Shown here piece by piece: positions 1 to 64,000 of a DNA stretch of 64,000 bases. The stretch lies in assembly GCF_000337735.1 (NCBI RefSeq), contig NZ_AOHX01000058.1, positions 5,699-69,698 on the forward strand, written 5' to 3'. The stretch is from Natronorubrum sulfidifaciens JCM 14089 (GTDB lineage Archaea > Halobacteriota > Halobacteria > Halobacteriales > Natrialbaceae). Below the pieces are notes generated by a model, which was not told the origin of the DNA, did no database searches, and was given only the letters and a program-made list of their open reading frames with translations. The position numbers were made by a program, and so were the translations under genes. Position 1 is the first letter of the stretch. Every line of letters starts with the position of its first letter.

Positions 1-2360
1 CGAGGTCGTAGGTGCCCGTCTCCTCGGGAGCGTAGGTGACGTTGAGCGCGCCGAGGTGGTAGTAGCCCGGCTCGAGCGTGGCCTCCTGAGTGCCGACGAC
101 GGCGGTGTCGCCGGTCTCGGTGTTCGTGGCGGTGAGTTCGATTTCCTCGGGGCCGTCGATCGTGCCGTTCTGGTAGATGCTGCCGGTGACGTAGGTCTGT
201 TCGCCCTCCACGAGTTCGACCTCGGAGACGCCCGCGGCGATGACCTGAATATCGGATTCGGCGGGGGCGACCTCGACTGTTCCGGCATCTCTGTCACCGA
301 GTTCGAGGTCGTACGTCCCTGCCTCGTCGGGCGCGAACGAGACGTTGAGTGCGCCGAGGTGGTAGAAGCCGGACTCTAGTGTTACTTCTTGTGACCTCAC
401 AACCTCGCGCTCGTTGGTCTCGGTGTTCGTGGCGGTGAGTTCGATCGTCTCGGGATCGTCGACTGTGCCGTTCTGATAGATGCTGCCGGTGACGAACAAC
501 TCCTCACCCTCGACGAGCTCGACCTCGGAGACGCCTGCAGCGATGACCTGAACGTCGGAGTATGCTTCTTCGACGTCGACCGTGCCGGCGTCGAGATCTC
601 CGAGTTCGAGGTCGTACGTCCCCGGCTCATCGGGGACGTACGAGATATTGAGCGCGCCGAGGTGGTAGTAGCCCGGCTCGAGGGTCACCGCTTGGGAGCC
701 CACGACCTCGCGCTCGCCAGTTTCGACGTGCGTGGCGGTGAGGTCGATCGTCTCGGTCGCCTCGTGGCTACCGTTCTGATAGATACTGCCGGTCACGTGA
801 ACCGGCTCTCCCTCGAGGATATCCACTGCCGAAACCGACGCCCCGATCACCCGGATGTCGGTGACGATTTCGTCGACAGTGATCGTGCCGATCTCGCGAT
901 CGCCAAGCGTCAGCTCATAATCGCCCGGTTCGTCGGGCGTGAACGAGATGTTGAGCGCGCCGAGGTGGTAGTAGCCCGGCTCGAGAGTTACGGTTTGGCT
1001 GCCGAGCACGTTCGTCTCACCGCTTTCGACGTCCGTGGCGGTGAGTTCGATCTCCTGGGGACCGTCGACGTTACCTGCTTGGTAGATGCTGCCGGTCGCG
1101 TAGAGCTCGTCGCCCTGTGTGACTTCGACCTCGGAGACGCCCGCAGCGATCACTTGGACGTCGGAGTACGCTGCCTCGACCTCGATCGTGCCGGCGTGTC
1201 GGTCGCCGAGTTCGAGATCGTACGTTCCCGGTTCGGCGGTGAACGAGACGTTGAGCGCGCCGAGGTGGTAGTATCCGGGCTCGAGAGTTACGATTTGGCT
1301 ACCGAGCACGTCCGTCTCACCGCTTTCGACGTTCGTGGCGGTGAGTTCGATCTCTTCGGGACCGTCGACGTTGCCGGATTGGTAGATGCTGCCGATGGCG
1401 TAGAGCTCGTCGCCCTCAACACCCTCCACGTCGGAGACACTCGCGGCGATGACCTGAATGTCAGATTCGGCTTCTTCGACCTCGATCGTGCCGGCGTGTC
1501 GGTCGCCGAGCTCGAGATCGTACGTTCCCGGTTCGGCGGTGAACGAGACGTTGAGCGCGCCGAGGTGGTAGTAGCCCGGCTCGAGAGTTACGGTTTGGCT
1601 GCCGAGCACGTTCGTCTCACCACTCTCGACGTTCGTGGCGGAGAGTTCGATCTCCTCGGGGCCGTCGACGTTACCTGCTTGGTAGATGCTCCCGACTGCG
1701 TAGAGCTCGTCGCCTTCGACGGCTTCCACGTCGGAGACGGACGCCGCGATGACCTGAATGTCTGATTCAGCAGGTTCGACCTCGATCGTGCCGGCATGGC
1801 GGTCGCCAAGTTCGAGGTCGTAGGTGCCAGCTTCGTCAGGCACGAACGAGATGTTGAGCGCGCCAAGGTGGTAGAAGCCGGGCTCGAGCGTGATCTCCTG
1901 AGTCCCCACGACTTCGTGCTCGCCGGTTTCGGTGTTCGTGGCGGTGAGCTCCAACGTCTCCGGGCCGTCGATGTTCCCCGCTTGGTAGACGCTCCCGACT
2001 GCGTAGAGTTCGTCGCCTTCGACGGCTTCCACGTCGGAGACGGACGCCGCGATGACCTGAATGTCCGATTCAGCAGGTTCAACCTCGATCGTGCCGGCAT
2101 GGCGGTCGCCGAGTTCGAGATCGTAGGTGCCCGCCTCATCCGGGACGAACGAGATGTTGAGCGCACCGAGGTGGTAGAAGCCAGGCTCGAGCGTGATCTC
2201 CTGAGTACCCACAACTTCGCGCTCGTTTGTCTCGGTGTTCGTGGCGGTGAGTTCGACCGTCTCGGGACCCGAGACTGTGCCGGCCTGATAGATACTACCG
2301 ATGGCGTAGAGCTCCTCATTTTGTACGACTTCGTCCTCAGAGACGGACGCAGCGATGACT
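1..2360 (-). repeat. Tandem 300/303-bp coding repeats (about 100-residue CARDB-like units)
   Basis: At least eight units are visible. The codons for YHLG recur near 57, 357, 660, 965, 1267, 1567, 1867 and 2170, and the GSIYQ codons recur at 174, 477, 780, 1083, 1383, 1683, 1986 and 2289, giving steps of 300 or 303 bases (100 or 101 residues). Each unit carries the motifs DIQVIAA.VS, GSIYQ.G, ELTATN, VTLEPG(Y/F)YHLGALN and TYDLELGDR. Neighbouring units at 1201-1500 and 1501-1800 are nearly identical over long stretches of DNA, which indicates recent duplication or gene conversion. The array continues off the left edge. Confidence 0.9.
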
Positions 2361-5300
2361 TGGATGTCGGAGTACTGGTTTTCGACAAATACCGTCTCGA
2401 CAACGAACCCGTTGAGCGAGATCGTCACGTTCATTTCGTCTTCGCCGGCAGGCAGATCCGCTTCCGTCGGCGTCCACTCGAATTCCACACCGCCGGGCGT
2501 CGCACCCGGGCCGACTTCAACGGTCGTGGTTTCGACGCGCTCTCCGTCGATGTTTAGGTCGACGTCGTAAGTGCCGGGGCCGCCGTTGTTGAGCAGATCG
2601 CCGGTGATCGTAATCGTCTCCTCGAGCACGACCGACGACTGGTTCACGTCTGCGCCGTAGATGAGGATGTCCGCGTCGGGATCTTCAGTGACGGTGACTA
2701 TTCCAGCGTCGACACCGCCGACACCCAACTGGAACTCACCGGCGTTTTCGAAGGTCCACGTAAACGTGACATCCGTGCTCTCGCCCGCCTCGAGCGTGAC
2801 CGTCGTGCTCTCGACCGTCTGGCCGTTGACCTCGAGCGGAACGGTCAGGTCACCGTCTCCATCGCCGACGTTCTCGACCGTCGCCTCGATCGTCGCGTCC
2901 TCGCCGAGTACGAGTTGCGTCGGCATCACAGCCGCCTCGAGGACTGCAAGCTCGGGATCTGGATCAGGGGTTGGATCGGGGGTTGGATCAGGAGTCGGTT
3001 CGTCGTCGACCGGCGACACCGAAAGCGCGGCCGTATCGAACGCAACCGGGTCCGGATCGTTCGTGATACCCGTGACGACGACCGCCTCAGCGCCATCGTA
3101 CGCGAGGTCGGATTCAAAGGAGAACGTCTCTGTGAAGGTGTCACCCGGCCCCAAGACACGCGGCATCAGGCTGCTTTCGTCGTACAGCGTGTCGACATTC
3201 GTGGGAAGTTCATCTCCATCGAGAACGCCGGCTTCGACGACGCCGAGTGCGGTGAACTGGGCTGCAGCGACGTCACCTGTGTTGGTGACCTCGGCGACGA
3301 CTGTGATCTCCTCGCCGTCTTCGACGTCGACTGTGCTCTCGTCGGTGAGGATCTCCACCGTGAGTTTGACGTCTTCGGGGTCTGGTAGCGGTTCGACCTC
3401 GAGGTCGACCGTCTCGGTTGCTGCTTCGTCAACCGACACGTCGGAGACGGGGATCGCTATCCACTCGTCCGTAAGGACGCTCACCTCGTAGGTTCCCGGC
3501 GGCACATCGATCGCGTACTCGCCGTTTTCGTTCGTAACGAGACCGAGTTCGATCGGCTCCGCATCGAACTCACCCGACGTGGTATCGCCGTCCATCATCC
3601 GAGGAGCCACGTGTGAGTCGCTGGCGACCGGTTCCCCGGTTTCCATATCGATGACCTGCACCGGGATACCTGCGACGGGATCTTCACCGTCAGTGACGGT
3701 CCCCGTGATCGTTCCCGGAGCAACCGGTGGCTCGATCTCGAGGTCCAGTGTCGTCGTTTCACCCTCTTCGACGACGACGTTCTCTTCGGTTACCGTCCCG
3801 AGCGATGGATCCTCCGAGAACGTCGAAACAGTATACGTACCCGGTTGGAGCGTAAGTTCGTAGCTGCCGTCCTCGCCCGTCACGTCGCTTTGGCCGCCAG
3901 CGCTGACGAAGACGTTCGCCACGGCTTCGCCGGTCTCCTGCATGGTCACCTGACCGGTGATCGTGCCCGGGTCCGGAATCGGGGTGAGTTCGATGTCGAA
4001 CACCTCACCGTCGAGGATGTCTTCATCGACAGTGATTATCTGCTGGTCGTAACCGGCCGTGTCGAAAGCAACTGACGGTGTTTGCGTACTGTGTTCAGGG
4101 ATGTTGATCGCGTACTCGCCATTGGCGTCGGTTACCGCCGTGTACAACGGACTGCTCGCGAAGAACCGAGATTCGATCTCGACACCGGCAACCGGCTCGC
4201 CGGTCTCCGCGTCTGTTACCGTTCCAGTTAGAACGGGAATCGAATCGAGCGTGATCGGATCGAGCGCCGTTTCCTCCGCGGACTGGACCTCGACGTTCTG
4301 TCTGTACCCGTCGGCGAAACCAGTCGCCGCGATCGGATCGAATTTGTAGGCACCTGGTGGCACGTCGACGGAAAACTCGCCGGAACCGTCCGTCACGATG
4401 ACCGTTGTGAACCCGTCCGGTGCGGTCGCCGGTTCGTTGAGATCGACCTGTTCGATCACGGTGAGTTCTGCTCCTGCGATCGGATTGTCGTCCTCGTCGA
4501 CGATCGTTCCGGTGATCGTCCCGTCGGATTCCTCGAGGTCGTCTCCGTCGCTCTGTGGGGCCGTCGCGAACGGAGCGAACTGGATCGGCCCACTGTCGAT
4601 CTGGATCTCGTCGCCGTCGCCGTCCGCAACGACGTCCGTATCCTCGGCGTCGACAAACGGCTCGTCGCTCCCGGTGGTGGTGCTCGGCCCGCTCTCGGCA
4701 CCCCACCAGTTGTTCGTCGCCTCGAGTGCGGGCGAGTGACCGTCGTATCGGAGGCCGTAACCGCTGTTTCCAGCGATGTTGTTTTCGGTTACCGATATTT
4801 GATTAGCATCCGGGCTGACGTACACGCCCCAGACATTGTTGATTTGATTACCCGTGATGTCGATGTCGCCGTTACCGACTGATTCGATACGGAGTCCAAA
4901 GCTGTTCGAATCAAGTGTGTTCGAATCAACCATGACCGCACCGTCGGCATTGATCCTGACACCAGCAGCGAATCCGGATCCACCGTCAATGTGTCCACTG
5001 ACATCGTTGCCGAGTAGTTCAACATCAGCGGCTTCGTTGATATTGATCCCGTCTCTATCGTTGTCGACGATCGTGTTTCCTTCGACGGTTACACCAGATC
5101 CAGAGTCCAACTCGATACCATGGTCGCTGCTACTCCGAACGTGGTTATTAATTAGTGTAACACTGTCACTGTTACGGACCCATATTCCGAGGCCATCGTT
5201 GTCTTTGACCTCATTGTTCTCAACGGTCGCTGTTGTCGCAGAGAAAACTCGGATTCCGTATCCGTCGTTTTCAAGTACGGTATTGTCCGTGATTTCACTG

Positions 5301-8134
5301 ATTGCTGACCAACCTTGGATACCGTAGCCACCGTTGTTCTCCACGTGGTTATCGGCGATGACGCCGTCAGCGACAATCGCGTTCCCGGCGTTGTCGCGGA
5401 CGGTGTTGTTTGTTACTGCCTCAGCGTCGAACCCCCGAATACCGATATCACCATCAACAACCAGATTCGAGTCAATCGTCGCGGCGGTGTCATCGCTGTC
5501 GATTCCTCCATCGGTGACGTTCAGAACTTCGTTGTCAGAGATGTCAACTGCACCTGAGTTTCGAACCCAGATCCCGCCACCAGATTCATTGACGTCGTTT
5601 GCCTCGATGGTTCCCGTCTTGACCTCGTCGAAGCGAATCGCGTGAGAAGCGTGTCCCGTCAGTTCGGTCGTCGAGATCGTCACGTCGTCCGAATCGGTGG
5701 CGACGATGCCACCCGTATCCTCACCGTCGCCGGTGCTGTCGGAGACTTTCCCATCGACGAACGTTGCCTTTTCAACGCCGTCGAACTCGACGCCAGTGGC
5801 GTATCCTTCAACCGTTGTCTCTGAGATGTCGACGTCCGTTCCGCCGAGCACTGCGATCGCATGCTCGCCCCCTGCACCCGCTTCGGTCACCGTTACGTCT
5901 GTAAGCGTCACGTCGTCGCTTTCGACGACGAGGACGCCGATCGGCATCCCCTCAGTGTCGATGTTTTCAACCGTGACATCAGTTGAGTCGACGACGAAGG
6001 CCTGTCTCGCATTCTCCGGAGCGGTCGTCCCGGACTCGCCGGTTGCATAGAACAGCGGCGAGCCGTCCTCGAAGACGTTGTTGTCGACGTCGTGTGCGAA
6101 GTGCTCGAGCTCGTCGCCGTCGACGAGGAGTCCGGACTCGAGGGTGTTCTCAAACAGTTCGACGTCGCTCACGCGCTCGAGGACGAGATCGGTCTCGTGG
6201 CCGACGTACTCGTTGTCCTCGATCTCGATCTCGGAGACGTAGGGGGTGAATACGGTGCCGTTCCCGTTCGACTCGAATCGGTTGTCGGTCACGAACACGC
6301 CTGTCGGGAACTCGTTGTCGGGGTCGGGAGGTGAGCCGGTCCCACCACCGCGTCCGTCCGGCGTGATTGGGGCTGTGATCGTGTCGACGTATAGCCCGAT
6401 CTCGCCGCTACCGGCGATCTCGTTACCGGAAACGGTGGTGTCCTCAGCTGCACGGAAGAAGTCCTCCGGGACGTTGCTACCGGGTGCGGTTGCAGACCGG
6501 TACGCCAGACGGACCCCGTGTTCGGCGCTGTCGGTGATCTCGTTGTCGCGGATCTCGATCCCTGTCCCGAAGTCGACGCGGACGCCGTCGACGCCGGCGT
6601 TCGTGATCTCGTTGTCGATCACTGAGCCCTCGTTTCGCTGGTCGACGAATGCCCCGTCAGTTGCCCGCCCATCGCCCGGGCCGGTGAAGAAATCGTCGTA
6701 GAACACGACGCCGAACCGGCCGACGTCGATGATCGTGTTGTTCTCGAAGGTACCGCCGCTGGCGGAGCCGACCTGTATGCCGTTGCCGTCGCCGCCTTCG
6801 ATGTGGTTCCCGTAGGCGTGAAGGTCGCCCGCCGAGCCGGAGAACCGGATGCCGGCGTCGGTGCTGTCGGTGATCTCGTTGTATTGGAGCACCGTTTCGG
6901 TCTGGTTCGACGACGACGAGATCCCGACGTCGTTTCGAGCGAGGACGTTACCTTCGACGGTGACGCGCGTGGTCGCTTGGAGCCGTACACCCGCGTTGCT
7001 CTCGTTGAATCGGTTGTTTCTGACCGTGACGTCGGTCGTATCGAAACGGGTTGAATCGACCTCATTTAGATCGAAGCCACCTCCTCGTGTAACGAATACC
7101 CCCGAGGGACCACCGTTCGTTATCTCGTTGTTCTCGATGATAGTTCCAGAGGAAAACCCGGCAAGATTGAGTGCCGAGCCGGAGGTATTTTCGATGACGT
7201 TGCCCTCGATGAGGGCGTTCGCGGAGCCGTTGTACGTCTCAGAGGGTCCTGGACTGAATCCGAGCTGGATCGCCGCGCCGTTCCCGACGTTCGTGATGTC
7301 GTTACCGCGGATCTCCGCGTTCGATGAGTCAAACGGTTTGATGTCGGGCAGGTCGAATCCGTCCTCGTAGACCAGTATCCCCCGGCCAACGTCGGTGAGC
7401 GTGTTGTTCTCGATGACGACGTTCTGTGAATCGATCGCCTGGATTTGGTGTCGGTCGTCGCGTGAATCAGATACGCCGTTACCTCGGATCTCAACGCCGA
7501 TCGATTCTTCAGCCAAAATTGCCACCTCGTTCCGCTCGAGTTCGTTATCCTCGATGACTGCACCGTTGACGCTTTGCACATAAATACCCGAGTCGCCACC
7601 AGATTGGCTGTTGTTCTCAACGGTGTTCCCACGGATTTCGATGCCCGTCAGAACCCGTTTCTCGTCGGTTCCCTCGTCAGTTCCCTCGACGTGAACACCG
7701 ACCCCTCCGTTATCAGCTACCGTCACGCCGTCGATAGTGACGTCGGATGCGTCCTGCACGCTGATTCCGTGTTCGTCGAACTCACGGACCTCGAGGCCCT
7801 CGATCGTGACGTTGTCCGCCGTAACAATGATACCAGTCGAACCTGCGGCTTGGGTGCCGTCGAGTATCGTCGGCTCGTCGCCAACGGCTGCAAGCGTTAG
7901 ACCGTCGACGTCGATGACCAGCGATTCGTCGAACGTTCCAGATTCGACGTAGATCGTATCCTCGTTATCGGCAGCTTCGATTGCGCCCTGAATGCTCTCG
8001 TCGCTCTCAACCGTAGTGGGTGTCACAGCACCGGCCACACCCACAGCGAGGGCAGCACCACAGATCACCAGAATAGCGAGTCCCACGAGTACTCGCGATT
8101 TCCGTCGTATCGAAGTCCGCTCCGCGTTTGTCAT
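1..8134 (-). CDS. Giant secreted beta-helix / CARDB-repeat surface protein (C-terminus beyond window)
   Basis: The open frame starts at ATG 8134 and runs without a stop to position 1, so at least 2,711 residues are present and the C-terminus is missing. The N-terminus has basic residues (RRKSR) and a hydrophobic stretch (LVGLAILVICGAALAVGVAG), a likely export signal. Residues about 35-1145 are NosD/PbH1-type right-handed beta-helix repeats (many N-x-I/V-x-x-N turns) ending in an NNWWG...GP motif. Residues about 1150-1570 are carboxypeptidase-regulatory-like modules (GTITGTV...G.Y.. patterns). CARDB-like domains follow, split by a DPTPDPTPDPTP linker near residue 1715, then an array of about 100-residue repeats from about residue 1925. 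It is probably a cell-surface adhesin or carbohydrate-interacting protein. The histidine kinase gene ends 78 bases upstream on the same strand. Function beyond surface location is inference. Confidence 0.85.
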   Translation of the reverse strand, partial: MTNAERTSIRRKSRVLVGLAILVICGAALAVGVAGAVTPTTVESDESIQGAIEAADNEDTIYVESGTFDESLVIDVDGLTLAAVGDEPTILDGTQAAGSTGIIVTADNVTIEGLEVREFDEHGISVQDASDVTIDGVTVADNGGVGVHVEGTDEGTDEKRVLTGIEIRGNTVENNSQSGGDSGIYVQSVNGAVIEDNELERNEVAILAEESIGVEIRGNGVSDSRDDRHQIQAIDSQNVVIENNTLTDVGRGILVYEDGFDLPDIKPFDSSNAEIRGNDITNVGNGAAIQLGFSPGPSETYNGSANALIEGNVIENTSGSALNLAGFSSGTIIENNEITNGGPSGVFVTRGGGFDLNEVDSTRFDTTDVTVRNNRFNESNAGVRLQATTRVTVEGNVLARNDVGISSSSNQTETVLQYNEITDSTDAGIRFSGSAGDLHAYGNHIEGGDGNGIQVGSASGGTFENNTIIDVGRFGVVFYDDFFTGPGDGRATDGAFVDQRNEGSVIDNEITNAGVDGVRVDFGTGIEIRDNEITDSAEHGVRLAYRSATAPGSNVPEDFFRAAEDTTVSGNEIAGSGEIGLYVDTITAPITPDGRGGGTGSPPDPDNEFPTGVFVTDNRFESNGNGTVFTPYVSEIEIEDNEYVGHETDLVLERVSDVELFENTLESGLLVDGDELEHFAHDVDNNVFEDGSPLFYATGESGTTAPENARQAFVVDSTDVTVENIDTEGMPIGVLVVESDDVTLTDVTVTEAGAGGEHAIAVLGGTDVDISETTVEGYATGVEFDGVEKATFVDGKVSDSTGDGEDTGGIVATDSDDVTISTTELTGHASHAIRFDEVKTGTIEANDVNESGGGIWVRNSGAVDISDNEVLNVTDGGIDSDDTAATIDSNLVVDGDIGIRGFDAEAVTNNTVRDNAGNAIVADGVIADNHVENNGGYGIQGWSAISEITDNTVLENDGYGIRVFSATTATVENNEVKDNDGLGIWVRNSDSVTLINNHVRSSSDHGIELDSGSGVTVEGNTIVDNDRDGININEAADVELLGNDVSGHIDGGSGFAAGVRINADGAVMVDSNTLDSNSFGLRIESVGNGDIDITGNQINNVWGVYVSPDANQISVTENNIAGNSGYGLRYDGHSPALEATNNWWGAESGPSTTTGSDEPFVDAEDTDVVADGDGDEIQIDSGPIQFAPFATAPQSDGDDLEESDGTITGTIVDEDDNPIAGAELTVIEQVDLNEPATAPDGFTTVIVTDGSGEFSVDVPPGAYKFDPIAATGFADGYRQNVEVQSAEETALDPITLDSIPVLTGTVTDAETGEPVAGVEIESRFFASSPLYTAVTDANGEYAINIPEHSTQTPSVAFDTAGYDQQIITVDEDILDGEVFDIELTPIPDPGTITGQVTMQETGEAVANVFVSAGGQSDVTGEDGSYELTLQPGTYTVSTFSEDPSLGTVTEENVVVEEGETTTLDLEIEPPVAPGTITGTVTDGEDPVAGIPVQVIDMETGEPVASDSHVAPRMMDGDTTSGEFDAEPIELGLVTNENGEYAIDVPPGTYEVSVLTDEWIAIPVSDVSVDEAATETVDLEVEPLPDPEDVKLTVEILTDESTVDVEDGEEITVVAEVTNTGDVAAAQFTALGVVEAGVLDGDELPTNVDTLYDESSLMPRVLGPGDTFTETFSFESDLAYDGAEAVVVTGITNDPDPVAFDTAALSVSPVDDEPTPDPTPDPTPDPDPELAVLEAAVMPTQLVLGEDATIEATVENVGDGDGDLTVPLEVNGQTVESTTVTLEAGESTDVTFTWTFENAGEFQLGVGGVDAGIVTVTEDPDADILIYGADVNQSSVVLEETITITGDLLNNGGPGTYDVDLNIDGERVETTTVEVGPGATPGGVEFEWTPTEADLPAGEDEMNVTISLNGFVVETVFVENQYSDIQVIAASVSEDEVVQNEELYAIGSIYQAGTVSGPETVELTATNTETNEREVVGTQEITLEPGFYHLGALNISFVPDEAGTYDLELGDRHAGTIEVEPAESDIQVIAASVSDVEAVEGDELYAVGSVYQAGNIDGPETLELTATNTETGEHEVVGTQEITLEPGFYHLGALNISFVPDEAGTYDLELGDRHAGTIEVEPAESDIQVIAASVSDVEAVEGDELYAVGSIYQAGNVDGPEEIELSATNVESGETNVLGSQTVTLEPGYYHLGALNVSFTAEPGTYDLELGDRHAGTIEVEEAESDIQVIAASVSDVEGVEGDELYAIGSIYQSGNVDGPEEIELTATNVESGETDVLGSQIVTLEPGYYHLGALNVSFTAEPGTYDLELGDRHAGTIEVEAAYSDVQVIAAGVSEVEVTQGDELYATGSIYQAGNVDGPQEIELTATDVESGETNVLGSQTVTLEPGYYHLGALNISFTPDEPGDYELTLGDREIGTITVDEIVTDIRVIGASVSAVDILEGEPVHVTGSIYQNGSHEATETIDLTATHVETGEREVVGSQAVTLEPGYYHLGALNISYVPDEPGTYDLELGDLDAGTVDVEEAYSDVQVIAAGVSEVELVEGEELFVTGSIYQNGTVDDPETIELTATNTETNEREVVRSQEVTLESGFYHLGALNVSFAPDEAGTYDLELGDRDAGTVEVAPAESDIQVIAAGVSEVELVEGEQTYVTGSIYQNGTIDGPEEIELTATNTETGDTAVVGTQEATLEPGYYHLGALNVTYAPEETGTYDL

Positions 8135-8212
8135 GGTAAAGATAATTCTCAATGTATCATAACATTCTGCTTAGCCAGACCGTAGTGGGGTACTTAGCTC
8201 AGTCTAAGTAGG

Positions 8213-9970
8213 TCACTCTCGTTTCGGAAGCCGAACGATCACTGTGGTTCCCTCCCCCAGTGTGGATTCAATATCGACCGACCCACCGTGTTGTTCCACG
8301 ATCTTCTTACACAGCGCCAGTCCAGCACCTGTTCCGGGCGTCTGTTCTGCGTGCTGGCCTCTGGTGAATAGCTCGAAGACGTACTCGAGTTCGTCCGGGT
8401 CGATACCGACACCTGCGTCTGTGACGGTGAGCACGTGTTCGGTCTCGGTTGTTGTGGCCTCGACCGAGATCACCGGCGGCGCAGGACCAGAGTACCTGAT
8501 TGCGTTCGAAATGAGGTTCTGAAAGAGCCGAACAAGTTGGTGTTCAATGCCGCTCACTGTCGGCAACTCGCCGACGGAGACTGTCGTGTCGGTCTCTTCG
8601 ATCGAGAATCGAAGGCTCGTCGTCGCCTGGTCGACGACAGCAGCCAGCGAGACCGGTTCGAACTGGTCGTCGTTGCGTTCGATTCGTGAATACTCGAGCA
8701 GGTCCGACAGCATCGTCTGCATTCGCTCGGCGTTCGTCTGTGCCACCGCGAGTATCTCGTCGTTCTCGGCCGAGAGTTCCGGCTCTGACCGACGGACGCG
8801 GTCGATGTATCGTTCGGTCGTTCGCGCTGGTTGCCGCAGGTCGTGAGAGATTGCGGTCGTAAACGTCTCCAACTCGCGGTTTACCGCCATCACCTCATCT
8901 AACTGAGCCGAAAGCGCTGCCTCGAGCGAACGCTTTTCGGTCACATCTCGGAGTGTCATCGTTCGGCCAATCAGGTTCCCATTGACGTCGACCAGTGGTG
9001 TCTTCGTCACGGCCAACTTCCGCGGTGTCGCATCGATTTCACACGAAATCTCGCTGCTAACGGTGGATCTGTCTTCGGAGGGCTCCGTTTCCGTTACTAT
9101 CTCTGGAAGAGTCTGATGGACACTGGTACCGATTACTGCGTCGCCGTCAAGTTTGAGTATCGTTGCTGCTGCATCGTTGATGTCGACGATTTGCTGTTGG
9201 CTGTCGATGACGATGATCCCTTCAGAAAGGGTATCAACAACCGTCTCTCGAGCAATCGGAACCAGATCTAGCAACTGATAGTGATAGATGGCTGCAAAAA
9301 ATAACACACCAGTTGCGACGAAACTGAACGGTGTGAGATCGAAATTCGATGGAACGTAGAGATCGGTATGGAACGCAAGGTTAGCCGCCATCGGAACGAC
9401 TGCACCAAGCAGTAACAGCCCCACTTGTCGACGATACACCTTCGGTGCCCAGACGAAGAGCTGTGCAAACAGTACTGCACCAGCGGCCATGAGTGCATAG
9501 CCGTACGCTGCGTGAACCCAGAACGCCAGCCCGAACGCCTGATCGATAAGCAGTAGCGATCCATCGTTAACGGACTTGATACCGAACGTCTGACGGATCA
9601 GCTCGTGTCGTGGGTTTGTCCAGACAAGCACGAGATACGCCGTTGGGACCACCGATAGTGTGCCAAGCGTCCGTGGCGTAAGTAAGTGATCTCGACCGGT
9701 AAACTGCAACGCAAACCCGATCCACGCGATTGGGACGGCAGCGACGGCGATGTGGTTGGCATTGGCCCAAAACAGTTTCGTCCCTTCAGTTGCGCCAGCG
9801 ATCTGCAATCCATATGTAACAGCCCACAGCATCATCGCGCCAATCAGCAACAAAAACGCGGTGCTACCGGGAACGTCGCGCTTTTGCCACGCACCAACAG
9901 CGACGACACCCATCGTTGCCGCCGCTAACAGCAGAAACAGCGTATAGATCGTCCACTGCCACTCCCACAT
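8213..9970 (-). CDS. Membrane sensor histidine kinase (7TM-PAS-HisKA-HATPase)
   Basis: This 585-residue sensor kinase probably phosphorylates a response regulator encoded elsewhere, since none is adjacent. The first about 235 residues form seven hydrophobic segments of the haloarchaeal histidine-kinase N-terminal 7TM type. A PAS domain follows (IIVIDSQQQIVDINDAAA). The HisKA phospho-acceptor is in AISHDLRQPARTTERY, about residue 375. The ATPase has an N box (LFQNLISNAIRYSG), G1 (DAGVGIDPDELEYVFELF) and G2 (GTGAGLALCKKIVEQHGG). The start is ATG 9970. It lies just upstream of the giant surface-protein gene on the same strand, so a regulatory link is possible but not shown. Confidence 0.93.
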   Translation of the reverse strand: MWEWQWTIYTLFLLLAAATMGVVAVGAWQKRDVPGSTAFLLLIGAMMLWAVTYGLQIAGATEGTKLFWANANHIAVAAVPIAWIGFALQFTGRDHLLTPRTLGTLSVVPTAYLVLVWTNPRHELIRQTFGIKSVNDGSLLLIDQAFGLAFWVHAAYGYALMAAGAVLFAQLFVWAPKVYRRQVGLLLLGAVVPMAANLAFHTDLYVPSNFDLTPFSFVATGVLFFAAIYHYQLLDLVPIARETVVDTLSEGIIVIDSQQQIVDINDAAATILKLDGDAVIGTSVHQTLPEIVTETEPSEDRSTVSSEISCEIDATPRKLAVTKTPLVDVNGNLIGRTMTLRDVTEKRSLEAALSAQLDEVMAVNRELETFTTAISHDLRQPARTTERYIDRVRRSEPELSAENDEILAVAQTNAERMQTMLSDLLEYSRIERNDDQFEPVSLAAVVDQATTSLRFSIEETDTTVSVGELPTVSGIEHQLVRLFQNLISNAIRYSGPAPPVISVEATTTETEHVLTVTDAGVGIDPDELEYVFELFTRGQHAEQTPGTGAGLALCKKIVEQHGGSVDIESTLGEGTTVIVRLPKRE

Positions 9971-10337
9971 CGCGAACAGTGCGGTTGAAAGTGAAGATGC
10001 GGCTATAATATGTCCAGTAGGAATATCGCAATAATAAAATTATTGATGAGATCACCATCCCAACACCCGACTCAAAAACGGCTCGCAACTGAGAGACGGA
10101 GGCTGTTACTCCAGTGTTAGTGTGGACCAATCGCCGCCAACAGCGTTTGGGACGTACCGATCTCGGTTTTCGGCGAACGACAGCGATCGGAGTTGTGGAG
10201 ATACTTTCCGACAACACGATTCATGCACCGATCGCACGCAAACGCTCGTCGTCGCCGGCGGGCCGTGAGACGCGATCGGGCGTGTACTGACTGTTGTCCG
10301 ACAGGATGCTAAACAGGACTGCAGAGACGGGCGAATG
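9971..10337. other. Intergenic region with AT-rich kinase promoter and a decayed repeat
   Basis: No convincing gene is present. The part next to the kinase start is AT-rich: minus-strand TATA-like CATATTATAG lies near 10010 and ATAATTTTATTATT near 10035, consistent with the kinase promoter. The part from 10201 to 10307 is a decayed copy of the palindromic repeat described separately. Confidence 0.5.
10201..10307 (-). repeat. Decayed copy of ATACTGTCGGACAG-ended palindromic repeat
   Basis: The segment opens with ATACTTTCCGACAACA and closes with GTACTGACTGTTGTCCGACAGGAT-like sequence. This matches, with many differences, the reverse complement of the 110-bp element at 31042-31151, and it has nearly the same length. 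It lies about 30 bases downstream of the stop codon of the PNPOx-like gene. Confidence 0.45.
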
Positions 10338-10802
10338 TCACTGTTCTTGTGTCGGCACCTTCTCACCGCGACGGCCGGACAGCGTCTCGATGTCGATTTC
10401 GTACCACGATTTGTCGAACGTCTCGTCGTCCATCCAGCGGATATCGCCCGCAGCGTCGTCGGCACGACCGAAAAACAGGGCGGCAACCCGACTCGAGACT
10501 TTTTCCGATGGGATGTGATGGATCGTCCCAGTCACGATGACACTCGCCCATGTCGATGTGTCTTGGAAGGCGTACGTCGAGAACGTTACCTCTTCGCTCG
10601 TTGAGACGAACTGCTCTTTCTTGCTCGAGTCAGTCGAGACGAACTCCATCACGATTCGATCATAGCCTTCATCGTAGCCATACGAGATCGGCAGTCCGTA
10701 CGCACGGTTGTCGTTCGCCAGACAGAGCGTTCCATGTCCTTGCTGTTCGAGAAACGCGGTCGCTTCAGCAGTTGACAGCGAGTAACCGATTTGGTCGTGC
10801 AT
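10338..10802 (-). CDS. Pyridoxamine 5'-phosphate oxidase-like FMN-binding protein
   Basis: The 154-residue protein resembles the haloarchaeal PNPOx-like split-barrel flavoproteins (Pyridox_ox_2/nitroimidazole-resistance type). It begins with a helix and HGTLCLANDNRAYGLPISYGYD, the usual opening strand pair, followed by IVMEFVSTDSSKKEQF, where conserved basic and small residues bind FMN phosphate, and later SVIVTGTIHHIP. Length and layout fit the family. The exact substrate (vitamer, F420 or other) cannot be read from sequence. The start is ATG 10802; it appears to be a single-gene unit. Confidence 0.85.
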   Translation of the reverse strand: MHDQIGYSLSTAEATAFLEQQGHGTLCLANDNRAYGLPISYGYDEGYDRIVMEFVSTDSSKKEQFVSTSEEVTFSTYAFQDTSTWASVIVTGTIHHIPSEKVSSRVAALFFGRADDAAGDIRWMDDETFDKSWYEIDIETLSGRRGEKVPTQEQ

Positions 10803-10834
10803 ACTACTAGCGTATCAGCAAGATAGATTGAATG

Positions 10835-11074
10835 TTACCCCGCGACGATGGCTTGTGCGGCTTTCGAGTGCAGTTCACCGAACACCGGCCACTTGCGTTT
10901 CCACTCGGGGAGTTTGTTGTTCTGATCGTACTCAGACGGTTTGTCGTCCTCTGGGCTGTTCTCGTAGTCCCAGCGGACGTGGTTGTAGAGTTGGCGATGA
11001 ACGTCGAGTTGGTGTTCCAGCCACTCCGCTACCTCTTGTGTCGGGTAGGCGTGGTAGCGGTGACTGTACTCCAT
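10835..11074 (-). pseudogene. Truncated IS200/IS605-family TnpB (OrfB) N-terminal fragment
   Basis: The frame encodes 79 residues matching the start of haloarchaeal IS1341-type TnpB: MEYSHRYHAYPTQEV, then LDVHRQLYNHVRWDYE, and WPVFGELHSKAAQA. Full TnpB proteins have about 400 residues with RuvC D, E and D residues and a zinc ribbon. All of those are missing here, because the frame stops right after SKAAQAIVAG. The remnant is almost certainly inactive. It stops close to the PNPOx-like gene, so the rest of the element was probably deleted. Confidence 0.85.
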
Positions 11075-11203
11075 CGCTGTCTCTTTGTTTTAGACGTGTC
11101 TACTTACTGATTTGTGTCACTGGTTGTCGGCTTCATCCCCAACCACGGTGATGCTGTCGGTGCAGCGAACCACATCCACAAACGACCGCCGATTCACTCT
11201 CAA

Positions 11204-11221
11204 AACGAGGATTTAAGTCCT
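11204..11221. other. Small hairpin upstream of the TnpB remnant
   Basis: GAGGA and TCCTC face each other across TTTAAG at about 11206-11221. It may belong to the left end of the decayed insertion sequence or to an unrelated leader. The rest of 11075-11297 shows nothing recognisable. Confidence 0.3.
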
Positions 11222-11297
11222 CAAGTTAGTAATCGACACTATTCAACTCCCTGTTGAGTTATGATGCGACCCAACTGCATGACCGCTACTGACGAAC

Positions 11298-13049
11298 ATG
11301 GCTGACGAGACGCCCGCATTCGAGGGTGAACACGCCAACAAAGGGACCGACAGGGAAGAGAGTATAACAACGGAATCGACCATGTCCGAGTCGATTCCCG
11401 ACGGCACGACAACCGACGCGATCGATGATGTTCTCGCATCGGCACGGACTCACTCGAGGCCGCTGTTCGAGGACGACCCGCTCGAGCCACCCCGTGAGCC
11501 GACAATCGACGAGACGTTTTTCGAGTTCGACTCCCTCGAGCGATACCGCTGTGAGGAGTGGACGTGGGTCAACGAGCCCTATGCCTACCTTGCGACTGTC
11601 TTCGACAGTTCGACGGATGAGCCTCGTCTCTGGATCGTCGAACCACACCTCGATCAGTTCGAACAGTACGTTCGTGACGACCTCGAGGAGACGCTCCGAC
11701 GCGAACTACTGTACGCCGATGAGACCGGTAAACGGCCGTCTCAGCAGGTTTTTGACGAGCAAGCAAGAGACGTAATCCAGAGACAAGCCACGACAGTCTC
11801 CGAGACATCACTACACAAAATCCTCTACTATCTGCGTCGGGACTTCATTGGCTACGGGACGATCGACCCGCTGATGCGTGCTGAAGCAGTCGAGGACATC
11901 TCGTGTAGCGGCGCGGAGATCCCGCTGTACGTCTATCATCGCGAACACGGAAACGTGGCGACGAACCGTCGACTCGGCGCAGAGCAGCTCGATTCGTACG
12001 TCTTGCGACTCGCCCAACGAGCCGGCAAACATCTCTCGGTGTCGACTCCGCTCGTCGACGCAAGTCTTCCGGACGGCTCTCGTGTGCAGGCAACGCTGGG
12101 TGGAGACGTGACGACACGGGGATCGAACTTCACGATCCGGAACTTTACGGATACGCCGTTTACCCCGGTCGAATTGATCGACGTCGGTACGTTCAGTGTC
12201 GAGCAGATGGCCTTTTTCTGGTTTGCCGTCCAGAACAATCGCTCGCTGTTATTCGCCGGGGCGACGGGGTCTGGAAAGACGACGAGCATGAACTCGATGT
12301 CGTTTTTCATCCCACCGCAGAGCAAGGTCGTCTCCATCGAAGACACGCCCGAACTGTCGTTACCACACGACAACTGGATTCAAAGCGTCTCGCGAGAGCC
12401 AACGGGCGATCAGGGACGCGGCGAAGTGTCGATGTATAACCTCCTGAACTCGAGTCTGCGACAGCGACCCGAATACATCCTTGTCGGTGAGATTCGAACG
12501 GACCCGCGGGTCGCATCGACGTTTTTTCAGGCGATTTCGACCGGCCACACGGCGTATACGACGTTTCACGCGAACTCAATTCAGGGGCTGTTGAGTCGGA
12601 TGCAAAACGAGCCACTTGGCGTTCCCGGACAGATGCTCGCCGAACTCGACCTCGTCTCGATTCAGAAACAGGTCCGCGTCGACGGGCACCCGGTCCGTCG
12701 AAACGACGAAATCGTCGAGATCATCTCCCGAAACGACGACCCGGGAACGCTACAGACCCGTGCGGTTTTCGAACGCGACCCAGCTGCCGACCGGTTCGAC
12801 CGGGCACGAACGTCACGAACACTCGAGGACATCCGTGAGGAACGTGGCTGGTCGTCGAACCGCGTCGAGACTGAACTTCGGCGGCGTCGAGAGATCCTCG
12901 AGTATCTGCTCGCAAACGACCTCGATGACTACGACACGGTCGTCAAAGCAACGACGATGTTCGCGCGCCAGCCGGATGCCGTTGTTGACCTCGTTCACGA
13001 TGACGCCCTCGAGACCAGACTTCGTGAGGCGATGGAGGAGCCGACGTGA
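11298..13049 (+). CDS. Type II/IV secretion system ATPase (PilB/TadA-like, archaeal pilus assembly)
   Basis: The 583-residue protein is a hexameric secretion-superfamily ATPase that would power assembly of an archaeal type IV pilus-like structure at the inner face of the membrane. An acidic N-terminal region precedes the conserved core. Walker A is GATGSGKTT (about residue 320), followed by the Asp box SIEDTPELSLPH, Walker B EYILVGEIRTD, and the His box STGHTAYTTFHANS. It overlaps the next gene by four bases (GTGA), so the two are translationally coupled. A second in-frame ATG at 11382 is possible. FlaI-type archaellum ATPases are related, but the absence of other archaellum genes favours a Pil/adhesive pilus role. 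Confidence 0.93.
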   Translation: MADETPAFEGEHANKGTDREESITTESTMSESIPDGTTTDAIDDVLASARTHSRPLFEDDPLEPPREPTIDETFFEFDSLERYRCEEWTWVNEPYAYLATVFDSSTDEPRLWIVEPHLDQFEQYVRDDLEETLRRELLYADETGKRPSQQVFDEQARDVIQRQATTVSETSLHKILYYLRRDFIGYGTIDPLMRAEAVEDISCSGAEIPLYVYHREHGNVATNRRLGAEQLDSYVLRLAQRAGKHLSVSTPLVDASLPDGSRVQATLGGDVTTRGSNFTIRNFTDTPFTPVELIDVGTFSVEQMAFFWFAVQNNRSLLFAGATGSGKTTSMNSMSFFIPPQSKVVSIEDTPELSLPHDNWIQSVSREPTGDQGRGEVSMYNLLNSSLRQRPEYILVGEIRTDPRVASTFFQAISTGHTAYTTFHANSIQGLLSRMQNEPLGVPGQMLAELDLVSIQKQVRVDGHPVRRNDEIVEIISRNDDPGTLQTRAVFERDPAADRFDRARTSRTLEDIREERGWSSNRVETELRRRREILEYLLANDLDDYDTVVKATTMFARQPDAVVDLVHDDALETRLREAMEEPT

Positions 13050-15094
13050 ACGGGGACACGCGGCGTGTCGACGACGCGCGAGCGCTCGACGGGGGCGCTG
13101 GCGATGACGATCCGAACGGCGTCGACAACGAGTCAACGGCAGCCGAACAACGACAGGCCGCGTTCAGCAACGACCACAGCCGGTTGCGTTCGTGGTTCGA
13201 ACGCCATTCGGAACGGTACACTGGATTGAAACGGCGGCTCGCACAGGCCCGGCTTTCAACGGCCGTCGATGCGTACCTCGCGCAGAGTGCCGTGGCGAGT
13301 CTGAAAGCCGCTCTCGGCGGCGCAGTGCTCGTTAGTATTGTCCTCGCTGTTGTGAGCCTCGCTGACGTTTCCAATCAGCTACTCGAGGCGGCAAGCCTTA
13401 CGTCGGTGAACACAGCAGCACTCGCCATCAGCTCCGTCTCAACCGGAGCACTCGCCTGTGGTGGTGCGGTGTGGGGATTTCGGGTTCATTACCAGCCACG
13501 TCGCCTCGTCGCAGCGCGTCGAAGCGAAATCGACCTCGGACTGCCTTCCGCGATCACGTTTCTGTACGCCATGACCGGCGGCGGCGTCGATATCATCACC
13601 GCGATTCGGTCGCTGGCGGACGAAGAAGAAGTGTATGGAGAGATTGCAGCAGAGTTCAGCCAGATCGGTCGTGAGATGGATCTCCTCGGTGCCGACTTCC
13701 AGACTGCGCTTGCCCGAACAAGCGATCGAACGCCGAGCGAGAACCTCCAACAGTTTCTGGACAACGTCCTCGGCGTCCTAGAGTCGGGTGGCGATGTCAG
13801 TCGGTTTCTCGAGGACGAAATCGACGAACAGGCCGAACTTGCCCTCCAGCAACAGGAGGCGTTTATCGAACGGCTCGGCTTACTGAGCGAGGTGTTCATC
13901 GCCGCGTTCGTCGCCGGGCCGTTGTTTCTGATTATCACGCTGTTAGTTATCGGACTGCTCGGCGGGGTCAGCGTCCTCGAAATCGTCGTTGTGATCTATG
14001 TCGTCTTGCCGTTGTGTGCGGCTGGATTCTTCCTGCTGGTCGATCTGGTCGCCCAACCACAGCAGCTGACCCCGTCGGTGTCGAGTGACACATCGCGGCG
14101 ACCGAACGGCCACAATGAGGCCGGGCCGGTCACAACCGATTCGTCGCTGGATGACGACCCCCGATATCAGGCGTACCAACGAACCCGCCTCCAGACGAGA
14201 GTTCGTACGCGACTTTCGAACGCAGCCGAATACGTCATCCGACAGCCGGCCTACGGGTTTGCCCTGACAGCGCCACTCGGGGCTCTTTTCGCGGCCGGTG
14301 TCGTCCTCGCCGGCGTGGTTCAGCCAACGGCCACCGAAATCGTTGCCCGACCAGTGTGGACGACGATCTGGCTGGCTCTTCTCCCCGGCCTCATCACAAC
14401 CGTTCCCGTCTCGTTGCTGTACGAACGCAATCGACGACGTGAGCGCGCCGTCATCGATCAGTTCCCGGACGTTCTGGAGACGCTGGCGAACGCAAACCGG
14501 ATGGGCGTCCCCCTCACCGCCGCGTTCGAACAGGTCTCGAGTGCGGGTACTGGGCCGATCCGAAACGAGCTCACGACGGTTCGAAACGATATCGTCTGGA
14601 ACCAAGACCCCTCGACGGCGTTCCGTCGCCTCGCTGATCGGCTGCCGATCCCTCGAGTCGCGCCGACGTTGACGATCGTCGCCGAGGGCAATCGGATCAG
14701 TAGCGAACTGTACGAAGTCCTCGAAATCGCAGGCAAGGAGCTACGGATTTACGCACGCCAAGAGTCGGCCCGGCGGAACGAAGTCAGCCCATATCTGGCG
14801 ATCGTGTTCATCGGATCGTTCGTCTACCTGTTCGTTATTGTTGTCTTGAACGCGAGCTTTCTTGGACCGATGGCTGAGACCGCTGTTCCGGACACGGACC
14901 AAGAATCAATGGCGCCGGCAGCGCTCTCGATCGACGTCGACGTGTATCGAACAGTCTTCTTTCATTCGGCACTGATTCAGGGGATCGTGGCCGGGCTGAT
15001 CGGTGGCAAACTCACCGAGAACAGCCTTCTGAGCGGTCTGAAGTACGCGATCGCGCTGACGGTACTCATCACCGGGGTGTTTCTCATCGTATGA
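13046..15094 (+). CDS. Type II secretion system F-family membrane platform protein (PilC/TadC-like)
   Basis: The 682-residue polytopic protein begins with GTG overlapping the ATPase stop. It contains two T2SF domains. The first (about residues 165-260) includes LPSAITFLYAMTGGGVDIITAI and a helical cytoplasmic segment ending in LEDEIDEQAELALQQQEAF, followed by membrane helices. The second (about 475-570) includes DQFPDVLETLANANRMGVPL and RLADRLPIPRVAPTLTIVAEG. Several strongly hydrophobic helices anchor both halves. This is the usual double-length archaeal PilC, the platform on which the PilB hexamer acts. It ends in ATGA shared with the next gene. Confidence 0.92.
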   Translation: MNGDTRRVDDARALDGGAGDDDPNGVDNESTAAEQRQAAFSNDHSRLRSWFERHSERYTGLKRRLAQARLSTAVDAYLAQSAVASLKAALGGAVLVSIVLAVVSLADVSNQLLEAASLTSVNTAALAISSVSTGALACGGAVWGFRVHYQPRRLVAARRSEIDLGLPSAITFLYAMTGGGVDIITAIRSLADEEEVYGEIAAEFSQIGREMDLLGADFQTALARTSDRTPSENLQQFLDNVLGVLESGGDVSRFLEDEIDEQAELALQQQEAFIERLGLLSEVFIAAFVAGPLFLIITLLVIGLLGGVSVLEIVVVIYVVLPLCAAGFFLLVDLVAQPQQLTPSVSSDTSRRPNGHNEAGPVTTDSSLDDDPRYQAYQRTRLQTRVRTRLSNAAEYVIRQPAYGFALTAPLGALFAAGVVLAGVVQPTATEIVARPVWTTIWLALLPGLITTVPVSLLYERNRRRERAVIDQFPDVLETLANANRMGVPLTAAFEQVSSAGTGPIRNELTTVRNDIVWNQDPSTAFRRLADRLPIPRVAPTLTIVAEGNRISSELYEVLEIAGKELRIYARQESARRNEVSPYLAIVFIGSFVYLFVIVVLNASFLGPMAETAVPDTDQESMAPAALSIDVDVYRTVFFHSALIQGIVAGLIGGKLTENSLLSGLKYAIALTVLITGVFLIV

Positions 15095-16659
15095 CCTTCC
15101 ACAACGGGTTCGACGCCCGTGCCGTCTCGCCGCTCATCGGCGCGATTCTCTTACTCGCGATTCTCGTGGCCTTACTCGGTCTGTTACAGCTCAATGCGGT
15201 GCCCGCTCTGACGAGTCAGACGGAGTTCGAGCACAACCAGCACGTCCAGGGCGAACTGAAAGACCTCACGGCGGGCCTCGAGCGAACAGCGACGACCGGA
15301 ACAGGCGAGTCCGTCGCGATCACTCCCGGCGTGCGCTACCCGTCTCGAGTGGTACTAGTGAATCCACCGCCGGCATCCGGGACCATCGAAACGGCGTCGG
15401 CGAGCCCCATTACTATCGACGGTGCCCACGCGAACGGTGCAACGGGCGACTACTGGGACGGCGACACGAAGTCGATCTCGACGCGCTCACTCGTCTACGA
15501 GCCTCGCTACAACGAGTACGACAACGCCCCGGCGACGGTAGTTGAACTGGGCGCGCTGTACAACCGAGTCGACGACACGACGATCGTAACCGAAGACCGC
15601 GGTGTCATCGACGGCCGAACACTCTCACTGACGACCGTTGCGGGCGAGTACCGCCACACCGGCGTCGATCGAACGCTCGTCGATCTCACTCCCTCGAGCG
15701 CCGAGACTAGAACGGTCACCGTCACCGACCGCGAGGACCCAATCACGCTGACGCTCCCGACCGACCTCGACGAATCCGAATGGGAGTCACTGCTCGAGTC
15801 CGAGCACGATCCGAACGGCGATCCGGACAACGACCGCTACGTCACCGACTACAGCTGTGCGAACGAGACGCCCGGGCCGTGTGGTGAACTCACTGTGACG
15901 TTACAGTCAGACGTGACCTACGACCTCCAGCTCGCTCAGGTTGGCGTGGGCCACAGCTCGGTGACACAGACGCCGACGTACCTCACCGACGTCGCGGGCA
16001 ACGAGACGAGCGTCCGCGCGGGAACCCAGCAACGACTCGTCACCGAAGCCCGAGACGAACTCGACAATCCGGTTAGTGGTGTCTCAGTCACCGCCGATGT
16101 CGTCTCCGGTCCCGGAACGATCCGAGCGACCGAGCAACGCTCGGATACCGACGGTCGGACGGCCTTCGTCTACGACGCACCCGAGACTGTCGACGGCGTC
16201 GAATCGGTCACTGTCGAAGCGACGTTCGAAGATGGTGCTGCCGAGCAAACGGTGACGTTTGAGCTTCGTGTCTGGGGTGAGTCGACAGGAGACGGATCAG
16301 ATGATCTACCTGATGAGTCGGAACCAGATGATCCATCTGAACGGGACGGTCCGACAATACAGATCACGAACGTCGACGATCAGAGCAATCCAGTGTTCGA
16401 CCGCTACGAGGTGACAGCCGAGATGGACAGCACCGAGGCCGACCTCTCACACGTCGAGTTCGAACTCATCGATTCGACAACCGGCGACGTCCTCGTGACA
16501 GTGACCGATTCGACGATCTCTGGCACCAGTGCGACGGTCACACAACGACTCGAGCGACGGTCTGAGTCAGAACCCAGTACCGAGTATCGAATCAACGCGA
16601 TCGTCTACACAACTGATGGCACGAGTGCCGTCGACGAGTGGATCCCTGACTCGACCTGA
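15091..16659 (+). CDS. Large pilin-like surface protein with type IV pilin N-terminus and Ig-like domain
   Basis: The 522-residue product begins MTFHNGFDARAVSPLIGAIL. The ARAVSPLIGAILLLAILVALLG segment is the haloarchaeal type IV pilin-like leader and hydrophobic H domain, probably recognised by the prepilin peptidase PibD. The body is acidic and Thr/Ser-rich. An invasin/Big_1-like Ig fold is visible at about residues 305-395 (AGTQQRLVTEARDELDNPVSGV...GRTAFVYD). An acidic linker GDGSDDLPDESEPDDPSE leads to a last beta domain. At over 500 residues it is far larger than major pilins (about 100-200), so it may be a tip adhesin or a pseudopilin-anchored surface protein. Its ATG overlaps the upstream stop by four bases, making it the third gene of the pilus operon. 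Confidence 0.85.
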   Translation: MTFHNGFDARAVSPLIGAILLLAILVALLGLLQLNAVPALTSQTEFEHNQHVQGELKDLTAGLERTATTGTGESVAITPGVRYPSRVVLVNPPPASGTIETASASPITIDGAHANGATGDYWDGDTKSISTRSLVYEPRYNEYDNAPATVVELGALYNRVDDTTIVTEDRGVIDGRTLSLTTVAGEYRHTGVDRTLVDLTPSSAETRTVTVTDREDPITLTLPTDLDESEWESLLESEHDPNGDPDNDRYVTDYSCANETPGPCGELTVTLQSDVTYDLQLAQVGVGHSSVTQTPTYLTDVAGNETSVRAGTQQRLVTEARDELDNPVSGVSVTADVVSGPGTIRATEQRSDTDGRTAFVYDAPETVDGVESVTVEATFEDGAAEQTVTFELRVWGESTGDGSDDLPDESEPDDPSERDGPTIQITNVDDQSNPVFDRYEVTAEMDSTEADLSHVEFELIDSTTGDVLVTVTDSTISGTSATVTQRLERRSESEPSTEYRINAIVYTTDGTSAVDEWIPDST

Positions 16660-16692
16660 ACGGTCAGCCTAACAAAAAACCTATTAAGATTG

Positions 16693-16700
16693 TTATATAT
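16693..16700 (+). promoter_or_regulatory. TATA-like box upstream of the transducer gene
   Basis: TTATATAT sits in an AT-rich stretch (16680-16712) between the pilus operon and the transducer gene. Its distance to the ATG (about 130 bases) implies a leader of about 100 bases if used. Confidence 0.45.
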
Positions 16701-16827
16701 TGTATAGCATAATGTTCGAGCAAACGCGACTGTGGACACTCGATGTGAGGGGCGACGCGCGTCCGACCCCGCTCTGGAAGGCAACGGAGGTCGTTCCGTC
16801 TCGTGGCTGTGATCGTGGGGTATCTGT

Positions 16828-18345
16828 ATGGACGTCTCTCTGATCGTCTCGCTGCTCATCGTTTCGGGCGCGCTCGTCATGGTCGGCTCGCTCGTCCATA
16901 CGCGAACGCTGTTGGAACACCTCGATGAGACGACGTACCAACGGCGCTGGCGTGGCCTGTTCGCGCTGATGGCGTTTTTCTTGGTCGGATACGCCGCAGC
17001 CATCTGGGTATCAACCAGCGGGTATGAGGTCGTTTTCCAGTTGCTTACTGGGCTCGTGTTCCTGTTCGGTGCGCTGTTTGTCTTTCTCGTGGTCAACACT
17101 GGACTCCTCACGATCAACGACCTACAGGACAAACGTGAATCACTGCAGACCGAAATGGAAGCGACAGAGCGTGCGCGCAACGACGCCGTTCGCTTGCAAG
17201 AGGAGACGGAACGACTCAACACCCACCTCGAGGAGCAAGCCGACGAGTACGCCGACGTCATGCAGGCGTGTGCGGCCGGTGATCTGACCCGTCGGATGGA
17301 CCCCGAATGTGAAAACGACGCAATGGGCGAGATCGCAACCGAATTCAACGAGATGGTTTCGACGATCGAGTCGACCGTCGACCAACTCAAGCGCTTTTCG
17401 GACGATGTCGCCGTTGCCTCCGAGCAAGCGACGGCCAGTTCCGAGGACGTTCGATCGGCCTCGGAGCAAGTCACCGAGTCCATTCAGACGATCGCCGACG
17501 GCACAGAGAAACAACACGAGCGCCTGCAGTCGGTCGACCACGAGATCGGCGGACTCTCGAGTACGATCGAGGAAATCGCGTCGTCGTCGAATCGAGTTGC
17601 AGATATGGCTGAGCGAACGGCCGAAACGAGCGACGATGGCTACGAGAAAGCCCAGTCGACAATTGACGGAATGAACGAGATCGACGCCGAATCCGAGCGG
17701 GCCCTCGAGGAAATCGAACGACTCCAGTCCGAAATCGACCAGATCGACGAACTGGTCGAGGTCATCACGGCAGTCGCAGAACAGACGAATATGCTGGCAC
17801 TCAACGCCAATATCGAGGTCGCCAGATCGTCCGAGACCGGCGGTGACGGCTTCGGAGCGGTTGCAAAGGAGGTCAAAGACCTCGCTGCTGAGACCAAAGA
17901 CGCCGCTACGGACATCGAACAACTCATCGAGAACGTGAAAGGGCAGACGGACCGGGCGGCTGCCCGTGTTCGGGCGACTCGCGAGACGATCGACGACCAC
18001 TGTGAGTCGGTCGAGCACGTCGCGACAGCCCTCGAAACGATTGCAGCGGACGCACGAACCACGAACAACGGCGTACAGGACATTTCTGCGGCGACCGAAC
18101 AGCAGGCTGCCTCGACCCAACAGGTCGTCGCGATGGTTGATGAGGCGACCGCGATTTCGGAGACGACGACCACCGAGGCCGGAACCGTCGCCGCTGCCGC
18201 CGAAGAGCAGACGGGTGCGCTCTCGGAAATGTCACAGACCATCAGCAACCTCGCCCAACAGGCGTCACTGCTCTCGGACGAACTCGAGACGTTTGCGACT
18301 GACACCACAACAACTCCGCCATTGAACGCGATCACCAAATCCTGA
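16828..18345 (+). CDS. Membrane-anchored methyl-accepting chemotaxis-type transducer (Htr)
   Basis: The 505-residue transducer has three hydrophobic helices in the first about 95 residues with little extracellular loop. A HAMP-like segment follows (VMQACAAGDLTRRMDPECENDAMGEIATEFNEM) and then a long MCP signalling coiled coil. The hairpin tip that contacts CheA/CheW is recognisable as VITAVAEQTNMLALNANIEVAR with GFGAVAKEVKDLA just after it. Gln/Glu pairs along the coil could be methylated or deamidated. With no sensing domain it may detect membrane state or signal through a partner protein. It follows the pilus operon on the same strand but seems to have its own promoter. Confidence 0.93.
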   Translation: MDVSLIVSLLIVSGALVMVGSLVHTRTLLEHLDETTYQRRWRGLFALMAFFLVGYAAAIWVSTSGYEVVFQLLTGLVFLFGALFVFLVVNTGLLTINDLQDKRESLQTEMEATERARNDAVRLQEETERLNTHLEEQADEYADVMQACAAGDLTRRMDPECENDAMGEIATEFNEMVSTIESTVDQLKRFSDDVAVASEQATASSEDVRSASEQVTESIQTIADGTEKQHERLQSVDHEIGGLSSTIEEIASSSNRVADMAERTAETSDDGYEKAQSTIDGMNEIDAESERALEEIERLQSEIDQIDELVEVITAVAEQTNMLALNANIEVARSSETGGDGFGAVAKEVKDLAAETKDAATDIEQLIENVKGQTDRAAARVRATRETIDDHCESVEHVATALETIAADARTTNNGVQDISAATEQQAASTQQVVAMVDEATAISETTTTEAGTVAAAAEEQTGALSEMSQTISNLAQQASLLSDELETFATDTTTTPPLNAITKS

Positions 18346-18349
18346 AGTG

Positions 18350-18378
18350 GGCGTCTTTTGACCGTCAGACGCCTTTCT
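18350..18378 (+). terminator. Hairpin plus T-rich tail after the transducer gene
   Basis: GGCGTC (18350-18355) pairs with GACGCC (18368-18373), followed by TTTCTGT, four bases after the transducer stop codon. Archaeal termination depends mainly on the U-tract, so the hairpin's role is uncertain. Confidence 0.45.
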
Positions 18379-18497
18379 GTAGGGTTTCGCTCTCGAGGCG
18401 TCGACGGACACTTCGACGGTTGTCGAAAACCTGATCGAAAGAATATGAGTTATCTGTTTCGAGTACACTGGTCAAAATAGCTACCCGAAAAACAACA

Positions 18498-19838
18498 ATG
18501 TCTGGCAAATATGACCTCGTCATCGTCGGTGGCGGTATCAGTGGCGCGTCTCTGTTGTACACGACCGCCAAGTTCACCGATATCGACTCCATCGCGCTGA
18601 TCGAGAAAGAATCCGAGCTCGCAGCGATCAACTCCCACAGTACGAACAACTCCCAGACGCTCCACTTCGGAGATATCGAGACCAACTACACGCTCGAGAA
18701 GGCCGAAGAGGTCAAAGAGGGTGCAGAACTCCTCGCGGGGTATTTGGAGAACTACGACCCCGACCGAGAGATGCACTCGAAGCGCTCCAAGATGGTTCTC
18801 GGGGTCGGCGACGAAGAAGTCGCAGAACTCGAGGAGCGATATGAGGACGACGGTTTCGGCGACCTCTTCCCGAAACTCCGACCGATCGGCCGCGAGGAAA
18901 TCGGCGAACTCGAGCCCAAGGTCGTCGAGGGCCGCGATCCAACCAAGGAGATGCTCGCGCTGCAGACGCCCGACGGCTACGTCGTCGACTACGGTGAGAC
19001 GACGAAGTCGTTCATCGAGGAAGCAAGCGAAGAAGCAAACGTCGACGTCTACACCGGCACGACGGTCAAAGACATCACGCCAACGCTCGATGGCTACACG
19101 ATCGAGACCAGCCACGGACGATTCGACTCCGACGCCACCGTCGTCGCTGCCGGCTCGCACAGCCTGCAGATGGCCAAAGAACTCGGCTATGGACAGGACA
19201 AGGTCTTGCTCCCCATCGCCGGGAGCTTCTTCCTTGCGGACGACCTCCTGAACGGGAAGGTCTACACGCTCCAGATGAAGAAGTTGCCGTTCGCTGCGGT
19301 TCACGGCGACGCGGACGTCCACGACGCCAGTGTCACGCGGTTCGGACCGACCGCGAAACTCGTTCCGACTCTCGAGCGCGGCCGTATCTCGACAGTCAAA
19401 GACTTCTTCGACGTGTTCGGGCTGAACGCCGCGGCGTTCCTGAGTTACGCGAACATTCTCTCCGATCGCATCCTGCTTCCATACGTGCTCAAAAACCTCG
19501 TCTATGACCTGCCCGCGGCCGGCCCGAAGGCGTTCCTCCCGCACGTCCAGAAGGTCGTCCCGAGCGTCGAACTCGAGGACATCGAGCGCGCGAAAGGCTA
19601 CGGTGGAGTGCGTCCACAGATCGTCGACACGAAAAACAAGAGCCTCGATATGGGTGAGGCAAAGATCGTCGGCGAAGACATCATCTTCAACATCACGCCG
19701 TCGCCAGGCGCCTCGACGTGTCTCAAAAACGCCATGCGGGACACGCATACGCTGATCGACTTCCTCGGCGACGACTACGAGTTCGACGAAGCGGCGTTCC
19801 GCGAGGACACGATCGGCAACTTCCCGCGCGCCGAGTAA
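18498..19838 (+). CDS. FAD-dependent oxidoreductase of the malate:quinone oxidoreductase type
   Basis: The 446-residue protein has an N-terminal dinucleotide fold, DLVIVGGGISGASLLY, for FAD, followed by an acidic residue ending strand 2 (IALIEKES). The stretch INSHSTNNSQTLHFGDIETNYT aligns with the Mqo hallmark NNAGTGHA...ELNYT, keeping the double Asn, the His and NYT but with altered small residues between. The C-terminal GYGGVRPQIVD and SPGASTCLKNAMRD are the closing FAD-binding strands of this family. Mqo oxidises malate to oxaloacetate at the membrane and passes electrons to quinone. Because the hallmark is altered, another 2-hydroxyacid cannot be excluded. It is transcribed alone and converges on the PadR gene. 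Confidence 0.72.
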   Translation: MSGKYDLVIVGGGISGASLLYTTAKFTDIDSIALIEKESELAAINSHSTNNSQTLHFGDIETNYTLEKAEEVKEGAELLAGYLENYDPDREMHSKRSKMVLGVGDEEVAELEERYEDDGFGDLFPKLRPIGREEIGELEPKVVEGRDPTKEMLALQTPDGYVVDYGETTKSFIEEASEEANVDVYTGTTVKDITPTLDGYTIETSHGRFDSDATVVAAGSHSLQMAKELGYGQDKVLLPIAGSFFLADDLLNGKVYTLQMKKLPFAAVHGDADVHDASVTRFGPTAKLVPTLERGRISTVKDFFDVFGLNAAAFLSYANILSDRILLPYVLKNLVYDLPAAGPKAFLPHVQKVVPSVELEDIERAKGYGGVRPQIVDTKNKSLDMGEAKIVGEDIIFNITPSPGASTCLKNAMRDTHTLIDFLGDDYEFDEAAFREDTIGNFPRAE

Positions 19839-19915
19839 CGACTACGGGTTGCACACACTTTTTCATCGACGATCGATACCACGGTTTCTCCGATACTGTC
19901 GTTCAGTGGCCGTAC

Positions 19916-20206
19916 CTACTGCTCTTCGAGCAGTTCGTCGATGTACTGATCCTCCCAGTTCCGTCGGTCTTCGAGCTCACGCGTTCCCCGGCGGGTAACC
20001 GTGTAGAAATTCGTTCGGCGGTCCTTGCTGCCTTTCTCGAGTAGTCCCTTGTCGACGAGCGTATCGAGGTTCGGGTAGAGCCGTCCGTGATGGATCTCCG
20101 ATTCGTAGTAGTTCTCGAGTTCGTCTTCGATCGCGAGCCCGTGGGGGTTATCCAGTCCGGCAGCGACGTACAACAGGTCGCGCTGAAAACCGGTCAGGTC
20201 GTACAT
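19916..20206 (-). CDS. PadR-family winged-helix transcriptional regulator
   Basis: The 96-residue protein is a short PadR regulator typical of haloarchaea. The winged helix spans FQRDLLYVAAGLDNPHGLAIEDELENYY, with the recognition region HHGRLYPNLDTLVDKGLL and the wing KDRRTNFYTVTRRG. It ends in a short dimer helix (DRRNWEDQYIDELLEEQ). A minus-strand TATA-like TTTTAATG at about 20233-20240 is about 30 bases from ATG 20206, consistent with a leaderless message. It is divergent from proC and converges on the Mqo-like gene. Its targets are unknown. Confidence 0.92.
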   Translation of the reverse strand: MYDLTGFQRDLLYVAAGLDNPHGLAIEDELENYYESEIHHGRLYPNLDTLVDKGLLEKGSKDRRTNFYTVTRRGTRELEDRRNWEDQYIDELLEEQ

Positions 20207-20354
20207 AGTTCCTTCTTACGTCTCCAAATACATTAAAATCACTGATGCATTATCATTCAGTATTTTAACAGGCAGTGTGACGGGATCGTGCTCTCTGTGG
20301 ACTGAGCGCGAAACCAAAACTGTATGGTGCTCTTACCGCCTCAACTGTAATAGG

Positions 20355-21131
20355 ATGACAGATGTGAGCGTCATCGGGTGCGGAAACATGGGGAGTGCCC
20401 TTTTGAAAGGGCTCTCGAAAGCCGACGGGTACACGCTGACGGCGTGTGACCTGGACCCAGACGCGCTCGAGTCGGTAGCCGAGTACAGTTCGACGACGAC
20501 ATCGGACCCCGATGTCGCAGCGGAAGCTGATGTGGTTATCGTCGCGGTAAAACCGGATATCGTCATGCACGTCGTCGACGACATCGATCTCTCGGCGGAC
20601 CAGACGCTGGTCACACTCGCCGCAGGTGTCTCGACGGACGTCATCGAACCACACACCGACGCGACGGTCGTTCGAATCATGCCGAACCTCGCAGCTGAGA
20701 CGGGGAACATGGCGGCGGCTGTGACCCAACACAGTGTCACCGACGATGTCAGAGCGATCCTCGACGCTGTTGGCGAGTTCGTCGAGATCGACGAACAACA
20801 GATGGACATCGCGACGGCCGTCAACGGAAGCGGACCGGCGTTCGTGTTCTATCTCCTGAACGCGATGAAACAGGCGGGCGTCGACGGCGGCCTCGAGGAC
20901 GAGGAGGCCAAAACGCTCGCCGCACAGACGTTCAAAGGAGCCGCCGAGACCGTCTTGCAGTCCGACCAGAGCATCGACGAGCTAATCGATGCGGTCTGTT
21001 CGCCCAACGGGACGACCATCGAAGGCATGGACGTGCTGTGGGACAGCGACGCCGACGAGGCGGTCGTCGACGCAGTCAGTGCGGCCGAACGACGGTCGAA
21101 AGAACTGGCAATGGAGTCTGAAGATGAGTAG
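20355..21131 (+). CDS. proC: Pyrroline-5-carboxylate reductase
   Basis: ProC reduces 1-pyrroline-5-carboxylate to L-proline with NAD(P)H, the last step of proline synthesis from glutamate. From ATG 20355 the product has 258 residues and starts [20 protein letters not shown], a Rossmann-fold NAD(P) site. [11 protein letters not shown] and VTLAAGVST are conserved core segments. The C-terminal dimer domain carries the family signature [24 protein letters not shown]. The frame is open 78 bases further upstream, but those codons do not fit the family. It overlaps proB by eight bases. Confidence 0.95.
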
Positions 21132-21963
21132 CGTCACCGAACTCGACGCTGCGGAAATCACGCAGGCGCGACAACTCGCCGCCGACGCCGAGCGCGTAAT
21201 CGTCAAGGCCGGCACCAACTCCCTCACCGACGAGGAATCGAATCTCGACGACGAGAAACTCGACAAGCTCGTCGACGACCTCGCTGACCTCCTCGAGCGC
21301 GGGAAGGAAGTGATTCTCGTCTCCTCGGGTGCAGTCGGCGCGGGCGTGGGACGGATCGGTTACACCGGCGAGACCGTCGAGGAAACGCAGGCGCTTGCAA
21401 CCGTTGGTCAGAGCCACCTCATGCGGCGCTACACCGAGAGCTTCGAACGCTACGACCAGAAGGTCGCACAGCTTTTGCTCACCCAACACGACCTCGAGAA
21501 CCCCGAGCGCTTTACGAACGTCCACAACACGATCGAAACCCTCCTCGAGTGGGGTGTCGTCCCGATCATCAACGAAAACGACGCAGTCGCAACCCAAGAG
21601 ATTCGGATCGGGGACAATGACATGCTCTCCTCGTCAGTCGCCCTTGGCATCGATGCCGATCTGCTGGTGACGCTCACCGACGTCGGCGGCGTCTACACCG
21701 GGAATCCCAAGGAGGACGCCGACGCAGAACGCATCGAGGCCGTTGGCCGGAACTACGACGAAGTGCAGTCGATCATCGACGAGAGTTCGAGTTCCCAGTT
21801 CGGCGGTATCCGAACGAAAGTACAGGGCGCACGCGAGGTCAGCGAGCACGGCATTCCGGCTGTTATCGCCAGATCGACCGAGGAAGATGTCCTCGAGAAA
21901 ATCGCTGCTGCCAAGCCCGTGGGCACAGTATTCGTTCCTATAAACGGTGTCACCGATGACTGA
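21124..21963 (+). CDS. proB: Glutamate 5-kinase
   Basis: ProB phosphorylates L-glutamate to glutamyl 5-phosphate, the committed and usually proline-inhibited step. The 279-residue product from ATG 21124 has the amino-acid kinase fold: [14 protein letters not shown] (nucleotide entry), [32 protein letters not shown] and [11 protein letters not shown]. It ends with the [23 protein letters not shown] segment. There is no C-terminal PUA domain, so it is the short form, as in other haloarchaea. The start lies eight bases inside proC, and the gene overlaps proA by eight bases. Confidence 0.95.
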
Positions 21964-23287
21964 GAAATCGACACACGCCAAAGTCGACGAGGCACAGACT
22001 GCCGCCCTCGAACTCGCAAAGCTCGACGACGACGAGCGCAGTGCGGGCCTGCATGCGATCGCTGATGCGATCGACACCCGCCACGAGGAGATCCTCGAGG
22101 CCAACGAGAAAGACGTCGAAGAAGCCGAGGCACTGCTCGAGGAGGGCAAGTACAGCCAGGCGCTTGTCGACCGTCTCAAGCTCTCGGAGTCGAAACTCGA
22201 GTCGATCACCGAGATGGTCAGAAGCGTCGCCGCCCAAGACGACCCACTCGAGAAGACACTCGCCTCGCGACGCCTCGATGACGACCTCGAGTTGTACAAG
22301 CTCGCCGTCCCGATCGGCGTCATCGGGACCGTCTTCGAGTCCCGACCCGATGCGCTGGTCCAGATTGCCGCGCTCAGCCTCAAATCCGGCAACGCCGTCA
22401 TGCTGAAAGGTGGCAGCGAAGCCAGCCACTCGAACCGGGTGCTCTACGACATTATCGTAGAGGCCACGGCCGACAAGCCCGACGGCTGGGCACAGCTCAT
22501 CGAAGCTCGAGAGGACGTCACCGCTATGCTCGAGATGGACGATTCGATCGACCTGCTCATGCCACGTGGCAGCTCCGAGTTCGTTCGCTACATTCAGGAC
22601 AACACGAGCATCCCCGTGCTCGGCCACACGGAGGGCGTCTGTCACGTCTACGTCGATGACGCAGCCGATCTCGAGATGGCCGCCGACATCGCCTACGACG
22701 CGAAAGTGCAGTACCCAGCCGTCTGTAACGCCGTCGAGACGCTGCTGGTCCACGAGGACGTCGCCGAGGCGTTCCTGCCCGAGATCGCAGCCCGATACGA
22801 AGACGCAGATGTCGAGTTGCGCGGCGACGACGCGTCGCGTGCGATCGTCGAAATGGCGGACGCGACCGAGGAAGACTGGTCGACCGAGTACGGCGATCTC
22901 ATCCTCTCGATCAAGATCGTCGACTCGCTCGAGGCAGCCATCGATCACATCACCGAGTACAGTTCGAAACACACGGAGTCGATCGTAACTGAGGACGCTG
23001 ACCGAGCCAGCACGTTCATGCGGAGTCTCGACTCGGCGAGCGTCTTCCACAACGCCTCCACACGCTTTAGCGACGGGTTCCGATTCGGTCTCGGTGCGGA
23101 AGTCGGCATCAGCACCGGCAAGATCCACGCACGAGGGCCAGTCGGTCTCGAGGGGCTGACGACCTACAAATATCATCTCGAGGGCGATGGGCAGGTCGTC
23201 GGGACGTACGCCGGCGAGGACGCAAAGCCGTTCCGCCACGAGGAGTTCGACGGCGACTGGACGCCGGGACGACTCTCTCAAGAGTGA
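21956..23287 (+). CDS. proA: Glutamate-5-semialdehyde dehydrogenase (gamma-glutamyl phosphate reductase)
   Basis: ProA reduces glutamyl 5-phosphate with NADPH to glutamate 5-semialdehyde, which cyclises to the ProC substrate. The 443-residue product belongs to the aldehyde dehydrogenase superfamily: [31 protein letters not shown], and the catalytic Cys in [36 protein letters not shown] is the ProA signature near the C-terminus. ATG 21956 lies eight bases before the proB stop; a GTG nine bases earlier is also in frame. The order proC-proB-proA with repeated 8-base overlaps implies one transcript and coupled translation. Confidence 0.95.
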
Positions 23288-23321
23288 GATTCTCCCACGG
23301 TGAAGGCCTCTTCGACCGGCG

Positions 23322-23720
23322 TTGAGCGCGCCCACCACTCTTGTCGGGATCGAGTCTACTGTCGCCGTGGAGGGTGAGTCACCCGCTTCGTCATCGAGAT
23401 CTCCGGACATCGCTGTTACAGCGCTCGATCATACCGGTTCGGGACTCCTCGATGAGTCCATAGACGTCACTGTGACGCTCGAAAACGACGGGAATTGTGG
23501 TGGACGGTACACGGTCGAATCTATTCTCGACGGTGAGCAGTACGAAGAATACAACGCGTTCGTCGGCCCATCCCAGACCAAACATGTGACGTTCACGTAC
23601 GTCTTCGAAAAACCCGGGACGTACACGATCACCGTTGGCGATCAGTCAGTCGGAACCGCTGAGCGGCCGTCGTCGCGAGATGCGAATTTCCGTTTTGGTT
23701 GCACGATTGACACCGAGTAG
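23322..23720 (+). CDS. Small CARDB-like domain protein
   Basis: The frame encodes up to 132 residues, nearly all of them one CARDB-type adhesion fold: DIAVTALDHTGSGLLDESIDVTVTLENDGN, then a strand pair and HVTFTYVFEKPGTYTITVGDQSVGT. There is no signal peptide or membrane helix, and the frame opens with TTG (an alternative is GTG 23367). It may therefore be a fragment of a larger surface protein or a cytoplasmic stand-alone domain. It lies 34 bases after proA and 33 bases before the kinase start. The same fold occurs in the giant protein at the left edge. Confidence 0.6.
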   Translation: MSAPTTLVGIESTVAVEGESPASSSRSPDIAVTALDHTGSGLLDESIDVTVTLENDGNCGGRYTVESILDGEQYEEYNAFVGPSQTKHVTFTYVFEKPGTYTITVGDQSVGTAERPSSRDANFRFGCTIDTE

Positions 23721-23753
23721 TTGAAATACGGAGCCGTTCTACGCGTGGTGTCA

Positions 23754-25187
23754 ATGGCCGACTCACGGCAGCTCGTCCTTCTTGGATGTCTCTTGCTGAT
23801 GCTTGCCGCGGTTCATGCTGTCTACAAGGTCGCCACCGGTGGCAACGCTTTGGACGCCGTTTTTGATTTTCTCCTGCTCGGGTTTTCGGGACTGCTGGTC
23901 ACGTACGTCGGTACGTGGTTAACGAGCAGTAAAATCGACGCCGAGTTCTACCGACGAGTCCTGTTGTGGTGTCTCGGGGGTGTCGGCGTGATGTTCGTGT
24001 TCTTGCTTCTGCGCGCGCTGCATCCCGGGATCAGCAACCCGTTTTCTCACTCGACGAGAGCGATCGCGCTGGCTATCGCCTCGGTCGCAGGCCTTGGTAT
24101 CGGCATCCACGATGCGCGTGCGCTCACACGCGAGCACGAGTTACAACAGGAACACGACCGGTTCCGTGCGGTGTTCGAACGGTCGTTCGACGCGATGGTC
24201 ATCGCTGACGACGATGGGACGTATCTCGATGTCAACGAGAGCGCATCCGAGTTGTTCGGCCTCCCGACGGACGAGTTGCGTGGTCGAACGATCGAGGAGT
24301 TCCTCCCTGACAGATACGACTTCGAGCAGGAGTGGCAGCAATTTCAGACGTCCGAGAACGGGCGTGGTACCGTTCCACTCGTTCGATCCGACGGGACACA
24401 GCGATTGGTCGAGTACGCTGCTGCGACGGACATCTACCCCGGGCAGCATCTGTCCATCCTTCGAGATATCACTGCACGCGTCGAGTATCAACGCAAACTC
24501 GAGGAATCCAACGAACGGCTCGAACAGTTCGCCTACGCCGCCTCGCACGATCTACAGGAGCCGTTACGGATGGTGACGAGTTATCTGCAACTCCTCGAGG
24601 ATCGATACGCTGACGACCTCGATGCAAACGGCGAGGAGTTCATCGAGTTCGCCGTTGACGGGGCCGAACGGATGCGCGAGATGATCGACGGCCTGCTCGA
24701 GTACTCACGCGTCGAGACACAGGGTGACCCCTTCGAACCGGTCGATCTAGCACGGGTCGTCACGGACGTCCGAATGGATCTGCAGTTTCAGATCGAAGAC
24801 TCCGGTGCGAAGATTACGACCGACGAACTGCCCCAGGTCTACGGCGACGACGGACAGTTGCGACACGTGTTCCAGAACCTGTTGAGCAACGCCATCGAGT
24901 ACAGCGGCGATGAGCCACCTCGAGTTCATATCGCAGCCGAACGTGTCGGGCACGAGTGGCGAATTTCGGTTCGTGACGAGGGTATCGGTATCGACACCGA
25001 CGACGTTGAGCGTATTTTCGAGGTGTTTCAACGCCTTCACAGCTACGAGGAGTACGAGGGAACAGGGATCGGTCTCGCCCTATGCAAACGGATCGTCGAA
25101 CGCCACGGCGGCGAAATTAGGGTTGACTCGGAGCCGGGCGTTGGATCGACGTTCTCGATTACGTTGCCGGCAGTGCCCGACAGCTGA
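23754..25187 (+). CDS. Membrane PAS-domain sensor histidine kinase
   Basis: The 477-residue kinase has about four membrane helices in the first about 115 residues, then a PAS domain (FDAMVIADDDGTYLDVNESASELFG). The HisKA acceptor is FAYAASHDLQEPLRMVTSYLQLL (His about residue 264). The ATPase has HVFQNLLSNAIEYSG, DEGIGIDTDDVERIFEVFQRL and GTGIGLALCKRIVERHGGEI. The BphP/Hik-like DLQEPL motif fits a family common in haloarchaea. ATG 23754 is preferred over an upstream in-frame TTG because it directly precedes the first hydrophobic helix. No cognate response regulator is adjacent. Confidence 0.93.
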   Translation: MADSRQLVLLGCLLLMLAAVHAVYKVATGGNALDAVFDFLLLGFSGLLVTYVGTWLTSSKIDAEFYRRVLLWCLGGVGVMFVFLLLRALHPGISNPFSHSTRAIALAIASVAGLGIGIHDARALTREHELQQEHDRFRAVFERSFDAMVIADDDGTYLDVNESASELFGLPTDELRGRTIEEFLPDRYDFEQEWQQFQTSENGRGTVPLVRSDGTQRLVEYAAATDIYPGQHLSILRDITARVEYQRKLEESNERLEQFAYAASHDLQEPLRMVTSYLQLLEDRYADDLDANGEEFIEFAVDGAERMREMIDGLLEYSRVETQGDPFEPVDLARVVTDVRMDLQFQIEDSGAKITTDELPQVYGDDGQLRHVFQNLLSNAIEYSGDEPPRVHIAAERVGHEWRISVRDEGIGIDTDDVERIFEVFQRLHSYEEYEGTGIGLALCKRIVERHGGEIRVDSEPGVGSTFSITLPAVPDS

Positions 25188-25254
25188 GCCGCTTTCGTGG
25201 CGGTGGCCGACTTGTGACTCAAGCCGATGACTGGTGTTCTCTGCGGTTTCAGTG

Positions 25255-25266
25255 GCCGTTTTTTGC
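25255..25266 (+). terminator. T-rich termination signal after the PAS kinase
   Basis: A run of six T residues at about 25259-25264 (GTTTTTTGCC) lies about 70 bases after the kinase stop and before the convergent AI-2E gene, as expected for an archaeal U-tract terminator. Confidence 0.45.
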
Positions 25267-25290
25267 CGATTATGGTCCAGCTTGAAATAT

Positions 25291-26364
25291 TCAATCGGGG
25301 AGAATTTTTGGTAGTTGAACTCGCAGAAACTGAATGGTGACAACCATAATAAGCGGGCCAAGGAATATACCATACCACCCAAAAATTGCCGGTCCCAAGA
25401 GATATGCGAACATGACGAGTCCCGTGTGAAAGAGGCGTCCGGAAAGGAAGGGTCGGACATACGTCCGGATGACGTTGTCGAAGATGATCCCCATCACAAC
25501 GTAGAAGACTATTGGAAACCAAATATATCTTATATTTGTCTGGTATGCGACGACAGTAAGGTAGAGAACAATCGCCCCATACAGCAGACTTCGACCGAGG
25601 AGTGGAATCACTGAAATCAGCCCAGTGACAAAACCGAGAAGTATCGCATGGGGGATTGCGAGACCTGGCGGAGCAATGAGATTCAACGCGTTGTAGATGA
25701 TTACAGCAACAGTGCTGATTACGATAATAGTAAGCGTATATCCAAAATAGACAGAAGCGAGCCCTTGATCAACCGCTTTTAAATAATCGTATACGTTCGA
25801 CTCCCGCTCTACAATGGTGGATCGGAACCAGGAAGCTATTTTCCGCTCGTCTCGAACCAGGAAAAACGCGAAGATAATCGTGATCAACGCGTTGAACGCT
25901 TGCACAGTGAACGTCCCGACGAACCCGCTCACCAACGGAGCAAGCGTGGCGAGGGTTGGATCGCTCCGTAGGGCTTCAACGAACGCATATAGTTCAGTCT
26001 CACTTGTGGGGAGAGTGTCTATAGCAAGCCCTGGAAATAGCCTTTCCAACAGCCCTTCGACGTCCGTCGCCTCTATCGCTGCAAGCTCTGCGAGTAGTAA
26101 AACAATGAACACCCCCAGAACTGCGATGAATGGTAACATAATGAGACCGAGTGAAAGGAGAGCAGAGAGTCCCGGTGAAACACCCTGCTGTTGAAGACGT
26201 CTGGCGACTGGCCGGACGACGTAGTATAGGAAAAGCCCCAACACGATCCACCCGAGGTAGGTGTGTAACGCCACAACGAGAACGAGAACAAGAGCGAGCG
26301 CGAAAAGCCACCAGCCAACCGTCCCAGCCAGCCCCTCGCCGTTCGATGAAACGCTCCATCTCAT
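25291..26364 (-). CDS. AI-2E family (PerM/YdiK-type) transporter
   Basis: The protein has about 357 residues and seven to eight hydrophobic helices in the order typical of AI-2 exporter-like (PF01594) permeases. They include GLFLYYVVRPVARRLQ, LLSLGLIMLPFIAVLGVF, FNALITIIFAFFLVRD and VTGLISVIPLLGRSLLYG. The GLISVIPLLG and LLGPAIFGWYGIFLGPLIM motifs are the most family-specific. A minus-strand TATA box at 26391-26398 is 30 bases from ATG 26364, so I chose that start over the upstream ATG 26379. The gene is visibly poorer in GC than its neighbours, with more ATA, TTT and GGG codons, which hints at transfer. The substrate is unknown; relatives export AI-2 or Na+. Confidence 0.9.
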   Translation of the reverse strand: MRWSVSSNGEGLAGTVGWWLFALALVLVLVVALHTYLGWIVLGLFLYYVVRPVARRLQQQGVSPGLSALLSLGLIMLPFIAVLGVFIVLLLAELAAIEATDVEGLLERLFPGLAIDTLPTSETELYAFVEALRSDPTLATLAPLVSGFVGTFTVQAFNALITIIFAFFLVRDERKIASWFRSTIVERESNVYDYLKAVDQGLASVYFGYTLTIIVISTVAVIIYNALNLIAPPGLAIPHAILLGFVTGLISVIPLLGRSLLYGAIVLYLTVVAYQTNIRYIWFPIVFYVVMGIIFDNVIRTYVRPFLSGRLFHTGLVMFAYLLGPAIFGWYGIFLGPLIMVVTIQFLRVQLPKILPD

Positions 26365-26390
26365 GAGGTTCAAATACATTGGGTCGATCC

Positions 26391-26398
26391 TATATAAG
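26391..26398 (-). promoter_or_regulatory. TATA box for the AI-2E gene
   Basis: Minus-strand CTTATATA is centred about 30 bases from ATG 26364, the spacing expected for a leaderless archaeal transcript. This decides the start of the gene. Confidence 0.65.
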
Positions 26399-26682
26399 TA
26401 ACATCAACCAACGACTGGGTAATCGGTCAGTGGTGGCTCAAAAGCGGACAGCAGTGCTCAAACTAGATTGTCAAAATCGTGCTACGATAGTAGCCACTGC
26501 ACGTCACTGCACACATCCCATCGCACGACGGGAGCGCGGGTCGACGCGACCGTTGGAGCGAGAACCACGAACTGGCAAAGGGGGAACGACGTGACCCGTT
26601 CGCTGTGTGATCCGTGTGCAAATCGTTTCTGTTGTTACTTTGTTTACTGCTATGAAGATCAGTGGGATAAATAGTGGATTGG
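26399..26682. other. Gene-free spacer downstream of the MFS gene
   Basis: I see no supported gene, RNA or repeat here. The sequence is mixed in composition, with AT-rich ends. It probably contains 3' and 5' untranslated sequence for the two minus-strand transporter genes. Confidence 0.4.
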
Positions 26683-28005
26683 TTAGTCGTCGCTTGGTGC
26701 ACGACTGATACTGGCGGCGGGGTTGTCGTCGACGAGCCACCCGTCTTCGGTCGCGCGCTCGGCGACATGAGGCTGGAACACCCACGCAGTCAGCGCGAGG
26801 ATTGGAATCATCGTCAGCCCGACCACTGCATATCCGAGATGGAGATTCGGCAGAAACGGTGCGGCAAAGAGCAGTGGGTAGATCACGCCGCCGCCAGAGC
26901 CGAGTCCGCCGACGATTCCGGCGACCGAACCCGAGTTGTTCGGAAACATAGCCGGCACCTGTGCGAAGATCGCCCCCTCGGAGAACGCACAGCCCACGCC
27001 GACGAGGAAGCCGGCGACGACTGCGAGATAGATGTTGCCGGTTAGTCCTGCAGCGGTCATCCCGAACATCGTGAGCACGACGAACACCATTGTCACAAAG
27101 GTCCACTGCTCGCGGTAGCGGCCCTCGAACCACGGCAGTATATCCAACTCCCTGCGTGCGACGACGTCGCTGATGTAGCCGCCGATCGGACGGAGCAATC
27201 CGGCAGCGATCGAGAACGTCGCTGCGAACGTCGCCGCGATGACGATATCCCCCTGTCCGAACCCTTCACGGTAGTACGTCCCGAGCCAGCCGTTCATGGC
27301 GACCTCGAGGCCGAAGGTCATGACGTAAGCCGCTGAGAGGACGACTGCGCCGTGGCGAGTGGCGATGTAGAGCCACTGGTGCGGACTGACACCGTTTTTC
27401 GTCGCCTGTCGTCGCTGTTCGGTCTTTGCAGCGTCACCGAACACGAAGTAGATGACACCGAGGATGATCGCGAGGACACCCGTATAAAAGAAGGCTGCTC
27501 GCCAGTTCGACGCGAACAGCGGACCGACGTATCCCTCGCCGAAAATCCGTGGCAGCGTAAAGTACGCGCCGAGTCCCGCGCCGGCGTTGCCGATCCCGGC
27601 GAAGACACCTTCCGCTAGACCGAGGTTCTCCTCTTCGAACCACTGGGCGACGTGTTGAATGCCGATGACGAACGTGATCCCCGAAAGCGAGGCGATGATT
27701 CGCGAGACGGTGAACACCTCGTAAGTCGTCGCAGACGCACTGATGATCGAAAAGAGACCGACGATCACCAATGTAGCGCTGGCTGTGACCGGCGCACCAT
27801 ACTTGTCGGTCAGCGGCCCGATGAGGATGCGACCGAGCGGAACCGCGATGACGGCTGCACTCGAGACGAGGCCCAGTTGGGCGACTGAAAGCCCGAATTC
27901 GGTCGCAATCTCGCCAGTGAACGGGGCGAACGAAAACCAAATGACGAACCCCAGGTTGAACATCGCCGTTGCGAGTAACAGGTTCTTCCACTTGCCGTCG
28001 ATCAC
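26683..28005 (-). CDS. MFS transporter of the nitrate/nitrite porter (NarK-like) type
   Basis: The 440-residue protein has twelve hydrophobic helices. The loop 2-3 motif GRILIGPLTDKYGAP is the MFS signature. EGVFAGIGNAGAGLGAYFTLP is the glycine-rich signature of nitrate/nitrite porters in helix 5, and the paired segment in helix 11 is SVAGIVGGLGSGGGVIYPLLF. The start is GTG 28005. No nitrate reductase gene is near, so anion identity is inferred only from the signature; related carriers move other small organic acids. It is transcribed away from the ABC operon. Confidence 0.85.
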   Translation of the reverse strand: MIDGKWKNLLLATAMFNLGFVIWFSFAPFTGEIATEFGLSVAQLGLVSSAAVIAVPLGRILIGPLTDKYGAPVTASATLVIVGLFSIISASATTYEVFTVSRIIASLSGITFVIGIQHVAQWFEEENLGLAEGVFAGIGNAGAGLGAYFTLPRIFGEGYVGPLFASNWRAAFFYTGVLAIILGVIYFVFGDAAKTEQRRQATKNGVSPHQWLYIATRHGAVVLSAAYVMTFGLEVAMNGWLGTYYREGFGQGDIVIAATFAATFSIAAGLLRPIGGYISDVVARRELDILPWFEGRYREQWTFVTMVFVVLTMFGMTAAGLTGNIYLAVVAGFLVGVGCAFSEGAIFAQVPAMFPNNSGSVAGIVGGLGSGGGVIYPLLFAAPFLPNLHLGYAVVGLTMIPILALTAWVFQPHVAERATEDGWLVDDNPAASISRAPSDD

Positions 28006-28712
28006 GTCTGCTCACCCGTCATCTGTGGTTCGTGACCCAACGGTCTCAACTTCGCTCTATCATCGCTTGTACCCTATATCACTTCCAGAACGTTGGGAAT
28101 CATCTGTGTTTTCCGAGTACATCTCTCGAAAAGTCCACTGATAAAGACATATTAGAAATTAGATAAAGTGCATTAATAGTAATTATATTGGGAAGTATAT
28201 GGCTGACTGGTAGTGTGGGTGTCCCGTGAGACAGTCGACAGACAGTCTACCAGATCCATTGTTATCTTTCACTTTACCAATATAGTCGGCAGTTATCAGC
28301 GTTAGTTGGATAAAAGGGGGCTAAAAGAGAGCTTGCAGTAGTATTACCACTAATCGACCGCTTTTCTCTATTTCTATAGACTCGACACAACGTGACTGAG
28401 ATGATACTGAAATCTCGAGAGAGCGTATACGAACCACGGTTTAGGCGGTATCTGATCGCGGCAGCGCTCCGGTCGACTGCCGGTCAATCATCAGGTGACC
28501 AATGGATAGACGATCCGCGTTGCCACTCGTTCGTTGTACACGCCGCCGTCTAAACTACCAGCCTACTTTAATGCTATCTAATCTGGCGAATAAGGATAAT
28601 ATCTCCACTCTGTACTGGAAGTAAATGCCCCTCGAGTATCGGTGAGAGACGCCATCGGTAGGTCGTGGCGGAGCAGATAGAGCTAAATGCTCGCTACACA
28701 CAGTGTGACGTG
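28006..28712. other. Long AT-rich divergent promoter region
   Basis: No supported gene lies in this 700-base gap between the divergent MFS and ABC-ATPase genes. It is AT-rich, especially 28120-28380. It holds a 7-base inverted repeat (CTGGTAG 28207-28213 with CTACCAG 28247-28253) and the TATA-like GATAATATC near 28590. That box would give the ABC transcript a leader of about 95 bases. A regulator could bind here, but no known operator is recognisable. Confidence 0.4.
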
Positions 28713-29840
28713 ATGACGACTAGCGCAATTTCGCTCGAGGCAGTGACTAAATCGTTTCGTGAGGAAACGGTACTTCGAGATATCGAACTCGAGATCGAGG
28801 ATGGGGAGTTCTGTGTCGTTCTCGGACCGAGTGGCTGTGGGAAGAGTACGCTCCTCAAGTGCATTGCCGGATTGATCGACTCGGATGACGGGACGATCTC
28901 ACTCGATGGTCGTGACACGGCTGAAATGTCGGTGCAGGACCGAAATCTCGGCTACGTGTTCCAGGAGTTCGAGGAGACGCTGTTCCCCCACAAAACCGTC
29001 GCCGAGAACATCGCGTTCGGGCTCGAGCACGGCGAACAGGAGCGATCCCCCGAAGAGATCGACGAGATAATCGATGACATGCTGTCGCTGTTGGCGATCG
29101 AGGAGACACGGGATGATCTTCCGAGCGCGCTCTCAGGTGGGCAACAACAGCGCGTAGAGCTTGCACGCCAGTTAAGCCGCGAGTGTCCGATCATGCTGTT
29201 CGACGATCCGCTTGCCGACCTCGACTACAAGTTACAAAAACGGATGGAACTCGAGATGCGGAGTCTCCATGCGGACCTCGAGAGTACGTTCCTCTACATT
29301 ACGCACAACCAGGATCAGGCGCTCAAACTCGCCGATAAACTGGTGGTGATGAACCATGGGATGATCGAACAGATCGGAACGCCGGAATCGGTGTATCACA
29401 ACCCACAAACGGCGTTCGTCTGTCGGTTCGTCGGTGACTCGAACGCGCTCGTTACAGAGGGAGTGCCGACCGATGTCGGCGACGGTGTCGTCGATGTCGA
29501 AACCGAGATCGGGCCGATCACGGCGACCACACAGAACGGAACCGAGAAGGAGACCGGTATCGTGATCGTTCGCCCCGAGGCCGTCTCGCTCGACACAGCC
29601 GACTGTGAGACGACGGTGACCGGCGTTCTCGAGGGACGGACGTACACCGGCGAAACGACCGAGTTTGCACTGTCGATCGACGGACTCGACCGTGAGTTCT
29701 ACGTTGTCGTCCCGAACGATCCAGACATTGGCTCGGTCGGCGAGACGATGGAGTTGGGGTGGAATATCGACGACGCCCTCTACTTTGAGAAACTCAGTGT
29801 AACCGATGCGGTTACCTCTAGCGACCTCCTTGGTGAGTGA
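28713..29840 (+). CDS. ABC importer ATPase A (Pot/Fbp-type, TOBE), non-canonical Walker B
   Basis: The 375-residue ATPase belongs to the spermidine/putrescine-iron-type importer family. Walker A is GPSGCGKST (38-46), the Q loop VFQEFEETLF, the signature LSGGQ (140-144) and the H loop YITHNQ. Walker B reads IMLFDDP, so the catalytic Glu is replaced by Asp165. A TOBE-like regulatory region fills the C-terminus (IVIVRPEAVSL). ATG 28713 is chosen because the family begins with MTTSAISLEAV; an upstream frame extension is not conserved. It is followed after two bases by a second, different ATPase, so the two probably form a heterodimer with two unlike ATP sites. Confidence 0.9.
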   Translation: MTTSAISLEAVTKSFREETVLRDIELEIEDGEFCVVLGPSGCGKSTLLKCIAGLIDSDDGTISLDGRDTAEMSVQDRNLGYVFQEFEETLFPHKTVAENIAFGLEHGEQERSPEEIDEIIDDMLSLLAIEETRDDLPSALSGGQQQRVELARQLSRECPIMLFDDPLADLDYKLQKRMELEMRSLHADLESTFLYITHNQDQALKLADKLVVMNHGMIEQIGTPESVYHNPQTAFVCRFVGDSNALVTEGVPTDVGDGVVDVETEIGPITATTQNGTEKETGIVIVRPEAVSLDTADCETTVTGVLEGRTYTGETTEFALSIDGLDREFYVVVPNDPDIGSVGETMELGWNIDDALYFEKLSVTDAVTSSDLLGE

Positions 29841-29842
29841 TA

Positions 29843-31042
29843 ATGTCTGACACAGAATACTCCGGGGCGGACACATCGGCAGCCGAACCGACACCCGACG
29901 TGACGGACGACGTCGCACTCGATGTCCGGGGACTGACGAAAATCTACCCCGACGGGACGCTCGCCGTCGATGACATCGATTTCAGCATCAACGACGGGGA
30001 TTTCTGCGTGCTGATCGGCCCCAGCGGCTGTGGGAAGTCGACGACGCTGCACTCGCTTGTCGGCAAAATTCCGGTGACTGAGGGCGAAGTACGACTCGGT
30101 GGCGTCGATATCACCGACGCACCCACGTACGAGCGCGATATCGGGCTCGTGTTTCAGGACTTTCAGCTGTTTCCACATCTGACCGTCGGGGAAAACATCG
30201 AGTACGGACTGCAACGCCTTCAGGTCGATGCGGACGAGCGAGCGGAGCGCGTCACCAACATCGTCGAAATGATGCGCCTCGAGTCGCTTGCCGACCGACA
30301 ACCAGAAGAGCTCTCCGCGGGGCAAAAACAGCGCGTCGCACTCGCTCGGAGTATGGTCCTCGAGCCGAAGTTGCTCTTGCTTGATGAACCGCTCGGGGAC
30401 ATGGATTACAAACTCCAGAAACACATGGAGCGGGAGCTGCTTCGGCTCCACCGCGAGCTCGATACGACGTTCGTCTACGTGACTCACGACCAGACACAGG
30501 CGATGCGGCTTGCTGACCAGATCGTCGTCATGAACGATGGGAAAGTCGAGCAATCCGACTCCGTCGAGCGTGTCTACAACGAGCCGGCGACGGCGTTCGT
30601 CTCGGCGTTCGTCGGCGACTCGAACACGTTTACGGGCGAACTGACCGATGTCAGCGAGGACGGCAGCTACGCCCACATCGAAACACCGCTTGGCACGTTT
30701 CTTGCGACGACGAAGAATCTTCGCTCCGATCCACCGTCGCTCGTCGGCGAGCAGATCCCGTTCTCGGTCCGGCCACAGTATCTCGAGGTCACTGACGAAC
30801 TCGACAACAGTGTCAGCTGCCGGGTTGACGACGTGATCCATCAACCCGGCTCGGGGACGCAGGTAATCCTCGAGGCGACGACGACTGACGGAACGCCACA
30901 CGAACTCCAACTGAAGTCCTTCGATCGCATCGAGCCATCGGACACCGTTTCAGTCGGCTGGAGTGCGGATCACGCCACTCTGCTCGAGCAGACGAGCGTC
31001 GTCGACGGAATCGACCTCGGGACGGACATCCTCGGCGAGTGA
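29843..31042 (+). CDS. ABC importer ATPase B (Pot/Fbp-type, TOBE), altered signature motif
   Basis: The 399-residue partner of the upstream ATPase has a 25-residue acidic N-terminal extension. Walker A is GPSGCGKST (59-67), Walker B LLLLDEP with catalytic Glu182, and H loop YVTHDQ. Its ABC signature is LSAGQ (157-161) instead of LSGGQ. Mixed with ATPase A, the canonical site would pair this Walker A/B with the A signature, and the other site would be degenerate. The C-terminal TOBE region includes QIPFSVRPQYLEV. The stop codon TGA at 31040-31042 shares its last base with a palindromic repeat. The binding protein and permeases of the same importer lie at 33.6-38.7 kb. Confidence 0.9.
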   Translation: MSDTEYSGADTSAAEPTPDVTDDVALDVRGLTKIYPDGTLAVDDIDFSINDGDFCVLIGPSGCGKSTTLHSLVGKIPVTEGEVRLGGVDITDAPTYERDIGLVFQDFQLFPHLTVGENIEYGLQRLQVDADERAERVTNIVEMMRLESLADRQPEELSAGQKQRVALARSMVLEPKLLLLDEPLGDMDYKLQKHMERELLRLHRELDTTFVYVTHDQTQAMRLADQIVVMNDGKVEQSDSVERVYNEPATAFVSAFVGDSNTFTGELTDVSEDGSYAHIETPLGTFLATTKNLRSDPPSLVGEQIPFSVRPQYLEVTDELDNSVSCRVDDVIHQPGSGTQVILEATTTDGTPHELQLKSFDRIEPSDTVSVGWSADHATLLEQTSVVDGIDLGTDILGE

Positions 31043-31151
31043 TACTGTCGGACAGCAGTCAGTGAGACGTCGGTCGTGAATTCGCGGCCGTCCTCGGGCG
31101 TGACGGCCGCAGTCGCGCGACCGATCTTCAAACAGTGCTGTCTGACAGTAT
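31042..31151 (+). mobile_element. 110-bp palindromic repeat / MITE-like element
   Basis: The left end ATACTGTCGGACAGCA is matched by the inverted right end TGCTGTCTGACAGTAT (15 of 16 pairing). The interior has another inverted motif, GTCGGTCG against CGACCGAT. The first base is the last base of the ATPase B stop codon. A 77-bp copy lies at 63918-63994; it matches over both halves and lacks about 33 bases from the middle. There is no coding capacity. It may be a non-autonomous transposon relic, a terminator, or both. Confidence 0.75.
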
Positions 31152-31205
31152 GACCGGGCTGGCAACTGCGGGCTGACGTCTATCTTGTTTCGCCCTCGTA
31201 CCGTG

Positions 31206-31634
31206 CTACTCTCGAATCGTTATCGTCACTGGCTGGACGCCGTCTCTGAGTGTGCGCTCTTCGAGTGCGGTGAGTTCTGCACGTGTCGCCTCGAGCGTTC
31301 CAACGTGGTTCCCGGCGAGTTCACCAGCCGGACTCTTGAAACACGTCGGCCCACACGCGATCAGGAGTTCCTGTTCGTTCTTGTAGCCCGGATACAGTAG
31401 GATATCGCCACGGGATGGGTAGACAGTGTGATTCTCTCGAGGGAGGTCCGGGAGTTTGACCTCGTCGATGTTAATCCACGTCGCATGGCCACTCCACCGG
31501 ACGTGCATCAACTCCGAGGACAGCGGTAGGACCACTTTCAGCGCGCGAATCGACTCAGGGGCCTCTGACTCGAGCAGCGGCGCGACGTACGTCTGCTCGC
31601 CGACGGTGAGTTGCAGTTCACTCACGGCAGTCAC
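31206..31634 (-). CDS. DUF3830 family protein (cyclophilin-like fold)
   Basis: The product has about 142 residues from GTG 31634, which overlaps the SDR stop codon (GTGA); GTG 31625 is an alternative. It matches the DUF3830 family: VAPLLESEAPESIRALKVVLPLSSELMHVRWSGHATWI, then YPSRGDILLYPGYKNEQELLIACGPTCF and NHVGTLEATRAELTALEERTL. DUF3830 proteins have a cyclophilin-like beta barrel and no established function, but are often encoded near amidohydrolases and racemases. Coupling to the SDR gene suggests a shared substrate. The longer frame upstream to 31751 overlaps the SDR and is rejected. Confidence 0.85.
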   Translation of the reverse strand: MTAVSELQLTVGEQTYVAPLLESEAPESIRALKVVLPLSSELMHVRWSGHATWINIDEVKLPDLPRENHTVYPSRGDILLYPGYKNEQELLIACGPTCFKSPAGELAGNHVGTLEATRAELTALEERTLRDGVQPVTITIRE

Positions 31635-32404
31635 CGCGCCGTCCAGCCGCCATCGACACGCAGTACGTGGCCGGTGATGAACTCGCTCTCGTCGCTTGCG
31701 AGAAACAGTGCGGCGTTTGCAACGTCCTCGGGCAGTCCGAACCGGGGCCACGGCGTCGACGCCTGCCAGTCGGCGAGCAGGTCCGGATCAGTCTCACGCC
31801 ACTCGGCGTTTTGGGCGGTTTCGATGATCCCCGGCGCAAGCGCGTTGACGTTGATTTCGTCGGCTGCATAATCGAGCGCTAGTTGCCGGGTCAGATTTGA
31901 GACCCCGCCTTTCGACGCACAGTAGGCTGCACTGTTCTCCCCGCCAACCAGCCCGTAGATCGACGAGAGGTTGATGATCGTTCCGTGGGGGCTCTCTTTG
32001 AGCGCTGGAATGGCGTGTTTGCTCGTGAGAAACAGCCCCCGAAGATTGACGTCCATGATCGTGTCGTACTCGTCGACCGGTGTTTCGTGGGCCTGATTCT
32101 GAAAATAGATCCCCGCGTTGTTGACGAGGATATCCAGCCCGCCGAACTCGGCTTGTGCCGTCTCGAGGGCGGCGATGATGTCGGCTTCGTCCGTGACATC
32201 CATCTCGACGAACTCGTAGTCGGCGTCGACGGCCTCGAGGTGGTCGAAGACGGACTGTTCGTCCTCGAGTTTCGGCTCGCGTCTGACGTCGGCGACGACG
32301 ACGCTGGCACCCTCTGCTCCGAATCTCGCTGCGATTGCGTTTCCAATACCTGAACTCGCTCCCGTGACGAGTGCAACACGTCCCGCTAAGCGTCCTTCTG
32401 ACAT
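31631..32404 (-). CDS. Short-chain dehydrogenase/reductase (SDR)
   Basis: The 257-residue classical SDR has the cofactor motif TGASSGIG, VEMDVTDEAD, LVNNAGIYFQ, the catalytic Ser in IINLSSIYG, and YCASKGG with Tyr and Lys. It ends in the family's FITGHVLRVDGGW. VADVRREP after strand 2 suggests NAD(H) preference, because Asp follows the second strand. The substrate is probably a hydroxy or keto intermediate of the surrounding pathway, but this is inference. A TATA box at 32430-32437 gives it its own leaderless start, and DUF3830 follows with a 4-base overlap. Confidence 0.93.
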   Translation of the reverse strand: MSEGRLAGRVALVTGASSGIGNAIAARFGAEGASVVVADVRREPKLEDEQSVFDHLEAVDADYEFVEMDVTDEADIIAALETAQAEFGGLDILVNNAGIYFQNQAHETPVDEYDTIMDVNLRGLFLTSKHAIPALKESPHGTIINLSSIYGLVGGENSAAYCASKGGVSNLTRQLALDYAADEINVNALAPGIIETAQNAEWRETDPDLLADWQASTPWPRFGLPEDVANAALFLASDESEFITGHVLRVDGGWTAR

Positions 32405-32429
32405 TCGGTATCAATGACCGCGACAGAGT

Positions 32430-32437
32430 GTATATAC
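32430..32437 (-). promoter_or_regulatory. TATA box for the SDR-DUF3830 operon
   Basis: Minus-strand GTATATAC is centred about 30 bases from ATG 32404. It lies between the asparaginase stop and the SDR, so SDR-DUF3830 can be transcribed separately from asparaginase. Confidence 0.6.
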
Positions 32438-32449
32438 CTATCGTTTGGC

Positions 32450-33421
32450 TCACTCCCCGGTGAACAGTCGCCGTCGTTCCTCGAACGCATCGGCCACAGC
32501 ACAGACGACCGCGAGTTTGACCCGTGCCTTGTGAGCCGGCAGGTCGTCGCCGTGGATCGCGCCGTGTGACTGCAAGGTGGTTCCACCGCCACCGCCGCCG
32601 TACACTGGTGCCGTCACACCGGCTTGACACCGTGAAACGACGACAACGGGCGTCTCCGCGGCGACTGCAGCGGCGATTGCGCCGCCGAGATCGCTGGTCG
32701 TATTTCCGAGACCCGTCCCGTTGACGACGATGCCATCGACGTCGTCCTCGAGTGCTCGGTCGATCGGCCGACGGCCCATGTCTGCGCCGCTAGCGACGAT
32801 TGCGATGTCGCTCGTCACGGACCCGACATCGAACGTCGCCGAGTAGCTTCGTGGCTCGCGGATCACTCGCACGTCGGAGCGAGTCAGCGCGGCAATTGGA
32901 CCCGTGCTCGGCGAGTCGAAGGTCTCGAGTGCGCTCGTGTGCGTCTTCGTGACATCGCGTGCGGCATGGACCTCGTCGTTCGTGGCCACGTAGACGCCAC
33001 TCGAGAACTGCTCGTGGCTTGCGACTCTGACTGCTGCGAGCAGGTTTGCTGGACCGTCCGGACTAGTTTCATCGGGACGGCGCTGTGCACCGGTGAAGAC
33101 GACCGGTATCGTACACTCGAGCGTGAGATCGAGGAAATAGGCGGACTCCTCGAGCGTATCCGTACCGTGAGTGACGACGACACCATCCGCGCCGTCAGCG
33201 GCGACGCGACGGACGGCTGTGGCGAGGTCCATCATGGTGTCGAACGTCATGTCGTAGCTTGGCACCTGTGCGATCTCTTCGACCGCGAGGTCAGCGTGTG
33301 TCTCGAGTTCAGGAACGGCCTCGACCAGATCCGCGCCTCGTTTGCTCGGTGTTGCACCGCCCTCGGCGCTCGTACTCGCGATGGTCCCGCCCGTGCTGAG
33401 GATTGCGACCGTTGGTAGCAT
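32450..33421 (-). CDS. L-asparaginase (type II-like)
   Basis: The 323-residue protein hydrolyses the amide of asparagine, or of a related side-chain amide, to ammonia and acid. The catalytic motif 1 is ILSTGGTIAST, with the Thr nucleophile. Motif 2 is VVTHGTDTLEESAYFLDL (Thr-Asp-Lys-type triad region). Later GIVVNGTGLGNT and VSRCQAGVTAP form the C-domain that completes the active site. No signal peptide is visible from ATG 33421, chosen because the family starts at the TVAILSTGG strand; a longer frame exists upstream. Its place between the importer ATPases and binding protein suggests it may release ammonia from an amide intermediate. Confidence 0.9.
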   Translation of the reverse strand: MLPTVAILSTGGTIASTSAEGGATPSKRGADLVEAVPELETHADLAVEEIAQVPSYDMTFDTMMDLATAVRRVAADGADGVVVTHGTDTLEESAYFLDLTLECTIPVVFTGAQRRPDETSPDGPANLLAAVRVASHEQFSSGVYVATNDEVHAARDVTKTHTSALETFDSPSTGPIAALTRSDVRVIREPRSYSATFDVGSVTSDIAIVASGADMGRRPIDRALEDDVDGIVVNGTGLGNTTSDLGGAIAAAVAAETPVVVVSRCQAGVTAPVYGGGGGGTTLQSHGAIHGDDLPAHKARVKLAVVCAVADAFEERRRLFTGE

Positions 33422-33542
33422 ATGTGTCGATCGTTCTGCGACTGGATATCTCTTTTGTACACGCGAACGAGAGTTAGGAATATTCAACCGATACGCGTTG
33501 GTATGTGGAAAATCCTCGATTTACGTCTGCATAAGAGGAACG

Positions 33543-33550
33543 TTTAATAC
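33543..33550 (+). promoter_or_regulatory. TATA box for the binding-protein gene
   Basis: TTTAATAC is centred about 29 bases upstream of ATG 33576, the leaderless spacing, so the binding protein and first permease have their own promoter. Confidence 0.6.
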
Positions 33551-33575
33551 GGCACAGGGTATGTGACTGCTTGTA

Positions 33576-34904
33576 ATGCCAGACGGTATCAGTAGACGAA
33601 ACTTTGTGGCGTACGGTGGCGCAGCAGCGGGTGCAGCACTTGCAGGATGTGTCGGTGGCGATGATGGTCCGGCACGACCACTCGAGTGGATTGGGCCAGA
33701 CTGGGCGGTCAGTGACGAGCAGGCTGCGAAAATGGAGGAGATGTCGGGCGTCGAGGTGAACACGACGATCGCGACGATCGGTGATACGCAGGCACAACTC
33801 CTCGGCGGCGGGTCCGAAAACACGGACGTGTTCACTTCGGATACGACCGGATCTGGGGCACTTACTCGAGACAATCCGGTAACGATCCCGATGCCGGTCG
33901 ACGACCTAGAGAACTGGGATGAAGAGCAGATTTCCGATCTGTTCACTGATCCAGCCGAGCGGCTGAGCCATCTCGGAGAACAGGTCGAGACAGTCAACGA
34001 TGAGTTGTGGGTCGACGGCGACACGCGCGACGAGATTCTGTTCTCACCATACGCGTACAACTTCGACGCGATGGGGTACAACCCATCGTTCGTCGACGAC
34101 GTCTCCCTGTGGAGTACGCAGTTCGACGAACAGTACGAGGGAGAGGTCATCGTCGGCGAAACGGCGGCGATCACCATCCCACAGGCGATCATGCACTTGC
34201 TCGATAACGACATGATCGACGGCGACATCGGCCAGTTGAACAACCCGACGCAGGACCAACTCGATACGGCGATCGACTTCCTTATCGAGCAGAAAGACGC
34301 CGGCCAGTTCCGTTCGACGTGGGAAGCCTACGGCGAGTCCGTGACGCTAATGGCTGGCGAAGAGGCAGTCATCGGCGACATCTGGCAGCCGGCAGCGATG
34401 GACGTTCGTCGAGAAGGGACGCCATGTACCTACGCCACGATGAGCGAGGGCATTCAGGGCTACCGCTACTGGTACGGCGGGATGGCGACCCTCGAGGGCG
34501 CACGGGAGCGCCAAAACGTCGAGCAGGTCACGTTCCTGTACGATCAGGTCCACCTCGGCGCGTGGTTCCCCGGCTTCGTCCAAGGTCGTGGCTACTCGGT
34601 TCCACACTACGAAAACGAGGAACTCGTCCGTGATGGCTCGGACGAATCCGGCGAAGGAATGGGGCCGGAGTACTACGACTGGGCATACCGCGGCGAGGCG
34701 ACGTACGAGGAGATCGACGAACCGTCACTGTTCGATCCGCTCGATTACGACTGGTCGATGGAAGAAGGCTCTCCCGACTCGAACGGCGGCACCCGTGACA
34801 GCGGGCCGATCGAAGAACGGATCGACCGCATTGGCTTCTTCCAGATCTGGCCCAGTGAGGCAGACTACATGGTCTCACGTTGGGAGGACTTCCTGGCTGC
34901 CTAA
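33576..34904 (+). CDS. Tat-exported lipoprotein solute-binding protein (PotD-like)
   Basis: The 442-residue protein starts with a twin-arginine motif, SRRNFVAYGG, and a lipobox, LAGC, at Cys about residue 26. It is therefore exported folded and lipid-anchored outside the membrane. The mature body resembles periplasmic binding proteins of the spermidine/putrescine class (ARPLEWIGPDW, YAYNFDAMGYNPSFVDD, WQPAAMDVRREGTPCTYA). It should capture the substrate and deliver it to the two permeases at 34953 and 37874. Because the surrounding enzymes act on cyclic amides, the ligand may be a ureide or amide and not a polyamine; this is inference. The first permease follows after 48 bases. Confidence 0.9.
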   Translation: MPDGISRRNFVAYGGAAAGAALAGCVGGDDGPARPLEWIGPDWAVSDEQAAKMEEMSGVEVNTTIATIGDTQAQLLGGGSENTDVFTSDTTGSGALTRDNPVTIPMPVDDLENWDEEQISDLFTDPAERLSHLGEQVETVNDELWVDGDTRDEILFSPYAYNFDAMGYNPSFVDDVSLWSTQFDEQYEGEVIVGETAAITIPQAIMHLLDNDMIDGDIGQLNNPTQDQLDTAIDFLIEQKDAGQFRSTWEAYGESVTLMAGEEAVIGDIWQPAAMDVRREGTPCTYATMSEGIQGYRYWYGGMATLEGARERQNVEQVTFLYDQVHLGAWFPGFVQGRGYSVPHYENEELVRDGSDESGEGMGPEYYDWAYRGEATYEEIDEPSLFDPLDYDWSMEEGSPDSNGGTRDSGPIEERIDRIGFFQIWPSEADYMVSRWEDFLAA

Positions 34905-34952
34905 CTCGAGTATGCTTACGACCATCTCACTGCAATCGGAGACACGTACCAC

Positions 34953-35861
34953 ATGAGTTCTGAATCAAAAACCGGCGGCTCGAGTCTGTTGGGGACTGAC
35001 AGAGATGATCTGATCAACGAAGTAACGGGGTTGATCGCACCAACAGTGCTCTGGTTTGCCGTCTTCTTACTGTTGCCGTTGCTCGTCATTTTCTACTACA
35101 GCTTCCTCACGTACCAGTCGTTCAACGTCATAAACGAGTTCACGCTCTCGGCGTGGGTCGATGGCGTGTTCGGCTCCGGTGCGGTTCGGGGTGCGTTCGT
35201 CCGAACGATCGGCGTCGGAATCATCGTGACCATAATCACGCTCGCGTTCGGCTACCCGCTCGCGTACTACCTGCGGTTTCACACCACGCCGATGGTTGGA
35301 CTCGTCTTGCTGTTGTTTCTGGTCATCCCGTTCTGGACGTCTGAGCTGATCCGGACGTTCGGCTGGTTTCCAATCTTGGGACGAAACGGGGTCGTCAACG
35401 GGCTGTTGATGACGCTTGGGATCACCAGTGGGCCGATCGGCTGGCTCCTGTTTTCCGGGTTCTCACAGGCAGTCGGCTATCTCCAGAACTACGTGGTGTT
35501 CATGGCAGCCCCGATCTACATCTCGCTGTCACAGATCGATGAAGGACTGCTCAACGCCTCCGAAACGCTGCGCGGAAACCCGGTGGAGACGTTCAAAAAC
35601 GTCACATGGCCGCTGAGCCTGCCCGGCGTCGCGATCGGCTGTATGTTCACGTTCGTGCTGACGATCGGGAACTTCACCGTGCCGTCGTTTCTCAGTGGCG
35701 GTGCCAACACGGTGCCGACGCTGATCTTCAGCCGCTACAGTCAGGGACTCAACTACCCATCGGCTGCGGCGCTCTCGATCACACTGCTCGTCGTCATCTT
35801 CGCGTTCGTCTTCCTGCTGTTCAGAGTCGTCGACATCACCGAGATCGCGAGCCAAGACTGA
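34953..35861 (+). CDS. ABC importer permease 1 (PotB-like)
   Basis: The 302-residue protein has six membrane helices. The cytoplasmic EAA loop that docks the ATPases is SQIDEGLLNASETLRGNPVETFKNVTWPLSLPGV. An N-terminal helix, LIAPTVLWFAVFLLLPLLVIFYY, starts the typical PotB layout, and FWTSELIRTFGWFPILG before helix 3 is also characteristic. It is co-transcribed with the binding protein. The partner permease is separated from it by the minus-strand chaperonin-like gene. Confidence 0.92.
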   Translation: MSSESKTGGSSLLGTDRDDLINEVTGLIAPTVLWFAVFLLLPLLVIFYYSFLTYQSFNVINEFTLSAWVDGVFGSGAVRGAFVRTIGVGIIVTIITLAFGYPLAYYLRFHTTPMVGLVLLLFLVIPFWTSELIRTFGWFPILGRNGVVNGLLMTLGITSGPIGWLLFSGFSQAVGYLQNYVVFMAAPIYISLSQIDEGLLNASETLRGNPVETFKNVTWPLSLPGVAIGCMFTFVLTIGNFTVPSFLSGGANTVPTLIFSRYSQGLNYPSAAALSITLLVVIFAFVFLLFRVVDITEIASQD

Positions 35862-35965
35862 TTCCGAACACTGTTTTTTGTCGGTCAAAAACACCAACAC
35901 AGCGCCTGTGAGTGATCCAAGCAACCCGAACGAAGAAGAGCCAACGCCAACGAAAGTGCCCGCCG

Positions 35966-37753
35966 TCACTGGTGCCAGATCGTATCGTCCCGCTCCTCGA
36001 GGTACTCCTGATGGCGTTCCGCGTGCTCGTCGTAAATCGCATCGCCCGGCTCCGTCGGTTCGTCGGTAAACGTCGCATCGATCGCATCGTCGACGCGAAG
36101 TACGAGCAACGCGACATCGACGGCGTGGCGGTAACACCGTCGTCGAACGCCAGTCGGATCGAGTACACCAGCATCCAGGACGTCGTCTATCTCTTTCGTG
36201 GGCAAGACGAGTCCCGGCGCAGTACCGTTCGTCGTATTCGTGGTCGCCTCTCGCAGGTTCGTCAGCGTCGTCAGCGGGTCCATCCCCGCGTTCCGGGCGA
36301 GCGTCGACACGAACCGCTCCGTCGCGTCGGCAAAGGCCTCGAAAGCGAGTTGCGCCCGTCCGTCCGCCTCGAGTGCGGCCGCACGGAGTTCGCGTGCGAC
36401 CTCGAGTTCCGTCGCCCCGCCGCCGGGAAGTACCCCTGCTGGGGCAGCCGTTTCGCCGGTCGCCGTTGCGACCGCGGCGACAGCTTTTCTGACCTCCGTC
36501 GCCGCCTGCTCGCCGAGTTGGCCGTGGACACCATGGAGGAGAAACGTCACCGACTCCGGGTCGGGACAGTCATCGAAGACGACCATGCGCCGGCGCTTTC
36601 GGCGGCCCTGTCGCTTATCGATGACGTGCTGTTCGACGAGGCCAGCGGAGCCGAGATCGGCCGGCGTTACATCAGTCGAATCGACGACGGGTGTTGCACC
36701 AGTTGCCCGTGCCAGCTGTGTGAGTTTGAGCCGGTTGACGCCACGGATGCCCACGATTCCGTGTTCGACGAGCAGTTCCTGGTAGGCGTCGTTGATTCCG
36801 GTTCTGGTTACGACGACATCGACACCAGCGTCAACGAGACCGGCGACGACCTGCTCGCGGCGGCGGACGAACACGTCGTCGAACGCCTCGATGTCGTCCG
36901 GCGAGTCGACGATAATCCGCTCGCCGTCTTGCTGGAAGTCAGGGTCTTGCAGCCCACCCGTTTTGCCGTCGTTCGCTTTGCCGCGTTTGAACCCACTGAG
37001 TACCAGCACGTTCGCGTCCTCGATCCGACGGGGCATCCGCTCGTCACAGATCTCGTTTCGGTCGAGGACGGTTCCGGAGACGAGCCGCGAGTCGTCGATC
37101 GATCCTGATCGAATCTGACGGACGGCAAGGGTCTCCTCGTCGGGCATTCCGACCTGCGCGGCCGCTTCGACGGCACCTGCTGCCCAGATCTCTCGCGCCC
37201 CACCGATGTCGTTGCCCGTCATCGCCGAGCGCGCGACCATTTCGGCAGCAGCAGTCGGATCGTCGAACTCCTCGAGTGGTTTCGAAAGCGACTGTAGCGT
37301 GCGTTCGACCGTCTCGAGGGCGGCACTATACCCCTCTTCGATAGTCGTCGGGTGCACGCCACGTTCGATCAGCCGCTCGCCCTCTTTCAACAGCGCCCCG
37401 AGCAGTACCACGGTGGTTCCGACCCCATCAGGGACGAGTTCGCCGACGACATCGGTCGTTCCCGGCCGTTCCGGCACGACGAGGCGGCGAATAATCGGCC
37501 CCATCGGGTGCTCGATCGGTAACTCCTCGAGGACCGTCGCACCGTCGCTGCTAACCGTATCGACTCGCGTTTCTGGCTCTCCCGGCTCTCGATCCTCGGT
37601 GGACGAGCGGCCCGTGATCAGCGTCTCGTGGGACAGCGGGCCGACGGAACTCTCGAGAACGCCGGTTACCGCTCGCGCAGCGACGATGTTTGCGTGTGGA
37701 AACTGTAACTCCCCACCAGTTTCGGTTCCGTCTTCCATGTGTAACACTGTCAT
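35966..37753 (-). CDS. Divergent thermosome-like (group II chaperonin, Cpn60/TCP-1) protein
   Basis: The product has about 595 residues from ATG 37753 (the open frame continues to 37858). Several group II chaperonin blocks are clear: SDGATVLEELPIEHP (69-83), GVLPGGGATELEVARELR (about 440-458), LARNAGMDPLTTLTNLR and DDVLDAGVLDPTGV. Two ATP-site motifs are degraded. GPKG reads GPLS (38-41) and GDGTT reads PDGVG (108-112), losing the threonines that contact phosphate. It also has an unusual N-terminus and an acidic C-terminal tail. It may bind but not turn over ATP, or work with the canonical thermosome encoded elsewhere. It lies between the two permease genes of the importer, on the opposite strand. 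Confidence 0.85.
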   Translation of the reverse strand: MTVLHMEDGTETGGELQFPHANIVAARAVTGVLESSVGPLSHETLITGRSSTEDREPGEPETRVDTVSSDGATVLEELPIEHPMGPIIRRLVVPERPGTTDVVGELVPDGVGTTVVLLGALLKEGERLIERGVHPTTIEEGYSAALETVERTLQSLSKPLEEFDDPTAAAEMVARSAMTGNDIGGAREIWAAGAVEAAAQVGMPDEETLAVRQIRSGSIDDSRLVSGTVLDRNEICDERMPRRIEDANVLVLSGFKRGKANDGKTGGLQDPDFQQDGERIIVDSPDDIEAFDDVFVRRREQVVAGLVDAGVDVVVTRTGINDAYQELLVEHGIVGIRGVNRLKLTQLARATGATPVVDSTDVTPADLGSAGLVEQHVIDKRQGRRKRRRMVVFDDCPDPESVTFLLHGVHGQLGEQAATEVRKAVAAVATATGETAAPAGVLPGGGATELEVARELRAAALEADGRAQLAFEAFADATERFVSTLARNAGMDPLTTLTNLREATTNTTNGTAPGLVLPTKEIDDVLDAGVLDPTGVRRRCYRHAVDVALLVLRVDDAIDATFTDEPTEPGDAIYDEHAERHQEYLEERDDTIWHQ

Positions 37754-37841
37754 TCCGTCGGGCAGCGGATAAAAACCTATCCACGAATAGCCGTGTTCTG
37801 TCGCCGATTCAAGTATGTTGACACGAGTCATGCGCAGTATC

Positions 37842-37849
37842 TTTATATC
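37842..37849 (+). promoter_or_regulatory. TATA box for permease 2
   Basis: TTTATATC is centred about 28 bases upstream of ATG 37874. It lies in the short divergent gap with the chaperonin-like gene, so permease 2 is transcribed from its own leaderless promoter. Confidence 0.65.
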
Positions 37850-37873
37850 ATATGCCACCAGTACTCAGGGTAG

Positions 37874-38722
37874 ATGGCGACAAAGCACTCTTCGGTTGAG
37901 ACGCAGGTGGAGCAATCTGCGTTAACACGGCTCGTACAGTGGTTCGATATGAAGCGGCTGTTGGCAGCGTATTTCATCCTGATTTCGCTGTACATCTACG
38001 CGCCGATGATCTCCCTGATCGTGTTTTCGTTCAACGCAGGCGGGATCTCGCCGCCGTATCAGGGGTTTACGCTGGCGTGGTACAGTGAGTTGCTCTCCAA
38101 TCGGGGGATTCTCACCTCCGTCATGCGGTCGATCCAGCTTGCACTCGTCGTAACGGTGATTACGACGATACTGGGTACTGCCGCAGCGCTTGCATACCGC
38201 TACGATTTCCGTGGCCGCAAACTGTTCTTGTATCTGATCGTGCTCGGGATCATCACTCCGGGAATCGCGTTCAGCGTCGGCTCAACGCTGCTTCTGAACG
38301 AGGTTCTTGGATTCTCCCGATCGATGTGGCTTGCGCTACCCGCCCACGTCGTCTGGACGCTCCCGTTTGCCGTCATCGTCTTGCTCGCCGGCTTCCCACC
38401 GAACCTCGCACAGAACGAAGAGGCAGCGAGAGTCATGGGTGCGGATCGAAAGACAACGTTCAGAGAGATCGTGTTGCCACAGATCGCGCCGACCGTTCTC
38501 GGGGCAGCTGTCTTCGCGTTTACGCTCTCGTACAACGAAGCCGAACGCGGACTGCTCCTCGTTGGCCGTGACCGAACCATGCCGATGGAAGTGTTCAGTA
38601 TCGCCTCTGCGGAGCGTGCAACGCCGGAGCTGTTCGCTCTCGGAAGCGTGACAACGGTGTTCTCGACGATCCTGCTGCTCGTCGCAGGCGGTCTCGTCGT
38701 CTACGGGTCCAGACAGTCCTGA
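37874..38722 (+). CDS. ABC importer permease 2 (PotC-like)
   Basis: The 282-residue protein has six membrane helices in PotC order. The first is AAYFILISLYIYAPMISLIVFSF, followed by GFTLAWYSELLSN, a typical PotC external segment. The EAA docking loop is NEEAARVMGADRKTTFREIVLPQIAPTVLG. It should pair with permease 1 to form the channel and with the two unlike ATPases inside. The gene is separated from permease 1 by the reverse-strand chaperonin-like gene, an uncommon arrangement for a Pot system. Confidence 0.92.
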   Translation: MATKHSSVETQVEQSALTRLVQWFDMKRLLAAYFILISLYIYAPMISLIVFSFNAGGISPPYQGFTLAWYSELLSNRGILTSVMRSIQLALVVTVITTILGTAAALAYRYDFRGRKLFLYLIVLGIITPGIAFSVGSTLLLNEVLGFSRSMWLALPAHVVWTLPFAVIVLLAGFPPNLAQNEEAARVMGADRKTTFREIVLPQIAPTVLGAAVFAFTLSYNEAERGLLLVGRDRTMPMEVFSIASAERATPELFALGSVTTVFSTILLLVAGGLVVYGSRQS

Positions 38723-38800
38723 CGGCGTCTTGGAACGCCGTGATGCGTTTCCGGAGTCCAGAGTATGTGTGATACTATCAACCAAACATAAGAAAAGGCT

Positions 38801-38810
38801 TTTTAGATAC
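38801..38810 (+). promoter_or_regulatory. TATA-like box for the deacetylase-family gene
   Basis: A T-rich box (TTTTAGATA) lies about 27 bases upstream of ATG 38831, consistent with a leaderless transcript. Confidence 0.5.
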
Positions 38811-38830
38811 CTCTCGAACTCGAATTCGCA

Positions 38831-39667
38831 ATGACGTCCAAAGTATGCCTTACGTACGACTTTGACGCGGTATCGACGTGGCTGTGGTCATACGACTCCT
38901 GGGATATGCCGACACGGCATTCTCGAGGCGTCTATGGCGCCAACGTCGGTGCTCCGCGCCTGCTCGATCTCCACGACAAACACGACATTCCCGCGACCTG
39001 GTTCATCCCCGGCCACACGATCGACAGCTTCCCGGAGATCAGCGCCGAGGTGTGGGACCGCGGCTACGACATCCAACACCACGGCTGGAGCCACACCGGA
39101 CCCGCAACGTACGACACCAAAGAAGACGAGATGGCAGACGTCGAACGGGCAATCGACTCGATCGTCGACCTCACCGGTCGCAAACCCACCGGCTACCGCT
39201 CGCCTGCGTGGGACTACTCGGCGAACACGCTCGACATCTTAGATGAAGTCGGCATCGAATGGGACTCGAGCAAGATGGCCTCGGATTTCGAACCCCACTG
39301 GCTCTATGGTAACTGGAGCGCACCCGAGGACGGCCCGTACGACCGCGGCGAACCGACGGATATCGTCGAACTCCCTGTCTCGTGGCAGCGCGACGACTGG
39401 CCAGCACTGACGTTTACGTGGGCGCGCCCACACCGCATGGGCTACGTGAGCGAGGATTCGCTCTTCCAGCGCTACTACGACCAGTTCGACTGGATGCACG
39501 AGAACGTCGACGACGGCGTCTTTATTCTGACGCTGCACCCACAGGTCATCGGACAGGCCCACCGCATCTCGCGACTCGAGGAACTGATCGAACACATGAA
39601 AAGCCACGACGATGTCGAGTTCGAAGAGATGGACACCGTCGCCACCGAATTCCGCGAGAATAACTGA
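38831..39667 (+). CDS. Polysaccharide-deacetylase-fold hydrolase (PuuE/cyclic-imide-hydrolase-like candidate)
   Basis: The 278-residue protein has the NodB fold motifs: the metal-binding Asp region TYDFDAVS, HHGWSHTGP with the HxxxH metal ligands, GYRSPAWDYS, and LTLHPQVIGQ near the C-terminus with the catalytic His. There is no signal peptide, so it is cytoplasmic. This argues against an outer-polysaccharide substrate. The same fold includes the metal-independent allantoinase PuuE and bacterial cyclic imide hydrolases, so in this amide-degrading neighbourhood a ring-opening role is plausible. I cannot distinguish these from sequence alone. Confidence 0.8.
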   Translation: MTSKVCLTYDFDAVSTWLWSYDSWDMPTRHSRGVYGANVGAPRLLDLHDKHDIPATWFIPGHTIDSFPEISAEVWDRGYDIQHHGWSHTGPATYDTKEDEMADVERAIDSIVDLTGRKPTGYRSPAWDYSANTLDILDEVGIEWDSSKMASDFEPHWLYGNWSAPEDGPYDRGEPTDIVELPVSWQRDDWPALTFTWARPHRMGYVSEDSLFQRYYDQFDWMHENVDDGVFILTLHPQVIGQAHRISRLEELIEHMKSHDDVEFEEMDTVATEFRENN

Positions 39668-39689
39668 TCGACCGGCCGCGTCCGATCAG
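39664..39689. terminator. Hairpin between convergent genes
   Basis: CTGATC (39664-39669) pairs with GATCAG (39684-39689) across the 3' ends of the deacetylase-family and SHOCT-protein genes. It may help terminate both. Confidence 0.35.
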
Positions 39690-40342
39690 ATTCGATCCAG
39701 CAACTCCCGTTTTTTCGCCTCGAACTCCCGTTCCGTGAGATATCCCTGTTCGAACAGGGTTGCGAGTCGCTCGAGGCGCTCGAGCGGGTCGTCAGCCGAC
39801 TGTTCGGCAGCCGACGTGGCGTCCGTCGACTGCTCGGCCGCCGGCTGGGTCTCGAGCCGCTGGCGAAGCTGCGTGGAGGCGGCGCTGGCGGCGTCGGCCG
39901 AGCTTCGTCCAACGTCGATGTAGTATCGGGTCCCACCCTGAATCACCAGCCGCTGGTTGCCGTTTGCCGTCTCGAGTGATACAGTTGTGATGTCGTCGTC
40001 AGCGATCGATCGGTACTCGTGATCGGCGGGTGAGTTTCGCTGGACCACGACCAGCAGCCGCCGGTTCGTCACGACCGTCAGCAGGTCACGACCGTGACTT
40101 GCCATCTTGCGCGTGCGGCTCTCCTCACGACGCTCGCGGTCCGGATCATTCGTCTCGTAATCCATGAGCCGCCCGCGAAGGACGTGTTGAATCTGTTCGT
40201 CGACATCGAGCCGCTCGAGGAAGGCACGCCGATCCGCTTCGTCGAGGCCGATCCGTTCGATCGCATCGTCAGCCTGCTCGGCGAGCACGTCGCCGCCGGC
40301 TGCGGGGGCGTCTCGGGCGTCGGTTCGGTCGTCGATTGGCAT
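39686..40342 (-). CDS. PH-like / SHOCT-domain protein
   Basis: The 218-residue soluble acidic protein ends in a SHOCT domain (DDPLERLERLATLFEQGYLTEREFEAKKRELLDRI), a short oligomerisation motif found at the C-terminus of many bacterial and archaeal proteins. The middle, LLTVVTNRRLLVVVQRN...YRSIADDDITTVSLE, resembles a PH-like (bacterial PH/YokE) domain. A TATA box at 40367-40374 lies 28 bases from ATG 40342, which sets the start; an ATG at 40360 is less likely. Function is unknown; related proteins bind membranes or partner proteins. Confidence 0.8.
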   Translation of the reverse strand: MPIDDRTDARDAPAAGGDVLAEQADDAIERIGLDEADRRAFLERLDVDEQIQHVLRGRLMDYETNDPDRERREESRTRKMASHGRDLLTVVTNRRLLVVVQRNSPADHEYRSIADDDITTVSLETANGNQRLVIQGGTRYYIDVGRSSADAASAASTQLRQRLETQPAAEQSTDATSAAEQSADDPLERLERLATLFEQGYLTEREFEAKKRELLDRI

Positions 40343-40366
40343 ACACACAGCGGAAGACACGGAGAC

Positions 40367-40374
40367 GTATATAC
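40367..40374 (-). promoter_or_regulatory. TATA box for the SHOCT protein
   Basis: GTATATAC (self-complementary) is centred about 28 bases from the minus-strand ATG 40342, setting that start as leaderless. Confidence 0.6.
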
Positions 40375-40514
40375 GTTCTCGCGTGGCGACTCACAGACTG
40401 CCGCCCACGGGTCGTAGGCGGTGCTCGGCGAGTGCGTGTCCCCAGCAGTAACAGCTATACCGATTCAACGAGAACGAGTATCACTCCCACGACACGGAGT
40501 AACGCAATCGACGA

Positions 40515-40548
40515 GACTGTCGGACAGCCAGTGACAGCGCGGAGACGG
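40515..40548 (+). repeat. Partial copy of the ATACTGTCGGACAG repeat
   Basis: GACTGTCGGACAGCCAGTGA, followed by a GAGACGG-like stretch, matches the left half of the 31042-31151 element. No right half is visible. It lies upstream of the MaoC gene in the 290-base gap after the SHOCT promoter. Confidence 0.45.
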
Positions 40549-40629
40549 CCGGCAGAGAGAGCCGGTGATTCGCACGGAGGCGAAGCCGCCAGCTGCTCGA
40601 GAGCACGTCGAGCGAATCCAGAGCAATCT

Positions 40630-41196
40630 ATGACAGCAGACGAACCAACGGACAGCGAGAAGCACATTGTCGAGGGGTGGCACGGCCGCTACTACGAGGA
40701 TTTCGCGGTGGGTGACGTCTACAAACACCCGTTCGGGCGCACCGTCACTGAGACGGACAACGTCTGGATGACGAACGTCACGATGAATCTCAATCCGATG
40801 CACTTCAACGAGGCCTACGCGGCCGAAACGGAGTTCGGCGAGCGACTCGTCGACGGGACGTTCGTCATCGCACTCGCAGTGGGGATGAGCGTCATCGACA
40901 TCTCGGTCAACGCGACCGCAAACCTCGGCTACGACGACATTCGACACCACAACCCCGTCTATCACGGCGATACGATCTTCGCCGAAAGCGAGGTCCTGCA
41001 TAAACGCGAACTCGAGTCCCGCGACCACGTCGGGATCGTCACGACCGAACTCCGAGCGTACAATCAGGACAACGAGCTCGTGCTCTCGCTCGAGCGAACG
41101 CCGATGGTGCTCAAACGAAGTCACGCCGAGCCCTCGGCCGCACAGCCGCCGGGTTGGCCCGAGGGCATCGGCACGCAGCCGGAACCCGACCAATGA
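40630..41196 (+). CDS. MaoC-family (R)-enoyl-CoA hydratase/dehydratase
   Basis: The 188-residue hot-dog-fold protein begins at ATG 40630. YYEDFAVGDVYKHPFGRTVTETDNVWMTNVTMNLNPMHFNEAYA contains the hydratase-2 pattern with the catalytic Asp/Asn and His region (NPMHFN). FGERLVDGTFVIALAVGMSV continues the family core, and YDDIRHHNPVYHGDTIFAESEVL is typical of mesaconyl/itaconyl-CoA-type MaoC hydratases. It would hydrate or dehydrate a short dicarboxylyl-CoA. It overlaps the CoA-transferase by ATGA, which fits an acid activation followed by hydration. An in-frame extension upstream to 40336 lacks family similarity. Confidence 0.87.
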   Translation: MTADEPTDSEKHIVEGWHGRYYEDFAVGDVYKHPFGRTVTETDNVWMTNVTMNLNPMHFNEAYAAETEFGERLVDGTFVIALAVGMSVIDISVNATANLGYDDIRHHNPVYHGDTIFAESEVLHKRELESRDHVGIVTTELRAYNQDNELVLSLERTPMVLKRSHAEPSAAQPPGWPEGIGTQPEPDQ

Positions 41197-42635
41197 GCGA
41201 TAGACTCGAGGGCGCGATCGAACCGGTCGACGTCGAGACGGCCGCTTCCCACGTCGACAGCGATGCGGTCGTCGCCGTCAGTGGGTTCGGCGCGGTCGGC
41301 TACCCGAAGGCGCTGCCGCTGGCACTCGCCGACGACGACCGAGACCTCGAACTGACGGTCGTCAGCGGCGGCAGCGTCGGTAAGGAGATCGACACGGCGC
41401 TCGTCGAGACAGGGGCAATCGCCCGTCGCTACCCATACCAGTCCCGACCTGCGGCGCGGGAGGCTGTCAACGACGGGACGATCGCCTATCAGGATCGGTT
41501 CATCTCGGCGGTCGGTGACGAAGTCGCGCTGGGACATCTCCCGAAGCCCGACGTCGCGATCGTCGAAGCGGTGGCCGTCGGCGCAGACTGGTTCGTTCCG
41601 TCGCTGTCGATCGGCCACACGGCGGCCTACGTGCGAGCCGCACCGAAACTGATCATCGAAGTCAACGGCTCGATCCCTCGTGAGATCGGCCGGTTCCACG
41701 ACGTCTACGAACGCGAACTGCCACCGAACCGGAAGCCGATCCCCCTCGAGCATCCAGCCGATCGGATCGGCGACTCCCGGATTCGGTTCGATACGGATAC
41801 CCTCCTCGCCGTCGTCGAAACCGAAACGCCCGACGACCCCTACAGCTTCCGCGAGCCGTCGGCGACCGACCGAGAGATCGCAACCAATCTCGCGACGGTT
41901 CTCGAGGCCGAACTCGAGCGCTGTTCGATCTTCGACGATCGGATCGCGCTGCAGTTCGGCGTCGGCAGCCTCGGCAACGCGCTCATGGGTGCACTGTCGG
42001 ACATCGACTTCGGCGATCGAGACGTCTACTACTACGGCGAGGTGTTTCAAGATGGTCTCCTCGAGATGATCGAGAACGGGACGCTCACCGGTGCCAGCGC
42101 GACGTCGTTTGCGCTCTCCGTGGAGGGGCAACGGCGACTGTTCGACGACATCGATCGATACAGCGAGTCGGTCATCCTCCGGACGGCAGCGCTCTCGAAC
42201 AGCCCGGCGCTGATCGACCGCTTTGGCGTCGTCGGGATCAACAGCGCCGTCGAAGTCGACCTCTACGGGCACGTCAATTCGACGCACGTCGGCGGCTCGC
42301 GCGTCCTGAACGGGGTCGGTGGCAGCGGCGATTTCAATCGCAATTCTCCGCTTACGATTACGACACTACCCTCGAGACACGGGACGGAGACATCCTGTCT
42401 CGTCCCGATGTGTCCGCACGTCGACCACACGGAACACGACATCTCGGTTGTGATTACCGAGCAGGGAATCGCCGACCTGCGGGGACGTTCCCCACGCGAG
42501 CGTAGCCGGCTACTCATCGAGGAGTGCGCCCACCCGCAGTTCGTCGACGATCTCGAGGCATATCTCGAGCGGAGCGAGGCAAACGGCGGCCACATCCCGC
42601 ATCATCTCGAGTCGGCGTTTTTCTGGCAGTCCTGA
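41193..42635 (+). CDS. Acetyl-CoA hydrolase/CoA-transferase family (succinate/propionate CoA-transferase-like)
   Basis: The 480-residue protein is a class I CoA-transferase of the acetyl-CoA hydrolase/4-hydroxybutyrate CoA-transferase family. It would move CoA between acetyl- or succinyl-CoA and an acid made in the pathway. The active Glu region is YYGEVFQDGLLEMIENGTLTGASATSFA, and the glycine-rich oxyanion segment is GSRVLNGVGGSGDFNRNS. ITEQGIADLRGRSPRERS is the C-terminal signature. The start ATG 41193 overlaps the MaoC stop by four bases, so the pair is translationally coupled. The exact acid is unknown. Confidence 0.88.
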   Translation: MSDRLEGAIEPVDVETAASHVDSDAVVAVSGFGAVGYPKALPLALADDDRDLELTVVSGGSVGKEIDTALVETGAIARRYPYQSRPAAREAVNDGTIAYQDRFISAVGDEVALGHLPKPDVAIVEAVAVGADWFVPSLSIGHTAAYVRAAPKLIIEVNGSIPREIGRFHDVYERELPPNRKPIPLEHPADRIGDSRIRFDTDTLLAVVETETPDDPYSFREPSATDREIATNLATVLEAELERCSIFDDRIALQFGVGSLGNALMGALSDIDFGDRDVYYYGEVFQDGLLEMIENGTLTGASATSFALSVEGQRRLFDDIDRYSESVILRTAALSNSPALIDRFGVVGINSAVEVDLYGHVNSTHVGGSRVLNGVGGSGDFNRNSPLTITTLPSRHGTETSCLVPMCPHVDHTEHDISVVITEQGIADLRGRSPRERSRLLIEECAHPQFVDDLEAYLERSEANGGHIPHHLESAFFWQS

Positions 42636-42705
42636 CCGCTCGCTGTCAGTAGCCCGGAGAAACAGCTTTGCTCGCTCCCGTGAACCTCTCGTCGTGGCGC
42701 GAGCT

Positions 42706-43443
42706 ATGAAGATCAAAGCTATCAATCCGAATACGACACTCGAGATGACCGAGAACATCGGCACGGTCGCGAACAAGTACACAAGCGACGAGACCGAAGT
42801 CGTTGCCGTCTCGCCCGAGCGTGGGCCGGTCAGTATCGAATCGTACTACGACGACTACCTCGCCGTGCCAGGCATTCTCGACGAAATCCTCAAAGCCGAA
42901 GACGGCGACGAGGAGTACGACGCGTTCGTCAACTCCTGTTGGGGAGATCCGGGGCTCGATGCGTGCCGAGAAGTCACCGATAAACCGGTCGTCGGCATCG
43001 CCGAGGGCTCGATGTACGTCGCGAACATGCTGGGCGCGAACTTCTCAGTGGTCACGATCCTCCCCCGAGCGCGCGATTTTATCGAGGAAGCCGTCCGGAA
43101 GACGGGACTCGAGGGCCACTGCGCGTCGGTGCGCTGTACCGAGTTGACCGTCGTCGAAACCGAAAACACCCGTGACGCGGCAGCGGAGGCGCTCCTCGAG
43201 GCGAGCTGGGAGGCGATCGAGGAAGACGGTGCTGAAGTGATCTGTCTTGGCTGTGCCGGCATGGGCGGGCTCGACGACCCGCTCGAGGCGGAACTCCCGG
43301 TCCCTGTCATCGACAGCGTCGGGGCAGGTGCGGTCCTCGCAGAAGCGCTCGTCAAACTGGGCAAGCAGACGAGCACGATCCGGACCTATAAGCCACCGGA
43401 GTCGAAGGAGATCATCGGTTACCCAGACCGCTACCAGCGATAA
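42706..43443 (+). CDS. hyuE: Aspartate/glutamate/hydantoin racemase family protein
   Basis: The 245-residue protein matches hydantoin racemases, which interconvert D- and L-5-substituted hydantoins. It starts MKIKAINPNTT, and the two catalytic cysteines lie in NSCWGDPGLDACREV (Cys78) and VICLGCAGM (Cys183). The CxGDPG form is usual in hydantoin racemases. GIAEGSMYVANMLG fits the central linker. The start is ATG 42706; an upstream GTG at 42694 is less likely. It is 70 bases after the CoA-transferase on the same strand. Together with hydantoinase and carbamoylase genes in the window it supports a hydantoin-type route. Maleate isomerase or Asp racemase relatives remain possible. Confidence 0.85.
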   Translation: MKIKAINPNTTLEMTENIGTVANKYTSDETEVVAVSPERGPVSIESYYDDYLAVPGILDEILKAEDGDEEYDAFVNSCWGDPGLDACREVTDKPVVGIAEGSMYVANMLGANFSVVTILPRARDFIEEAVRKTGLEGHCASVRCTELTVVETENTRDAAAEALLEASWEAIEEDGAEVICLGCAGMGGLDDPLEAELPVPVIDSVGAGAVLAEALVKLGKQTSTIRTYKPPESKEIIGYPDRYQR

Positions 43444-43508
43444 GGCCGGCCTCGGTCAGTTATCGTACCGACTGAAACGGGTTACACACCGATCACACAG
43501 CTGTCGTG

Positions 43509-43540
43509 CGATCGGATGTGCACTGCCGTTCAGTGGCGAC
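43509..43540 (+). repeat. Degenerate direct repeat, copy 1
   Basis: This 32-base segment containing TGCACTGCCGTTCAGTGGCG recurs 262 bases downstream with 28 of 32 matches. CACTG and CAGTG within it can form a small hairpin. Confidence 0.6.
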
Positions 43541-43554
43541 GATCTTTAGACAGC

Positions 43555-43633
43555 GGGAGAATCCCGGCGTTTACGCCGTCATCAGAAATCTTTGATTCCT
43601 GATTGCCCGTCAGACGTAGTCTGACGACCGGGC
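43555..43633 (+). ncRNA. Run of four hairpins, possible TnpB-type right end / omega-RNA remnant
   Basis: Four hairpins lie head to tail: GGGAGAATCCC (43555-43565), GGCGTTTACGCC (43566-43577), ATCAG...CTGAT (43581-43603, one mismatch) and GCCCG...CGGGC enclosing GTCAGAC/GTCTGAC (43605-43633). Such a string just after a gene-end-like sequence recalls the structured right end and guide-RNA scaffold of haloarchaeal IS1341-type TnpB elements, but no tnpB frame precedes it here. It could instead be another small RNA. This is inference from structure only. Confidence 0.4.
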
Positions 43634-44551
43634 GTGAATCGCGTCACTTGACGACACGTTCCTGTTTGTGTTCCCACGACACTGCCGACCGGTGCACCGA
43701 ACGAGTGCACTCGAGACTGGAGAGGAGTGGCAAACACGGTCGGATTGGACACCGTCGCATGGCAGTCGACTGATCGGGTATGCACTGCCGTTCGGTGGCG
43801 ACTATTTCTTGTTGATTGCTAACACTTGTTCGGCAACGCCGGATTATATATACAACAGCCCCCGTTTCGGTATTTTCACGCCTTCAATGAACGATGATAG
43901 CCAGTATCCGCCGTTTGCATTACGGCCATACGATTGTAAGACTATGGTGCGCCAAGCAGATCAGCAGCTGATCGAACATATGCTGTATGTGACCGTCTGA
44001 CTGGATTTACAATAATACAGTTGTAATACCATTGGTGGAGACGATCTCAGATTCGGTACTCCTCTTCGAATTTCGACCGCTGTCGACAGCGATCAGCCCG
44101 CAGCCGTTCGGTTTTCGGACATCGAGCCATGCTATCTGTGTTCAGTAGTACCGTACTTTATATACAACTGCTCTTGATCTGACATATTTACTCTCGAGAG
44201 TGTCCGGATTCCGTGTCTGTTTTGCTGATCACTCGGCTATTTTGCATTGTCAAAGAAGTATACCGAGATAACGTACTGAAAGTTCCTTATATGTAGTCCT
44301 ATAGCAGTTATTTTCTTAGAAAATGCATTTATTTTACTGCCACCAGTTTCGTGTGGTGTGGCAACAAGCCAAGATCGATCCGATGACGACTCGAAGCGGA
44401 CATGGGCTCGAGTCTGAATCTCTCACTGAGATACGGTTCAATCCGGCGATAGCGAACAATATATATGATCGCCCGAACTCGCTGGCAGTCGATCGGATGA
44501 GACGGTCGACAGAGTGAACGCCAGAGAGAGCAGAAAAACGCCGTACTGATT
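43634..44551. other. Gene-poor, AT-richer stretch with orphan TATA-like boxes
   Basis: I find no supported gene. The open frames here have no recognisable protein features. Two similar boxes, TTATATATAC (43844-43853) and TTTATATAC (44157-44165), are each followed by AACAGC/AACTGC-type sequence, like promoters without genes. Composition is AT-richer than the rest of the window. It is probably a graveyard of insertion-sequence remnants. Confidence 0.45.
43771..43802 (+). repeat. Degenerate direct repeat, copy 2
   Basis: This is the partner of 43509-43540, with 28 of 32 identical bases around TGCACTGCCGTTCGGTGGCG. Weaker similarity extends about 25 bases upstream of both copies. Confidence 0.6.
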
Positions 44552-44588
44552 GACGACCGACGTTTCACTGACGGCTGTCCGACAGTAT
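44552..44588 (-). repeat. Half copy of the ATACTGTCGGACAG repeat
   Basis: Read on the minus strand, it begins ATACTGTCGGACAGCCGTCA and continues to the GTCGGTCGTC motif, matching the left half of the 31042 element. Its first base is the last base of the acyl-CoA dehydrogenase stop codon, the same relation as at 31042. The other half is absent. Confidence 0.65.
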
Positions 44589-45793
44589 CAGTACGACCGC
44601 GGTAAGTCCAGCACGTTCTCCCCGATGTAGTTGAGCACGAGTTCCTGTGTGATCGGGACGAGTCGAGTGAGCCGTGCTTCTCTGAAGTAGCGTTCGACGT
44701 CGTACTCGCGTGCGACACCGAAGCCGCCGTGGGCCTGAACAGCAGCGTCGGCGGCCGCAAACGCGGCCTCAGCGGACAGATACTTCGCCATGTTTGCCTG
44801 TGCACCGACGGCAGCCCCCGACTCACCCTCAACAGCGGTCGCAGCGCTGTACGTCAGTTGCTTTGCCGCCTGAATTTCGGCGTAGGCCTTGCTCAAGGGA
44901 TGTTGAATGGCCTGATTCTGCCCGATCGGTCGGTCGAACACCACGCGCTCGTTCGCGTAGTCGACGCCTTTCTGGATCGCCAGCTCGCCGAGGCCGAGAC
45001 ACTCCGCTGCGATTACCAGCCGCTCTTCGTTGAGCCCATCCAACAGATGATAAAAGCCGTTTCCACGCTCGCCGATGAGATTGTCGGCGGGGACGTGCAG
45101 GTCGTCGAACCAGAGTTCGTAGGCGTGAACGGCATTACTGGCTGTTTTTGGAATCGACTGTATCTCGAGTGTGCCAGCGTCAATCGCAGGCTGGATTTCC
45201 ACGAGAAACATCGAAATACCCTTCGTTCGTTTTTCCGCGTCCGATTTCGGTGTGGTTCGAGCAACGACGAGCAGGTAATCGCTCGCATCGACCCGTGAGG
45301 TCCAGATCTTCTGTCCGTTGATGACGTATTCGTCGCCCTGTTGATCGGCGACCGTTTCGATCGACGTGGAATCCGAGCCCGCGTTCGGCTCGGTCAGTCC
45401 AAGCGACTGGATCGCCACGTCGCCAGCGGCGACATCCGGCAACAGCTGTTCTTTCAGTTCGTCGCTGCCGTGGCGAACGATCGGCACGGAGTTGTAAATC
45501 CCTCCATGGATCGCCTGTGCTGCTGCAAAGCCGCCACCGCTTGCCGCGATCTCTTCCATCATGACGACGACTTCGGCGGTTCCCATCCCTGCACCGCCGT
45601 ACTCCTCGGGGATGAGCACACCCAGCCAGCCGTGGTCGCCTAACGTCGTGACGAACTCGTCAGGGTAGTCGCCGGCGCGGTCTTTCTCCCGCCAGTACTC
45701 GTCGTCGAACTCGCTACAGATATCACGGATGCTCTCTCTGACGAGTTGTTGCTGTGCTGATAGCTCTACGGTATCCGTCGCTACTGTGACCAT
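44588..45793 (-). CDS. Acyl-CoA dehydrogenase
   Basis: The 401-residue flavoprotein introduces a C2-C3 double bond into an acyl-CoA and passes electrons to ETF. Domain order is standard: an N-terminal helical bundle, then LGLTEPNAGSDSTSIET (FAD/substrate loop) and KIWTSRVDASDYLLVVART. The C-terminal helical domain has DRPIGQNQAIQHPLSK, AVQAHGGFGVAREYDVERYFRE and LVPITQELVLNYIG. ATG 45793 is preferred over GTG 45796 because a TATA box (45818-45824) is 28 bases upstream. In this neighbourhood it could oxidise the CoA thioester formed by the CoA-transferase. Confidence 0.92.
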   Translation of the reverse strand: MVTVATDTVELSAQQQLVRESIRDICSEFDDEYWREKDRAGDYPDEFVTTLGDHGWLGVLIPEEYGGAGMGTAEVVVMMEEIAASGGGFAAAQAIHGGIYNSVPIVRHGSDELKEQLLPDVAAGDVAIQSLGLTEPNAGSDSTSIETVADQQGDEYVINGQKIWTSRVDASDYLLVVARTTPKSDAEKRTKGISMFLVEIQPAIDAGTLEIQSIPKTASNAVHAYELWFDDLHVPADNLIGERGNGFYHLLDGLNEERLVIAAECLGLGELAIQKGVDYANERVVFDRPIGQNQAIQHPLSKAYAEIQAAKQLTYSAATAVEGESGAAVGAQANMAKYLSAEAAFAAADAAVQAHGGFGVAREYDVERYFREARLTRLVPITQELVLNYIGENVLDLPRSY

Positions 45794-45817
45794 CACTGTT
45801 CCTTCTGAGTTCGTCCA

Positions 45818-45824
45818 GATAAAG
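45818..45824 (-). promoter_or_regulatory. TATA box for acyl-CoA dehydrogenase
   Basis: Minus-strand CTTTATC is centred 28 bases from ATG 45793 and supports that start as leaderless. Confidence 0.55.
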
Positions 45825-45886
45825 CTACGCCCTCTCAGCGATTTTGTAGTTCCCTGCCGACAGATCGGTCACAGGCCGAGGGAAAC

Positions 45887-45895
45887 GATTAAATC
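45887..45895 (+). promoter_or_regulatory. TATA-like box for the first hyuAB pair
   Basis: CGATTAAATC is centred about 31 bases upstream of ATG 45922, in the divergent gap with the acyl-CoA dehydrogenase gene. Confidence 0.55.
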
Positions 45896-45921
45896 CTCGA
45901 GCAGAGAGAGACTGTTTGTGT

Positions 45922-48021
45922 ATGGTTAGCAAGAGTACAGGCAGCAGTAGTGAGACCCGTGTCGGCGTCGACGTCGGTGGTACGAACACCGACGTTATTC
46001 TCGTCACCGAGGACGACGAGTTCACGTTCAAAACCCCTTCAACGGCGGACCCATCGCAGTCGACGCTCACCGGAATCGTCGAAGTCTGTCAACTCGCCGG
46101 AGTCGAACCGGCCGACGTCGATCAGATCCTTCATGGCACGACTGTCGCGACGAACGCCTTGATCGAACACGAAGGGGCAAAAACGGGTCTGCTCACGACA
46201 GACGGGTTCCGTGACGTGTTGCATATCGGCCGGCATCGGAAACCCCACAGTTTCTCTCTCCAGCAGACGATCTCCTGGCAGGAACAGCCAATCGTCAAAC
46301 GACGACACCGCAAAGAGGTCACCGAGCGAATCTACCCGCCCGGCGACGTTATCACCCCGTTGGACGAAGACGCCGTACTGAAACAAACCGGCGACCTCGT
46401 CGCCGACGGCGTCGAATCGATCGCCGTCTGCTATCTCCACTCCTATCTCAATCGCGAGCACGAAGACCGGACGAAAGAACTCATTCACGAGCAGTTCCCC
46501 GACGTTAGCGTCTCGACCTCGAGCGAGGTCGTCGCCCAGTTCCGGGAGTTCGAGCGGTTCACGACGACGGCGGTCAACGCCCGCCTCGAGCCCGTGATGT
46601 CGACGTATCTGACGCGGCTCAGCGATGGTCTCGCCGACGAGGGCTTCGACGCCGAAGTGCTCATCATGCAGTCCAACGGCGGAATGGCGAGCGTGCAAAA
46701 CGTCGCCGAACGGCCGGTCACGACGCTCGTTTCCGGGCCAGCCGCGGGCGTGCTTTCGGCGGCGTTCGAGGGCGAACACGTCGACGAGCCGAACCTCGTC
46801 ATGCTGGACATGGGTGGCACCAGTGCGGATATCTCTGTAGTCCCCGGGCGCGTCCTCGAGCGCGATCCTCGAGACAGCACCGTCGGCGGCTATCCGACGA
46901 TCACGCCCATGCTCGACATCGAAACCATTGGCGCGGGTGGCGGCTCGATCGCCTGGTTCGACGACGCGATGGGCTTCAACGTCGGCCCGAAAAGCGCTGG
47001 CGCGAATCCGGGGCCGGCCTGTTATGCTCGCGGCAACGACCAGCCGACGACGACCGACGCACAGGTCGTCCTCGGCCGAATCGACCCCGACAGCTTCCTC
47101 GGCGGCGACCTCGACCTCGAGCCGGAGCGCTCCCGGGAGGCGTTACAGACGCAGTTGTGTGCTCGCACCGATCAGGCACAGTTCGAGACGCCGGAACAGG
47201 CCGCGCTTGCGACACTCGAGGTCGCGAACACGAACATGTACCGGGCGATTCGCGAACAGACCGTCCAGCGGGGCTACGACCCACGTGAGTACACGATGGT
47301 CGCTTTTGGCGGTGCCGGGCCGATGCACGGCGCGAGCATTGCCGAGAAACTCGAGGTCTCGACGGTGCTGGTGCCGCCGTCACCGGGGATCGCCTCGGCT
47401 CGCGGACTCTTGACGGGGAACGTGAAATACGACTACCAGCAGACGATCAGCAGCCCGCTCGAGGAAGTCGACGGCGAATTTATCGAAGATGCATTCGAGC
47501 GACTCGAAGCTCGTGGCCGCGAGCAACTCGAGCGCGACGAGATCGACCCCTCGCGCTGGGAGTTCAGATCGTCGGTCGACTGCCTATACGACGGGCAGGG
47601 CTACGAGTTGAACATCGACTTCGACGGAACCGACGGTGACTGGCACGCCAGACTCCGCGAACGCTTCGAGGAGCGACATGAGGCCGAGTACGGTCACTAC
47701 TTCGAAGCCGACCCGGTCGAACTGCTCAACGTCCGCGTGACCGCAATCGGCGATGTCGAGTCGTACGCGCCACCAGAGATTGCAGCCGACGGCGCGCTCG
47801 AGGCGGCCAAAACGACTGAGTCGACGGTCGTCTTCGGCACCCCGGATGCCCCCGAGAAACTAACTGTTCCACGATACGAGCGCGAAAAACTGACAGCCGG
47901 CACCGAGATCGATGGGCCAGCGATCGTCGACGAGTTCGACAGCACGGTCGTCGTCAACCCTAACTGGACGGCGACGATCGAAACGAACGGCTCGATCATA
48001 CTGACGACGGAGGAACGATGA
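45922..48021 (+). CDS. hyuA: Hydantoinase/oxoprolinase A subunit (HyuA), pair 1
   Basis: The 699-residue HyuA-type subunit is an ASKHA-fold ATPase of the 5-oxoprolinase/N-methylhydantoinase/acetone-carboxylase family. The phosphate-1 motif GVDVGGTNTDVILV begins near residue 14. VMLDMGGTSADIS (about 292) is the second ATP motif, and GGAGPMHGASIAEKL is the C-domain signature. With HyuB it would use ATP to open a lactam or hydantoin ring, although some relatives carboxylate ketones. ATG 45922 fits the promoter spacing; an upstream in-frame TTG is weaker. HyuB follows with an ATGA overlap. Confidence 0.92.
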   Translation: MVSKSTGSSSETRVGVDVGGTNTDVILVTEDDEFTFKTPSTADPSQSTLTGIVEVCQLAGVEPADVDQILHGTTVATNALIEHEGAKTGLLTTDGFRDVLHIGRHRKPHSFSLQQTISWQEQPIVKRRHRKEVTERIYPPGDVITPLDEDAVLKQTGDLVADGVESIAVCYLHSYLNREHEDRTKELIHEQFPDVSVSTSSEVVAQFREFERFTTTAVNARLEPVMSTYLTRLSDGLADEGFDAEVLIMQSNGGMASVQNVAERPVTTLVSGPAAGVLSAAFEGEHVDEPNLVMLDMGGTSADISVVPGRVLERDPRDSTVGGYPTITPMLDIETIGAGGGSIAWFDDAMGFNVGPKSAGANPGPACYARGNDQPTTTDAQVVLGRIDPDSFLGGDLDLEPERSREALQTQLCARTDQAQFETPEQAALATLEVANTNMYRAIREQTVQRGYDPREYTMVAFGGAGPMHGASIAEKLEVSTVLVPPSPGIASARGLLTGNVKYDYQQTISSPLEEVDGEFIEDAFERLEARGREQLERDEIDPSRWEFRSSVDCLYDGQGYELNIDFDGTDGDWHARLRERFEERHEAEYGHYFEADPVELLNVRVTAIGDVESYAPPEIAADGALEAAKTTESTVVFGTPDAPEKLTVPRYEREKLTAGTEIDGPAIVDEFDSTVVVNPNWTATIETNGSIILTTEER

Positions 48022-49850
48022 CGACACATCCAGACCACACGGACCAGACGGCACCGGACGACGAACACGACGACACGACGGCGGCGGACGTTCTCCGCGA
48101 ACGTGATATCGATCCGGTGACGATGCAGGTCATCGGCGGCGAACTCGATACGATCGCCCAAGAGATGGGGTACAAACTCATTCGCTCGTCGTACTCCTCG
48201 ATTATCCGCGAGAGCGAGGACATGGGGGCGGGGATCTTCACGACCGACTGTCGCGAACTCTGTGAGAGCGACTCGACGCCGATGCACGTCGGCTCGCTGA
48301 TCGGCTACCTCGACGGCATGTACAAGACGTTCGAGGAACGCGGCGTCGACCGCGAGGAGATCATCAACGAAGGCGACGTCTTCATCCACAACCACCCTCA
48401 CTACGGCGCAAGCCACTCGCCGGACATCGCCGTCGCCGTCCCCATCTTCTACGAGGGCGAACACATCGCCTGGGCGGCGAACACGGCCCACCACCTCGAC
48501 ATCGGCTCGGCAACGCCCGGCCTCGCCATCGACCTCGAGGACATGTACGCGGAAGGGAGCCTGTTCCGGGCGACGAAAGTCTACGATCAGGGCGAACGAG
48601 TCGACGGCATCTGGGACTTCATTGAGGACAACGTCCGGACGCCACGGGAGGTTATCGGCGACCTGCAGGCTCAGATTTCCTCGTGTCACGTCGGCGAGGA
48701 GCGGTATCTCGACCTCGTCGAAAAGTACGGACTCGAGGAGATCCAGCAGGCCGGCGAGGCGCTGATGGAGTACGCCGAAGCGCTCCTGCGCAACGAGATC
48801 CGGACGATCCCCGACGGGACGTACTACGCCGAGGATTATCTCGACGACGACGGGCGCAACCGCGACCAGCGCCTGAAGATCGCCGCGGAGGTGACCGTCG
48901 ACGGCAGCGACATCACCGTCGACATGAGCAAATCGGCCGATCAGACGCCGACGGGCTACAACATTCCGTTCCACGGCTCGACCGACGTCTGTATCTACTT
49001 CACAATCCGGTCGCTGCTGATGGACACTTTCGTTCGCGATGAGTATCTGCCACAGAACTCCGGGACGTTCGCCCCCGTCCATCCGAAAGCCCGGCCCGGC
49101 TGTATGTTCAACCCGACGCCGCCGACGTCGGCGTTCGCCCGCATCAATCAGGTCGACAAGATGAGCGACCTCATCATCAAAGCGCTCGCGGATGCGATCC
49201 CCGAGAAGGTCTGTGCGGGCACCTGCGGACAGGTGTACTTCGTGAGCTACGGCGGGACGAACGACGAGGGTGAGTACTGGGTCTACCTCGAGGTCAACGA
49301 AGGCTCCTACGGTGGTCGGCCCGAAGCCGACGGCCTCGACGCGGTCGACGCGCTCGTCCACAACACGAAGAATCGGCCCGTCGAGGACATCGAACTCTCC
49401 CACCCGATGCGAGTCGAACGGTACGGGCTCCGGGAGGACGGCCACGGTGCCGGGCGGACTCGAGGCGGCCACGGGATCGTCCGCGAGTCGCAGTTCCTCA
49501 CGGACGCCGTGATGACGATGGAAGGCGACGGGAACACGTACCGCCCACACGGCCTCTTCGGCGGCGGCGAGGGTACTCACGGCGACCTGAAGCACATCAA
49601 AGCCGACGGCGAGGTGCTTGATCTTCACTCGAAGGAGTCCGGCTACAAGTTCGAAGCCAACGACCGCGTGCTCATCAAGACGGCAAGCGGCGGCGGCTAC
49701 GGTGACCCACACGAGCGGCCAGCCGACACGGTCTACGAGGACTATCTCGACGGGCTGGTTTCGGAGACCGACGCCCGCGAGGAGTACGGCGTCGTCATCG
49801 AAGACGGGACGCTCGATACGGCGGCGACGGACGAACTGCGAAACGAGTAG
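48018..49850 (+). CDS. hyuB: Hydantoinase/oxoprolinase B subunit (HyuB), pair 1
   Basis: The 610-residue HyuB-type catalytic subunit follows its HyuA partner by a 4-base overlap. After a His/Asp-rich N-terminal tail, the family core starts DPVTMQVIGGELDTIAQEMGY. The metal/active-site segment is GDVFIHNHPHYGASHSPDIAV, followed by AANTAHHLDIGSATPG. The glycine-rich end TASGGGYGDPHERP is typical. The NHPHYGAS form differs from the commoner NDPY.G.TH seen in the second HyuB of this window, so the two pairs may have different substrates. Confidence 0.92.
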   Translation: MTTHPDHTDQTAPDDEHDDTTAADVLRERDIDPVTMQVIGGELDTIAQEMGYKLIRSSYSSIIRESEDMGAGIFTTDCRELCESDSTPMHVGSLIGYLDGMYKTFEERGVDREEIINEGDVFIHNHPHYGASHSPDIAVAVPIFYEGEHIAWAANTAHHLDIGSATPGLAIDLEDMYAEGSLFRATKVYDQGERVDGIWDFIEDNVRTPREVIGDLQAQISSCHVGEERYLDLVEKYGLEEIQQAGEALMEYAEALLRNEIRTIPDGTYYAEDYLDDDGRNRDQRLKIAAEVTVDGSDITVDMSKSADQTPTGYNIPFHGSTDVCIYFTIRSLLMDTFVRDEYLPQNSGTFAPVHPKARPGCMFNPTPPTSAFARINQVDKMSDLIIKALADAIPEKVCAGTCGQVYFVSYGGTNDEGEYWVYLEVNEGSYGGRPEADGLDAVDALVHNTKNRPVEDIELSHPMRVERYGLREDGHGAGRTRGGHGIVRESQFLTDAVMTMEGDGNTYRPHGLFGGGEGTHGDLKHIKADGEVLDLHSKESGYKFEANDRVLIKTASGGGYGDPHERPADTVYEDYLDGLVSETDAREEYGVVIEDGTLDTAATDELRNE

Positions 49851-49855
49851 TCGGC

Positions 49856-49868
49856 AATTATTTTTGAC
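49856..49868 (+). terminator. T-rich terminator after hyuB pair 1
   Basis: ATTATTTTTGA lies a few bases after the hyuB stop, before the convergent amidase gene. Confidence 0.45.
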
Positions 49869-49903
49869 GATCGAGATAGAGAGCGCTCGAGCGACGAACC
49901 AGC

Positions 49904-51337
49904 TCAGTCAGCGACGCGCTCGAGTGCGCGTGCCACACGAAGCGCCCGGCCGTCCTCGAACTGCGGGGCGACCGCCTGTGCACTCACCGGCAGCCCATCG
50001 AGCGACGTTACGGGCACGGTGACGGCCGGCGTGCCGGCGATGTTGAACGGAGCCGTGTTGCCGAGGATCGGGATGAGATCCGCTCGCGTCGTCACCGTCT
50101 CGACGGCTGGCGGCCGAACGCGAAGCGTCGGCATGACGAGCGCGTCGACGGATTCGAACGCTGCCTCGAGTCGGGTGGTGAACTCGATACCTTCGGCTCG
50201 AGCAGCGGCGTACGTTGCCCCACCGCTGGTCATGTCGAGGAACGCGGGCGGCAGAATGCGTCTCGCGACGTGCTCGCCGAGGCCGTCCTCGCGGGCAGCC
50301 GCGAACGCCTGCCGCAGTTCTTCGTCGTAGCCCGTTCCTTGCCCTCTGGTGACGCCGTTACCGGAGACGAGCCACGAGAACTCCGCCGCGCCGATGTTCA
50401 GGTAGGCCGCTTCGGTGTCGCCGAGATCCAGTTCGACGGGGACGGTCTCGATACCGAGCGTCGAGAGCCGGTCGGTGACCGCCCGAACGGCGTCGGCGAC
50501 CTCGTCCGAGGATCGCTCGAACGGCGTCTCCGGGATGCCGACGGTCAGCCCGTCGGCGTCGTCTAAATCGTCGAGCGTCTCGAACTCGAGTGTGCGATCA
50601 GCAGCTGTCGGATCACGAGGGTCAGGACCGGCCATAGCCGCGAGCGCGCTCGCCGCCGTCGAGACGTCGCGCGTCATCGGGCCGATCGTATCGAGCGAGG
50701 GCGCGAAGTCGACGAAGCCGTTCCGCGGGACGAGTCGATGTGAGGACTTGACGCCGACGATACCACAGCAGGTCGCCGGAATGCGGACGCTACCGCCTGT
50801 GTCAGTTCCGAGTGCAACGTCGACGGTACCGGCCGCGACGGCCGCAGCGCTGCCACTCGAGGAGCCGCCGGCGACGATGTCGGGATCGATCGGATTCGTA
50901 ACGTGGCCGAAGTCGCTGAACTCGCCGGTCGGCCCCATCGCGAACGGCTCCATGTTGGCCTTGCCGACGAGTTCGATCCCCGCCTCGAGGAGGCGCTCGA
51001 CAGACGGCGCTGTCTCCGACGGAACGACGGAGTAGGCTGCCGAGCCACAGGTCATCTCGAGGTCGGCGACGGCAATGTTGTCTTTGACCGCGAGGGTCGT
51101 CCCCGCGAGTGGGCCCGAATCTGTTCGGGTGCGTGGTTCGTCGAAGACAGCGAGCAGGGCGTTTTCGTCGTCGTCAGCACGGTGGCCCACACCCTCGGCC
51201 GATGGTGTCATCGTCTCCGTCGCCTCCGAGTCGCCAGCCGTCGCCGTCTCGAGGATCTCCTCGAGCAGCGATTCGGAGAGGTCGAAGCCGAGGCGTTCGG
51301 CCTGCGCCTGCATCTCGGCGAGGTCGGAGTCGGTCAT
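49904..51337 (-). CDS. Amidase-signature family hydrolase
   Basis: The 477-residue enzyme hydrolyses an amide to acid plus ammonia through a Ser-cisSer-Lys triad. Lys85 lies in LAVKDNIAV, the cis-Ser in VAGGSSSGSAAAVA (residues 156-169), and the nucleophile Ser183 in GTDTGGSVRIPATCCG. The N-terminal MTDSDLAEMQAQAERLGFDL helix is normal for haloarchaeal members. ATG 51337 is chosen; the frame remains open for 240 further codons, but those overlap the divergent hyuA gene and do not fit the family. It is placed between the two HyuAB pairs, so it may act on the half-amide or carbamoyl product of ring opening. GatA is a paralogous alternative. Confidence 0.9.
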   Translation of the reverse strand: MTDSDLAEMQAQAERLGFDLSESLLEEILETATAGDSEATETMTPSAEGVGHRADDDENALLAVFDEPRTRTDSGPLAGTTLAVKDNIAVADLEMTCGSAAYSVVPSETAPSVERLLEAGIELVGKANMEPFAMGPTGEFSDFGHVTNPIDPDIVAGGSSSGSAAAVAAGTVDVALGTDTGGSVRIPATCCGIVGVKSSHRLVPRNGFVDFAPSLDTIGPMTRDVSTAASALAAMAGPDPRDPTAADRTLEFETLDDLDDADGLTVGIPETPFERSSDEVADAVRAVTDRLSTLGIETVPVELDLGDTEAAYLNIGAAEFSWLVSGNGVTRGQGTGYDEELRQAFAAAREDGLGEHVARRILPPAFLDMTSGGATYAAARAEGIEFTTRLEAAFESVDALVMPTLRVRPPAVETVTTRADLIPILGNTAPFNIAGTPAVTVPVTSLDGLPVSAQAVAPQFEDGRALRVARALERVAD

Positions 51338-51483
51338 TGGCAGATACCTCCGTCGGGCACTCGTTCTCGGCGCTGTCCGGACTGTCGGCGGTCGCTGACA
51401 CGTCGAGTCATGCGTTCGAATGACACTCAATGTGCTTAGTCGTATCGACAGCCGTGGAGGCAGCGATTCCGGCGAGTAAAACG

Positions 51484-51491
51484 TTATATAC
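51484..51491 (+). promoter_or_regulatory. TATA box for the second hyuAB pair
   Basis: TTATATAC lies about 36 bases upstream of ATG 51524, implying a leader of about 10 bases. Confidence 0.6.
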
Positions 51492-51523
51492 TCCTTCCGT
51501 GTTCTACAGCGTGAGATGGTACC

Positions 51524-53548
51524 ATGACTCGAGCGGGTATCGATATCGGTGGGACGTTTACCGACCTGATAATCTTCGATGAAGAGACCGGACGTATCGA
51601 GATCACGAAAACGCCGTCGACGCCGGACAACTCCGCGGAGGGGGTGATCAACGGGTTGACCAAAGCGGAGACGGCGATCAGCGATCTGGACTTCTTCTCG
51701 CACGGGTCGACGGTCGGGACCAACGCCCTGATCGAGCGCGACCTGCCGCGAACAGGCCTGATCACGACCGCAGGCTTTCGCGACGTTCACGAAATTCGCG
51801 ATGCGACCAAAGAAGACGTCTGGGACGCTTATACAGATGTCGCAGACCCCTACGTAACGCGGCGGGATCGACTCGAGGTAACCGAACGAATCGATTACAA
51901 CGGGGAAGTCGTCACGCCGCTCGACGAAGGCGACGTTCGGGAAGTCGTGCAGGTGTTCAAAAAGCGAAGCATCGACACGATCGCGATCTCGCTGATCAAC
52001 GCCTACGTCAACGGCGACCACGAACGGCGAGTCCAGGAGATCGTCGAGGACGAACACCCCGACGCGTTCGTCTGTTGCTCACACGAAATCCTCCCCGAGA
52101 TGTTCGAACACGAGCGGACGAGCACGACGATCGTCAACGCGGCGCTGGTGCCGGTCGTCAGGGAGTATCTGACTGATCTCGCCGACCAGCTCGAGTCCCG
52201 CGGCTACGAAAACGACGTGCTCGCGATGCACTCCGGCGGCGGCGTGATGACCACCGAAGCGATCGCCTACTACGCGGCCCGGATCGCAAACTCCGGCCCG
52301 ACGGCGGGGGCAATCGCCGGCCAGTATATCGCCGAACAGTGCGGGTTCGACAACGCGATCGGCTTCGACATGGGTGGCACCAGCGTCGACGTCTCGCTCA
52401 CTTACGGCGGCGACATCGAGATGACCGACGAGTGGGCCGTTGAGTACGGCTACCCGATCATGTTTCCCTCGACGGACATCAAGACGATCGGCGCGGGCGG
52501 CGGCTCGATCGCCTGGATCGACGAGGGTGGCTCGCTTCGCGTCGGGCCACGCAGTCAGGGGGCAGACCCCGGCCCCGCTTGCTACATGCGCGGGGGTGAC
52601 AAGCCGACGATAACCGACGCGAACGTGTTGCTCGGCTGGGTCGACCCCGACAAGTTCCTCGGGGGCGAGATGGATGCCACGGCTGGCCCATCTCGAGACG
52701 TAATCGAACGCGACGTCGCCGACCCGCTCGACCTCGACGTCACCGAGGCGGCCTCCGCGATCGAGCAGATCGCCATCGCAAACATGTGCAACGCCGTCAG
52801 ACTCGTCTCGACGAGCAAAGGGTACGATCCCCGTGACTTCGCCATCGTCGCCTTCGGCGGCGCCGGCCCGATGCACGCGGCCCACGTCGCCCGCGAGATG
52901 AACATTCCGAACGTTATCGTCCCGCCGTACCCCGGAATCAACTCCGCGCTGGGCTGTCTGCTCGTCGACGTCGAACACGACCTCTCGAAGACGTTCGTCG
53001 CGAACGCAACCGAGGAGATCGCCGACGACCTGGAAGCGACGCTCGCCGAGGTCGAATCGGAGATCCTCGAGCGACTGCGCGCCGAAGAGATCGAAGACGA
53101 CCAGATCCGCCTCGAGCACGAGGTAAAGATGCGCTATGCAGGCCAGTGGCGATCGCTGGCCGTGCCCTGTTCGCTGCCGATCGAGAGCGTCGATGAGATC
53201 CGCGAACGGTTCCACGAAGAACACGAGCGCGTCTACGCCTACTCGGACCGCGATGCGACCGTTGAAATCTACGGGATTCGTGTCACGGGACGCGGTCTCG
53301 TCGAGAAGCCGTCGTTCCCCGAAATCGAATCGGGCAGCGTCGAGGGCGCTCACCTCGGCACTCGAGAGGTCTACTTCGAGGACGCGGGCGGATTCATCGA
53401 GACGGATCTCTACCAGCGCGAGCAACTGGGTGCCGGGGCGACGTTCAGCGGCCCTGCGATCGTCGAACAGATGGACTCCACCGTGGTCGTTCCCCCCGAG
53501 GCCAGCGTGGAAGTCGAGCAGACGGGGAACCTGATCATCGAAATCTAA
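51524..53548 (+). CDS. hyuA: Hydantoinase/oxoprolinase A subunit (HyuA), pair 2
   Basis: This 674-residue HyuA paralogue differs substantially from the 45922 copy. The ATP motifs are RAGIDIGGTFTDLIIF at the N-terminus and GFDMGGTSVDVSLTYGG (about residue 281). ASHGSTVGTNALIERDLPRTGLITT-type segments and AFGGAGPMHAAHVARE complete the family pattern. It should form a complex with the HyuB that starts two bases after its stop codon. Like pair 1 it could cleave an N-methylhydantoin, oxoproline or related lactam. Having two pairs in one cluster suggests sequential or parallel substrates. Confidence 0.92.
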   Translation: MTRAGIDIGGTFTDLIIFDEETGRIEITKTPSTPDNSAEGVINGLTKAETAISDLDFFSHGSTVGTNALIERDLPRTGLITTAGFRDVHEIRDATKEDVWDAYTDVADPYVTRRDRLEVTERIDYNGEVVTPLDEGDVREVVQVFKKRSIDTIAISLINAYVNGDHERRVQEIVEDEHPDAFVCCSHEILPEMFEHERTSTTIVNAALVPVVREYLTDLADQLESRGYENDVLAMHSGGGVMTTEAIAYYAARIANSGPTAGAIAGQYIAEQCGFDNAIGFDMGGTSVDVSLTYGGDIEMTDEWAVEYGYPIMFPSTDIKTIGAGGGSIAWIDEGGSLRVGPRSQGADPGPACYMRGGDKPTITDANVLLGWVDPDKFLGGEMDATAGPSRDVIERDVADPLDLDVTEAASAIEQIAIANMCNAVRLVSTSKGYDPRDFAIVAFGGAGPMHAAHVAREMNIPNVIVPPYPGINSALGCLLVDVEHDLSKTFVANATEEIADDLEATLAEVESEILERLRAEEIEDDQIRLEHEVKMRYAGQWRSLAVPCSLPIESVDEIRERFHEEHERVYAYSDRDATVEIYGIRVTGRGLVEKPSFPEIESGSVEGAHLGTREVYFEDAGGFIETDLYQREQLGAGATFSGPAIVEQMDSTVVVPPEASVEVEQTGNLIIEI

Positions 53549-53550
53549 CC

Positions 53551-55524
53551 ATGTCACAGACCGACGCACACACGGATATCGACCTCGATCCAGTCACGTT
53601 CGAAGTTCTGCGGAGTTCGTTTACGAACCTCGTCGACCGGATGGCCGAACAGATCCAGCGAACGTGTTACTCGTTCGTGATCTACAACCGCGACTTCAGT
53701 AACTGCCTGAACGACGCGGAAGGGAATACGGTAATGCAGGGCTCACAGGACATCGCCGTCCACGTCGGCACGCTGCATTACACCTGCAAGGAGACCCTCG
53801 AGTACTTCGAGGGGAACATCAACCCGGGCGACGTCTACATCGTCAACGACCCGTATCTCGGGGCGACACACATCAACGACGTCCGGATCATGCGGCCCGT
53901 GTTCTACGACGACGAACTGATCGCCGTCACGCAATCGAACGGTCACTGGGCCGACGTCGGTGGCCCGTCGCCGGGCTCGTTCAACATCGAGGCGAACAGT
54001 CACTTCGCCGAGGGCCTCCGGATTCCGCCGCTGAAAATCTGGGACCGCGGCGAGTTCCAAGACGACGTCGCCAACCTGTTAGTGACGAACATGCGCCTCT
54101 CGGAGGACCGCATGGGCGACCTGCGCGCCCAGACCGAAGCGACCAGAATCGCCGAGGAGCGCCTGCTCGAACTCGTCGAGAAGTACGGCATCGACACCGT
54201 CAAAACGGCGTTCGACGAGTCGAAAAACTACGTCGAACGGATCATGCGCGAACGGATTCGCGAACTGCCAGACGGCACGTGGCGAACGCAGGATTACATC
54301 GACGGCGACCCGGCGGACGAAGAGGGGTTCGTCACGATCGACGTCGAGATGACGATCGACGACGACGAAGTACACTACGACCTCTCGGGATCGGACGACT
54401 ACATCGGCAACTTCCTGAACTCCACGTATGGGACGTCGTTTTCGGCGGTGATCGCCGGGACGAAGATGTTCTTCCCGGATGTACCGCTCAACTCGGGAAT
54501 GTACCGTGTCGTCGACGCGACGCTTCCAGAAGGAACCGTGGTCAACGCCCCCGAGCCCGTCCCCGTCACGGGGTCGGTTGCGGGGGCATACGAGAAGGTG
54601 ATGAACGCCATCTTCGAGATGTGGTCGGAAGTGCTTCCGGAACGGGCGATGGCCTGTGCCTTCAACCTCGAGTACCTCCTTTCGGGCGGGACGGATCGTC
54701 GCCCCGACCGCGACGGCGAGGAGTTCATGTGGTACGACTGGATGGCCGGCGGCTGGGGCGGTCGCGACGGCTTAGACGGCGCGAACGCGACTGCGCCGGT
54801 TTTCGGTGCCGGACTGGCCGTCCAGTCGCTCGAGGGTCAAGAGCGGGACACACCGCTGTTGACGAGCCAACACTCGATCGTCACGGATTCGGCCGGCCCC
54901 GGGGAGTTCCGTGGCGGCTGTGGCGTCGAGAAAGGTGGGCGCTTGCTCGAGTGTGAAAACAGTGTCATCTCCTACTGTTCCGACCGGGCGTACTCGGTCA
55001 CGTGGGGGTTAGACGGCGGCCTGCCGGGCGTGCCCCACGGCGTTACCCTCACGCGTGCAGACGGGGATCCCAAAGACCTCGGGACCGTGTTCTCGAACAG
55101 GCCAATCGAGACTGGCGATCAGTTCACCCGACCGTCCTCCGGCGGTGGCGGCTTTGGCGATCCGCTCGAGCGCGACCCCGACGCGGTCCGCGAGGACGTC
55201 ATCGACGACTACGTCTCGATCGAACGCGCAGCGAAAGATTACGGTGTGGTGATCGACGCGATCGATCCAGATCTGTGCGAGTACGAGATCGATTACGAAG
55301 CGACGGCGGCAAAACGCGACCACATCCGCGAGCACCGCGAGGGCTGGCTCGAGGAAGACCCCAAGTCGGTCGCCGAACGGTACCGCGCAGGCGAACTCGA
55401 CCAGCTGGATCTCGTCCGACGGTACGGCGTGATCCTCGAGTGGGAGTCCGGCGAACTCCTCGGGCGCACGACGGCCCAGTTCCGCGAGATGCTCGAGCGG
55501 CGAGCCGTGGCCGAGTGGCGCTGA
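53551..55524 (+). CDS. hyuB: Hydantoinase/oxoprolinase B subunit (HyuB), pair 2
   Basis: The 657-residue HyuB paralogue starts DIDLDPVTFEVLRSSFTNLVDRMAEQIQRT-style, the canonical family opening. The active-site block is GDVYIVNDPYLGATHINDVRI, with the usual NDPY.G.TH residues, followed by NGHWADVGGPSPGSFNIEA. The glycine-rich end is PSSGGGGFGDPLERDP. The last about 80 residues (YRAGELDQLDLVRRYGVILEWESGELL) form a C-terminal extension that pair 1 lacks. It is co-transcribed with its HyuA. Confidence 0.92.
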   Translation: MSQTDAHTDIDLDPVTFEVLRSSFTNLVDRMAEQIQRTCYSFVIYNRDFSNCLNDAEGNTVMQGSQDIAVHVGTLHYTCKETLEYFEGNINPGDVYIVNDPYLGATHINDVRIMRPVFYDDELIAVTQSNGHWADVGGPSPGSFNIEANSHFAEGLRIPPLKIWDRGEFQDDVANLLVTNMRLSEDRMGDLRAQTEATRIAEERLLELVEKYGIDTVKTAFDESKNYVERIMRERIRELPDGTWRTQDYIDGDPADEEGFVTIDVEMTIDDDEVHYDLSGSDDYIGNFLNSTYGTSFSAVIAGTKMFFPDVPLNSGMYRVVDATLPEGTVVNAPEPVPVTGSVAGAYEKVMNAIFEMWSEVLPERAMACAFNLEYLLSGGTDRRPDRDGEEFMWYDWMAGGWGGRDGLDGANATAPVFGAGLAVQSLEGQERDTPLLTSQHSIVTDSAGPGEFRGGCGVEKGGRLLECENSVISYCSDRAYSVTWGLDGGLPGVPHGVTLTRADGDPKDLGTVFSNRPIETGDQFTRPSSGGGGFGDPLERDPDAVREDVIDDYVSIERAAKDYGVVIDAIDPDLCEYEIDYEATAAKRDHIREHREGWLEEDPKSVAERYRAGELDQLDLVRRYGVILEWESGELLGRTTAQFREMLERRAVAEWR

Positions 55525-55618
55525 ACGCCTTCCTCTCGACCTGTCGGTGACGCGACGAAACGTTTTTTGTGGTAGACTGTCTCAACCACACTGCTATCGA
55601 CCGTCTACCGTTGCCGGC

Positions 55619-56122
55619 ATGACAGTTGTCAGTCAGCAGACGGCAGAGACTCGAAGCGAGACACAGATGAGCACCACGACCACTATCAAACAGCTGTCGA
55701 CCGAGGACGACCTGCGAACGGGGTTTCCAATCCTGAACGAACTGCGGACACATCTAGACGAAGACCTGTTTTTCGAACTGTACGAGCAGATGCACGAGGA
55801 AGGGTATCGACTGTTCGGCCTCTACGACGACGAGGAGATCGTCGCCGTCGCCGGCGTCACGGTCTCGACGAACTTCTATCTCGGCAAACACGCCTACGTC
55901 TACGATCTGGTGACGACCGAATCCCGGCGCTCGGAAGGGTTCGGTGAACAGCTCCTCTCGTTTGTCCACGACTGGGCAGCGACGGAAGGCTGTGAAGCGG
56001 TCGAACTCGAGTCGGGGCTCTGGCGTGACGATGCACACCGATTCTACACCGACGCACTCGGCTATGAGAAGTACTGTTACTCGTTTAAATACGACCTCAC
56101 GAACGACGGCGACAGGGAGTGA
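55619..56122 (+). CDS. GNAT family N-acetyltransferase
   Basis: The product has about 167 residues from ATG 55619 (or 151 from ATG 55667). The GNAT fold is seen as GYRLFGLYDDEEIVAVAGV, then the acetyl-CoA-binding turn VYDLVTTESRRSEGFGEQLLSFVHDW, a variant of the usual RxxGxG/A with RRSEGFG, and ALGYEKYCYSFKYDL at the end. It probably acetylates an amine, perhaps an amino acid product or a detoxification target, but the substrate is unknown. It converges on the Lrp-type regulator. Confidence 0.85.
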   Translation: MTVVSQQTAETRSETQMSTTTTIKQLSTEDDLRTGFPILNELRTHLDEDLFFELYEQMHEEGYRLFGLYDDEEIVAVAGVTVSTNFYLGKHAYVYDLVTTESRRSEGFGEQLLSFVHDWAATEGCEAVELESGLWRDDAHRFYTDALGYEKYCYSFKYDLTNDGDRE

Positions 56123-56140
56123 TCGAGCGCAGCGACGCCC

Positions 56141-56656
56141 TCACTCCGTCCCGTCGATAACGGTCTCGATCATTGTGTCGGACATGTTCGCGACCGTCTT
56201 CGGGTTCGTCTGCAGTTCTTTCATCACGAACGTCGACGACGTCTCGTTGACGCCGTCGATCGTCACGATTTCGTCGATCAGGTCGTTCATCTGGTCGCGG
56301 TCTTGGACCCGCGAGTGAACGATGAAGTCGACGTCGCCCATCGTATAGTACACCTGAAACACGCCGTCGATTTCGGTGAGTGCCTGACCGATATCGTCGG
56401 CGTAGCCGCTCTCATGTGCGACCGACACCTCCGTGATGACCACCATATCGAGACCGAGCGCGAGCGGATCGACGTCCGCCGAAACTGACGCGATGACGTC
56501 AGCGTCTTTGAGCTTGTTCAACCGATAGTGAACTGCTGATTTCGAGAGATCAAGTTCTGCAGCGAGATCCGCGAGGTTGACGTCAGCATCGCGCTCGACA
56601 CGCTCGAGGATCGCGACGTCCGTTTCGTCGATGGCGGGTCGGTCGTTGTGGTCCAT
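56141..56656 (-). CDS. Lrp/AsnC-family transcriptional regulator
   Basis: The 171-residue regulator has an N-terminal winged helix (DETDVAILERVERDADVNLADLAAELDLSKSAVHYRLNKLKDADVI) and a C-terminal RAM ligand-binding domain (VVITEVSVAHESGYADDIGQALTEIDGVFQVYYTMGDVDFIVHS). ATG 56656 is preferred over GTG 56665 because the minus-strand box CTTAACTTTC (about 56684) lies 28 bases upstream. Members sense amino acids, so it may respond to an amino acid product of the hydantoin or amide pathway. Its targets are not identified. Confidence 0.93.
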   Translation of the reverse strand: MDHNDRPAIDETDVAILERVERDADVNLADLAAELDLSKSAVHYRLNKLKDADVIASVSADVDPLALGLDMVVITEVSVAHESGYADDIGQALTEIDGVFQVYYTMGDVDFIVHSRVQDRDQMNDLIDEIVTIDGVNETSSTFVMKELQTNPKTVANMSDTMIETVIDGTE

Positions 56657-56820
56657 ATCGGACACTTCGTGGGGAGAAAGTTAAGTCCACGATTCCGCGC
56701 CGCCGGGCAACGTGGGCGCTCGGTCACCGATCCATCGCCACATCGGAGCCGCGAGGGCGACGGCGTGTCGTCGATGGGGCGCAACTCGCCTCGAAGTCGA
56801 CACCCCGTCGATCGCTCGAG

Positions 56821-57858
56821 CTACTCGGCTTTGAACTCGGCGAAGACGTCGATCACTTCTGTGACGTTCGGGCCGAGCGAGTACAGCGACGGCTCGGTAC
56901 AGCCGGCCTCACAGTAGTCGGCGACTTTCTGAACACAGTCCTCGGGTGTGCCAGCAGCGACGATGTTCGTGACGACCTCGTCGGGCACCAGTCGGCTGGC
57001 GCGCTCGATGTCCTCGGCCGAAGCGGGCCAGCCGCCGAGTTCCTCGCCGACCTGTTCGCCCACTTCGGGGTCGATCCCCGACGCTTTCGTGATGTGGGGC
57101 TGTTGGCCGATGTACTGGGTGACCAGTCCGCGAGCGTTGTCGATGGCGACGTCTGCGTCCTCGTCCATCGACACGGCGATAAGCTGTGGCCGGTCGACGT
57201 CGTCGATCGTCCCGCCTTGTTTCTCGACGCCCTCGGTGAGCTTCTCCATCGCCCGCTCGTTGTGCTCCGGCGGGATCAGGTAGTTCATGTAGACGCCGTC
57301 AATCGTGCCGTTGCCGACCAGCTCACCCGCCATCTTGTTCATCGTCAGCCCGGTCGCCCCGATGTAGATCGGCACTGTTCGCGGCTCGGCGTTGGCTCGC
57401 ACCAGATCGAGTTCGATGTCCTCGACTTGAATGTACTGCCCGTCGTAGGTGACGGTCTCGAGGTCGAGGAGTTTCTTGAGCACGGTACAGTACTCCCACA
57501 TGTACCGAAGCGGGTTCTGTCGGTCGATCCCCACCTTGCTCGCAAGCGGGTCCCACCACGCGCCGATGCCGAGCATCGCCCGACCACCCGACAGTTCGTC
57601 GAGCGTCGAGAACGTCTGGGCCATCAGGGCGACGTTTCGCGTATAGCAGTTGGTGACCCCCGGCCCGAACTTAATCGAATCGGTCACCTGCGTGTACGCC
57701 CCCATGATCGTCATGGCGTCACGAACCAGCCGCGACTCGCCCTGCCAGACCGAGTCGAATCCTTTCGACTCGGCGTACTTCGCGTACTCGATCTCGTCGG
57801 CGACGTCCTCGCTCTCCCAGTTCCAGATGCCGAGGCGGTCGAACGTCGGGTCGCTCAT
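56821..57858 (-). CDS. LLM-class F420/flavin-dependent oxidoreductase
   Basis: The 345-residue TIM-barrel enzyme belongs to the bacterial luciferase-like group, which includes F420-dependent reductases and flavin monooxygenases. Family segments include RLGIWNWESEDVADEIEYAKYAESKGFDSVW, GVTNCYTRNVALMAQTFSTLDELSGGRAMLGIGAWW and VPIYIGATGLTMNKMAGELVGNGTIDGV. Haloarchaea make F420, so a mer-like F420 enzyme is plausible. ATG 57858 overlaps the carbamoylase stop by ATGA, so both act on one route. It may oxidise or reduce a heterocyclic ring before or after hydrolysis; this is inference. The frame further upstream is rejected. Confidence 0.9.
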   Translation of the reverse strand: MSDPTFDRLGIWNWESEDVADEIEYAKYAESKGFDSVWQGESRLVRDAMTIMGAYTQVTDSIKFGPGVTNCYTRNVALMAQTFSTLDELSGGRAMLGIGAWWDPLASKVGIDRQNPLRYMWEYCTVLKKLLDLETVTYDGQYIQVEDIELDLVRANAEPRTVPIYIGATGLTMNKMAGELVGNGTIDGVYMNYLIPPEHNERAMEKLTEGVEKQGGTIDDVDRPQLIAVSMDEDADVAIDNARGLVTQYIGQQPHITKASGIDPEVGEQVGEELGGWPASAEDIERASRLVPDEVVTNIVAAGTPEDCVQKVADYCEAGCTEPSLYSLGPNVTEVIDVFAEFKAE

Positions 57859-59093
57859 TGTGCACCTCCAGCGAGGTCGACCGCCGCGTTCGCGATCGTC
57901 GAGGCCGCCGCATAACAGTCGTCCCAACTCGTGTACTCCGACTCGTTGTGACTCTTGCCGTTCTCGCTCACCGCGAACACCATTCCCGTATCGCAAATGC
58001 TGTGCATATGTGTTGCGTCATGTCCCGCGCCGCTGAAGATTTGCATGCTATCGTACCCGAGGTCGTCCGCTGCCGTCTGGACCGCATCGACACACCCGTC
58101 GGCGAACTCGACCGCCGGGGCGCGCATTCGGTCCTCGTACTCCCACTCGAGGCCCTCCCGATCGGCGGCCCACTCGGCTTCCTCGAGGACGCGCCGACGA
58201 GCCTCGTCAATCACGTCGTCGGAGGGATCACGAAAGCCCCACGTGAACGTAACTTCCTCGGGGATGATGTTGATCGAGTTCGGCTTGGCGTCGATGTAGC
58301 CCGTGGTGCCGACAGTGCGCTCGCCGAGCGTGCTCGGAATGCGCCGAATCTGGGTGATGACGTCGGCCGCCGCGACCAGCGCGTCCTGTCGATAGTGCAT
58401 CGGCGTCGGCCCGGAGTGGTCGGCCTCGCCGTAGAACGTGATCGCACCCCACGTGAAGCCGACGATTCCCGTGACCACGCCGACGTCCTTCTCGTTTTCC
58501 TCGAGGTAGGGCCCCTGCTCGACGTGGAGTTCGAGATACGCCTCGTACTCCTCGGGGGGTTCACAGGGTTCCTCGCCCTTGTAACCGATGCGCTCGAGTT
58601 CGTCTTCGAACACCTTGCCGTCGACGTCGGTCTTGGCGTACTCTTCCTCGAGGTCGTGTGCGCCGGCCCAGACGCCGCTGCCCTGCATTGCCGGCTGGAA
58701 TCGCGACCCCTCCTCGTTAGTCCAGTTGACGATCTCGATGGGATGGGCGGTCTCGATCTCGGTGTCGTTGAGCGTCCGGACTAACTCGAGCGCGGCGATG
58801 ACGCCGAGCGCCCCGTCGTAGATACCGCCGTAGGGCTGCGAATCGAGGTGGGAGCCGACCAAGACCGGCTTTGCGTCGGAGTCGGTGCCCGCACGGCGTC
58901 CGAACATGTTTCCGAACTCGTCAACCCGGACCGAGAGGTCGGCGTCGGTCATCTGGTCTCTGAACCAGTCACGGATCTCCTTGTCCTCGTCGGAGAGGGT
59001 GAGCCTGTGGAGGCCACCGTCAGCAGTCCCACCAATTTCGGCCTGCTCTTTCATCGTCGATACAAAGCGCTCTCGCTGTAACGAAATGGGCAT
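57855..59093 (-). CDS. hyuC: M20-family N-carbamoyl-L-amino acid / ureido-acid amidohydrolase (HyuC-like)
   Basis: The 412-residue dinuclear zinc enzyme of the Zn-dependent hydrolase/allantoate-carbamoylase group removes carbamoyl from an N-carbamoyl amino acid, giving amino acid, CO2 and ammonia. Metal ligands are His82 in VLVGSHLDSQPYGG, Asp93 in YDGALGV, Glu128 in NWTNEEGSRF, His190 in LELHVEQGP and His382 in KSHNESEYT. The dimerisation domain includes FTWGAITFYGEADHSGPTPM. The start ATG 59093 fits a minus-strand box GCTTATCT 27 bases upstream. Alternative substrates are allantoate, ureidoglycolate or beta-ureidopropionate. Confidence 0.9.
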   Translation of the reverse strand: MPISLQRERFVSTMKEQAEIGGTADGGLHRLTLSDEDKEIRDWFRDQMTDADLSVRVDEFGNMFGRRAGTDSDAKPVLVGSHLDSQPYGGIYDGALGVIAALELVRTLNDTEIETAHPIEIVNWTNEEGSRFQPAMQGSGVWAGAHDLEEEYAKTDVDGKVFEDELERIGYKGEEPCEPPEEYEAYLELHVEQGPYLEENEKDVGVVTGIVGFTWGAITFYGEADHSGPTPMHYRQDALVAAADVITQIRRIPSTLGERTVGTTGYIDAKPNSINIIPEEVTFTWGFRDPSDDVIDEARRRVLEEAEWAADREGLEWEYEDRMRAPAVEFADGCVDAVQTAADDLGYDSMQIFSGAGHDATHMHSICDTGMVFAVSENGKSHNESEYTSWDDCYAAASTIANAAVDLAGGAQ

Positions 59094-59116
59094 ACAGCTA
59101 CCTCTCGGGAATCATA

Positions 59117-59124
59117 GATAAGCC
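59117..59124 (-). promoter_or_regulatory. TATA-like box for the carbamoylase-LLM operon
   Basis: Minus-strand GCTTATCT lies 27-28 bases from ATG 59093, the leaderless spacing. Confidence 0.5.
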
Positions 59125-59172
59125 TTTGTGTGGAAACAACACGCATATTCATCACAAACCGACACGTCGTCG

Positions 59173-59940
59173 CTACGAAAACGTGATATCGAGTTCGAGT
59201 TCGTTGACCGTACCCAGCAGCATCGACGGCACTTCTTCGGTGAACCACTCACCCTGCATCCGATACGTCGGTCCCGAGAGGCTGATCGCACCGAGCACCG
59301 CCCCCGACTGTTCGAGCACCGGCACGCCGACGGCGGTCAATCCCTTCGTATACTCCTCCTCGTTGAACACGTAGTTCCGTTCCCGCGCAGCCTGCAGTTC
59401 CGCTCGCAGCTCGTCGACGTCCGTGACCGTATGCTCGGTGAAGTCCTCGAGTTCGAGGTCCTCGAGCAACGCTTCCATGTACGGCACGGGAAGCGCGCTG
59501 AGAATCGCTTTCCCTGCGGCAGTCGCGTGGAGCGGGACGCGTTCGCCGATATCCGAGTTCGTTTTCACGCCGTACTCACCCGTCTCGCGGTGCACGTAGA
59601 CTCCCTGTCCATGTTCTTCGACGATGAACTGTGCGCGTTCGCCAGTCCGCTCGGCCAGTCGACTCACCTTTTCGTACGTGAGCCGATATGCCTTCTTTCG
59701 CCATCGCGCGTGCTCACCGAGTTGAAGAAACTGGAGGCTGAGGTAGTACTCGTTGCCCTCTTTGACGACGTACTCGTGTTGGTGCATCGTCGATAGATGG
59801 TCGTGGACGGTGCTTTTTGGCATCTCGAGTCGCGTCGCAACTTCGGTCACACGTGCGCCGTTCAGTTCGTCTAGAATGCGGATGATCTCGAACAACCGAT
59901 CAACGGACTTTACTGACGAACTGGGTTCGACGCTTGCCAT
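59173..59940 (-). CDS. IclR-family transcriptional regulator
   Basis: The 255-residue protein has an N-terminal winged helix (SVDRLFEIIRILDELNGARVTEVATRLEMPKSTVHDHLSTMHQHEYV) and a C-terminal effector domain (ERVPLHATAAGKAILSALP, NEEEYTKGLTAVGVPVLEQSGAVLGAISLSGP). IclR proteins often control catabolic operons in response to a small acid. Its central place in the island makes it the best candidate pathway regulator, acting with the nearby Lrp protein. It is divergent from the carbamoylsarcosine-amidase-like gene. Confidence 0.93.
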   Translation of the reverse strand: MASVEPSSSVKSVDRLFEIIRILDELNGARVTEVATRLEMPKSTVHDHLSTMHQHEYVVKEGNEYYLSLQFLQLGEHARWRKKAYRLTYEKVSRLAERTGERAQFIVEEHGQGVYVHRETGEYGVKTNSDIGERVPLHATAAGKAILSALPVPYMEALLEDLELEDFTEHTVTDVDELRAELQAARERNYVFNEEEYTKGLTAVGVPVLEQSGAVLGAISLSGPTYRMQGEWFTEEVPSMLLGTVNELELDITFS

Positions 59941-60178
59941 GTTATGTTATACAATACCACTCCAGCTAAATCACCGTTTCGCTGTTCGAGGCGGGGTAAT
60001 AGGGGAGTTCCTTATACAGTTCAATGGAATGAACCACCGTTTGGCCGACTCGAACTGGACGTTCCACCGGCTCCGATGACGGACTCGCCGACGCGAATCT
60101 TTTTGCCTCCCTCGAGCGACATCGTGGTATCCACTCGGACGAACCGCCGCCGGACTCGTCCGCGATGGACCACCCACT
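59941..60178. other. Divergent regulatory gap with AT-rich motif
   Basis: The sequence next to the IclR start (GTTATGTTATACAATA, 59942-59957) is AT-rich and only about 11 bases from the ATG, too close for a normal leaderless TATA box. It could be an operator or define a different start. No other feature or gene is visible. Confidence 0.4.
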
Positions 60179-60808
60179 ATGCCAGCAGACACACCGGACG
60201 TGTATGACCGTGCAGGACTGGACAACGAAATCGGCTACGGCGATTCACCCGCACTGATCGTCGTCGATCTGCAACAGGGGTTTACTGATCCGTCGTGTCC
60301 GCTCGGCGGCGACCTCACAGCCGTTGTCGAGCGAACGAACGCACTCCTCGAGGCCGCCCACGACGCCGACTGTCCCGTCATCGTGACCCGAGTCATCACC
60401 ACCCACCCGGAGGCAGCCGATCTTGGGACGTGGGTGCAAAAAATCCCGACGCTCGAGGTACTGTCCGCGGACTCGGAGTGGGTTGAATTCGACGACCGAC
60501 TCGACCTTCGAGACGGCGACCACCGACTGGACAAGCGACAGGCGAGTGCGTTTCACGAAACCGAACTTCAGTCGATGCTGTCCGCGTGGGGCGTCGATAC
60601 GCTCATCGTCGCCGGCTGTACGACCAGTGGCTGCGTGCGCGCGACAGCCGTCGACGGCTGTGCCCACGGCTTTCGTGTGATCGTTCCCGAAGAGAGCGTC
60701 GGCGATCGGCTCGAGGAGCCACACGCGGCGAACCTGTTCGATATCCACGCGAAGTACGGCGACGTCAAACCGGTCGATGAGGTGTGTGAGTATCTGCACG
60801 ACGCCTGA
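60179..60808 (+). CDS. Isochorismatase-fold amidohydrolase, N-carbamoylsarcosine amidase-like
   Basis: The 209-residue protein has the cysteine hydrolase triad Asp30 (LIVVDLQQGF), Lys119 (DHRLDKRQASAFHET) and Cys152 (GCTTSGCVRATAVDG). The last segment with HGFRVIVPEESVGDR is the closest I recognise to N-carbamoylsarcosine amidohydrolase, which converts N-carbamoylsarcosine to sarcosine, CO2 and ammonia. Maleamate amidase and nicotinamidase relatives are alternatives. With an N-methylhydantoinase-type HyuAB pair in the cluster it would complete the lower part of the creatinine/N-methylhydantoin route. It converges on the SDR gene with a 7-base gap. Confidence 0.85.
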   Translation: MPADTPDVYDRAGLDNEIGYGDSPALIVVDLQQGFTDPSCPLGGDLTAVVERTNALLEAAHDADCPVIVTRVITTHPEAADLGTWVQKIPTLEVLSADSEWVEFDDRLDLRDGDHRLDKRQASAFHETELQSMLSAWGVDTLIVAGCTTSGCVRATAVDGCAHGFRVIVPEESVGDRLEEPHAANLFDIHAKYGDVKPVDEVCEYLHDA

Positions 60809-60815
60809 AACCGAG

Positions 60816-61568
60816 CTAGTGCATCGCGTCCCCGCCGTCAGGGCTGAGCGTCTGTCCCGTATAGTAGCTGCTCTCCTCGGAGGCGAGGAAGACAACTGTC
60901 GGGACGATGTCTTCGACTTCGCCGAGACGATCCATCGGAAGCTGTGCCGCTTTTGCTTCGCGCCACTCCTCGCTGATGTCGTCCAACAGTTCGGTCTGGA
61001 CCGGCCCCGGCGCGACGGCGTTGACCCGGACCGTCGGCGACACCTCGCGGGCGAGCGCTCGAGTCATCGCGATCACGCCGCCTTTGGCAGCCGAGTAGTG
61101 GACCAACTCCTCGCCGCCGAGAATGCCGAGCTGTGAGGCCACGTTGATGATCGAGCCGGTGCCCGACTCGAGCATCATCGGGAGGGCAAACCGAGTCGGG
61201 AGAAACGTCCCGCGCAGGTCCACCGCGATCGTTTCGTCCCACATCGCGACCGGCATCTCCTCGAGCGGTGACTGGGTCAAGATCCCCGCGTTGTTGACGA
61301 GGACATCGATCGTCCCGAACGCGATCTCGAAGGCGTCGATCATCGACTCGACGTCGGCGGCGTCGCTGACGTCAGCTTCGAACGTGCGTGCGGTGCCCCC
61401 GTTCGCTTCGATCGTCTCGACGACGTCGTCAGCGTGGCTCGATTCTTCCTGTGGCGGATAGTTGACGCCGACGGTCGCCCCCTCCGCAGCCAGCCCCTCG
61501 GCGATGCCGCGTCCGATACCTTTGCTTGCTCCCGTGACTAACGCCTGTGTGCCGTCTACTCGTCCCAT
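60816..61568 (-). CDS. Short-chain dehydrogenase/reductase (FabG-like SDR)
   Basis: The 250-residue classical SDR starts MGRVDGTQALVTGASKGIGRGIAEG, with the TGxxxGIG cofactor site. VLVNNAGILTQ, the catalytic Ser in IINVASQLG, and HYSAAKGGVIA with Tyr and Lys follow. The N at NYPPQEE after strand 2 suggests NADP(H). ATG 61568 is chosen; 20 further in-frame codons upstream do not fit the family. It could act on a hydroxy-acid intermediate of the island, but no substrate is indicated. Confidence 0.92.
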   Translation of the reverse strand: MGRVDGTQALVTGASKGIGRGIAEGLAAEGATVGVNYPPQEESSHADDVVETIEANGGTARTFEADVSDAADVESMIDAFEIAFGTIDVLVNNAGILTQSPLEEMPVAMWDETIAVDLRGTFLPTRFALPMMLESGTGSIINVASQLGILGGEELVHYSAAKGGVIAMTRALAREVSPTVRVNAVAPGPVQTELLDDISEEWREAKAAQLPMDRLGEVEDIVPTVVFLASEESSYYTGQTLSPDGGDAMH

Positions 61569-61647
61569 GATCAATAACGTCTCACACTCGGTATAACTGT
61601 TCACGTCAAGATCCGCCAAACGTATCATTCCGGTGTTAATTTCCTGT

Positions 61648-61657
61648 ACAGTTAAGC
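61648..61657 (+). promoter_or_regulatory. TATA-like box for the hydantoinase gene
   Basis: CAGTTAAGCC is centred about 28 bases upstream of ATG 61682. Confidence 0.5.
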
Positions 61658-61681
61658 CCCCACTCGCTCTCTGTATGGTGT

Positions 61682-63097
61682 ATGGTAGAAGCCAGCACTC
61701 GAGTTGTTAACGCACGAGTAGTAACACCTTCCGGAACGATCCACGGCGGAATGGCCGCCAAAGACGGGAAAATCGTCGCCATCGGATCGGACAGTTCGCT
61801 GCCCGAAGCTGACGAGACAATCGACGCCGAGGGGAACTATCTCATTCCGGGATTCATCTGTCCGCACAACCACATGGGGATCTCTCGCTACGAGAACGAC
61901 TATCACACTCAGTACGAACTCGACATGGAGACCGAGACGAAAGCCTGTCTCGCCGGCGGCGTGACGTCGTTCTTTACGTTCCTTCTTCAGGAGGAGCCGT
62001 ACGTTCCCGACATGGACTTCTTCGTCGAGACCGGCGAACAGGAGTCTTACATCGACTTCGGGTTCCACGCGATCGTTCATCAGGATCACCACGTCGAGGA
62101 AATCGACGATCTCGCTGCGGAAGGGATCCGATCGTTCAAGCTGTTTTTCAACATGTACAAGACATCGGCTCCGGAGTTGGGAATCGGCCACTCCGACGCC
62201 GGGCGCGTCTACACCGTCTTGAAAAAGACAGCCGAGATGGAGAACGCAGTCGTCATGTTCCACGCCGAAAACGACGATCTCGGGCCGGTGAAAGTCGAGG
62301 AGATCAAAGCGGAGGGCCGAGACGATCTCAGTGCGTGGGCCGACGCCTCACCGGGGATCAGCCAAGCGATGCAGATCGAACAGATCGGCATGCTCACTGA
62401 ACACACCGGCGCGACGACGTACGTCGTCCACAACAGCATGGAAGAAACCGTCGACGCACTCGGACGGTACAACGAGCGTGGCGTCAGCATCCACGGCGAG
62501 ACGTTACCGAGTTTCCTCGCCAACCACTGCGAAGACGAGGACGTCGGTCTCTGGGGGAAGATTTCGCCCCCGATCGGGTACAAAAAGGACCAGGAGGCGC
62601 TCTGGAAGGCCCTCCGAAACGGCACGTTCGACCACGTCGGCACTGACCACTGTCCGTACCAACTCGAGTTCAAAGGCCCCCGCGACGGCAGCGTCTGGGA
62701 GGCACCGCCGGGCGATCAGGGGCTTCAGACGTTCCTCCCACTCATGCTTAGCGAGGGTGTGAACAAAAACCGAATCTCGATGGAACGGATGGTCGAAGTC
62801 TGTTCGACGAACAACGCGAAACGGTTCGGCATCTATCCACGCAAAGGCGCACTCGTCGAGGGGGCGGACGCCGACGCCGTTATCGTCGACCTGACAAAGG
62901 AGTTTACCGTCGACGAGGACTACCTCTATGGACTGGACAACCGCTGGTGTTCGGCGTTCGGCCGCGAACTGACTGGCGCTCCGACACACACGATCAAGGG
63001 CGGCGAACTCGTCGTCGAGGACAACGAGGTCCTCACCGAGGGCGGCATCGGATCGTACCTCCCACGCCACGAAGACGGCGTCGAAGCCGCTGAATGA
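61682..63097 (+). CDS. Dihydropyrimidinase/hydantoinase-type cyclic amidohydrolase
   Basis: The 471-residue amidohydrolase opens a cyclic diamide ring (hydantoin, dihydropyrimidine or allantoin) to the N-carbamoyl acid. The dinuclear metal ligands are visible: His62 and His64 (CPHNHMG), carboxylated Lys153 (RSFKLFF), His194 (MFHAEND), His250 (VVHNSM) and Asp322 (GTDHCPY). ADADAVIVDL and the last strands close the composite sandwich. It forms a natural pair with the M20 carbamoylase and the hydantoin racemase of this cluster. D-hydantoinase, dihydropyrimidinase and allantoinase cannot be separated by eye. Confidence 0.9.
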   Translation: MVEASTRVVNARVVTPSGTIHGGMAAKDGKIVAIGSDSSLPEADETIDAEGNYLIPGFICPHNHMGISRYENDYHTQYELDMETETKACLAGGVTSFFTFLLQEEPYVPDMDFFVETGEQESYIDFGFHAIVHQDHHVEEIDDLAAEGIRSFKLFFNMYKTSAPELGIGHSDAGRVYTVLKKTAEMENAVVMFHAENDDLGPVKVEEIKAEGRDDLSAWADASPGISQAMQIEQIGMLTEHTGATTYVVHNSMEETVDALGRYNERGVSIHGETLPSFLANHCEDEDVGLWGKISPPIGYKKDQEALWKALRNGTFDHVGTDHCPYQLEFKGPRDGSVWEAPPGDQGLQTFLPLMLSEGVNKNRISMERMVEVCSTNNAKRFGIYPRKGALVEGADADAVIVDLTKEFTVDEDYLYGLDNRWCSAFGRELTGAPTHTIKGGELVVEDNEVLTEGGIGSYLPRHEDGVEAAE

Positions 63098-63174
63098 TCC
63101 GCGAGGAGAAATACGATATTATCCCAACACGAAGGGGATAACAGGGCCGTTCATCGATGGAACGAATTGGGTGG

Positions 63175-63182
63175 TTTATATA
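63175..63182 (+). promoter_or_regulatory. Strong TATA box without an adjacent gene
   Basis: TTTATATA in GGTTTATATACC is the best TATA match in the 63098-63386 gap, but the UspA start is over 200 bases away. It could drive a long leader, a small RNA or an unrecognised short gene. Confidence 0.45.
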
Positions 63183-63386
63183 CCTCCCGACAGGCACCGA
63201 GGCCGAACCAGACACCAGTCCACGAGAGGGGCAACCGACACCCTCGATCCCTGCGCGCACCGATCGGTCACGATCACTGTCGATGTCACGGAATCCAGAC
63301 CAGTCGTGCAGGGACCCAACGTCGCGCTCGTCTGCGATCGAACGTCAGCCTGTGGCTATTTTCCCCCTGCAATCGTGTGGTCGAAT

Positions 63387-63857
63387 ATGACGAGACATGT
63401 GCTCGTTCCGACCGAGGGATCACCGCTCTCGACGAAGGCTCTGGATATCGCGCTGACGGACTACCCCGACGCGGCGATCACGGTGTTACACGTCATGGAC
63501 CCCATCGGTTCAGGACTCGGTCTCATCGACGTGATGCGCCCACAGTTTCACGACGGTGCACCACCAGGAACCGTTTCGATCGAGTACTGGCGCGAGTGGC
63601 ACGAACAGGCCGAGGAAAACGCCGACGCGGTCTTCGAGGAGGCTCGTGAGCACGCAGCTGACCACGACCATGCGATCGAAACCGCCCTCGAGTTCGGAAA
63701 ACCAGCAGACATCATTCTCGAGTACAGTGACAAACACGATGTTGACAGAATCGTGATGGGGAGCCACTGCCGATCAGGGTCAGAACGGTTCCTCTTGGGA
63801 AGCGTTGCAGAAACGGTCGTCAAGCGAGCCTCGACTCCCGTCATGGTCGTCAGATGA
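63387..63857 (+). CDS. Universal stress protein (UspA family)
   Basis: The 156-residue protein starts MTRHVLVPTEGSPLSTKALD, the UspA fold opening, and ends with IVMGSHCRSGSERFLLGSVAETVVKRASTPVMVVR. There the ATP-binding G-2x-G-9x-G(S/T) pattern is recognisable as GSHCRSGSERFLLGSVAE. The ATG at 63387 is chosen over a longer frame from 63171 because the fold begins there, and a box GCTATTTTCC lies about 28 bases upstream. Such proteins bind nucleotides and are induced by stress in haloarchaea. There is no clear link to the catabolic island. Confidence 0.9.
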   Translation: MTRHVLVPTEGSPLSTKALDIALTDYPDAAITVLHVMDPIGSGLGLIDVMRPQFHDGAPPGTVSIEYWREWHEQAEENADAVFEEAREHAADHDHAIETALEFGKPADIILEYSDKHDVDRIVMGSHCRSGSERFLLGSVAETVVKRASTPVMVVR

Positions 63858-63917
63858 GCTCGGACAGGACACACCCCTAACGAGGGTCACGGTCATGCTC
63901 GGCAGTCCGTGACGGTC

Positions 63918-63994
63918 ATACTGTCGGACAGAAGTCAGTAAGAAGTCGGTCGTGAATTCGCGACCGATCTTCGAATAGTTTTGTCCGACAGTAT
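63918..63994 (+). mobile_element. 77-bp palindromic repeat / MITE-like element
   Basis: Terminal inverted repeats ATACTGTCGGACA and TGTCCGACAGTAT match exactly. The interior GTCGGTCGTGAATTCGCGACCGA is itself palindromic around GAATTC. It matches the 31042-31151 element except for about 33 missing central bases. It lies about 60 bases after the UspA stop. Confidence 0.8.
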
Positions 63995-64000
63995 CACTCT

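What the first reader, a model, noticed from the sequence alone, without database searches (positions are those of the whole stretch)
28713..31042. Importer with two ATPases predicted to form one normal and one degenerate ATP site
Seen: ATPase A has LSGGQ but Walker B IMLFDDP (Asp for the catalytic Glu). ATPase B has LLLLDEP but the signature LSAGQ. Known: each ATP site pairs the Walker motifs of one subunit with the signature of the other. In a heterodimer, A-Walker with B-signature is doubly altered and B-Walker with A-signature is canonical. This is the layout of asymmetric heterodimeric ABC exporters, but here in a Pot-type importer, which normally uses one ATPase gene twice. The complementary changes suggest co-evolved asymmetry, not decay.
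Basis: partly seen in the sequence, partly recalled or inferred. Interest (0 to 1): 0.72.

Follow-up and report, generated by a model that had tools for sequence, protein, structure and literature searches.

The report
Importer with two unequal ATPase subunits
In salt-loving archaea, a nutrient-uptake pump is powered by two sister ATPases that arose by one gene duplication and have kept opposite changes, so that one of its two ATP sites should look normal and the other weakened; this is real and conserved, but not unique among importers.

Summary
ATPase A (28713-29840) has LSGGQ and Walker B IMLFDDP; ATPase B (29843-31042) has LSAGQ and LLLLDEP. I collected 23 haloarchaeal tandem pairs, with A sequences down to 50% identity. 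All 23 keep Asp in A's Walker B, never Glu. All 23 keep Ala (22) or Ser (1) in B's signature, never Gly. None of 65 background PotA/MalK-type ATPases on the tree has either change. A tree joins A and B as sister clades: one duplication, then opposite specialisation. A also has a fixed 2-residue Q-loop insertion, and the PotB-like permease has an altered EAA loop, so all four core subunits look asymmetric. Best reading: an obligate A/B heterodimer with one canonical site (B-Walker/A-signature) and one attenuated site. Three limits apply. The 23 pairs are one evolutionary event, so co-occurrence within them is not a statistical test. Both changes are mild: E. coli CcmA has LSAGQ with DEP, and Asp is reported to hydrolyse slowly. 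The layout is not new among importers: bacterial GlpS/GlpT shows it with different, stronger substitutions, and RbsA/NupO are reported to have a degenerate site. No biochemistry exists. The cassette travels with hydantoinase-type genes and a divergent chaperonin.

The parts
28713..29840 (+). ATPase A (375 aa): PotA/MalK-type ABC ATPase with TOBE_2 domain; canonical signature LSGGQ, Walker B Asp (IMLFDDP), two-residue Q-loop insertion, THN after the switch His
   Evidence: AlphaFold2 model pLDDT 87.7, best PDB hits E. coli PotA and MalK
28971..28976 (+). Q-loop insertion (Glu103-Glu104 in ORF numbering from 28665), present in all A, absent in all B and in the background
29130..29144 (+). A signature motif LSGGQ (canonical)
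29205..29207 (+). A Walker B Asp (GAT) in place of the catalytic Glu; Asp in 23/23 pairs
29843..31042 (+). ATPase B (399 aa): PotA/MalK-type ABC ATPase with TOBE_2 domain; canonical Walker B Glu, signature LSAGQ, D-loop GDMD; starts 2 nt after A's stop
30317..30319 (+). B signature third residue Ala (GCG; LSAGQ); Ala 22, Ser 1 in 23 pairs, never Gly
30386..30388 (+). B Walker B catalytic Glu (GAA, LLLLDEP)
33576..34904 (+). Substrate-binding protein of the transporter, with lipoprotein-like N-terminus; 53-98% identical in related cassettes
   Evidence: Pfam SBP_bac_8 E 5e-6, just under its cut-off; conserved in cassettes; model too poor to use
34953..35861 (+). PotB-like permease with altered EAA loop (LLNASETLRG)
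   Evidence: NCBIfam PotB 130.7 bits, below cut-off; EAA loop in 18 relatives against E. coli PotB LLEAARDLGA and 51 relatives
37874..38722 (+). PotC-like permease with ordinary EAA loop (NEEAARVMGA)
   Evidence: NCBIfam PotC 140.5 bits, below cut-off
35966..37858 (-). Divergent TCP-1/cpn60 chaperonin-like gene between the two permease genes; found in the related cassettes (role in transport unknown)
38831..63097 (.). Neighbouring catabolic genes: polysaccharide deacetylase-like, hydantoin racemase-type, two hydantoinase A/B pairs, M20 hydrolase, IclR regulator, isochorismatase, amidohydrolase; likely metabolic context of the imported solute

Best explanation
It is a PotABC/MalFGK-type ABC importer whose two ATPases, made by one gene duplication in haloarchaea, form an obligate A/B heterodimer on a PotB-like/PotC-like permease pair. 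Shown by sequence: A keeps a normal signature but carries Asp at the catalytic Glu, with all other ATP-binding motifs intact; B keeps the catalytic Glu and switch His but carries LSAGQ; both changes are held in all 23 known pairs; A and B are each one clade; the permeases are also unlike each other at the NBD-docking loop. Inferred: ATP binds at both sites and closes the dimer when the loaded binding protein docks; the B-Walker/A-signature site hydrolyses and resets the pump; the A-Walker/B-signature site binds ATP and turns over slowly or rarely, keeping the NBDs partly engaged. A's Q-loop insertion probably matches the altered EAA loop of the PotB-like permease. The solute is probably a small amide or ureide such as a hydantoin, from the neighbouring enzymes (weak inference).
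For: Motifs; conservation in 19 pairs from 9 genera and 4 named relatives, codon counts; backgrounds 39/39 DEP and [LM]SGG[QE], 85/86 DEP, and 65/65 Glu and Gly at the two sites on the tree set; tree with A+B SH-aLRT 100 and A, B each one clade (99, 100); A and B distances correlate, r=0.94; A-B genes adjacent in all pairs, start within about 5 nt or overlapping where the start is clear; one SBP, one PotB-like and one PotC-like gene per cassette; altered EAA loop only in the PotB-like permease; exporter precedent for E-to-D plus signature change in the same composite site (PMC7756269).
Against: No biochemical or structural data; heterodimerisation is inferred. The two substitutions are mild: CcmA has LSAGQ with DEP, and Asp sites can hydrolyse slowly. 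Walker A Lys, Q-loop Gln and switch His are intact in A. One evolutionary origin, so the association has little statistical weight by itself.
Confidence: 0.7

Rival explanations
1. Heterodimer in which both sites still hydrolyse at useful rates; the Asp and LSAGQ changes tune rate or fit, and the real asymmetry serves docking to two unlike permeases (Q-loop insertion, EAA loop).
For: LSAGQ with DEP in E. coli CcmA; Asp retains slow hydrolysis in exporters; all other catalytic residues intact in A; Q-loop/EAA asymmetry is as conserved as the ATP-site changes; E. coli DppDF is a heterodimeric importer in which both subunits hydrolyse (PMC12136057).
Against: The two changes fall in the same composite site; each is one nucleotide change from canonical yet never reverts in 23 pairs although codons drift.
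Confidence: 0.2
2. A and B form homodimers that serve the same or different permeases under different conditions.
For: Sister genes of PotA type, whose solved relatives PotA and MalK are homodimers.
Against: One PotB-like and one PotC-like gene per cassette; A-B adjacency in all 23 pairs; correlated A/B divergence; an A2 dimer would carry Asp at both sites; neither gene was found without the other.
Confidence: 0.07
3. A is decaying or redundant and B alone does the work.
For: A diverges somewhat faster than B (mean distance 0.41 against 0.34).
Against: A is intact in 22 of 23 loci; the Walker A, Q, signature and His residues are invariant in the 17-sequence alignment. The exception, L037 of G322, is a probable frameshift in a genome where a second cassette gene is split too.
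Confidence: 0.03

Closest known systems
PotABCD spermidine/putrescine importer and MalFGK2 (PotA/MalK/UgpC TOBE-type ATPases)
   Same: Fold (best PDB hits PotABC 8y5f and MalK), ABC_tran + TOBE_2 domains above cut-off, two PotB/PotC-like permeases, SBP.
   Different: Two unlike ATPase genes; Asp in A, LSAGQ in B; Q-loop insertion; altered EAA loop in the PotB-like permease; scores below the NCBIfam PotA, UgpC and PhnT cut-offs.
GlpS/GlpT of the bacterial glycerol importer
   Same: Adjacent pair of TOBE-type ATPases in which the first has LSGGQ but a damaged Walker side and the second a complete Walker side but a non-canonical signature; conserved in 5 divergent records, with glycerol genes beside it where annotated.
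   Different: The altered site is reached differently (switch His lost in GlpS, LTADQ in GlpT); GlpS and GlpT do not join the haloarchaeal pair on the tree (long branches), so the origin is probably independent.
Heterodimeric exporters with a degenerate site (TAP1/2, MRP1, TM287/288, BmrCD, TmrAB)
   Same: Glu-to-Asp in one Walker B and altered signature in the other NBD, in the same composite site (PMC7756269).
   Different: Exporter fold with fused NBD-TMD; no binding protein. Here NBDs are separate soluble subunits of an importer.
RbsA / NupO fused importer ATPases (B. subtilis)
   Same: Importer with one ATP site reported degenerate by sequence (PMC11466899).
   Different: Two NBDs in one chain; the second Walker A lacks its Lys; different importer class.
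DppDF dipeptide importer ATPases
   Same: Two different ATPase genes in one importer (PMC12136057).
   Different: Both DppD and DppF have functional motifs and hydrolyse.

Membership tests
PotA/MalK-type TOBE ATPases of ABC importers | ABC_tran plus TOBE_2 domain | tested here: met
   both above Pfam gathering scores in A and B
PotA (spermidine/putrescine equivalog) | NCBIfam PotA score above cut-off | tested here: not met
   287.6 and 288.4 bits against 482; subfamily TIGR01187 253.5 and 279.1 against 355.6
PotABCD-type permease pair | PotB and PotC equivalog scores above cut-off | tested here: not met
   130.7 against 348 and 140.5 against 326; they are relatives, not equivalogs
Heterodimeric ABC transporters with a degenerate ATP site | Altered Walker B Glu in one NBD and altered signature in the other, in the same composite site | tested here: met
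   23/23 pairs
Heterodimeric ABC transporters with a degenerate ATP site | The two NBDs form a heterodimer | not testable with these tools
   only gene linkage, single permease pair and co-divergence; no multimer prediction was available
Heterodimeric ABC transporters with a degenerate ATP site | One site is catalytically impaired | not testable with these tools
   needs ATPase assays; CcmA shows that LSAGQ occurs with a normal Walker B Glu
GlpSTPQV glycerol importer | Homology of the ATPase pair and glycerol gene context | tested here: not met
   different substitutions and tree position; no glycerol genes recognised beside the transporter
Type I ABC exporters | NBD fused to an exporter TMD | tested here: not met
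   A and B are soluble NBD-TOBE proteins beside an SBP and importer permeases

The most novel reading that the evidence does not exclude
A natural importer in which all four core subunits are asymmetric and which runs on one ATP hydrolysed per cycle: the A-Walker/B-signature site is a non-hydrolysing clamp, and the Q-loop insertion of A is matched to the altered EAA loop of the PotB-like permease, so that the power stroke passes mainly through one half.
Probability: 0.3. Interest if true: 0.7.

Novelty: new variant of a known kind. Interest (0 to 1): 0.47.

Why it matters
Asymmetric ATP sites are studied almost entirely in exporters. A SBP-dependent importer of the PotA/MalK kind with a conserved split of roles, with GlpS/GlpT as a probably independent bacterial parallel, offers a clean test of whether an importer needs two hydrolysing sites, and of how many ATP it spends per solute. 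It also shows how a duplicated ATPase can become an obligate heterodimer. The pair comes from one duplication and can be compared with single-gene relatives in the same genomes.

Tried and rejected
Genome-contig scan with the A alignment: the pattern SGGQQQRV was too generic and returned 80 ordinary PotA/UgpC-type loci; used only as background, biased for signatures. L083 (Conexibacter) looked like a symmetric tandem pair, but a probable opposite-strand gene lies between the ATPases. Decay of A rejected by invariance of its motifs. LSAGQ as proof of a dead site rejected because of CcmA. Paper searches found no paper on this haloarchaeal system or on the GlpS/GlpT asymmetry; the library lacks most subscription journals, so this is weak evidence of novelty. 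A-B model as a dimer: no multimer tool.

Full report
OBSERVATION. The window is haloarchaeal (own genome G000, contig 58; closest named relative in the plasmid collection Natronorubrum bangense). ATPase A runs from ATG 28713 to 29840, ATPase B from ATG 29843 to 31042. Walker A (GPSGCGKST), the Q-loop Gln and the switch His are present in both. A also has two extra residues in the Q-loop (VFQEFEETLFPH against VFQDFQLFPH in B) and THN instead of THD after the switch His.

SURROUNDINGS. Downstream lie a substrate-binding protein (33576-34904), a PotB-like permease (34953-35861) and a PotC-like permease (37874-38722), all on the + strand but separated by - strand genes (DUF3830, SDR, asparaginase, and a chaperonin-like gene between the two permeases). 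The wider region carries hydantoin racemase-type, two hydantoinase A/B pairs, M20 hydrolase, isochorismatase, amidohydrolase, polysaccharide deacetylase-like and IclR genes. This points to a cyclic amide or ureide as solute, but in Haloarcula litorea the cassette sits beside other enzymes, so the substrate is a weak inference.

HOMOLOGOUS PAIRS. Orthologues of A at E below 1e-80 occur in 19 of 392 class genomes, in 9 of 86 genera. A scan of 295 phylum genomes with the A profile found no orthologue outside the own genome: the next scores are near 1e-99, the level of B itself and of other PotA-type genes, against 1e-198 for A. In all 19 loci A and B are adjacent. Four named plasmid records add N. 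bangense, Haloarcula litorea, Halarchaeum sp. CBA1220 and Haladaptatus halobius. Over 23 pairs A's Walker B residue is Asp (GAT 8, GAC 15), B's signature residue is Ala 22 or Ser 1, and B's Walker B is Glu (GAA 9, GAG 14). A sequences go down to 50% identity. Each change is one nucleotide from canonical, the codons drift synonymously, and no reversal is seen: purifying selection holds both.

BACKGROUND. 39 single haloarchaeal TOBE-type ATPases: all DEP, all [LM]SGG[QE]. Bacterial relatives: 85 DEP, 1 DES, no DDP (signature-biased sample). In a joint alignment of 21 A, 22 B and 65 background proteins, A alone departs at the Walker B Glu (65/65 Glu in background) and has the Q-loop insertion; B alone departs at the signature Gly (65/65 Gly) and in the D-loop (Leu to Met). 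The listed matches of a 59-genome class scan showed no other adjacent pair of PotA-like genes (the list was cut at about 150 rows).

ORIGIN. A maximum-likelihood tree places A and B as sister clades (SH-aLRT 100; A 99, B 100) inside the PotA-like group (short search, no bootstrap). The simplest reading is one duplication followed by opposite specialisation. A and B distances correlate (r 0.94), as expected for genes inherited together. The better evidence for a meaningful layout is long maintenance and a parallel case.

PARALLEL CASE. An Agrobacterium genome (L118) holds an adjacent ATPase pair beside glpD: the glycerol importer GlpS/GlpT (name from general knowledge of this system). GlpS has LSGGQ but lost the switch His (ATTEP); GlpT has DEP and VTHDQ but LTADQ. 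The same holds in R. leguminosarum, Pseudosulfitobacter, Paracoccus and Photobacterium (LTADA and LNADE variants; glpD annotated beside the pair in the three annotated records). So the first gene damages the Walker side and the second the signature, giving one canonical and one altered site, by substitutions other than those of the haloarchaeal pair. GlpS and GlpT fall elsewhere on the tree, on long branches, so an independent origin is likely but not proved. For fused importer ATPases, RbsA and NupO are reported to have one degenerate site (PMC11466899). DppDF is a heterodimeric importer with two active sites (PMC12136057).

PERMEASES. The PotC-like EAA loop is ordinary (NEEAARVMGA), while the PotB-like one reads LL[N/D]ASETLRG in most of 18 relatives, with Glu to Asn/Asp (Gly in one) and Gly to Arg in all. 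E. coli PotB and PotC are both ordinary, and 51 other PotB relatives have Gly (44) or Tyr (7) at that site. The EAA loop docks on the NBD near the Q-loop (established for MalFGK2), so A's Q-loop insertion may fit the altered PotB-like loop. This is inference; which NBD meets which permease is unknown.

HOW IT MOST LIKELY WORKS. Shown: two ATPases with complementary, conserved changes, one permease pair, one SBP. Inferred: an A/B heterodimer; ATP at both sites closes it; hydrolysis at the B-Walker/A-signature site resets it; the other site is slow. The exporter literature says E-to-D is the second commonest change in degenerate sites after signature changes, and that such sites hydrolyse far more slowly than transport (PMC7756269). 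Reference titles in the same review name one-site function in the histidine permease and positive cooperativity in maltose transport, so importers may differ in tolerance to a weak site.

CAVEATS. E. coli CcmA has LSAGQ with DEP, so LSAGQ alone is no proof of a weak site. No multimer model could be made; the A monomer model (pLDDT 87.7) matches PotA and MalK. The SBP model was useless.

VERDICT. Confirmed observation; interpretation partly supported; a new variant of a known kind. A specialist would find it a useful natural test system, not a new principle.

Noticed in passing
window 35966-37858 (-): A fourth, divergent TCP-1/cpn60-like chaperonin gene (32-37% identical to the genome's three thermosome genes) sits between the two permease genes and is found with the transporter in nearly every cassette examined. 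It has lost the usual GDGTT motif (DGVGTT or similar) and the GPxGMDKM motif, so it may not hydrolyse ATP in the normal way; a dedicated chaperonin-like partner of this pathway is possible.
   Followed up: partly
L118, L184-L187 (GlpS/GlpT): The bacterial glycerol importer's ATPase pair has a strongly asymmetric set of ATP-site motifs, conserved over five records; no paper on this was found in the held library.
   Followed up: partly
L037:8805-9960 (G322): ATPase A appears frameshifted in this one genome, where the M20 hydrolase gene also splits into two hits; probably assembly or sequencing errors.
   Followed up: no
L158 (N. bangense plasmid), L159: The cassette lies on plasmids near integrase/recombinase genes and has a patchy distribution (19 of 392 genomes), with gene order reshuffled between cassettes; it looks horizontally mobile.
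   Followed up: no
window 45916-55524: Two separate hydantoinase A/B pairs in one locus, divided by an amidase-like gene.
   Followed up: no
window 662-2557: Long open frames with repeated similar segments (VDVTCLVDA..VELVAL type) on both strands, suggesting a repeat-rich gene here; not analysed.
   Followed up: no

Follow-up and report, generated by a model that had tools for sequence, protein, structure and literature searches.

The question raised by this locus is why a gene for a chaperonin-like protein should lie, on the opposite strand, between the two permease genes of an ABC importer, and what such a protein may do there. The window, the whole stretch of 64,000 nucleotides of Natronorubrum sulfidifaciens JCM 14089 DNA that was analysed, contains a spermidine/putrescine (Pot-type) ABC importer whose substrate-binding protein (SBP) and both ATPases are encoded upstream of the permeases. 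Around it extends a catabolic island of the hydantoin type, with hydantoinase/oxoprolinase pairs, an asparaginase, a PuuE-like deacetylase, an aspartate/glutamate racemase-like gene and other hydrolases. The chaperonin-like family is here termed F1, and the genes referred to below are as follows.

28665–29840, + strand: importer ATPase 1
29837–31042, + strand: importer ATPase 2 (profile match)
33576–34904, + strand: SBP of the importer (profile match), with a Tat-type lipoprotein leader, RRNF...AGC
34953–35861, + strand: permease B, PotB-like (profile match)
35966–37753, − strand: chaperonin-like gene, family F1; open frame of 595 amino acids, or 590 from the likely start at 37738
37874–38722, + strand: permease C, PotC-like (profile match)
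38831–39667, + strand: polysaccharide deacetylase/PuuE-like hydrolase, a variable island partner
45922–49850, + strand: HyuA1 and HyuB1, a hydantoinase/oxoprolinase pair, variable island partners

This arrangement, with F1 splitting permeases B and C from the opposite strand, agrees with what had been described in an earlier sequence-only reading of the window. Annotation of the N. bangense orthologue places its start at the sixth codon, equivalent to window position 37738, and the F1 protein is therefore more likely to contain 590 than 595 residues. Inspection of positions 37738–37880 by eye shows two TATA-like stretches, each some 30 bases ahead of a gene: tttttatcc precedes the likely chaperonin start and ctttatatc precedes permease C, both at the spacing seen for leaderless haloarchaeal transcripts.

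The match of the F1 protein to the Pfam Cpn60_TCP1 profile (PF00118) scores 298.6 bits against a cut-off of 34.3 and covers profile positions 26–488 of 490; with an E value of 1.1e-88 it is not due to chance. The chaperonin blocks that the sequence-only reading had picked out as kept (SDGATVL, PGGGATE, ARNAGMDP and DAGVLDP) are all present in the 595-residue frame, and a profile search detected no DNA-binding or other additional domain. The protein nevertheless falls below the cut-off of every NCBIfam thermosome model (303 against 450, 292.4 against 671.1 and 288.8 against 400 bits). The host genome encodes three ordinary thermosome genes, with F1 as a fourth and weaker match. By fold and sequence F1 is a member of the group II chaperonin superfamily which fails the tests for a functional thermosome subunit.

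An AlphaFold2 model built from 14 sequences (mean pLDDT 71.3, pTM 0.72) predicts the full equatorial, intermediate and apical domain fold. The model is confident across most of residues 112–510 and weak in residues 36–111 and in the tail, with pLDDT below 50 at 36–57, 59–82 and 91–111. In the apical region, where thermosomes bear the helical protrusion that serves as a built-in lid, a long helix (285–309) is predicted, but residues 257–261 and 274–279 have pLDDT below 50. The nearest solved structures found by Foldseek are archaeal chaperonins (best E 7.4e-32), and structural superposition (VIA) gives a Z of 32.5 over 503 aligned residues with an rmsd of 4.1. In a tree of haloarchaeal chaperonins F1 forms a single clade of its own, with support of 100 and a long stem. 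This tree was a quick one with long branches; it is used solely for the unity of F1 and for the separation of F1 from a second clade described below, not for the placement of F1 or for the branching order among the remaining accessory clades.

The residues of the ATP site were compared across 73 aligned haloarchaeal chaperonins, made up of 26 F1 members, 19 other accessory proteins and 28 canonical subunits. The following features were located in the window gene, all on the − strand.

37631–37642: GPLS replacing GPKG; GPxS or GPTP in 26/26 F1 members
37565–37600: about 12 extra, family-specific residues in the segment aligning with the canonical stem-loop hairpin
37454–37477: insert of 8 residues directly before the P-loop, here VPERPGTT
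37418–37432: PDGVG replacing GDGTT, with the Asp and second Gly kept and the Thr lost; xDG[V/I]x in 26/26
37208–37219: TGND replacing TGKG, the Lys becoming Asn; GND in 26/26
36485–36487: Lys423 where canonical subunits have the catalytic Asp; Lys in 24/26 F1 members and Gln in 2/26
36413–36427: PGGGA, kept
35969–36070: conserved C-terminal tail PGDAIYDE..AE.H..YLE..TIW, with no GGM tail

Two of these replacements, GPKG to GPLS and GDGTT to PDGVG, had been noticed from the sequence alone and are confirmed. To them are added the Lys423 substitution of the catalytic Asp, the loss of the TGK lysine, and the inserts at the P-loop and in the stem-loop segment. In thermosomes the TGK lysine senses the gamma phosphate. 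The alterations are a property of the family, the GPKG, GDGTT and TGK motifs being changed in all 26 members. The catalytic Asp, present in 28/28 canonical sequences, is found in 0/26 F1 members. The column occupied by Lys423 corresponds to Asp at residue 390 of T. acidophilum thermosome alpha, as counted from the aligned row, and the helix that bears it is free of gaps in 26/26 F1 members. A smaller alignment shifts the window residues under this column from RKAVA to AAVAT, still with no Asp. An archaeal chaperonin in which the catalytic Asp is mutated to Ala (D386A) is reported to bind ATP without hydrolysing it and to be a poor complement for GroEL loss (PMC5019054). Judged from the aligned residues, every F1 member examined has lost those that hydrolyse ATP and sense its phosphate, and at the sequence level there is strong support for the earlier suggestion of a non-cycling chaperonin fold. 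As Asp70 and Asp109 are kept, together with PGGGA in most members, F1 may still bind nucleotide.

The pocket of F1 is altered and yet conserved (with invariant Asn181-Asp182 and Arg422, and with the family insert) and could hold another ligand. On this basis the chaperonin fold might have been turned into a sensor, for nucleotides or some other ligand, through which the importer or its expression is controlled, and F1 occupies a position where regulators often sit. This is quite improbable, given that the profile search revealed no DNA-binding or other extra domain and that several such islands possess IclR or Lrp genes of their own.

The tail, which had been called unusual, proves to be a conserved family-specific sequence, and in most members it ends near a Trp where a GGM tail would be expected in canonical subunits. 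In thermosomes the stem-loop hairpin makes intra-ring contacts and the C-terminal tail region also lies at ring contacts. These two regions bear on the main rival explanation, in which an inactive F1 subunit enters ordinary thermosome rings and alters their client range or cycle, the importer protein being the client. Hetero-oligomeric rings are formed by CCT and by many thermosomes, the same genome supplies three canonical thermosome genes, and the whole three-domain fold appears from the model to be retained. Against such a mixed ring, the segment aligned with the stem-loop is extended and the C-terminal tail is replaced, both at ring contacts, a point tempered by the low model confidence there. 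We regard a mixed ring as unlikely, though it is to be taken seriously. The altered segment at the putative ring interface, together with the new tail, suggests instead that F1 may act as an adaptor rather than as part of a standard 16-mer.

F1 was found in 19 of 391 Halobacteria genomes, spread over 9 of 86 genera, in 9 of 125 genomes of the family and in 7 of 10 Natronorubrum genomes, where identity is 72–100 percent. A draw of 196 genomes from the phylum, which held no other known carrier, gave a match only in the genome of the window itself. Carriers include species of Natronorubrum, Natrinema, Halobium, Halarchaeum, Halorientalis, Halobellus, Halorarius, Haladaptatus and Halorussus, as well as a Natronomonas MAG and Haloarcula litorea, and eight plasmid records contain the gene. 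The reading frame is uninterrupted in 19 of the 20 F1 loci read in detail. Across eight pairs of F1 genes dN/dS is 0.08–0.18, from which it is concluded that the lineage is under purifying selection. Stop codons or frameshifts in close relatives had been named as the mark of a decaying pseudogene; a single copy of the 20 (L068:8914–10613, genome G364) is frameshifted, near residue 192, and a decaying pseudogene is ruled out by the open frames and the dN/dS values. A relative of G364 from the same genus (G386, locus L063) has an intact F1 gene.

The importer SBP was detected in 19 of the 391 genomes, exactly those with F1, in searches that scored the best few candidates per genome and so could miss paralogues or, in principle, a best match. 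Both genes are on one contig in 19/19, separated by about 1 kb in 13 genomes and by 16–19 kb in 6. As they share an island, a chance figure for the identity of the two sets of 19 would give no fair probability, and none is relied on here. The weakest of the 19 SBP matches has an E value of 3.5e-173, and a search of six genomes at 1e-5 for other relatives returned a sole extra match of 24.9 bits, from which the SBP is seen to be a sharply defined family. F1 and the SBP also occur together in seven loci beyond the 391-genome sample (L075, L078, L080, L081, L083, L084 and L086), and within the genus in L051 and L053 (genomes G002 and G009). In the genomes searched F1 is found only together with this importer, and the lack of linkage that would have spoken against the sequence-only reading is not what is observed. 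Apart from the importer, the gene content around F1 is variable.

At E <= 1e-200, 16 of the 391 genomes contain HyuB, namely 15 of the 19 with F1 and one without it, and in one of the 15 it lies on a different contig from F1. Its absence elsewhere is that of the orthologue only, since L055 contains a more distant HyuAB pair (44–46 percent). The earlier reading had left the client open between the island's enzymes and the importer; the importer is favoured by the SBP in 19/19 genomes, and the enzymes are disfavoured by HyuB in 15/19. It is improbable that F1 serves the island's catabolic enzymes, foremost HyuA/HyuB. F1 is closer to HyuB (2.5 kb) than to the SBP in 6/19 genomes, in four Halobellus-type loci it lies 5 kb from HyuB with HyuA adjoining it, and the bacterial chaperonin-like protein MimG is required for a monooxygenase; the orthologous HyuB is however missing from 4/19, lies on a different contig in one and occurs once without F1, which weakens HyuAB as the sole client.

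The reading that we favour, at a little under an even chance, is that F1 works without an ATP cycle as a chaperonin-like factor dedicated to the adjoining ABC importer. The apical domain of F1 would bind one of the importer's components, in the most probable case the SBP before Tat export, or else the ATPase pair; the permeases are also possible clients. Tat substrates fold before export, and the Tat-type leader makes the SBP an attractive client. F1 would then either hold the bound component or pass it to the ordinary thermosome, a handover modelled by analogy on that of BBS6/BBS12 with CCT for the BBSome. The importer role is supported by the occurrence of F1 and the SBP in the same genomes while other island genes come and go. 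It is opposed by the proximity of F1 to HyuB in the six genomes mentioned, and by the presence in the same genomes of many other importers that presumably work without a chaperonin-like partner. Joint inheritance of the island could also keep F1 beside the importer without direct contact, an objection that is weakened by the loss of other island genes.

In its strongest form this objection makes F1 a bystander, carried by a mobile island through linkage alone and with no function tied to the importer. The patchy distribution, the plasmid location in several species and the frameshifted copy in L068 would fit such a history. It is nonetheless very improbable in view of the purifying selection on F1, the lack of any importer SBP without F1 in the 391 genomes, and an independent second case.

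This second case is sugC, an unrelated chaperonin-like clade of Natrialbaceae-type genomes, which forms a separate long branch in the chaperonin tree, apart from F1. The gene lies antisense inside the locus of a sugar-type ABC importer in two Natronorubrum genomes (L092:9975–11615 and L091:9013–10653, both on the − strand). Matches of more than 690 bits were obtained in 9 of 125 family genomes; a tenth match (genome G118) reaches 239 bits and has all canonical motifs. The SBP adjoining sugC is found in exactly those 9 of 125 genomes, at 0.5–4.4 kb, which is counted as a replicate of the pairing of F1 with its importer; of the nine SBP copies, one (G098) includes a stop. In sugC the catalytic Asp is lost in 8/9 and the TGK lysine in 9/9. 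In one genome (G007) sugC and F1 are about 19 kb apart on one contig.

Other accessory copies are more diverse. Non-F1 matches occur in 24 plasmid records (H9–H32), and among the 13 whose neighbourhoods were read the chaperonin-like gene adjoins, or is one gene away from, ABC importer genes in five (L088, L089, L094, L100 and L102) and formamidase genes in another five (L087, L095, L097, L098 and L099), with neither nearby in the remaining three (L093, L096 and L101). Many of these accessory copies keep the catalytic Asp, so loss of the ATPase is no general feature of the group. The formamidase-linked genes of haloarchaeal plasmids (L087:9962–11578, L095:5917–7599, L097:5917–7632, L098:5923–7620 and L099:5923–7626) form a clade with support of 100, in which the catalytic Asp is kept in 4/5 and an AmiS/UreI transporter gene is present in 4/5 loci. 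In L088:9965–13312 and L089:9962–13221 two chaperonin-like genes converge on each other next to a sugar ABC importer, and the motifs of both partners are altered. A very divergent gene (L090:9811–11394, − strand; branch length 2.43), in which the Asp, TGK and GDGTT positions are all altered, has neighbours that look like CoA-ligase and thiolase genes.

F1 resembles thermosomes (the NCBIfam alpha/beta models, Mm-cpn and T. acidophilum) in its full three-domain fold, its PGGGA motif and two pocket Asp residues, and is 26–36 percent identical to archaeal and ancestral solved chains. It differs in scoring below every NCBIfam thermosome cut-off, in lacking the catalytic Asp, the TGK Lys and the GDGTT Thr, in its inserts and new tail, and in a patchy distribution where the thermosome is universal. 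sugC is like F1 in being chaperonin-like, tied one-to-one to an ABC importer's SBP and mostly without the catalytic Asp, whereas it keeps a GDGTT-type P-loop, accompanies a sugar-type importer and branches separately. MimG-type proteins are chaperonin relatives encoded with one client system, in bacterial monooxygenase operons, much as F1 may be encoded with its importer; MimG is however a Group I relative with an enzyme client in bacteria, and F1 a group II protein of archaea. The closest working parallel is with BBS6 (MKKS), BBS10 and BBS12, described as fast-evolving chaperonin paralogues with insertions at monomer contacts and an ATP motif that is changed in BBS6 and most of all in BBS12, which act as adaptors that stabilize one client and bring it to CCT (PMC5534436). 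F1 shares with them an altered ATP motif and, by analogy, would share a tie to the assembly of one complex. The BBS proteins are eukaryotic, derived from CCT8 and have the BBSome as client, whereas F1 is a separate archaeal family with a putative client.

Taken together with sugC, F1 suggests a wider possibility, to which we give less than even weight: that haloarchaea evolved, more than once, chaperonin-like proteins lacking ATPase and dedicated to importers, an archaeal counterpart of the BBS proteins. Each would be the partner of a single ABC importer, which would need it for assembly or for the Tat-dependent export of its SBP. Text searches of an open-access collection, in which subscription journals are mostly lacking, found no description of chaperonin relatives paired with archaeal importers. 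A further warning to be drawn is that some haloarchaeal plasmid genes labelled TCP-1/cpn60 or thermosome subunit are something else. Archaeal chaperonins are usually described as ATP-driven housekeeping machines. If the proposal is true, archaea would, like eukaryotes, have made dedicated chaperonin-like assembly factors, and F1 would offer a simple, deletable system for what the chaperonin fold does without its cycle.
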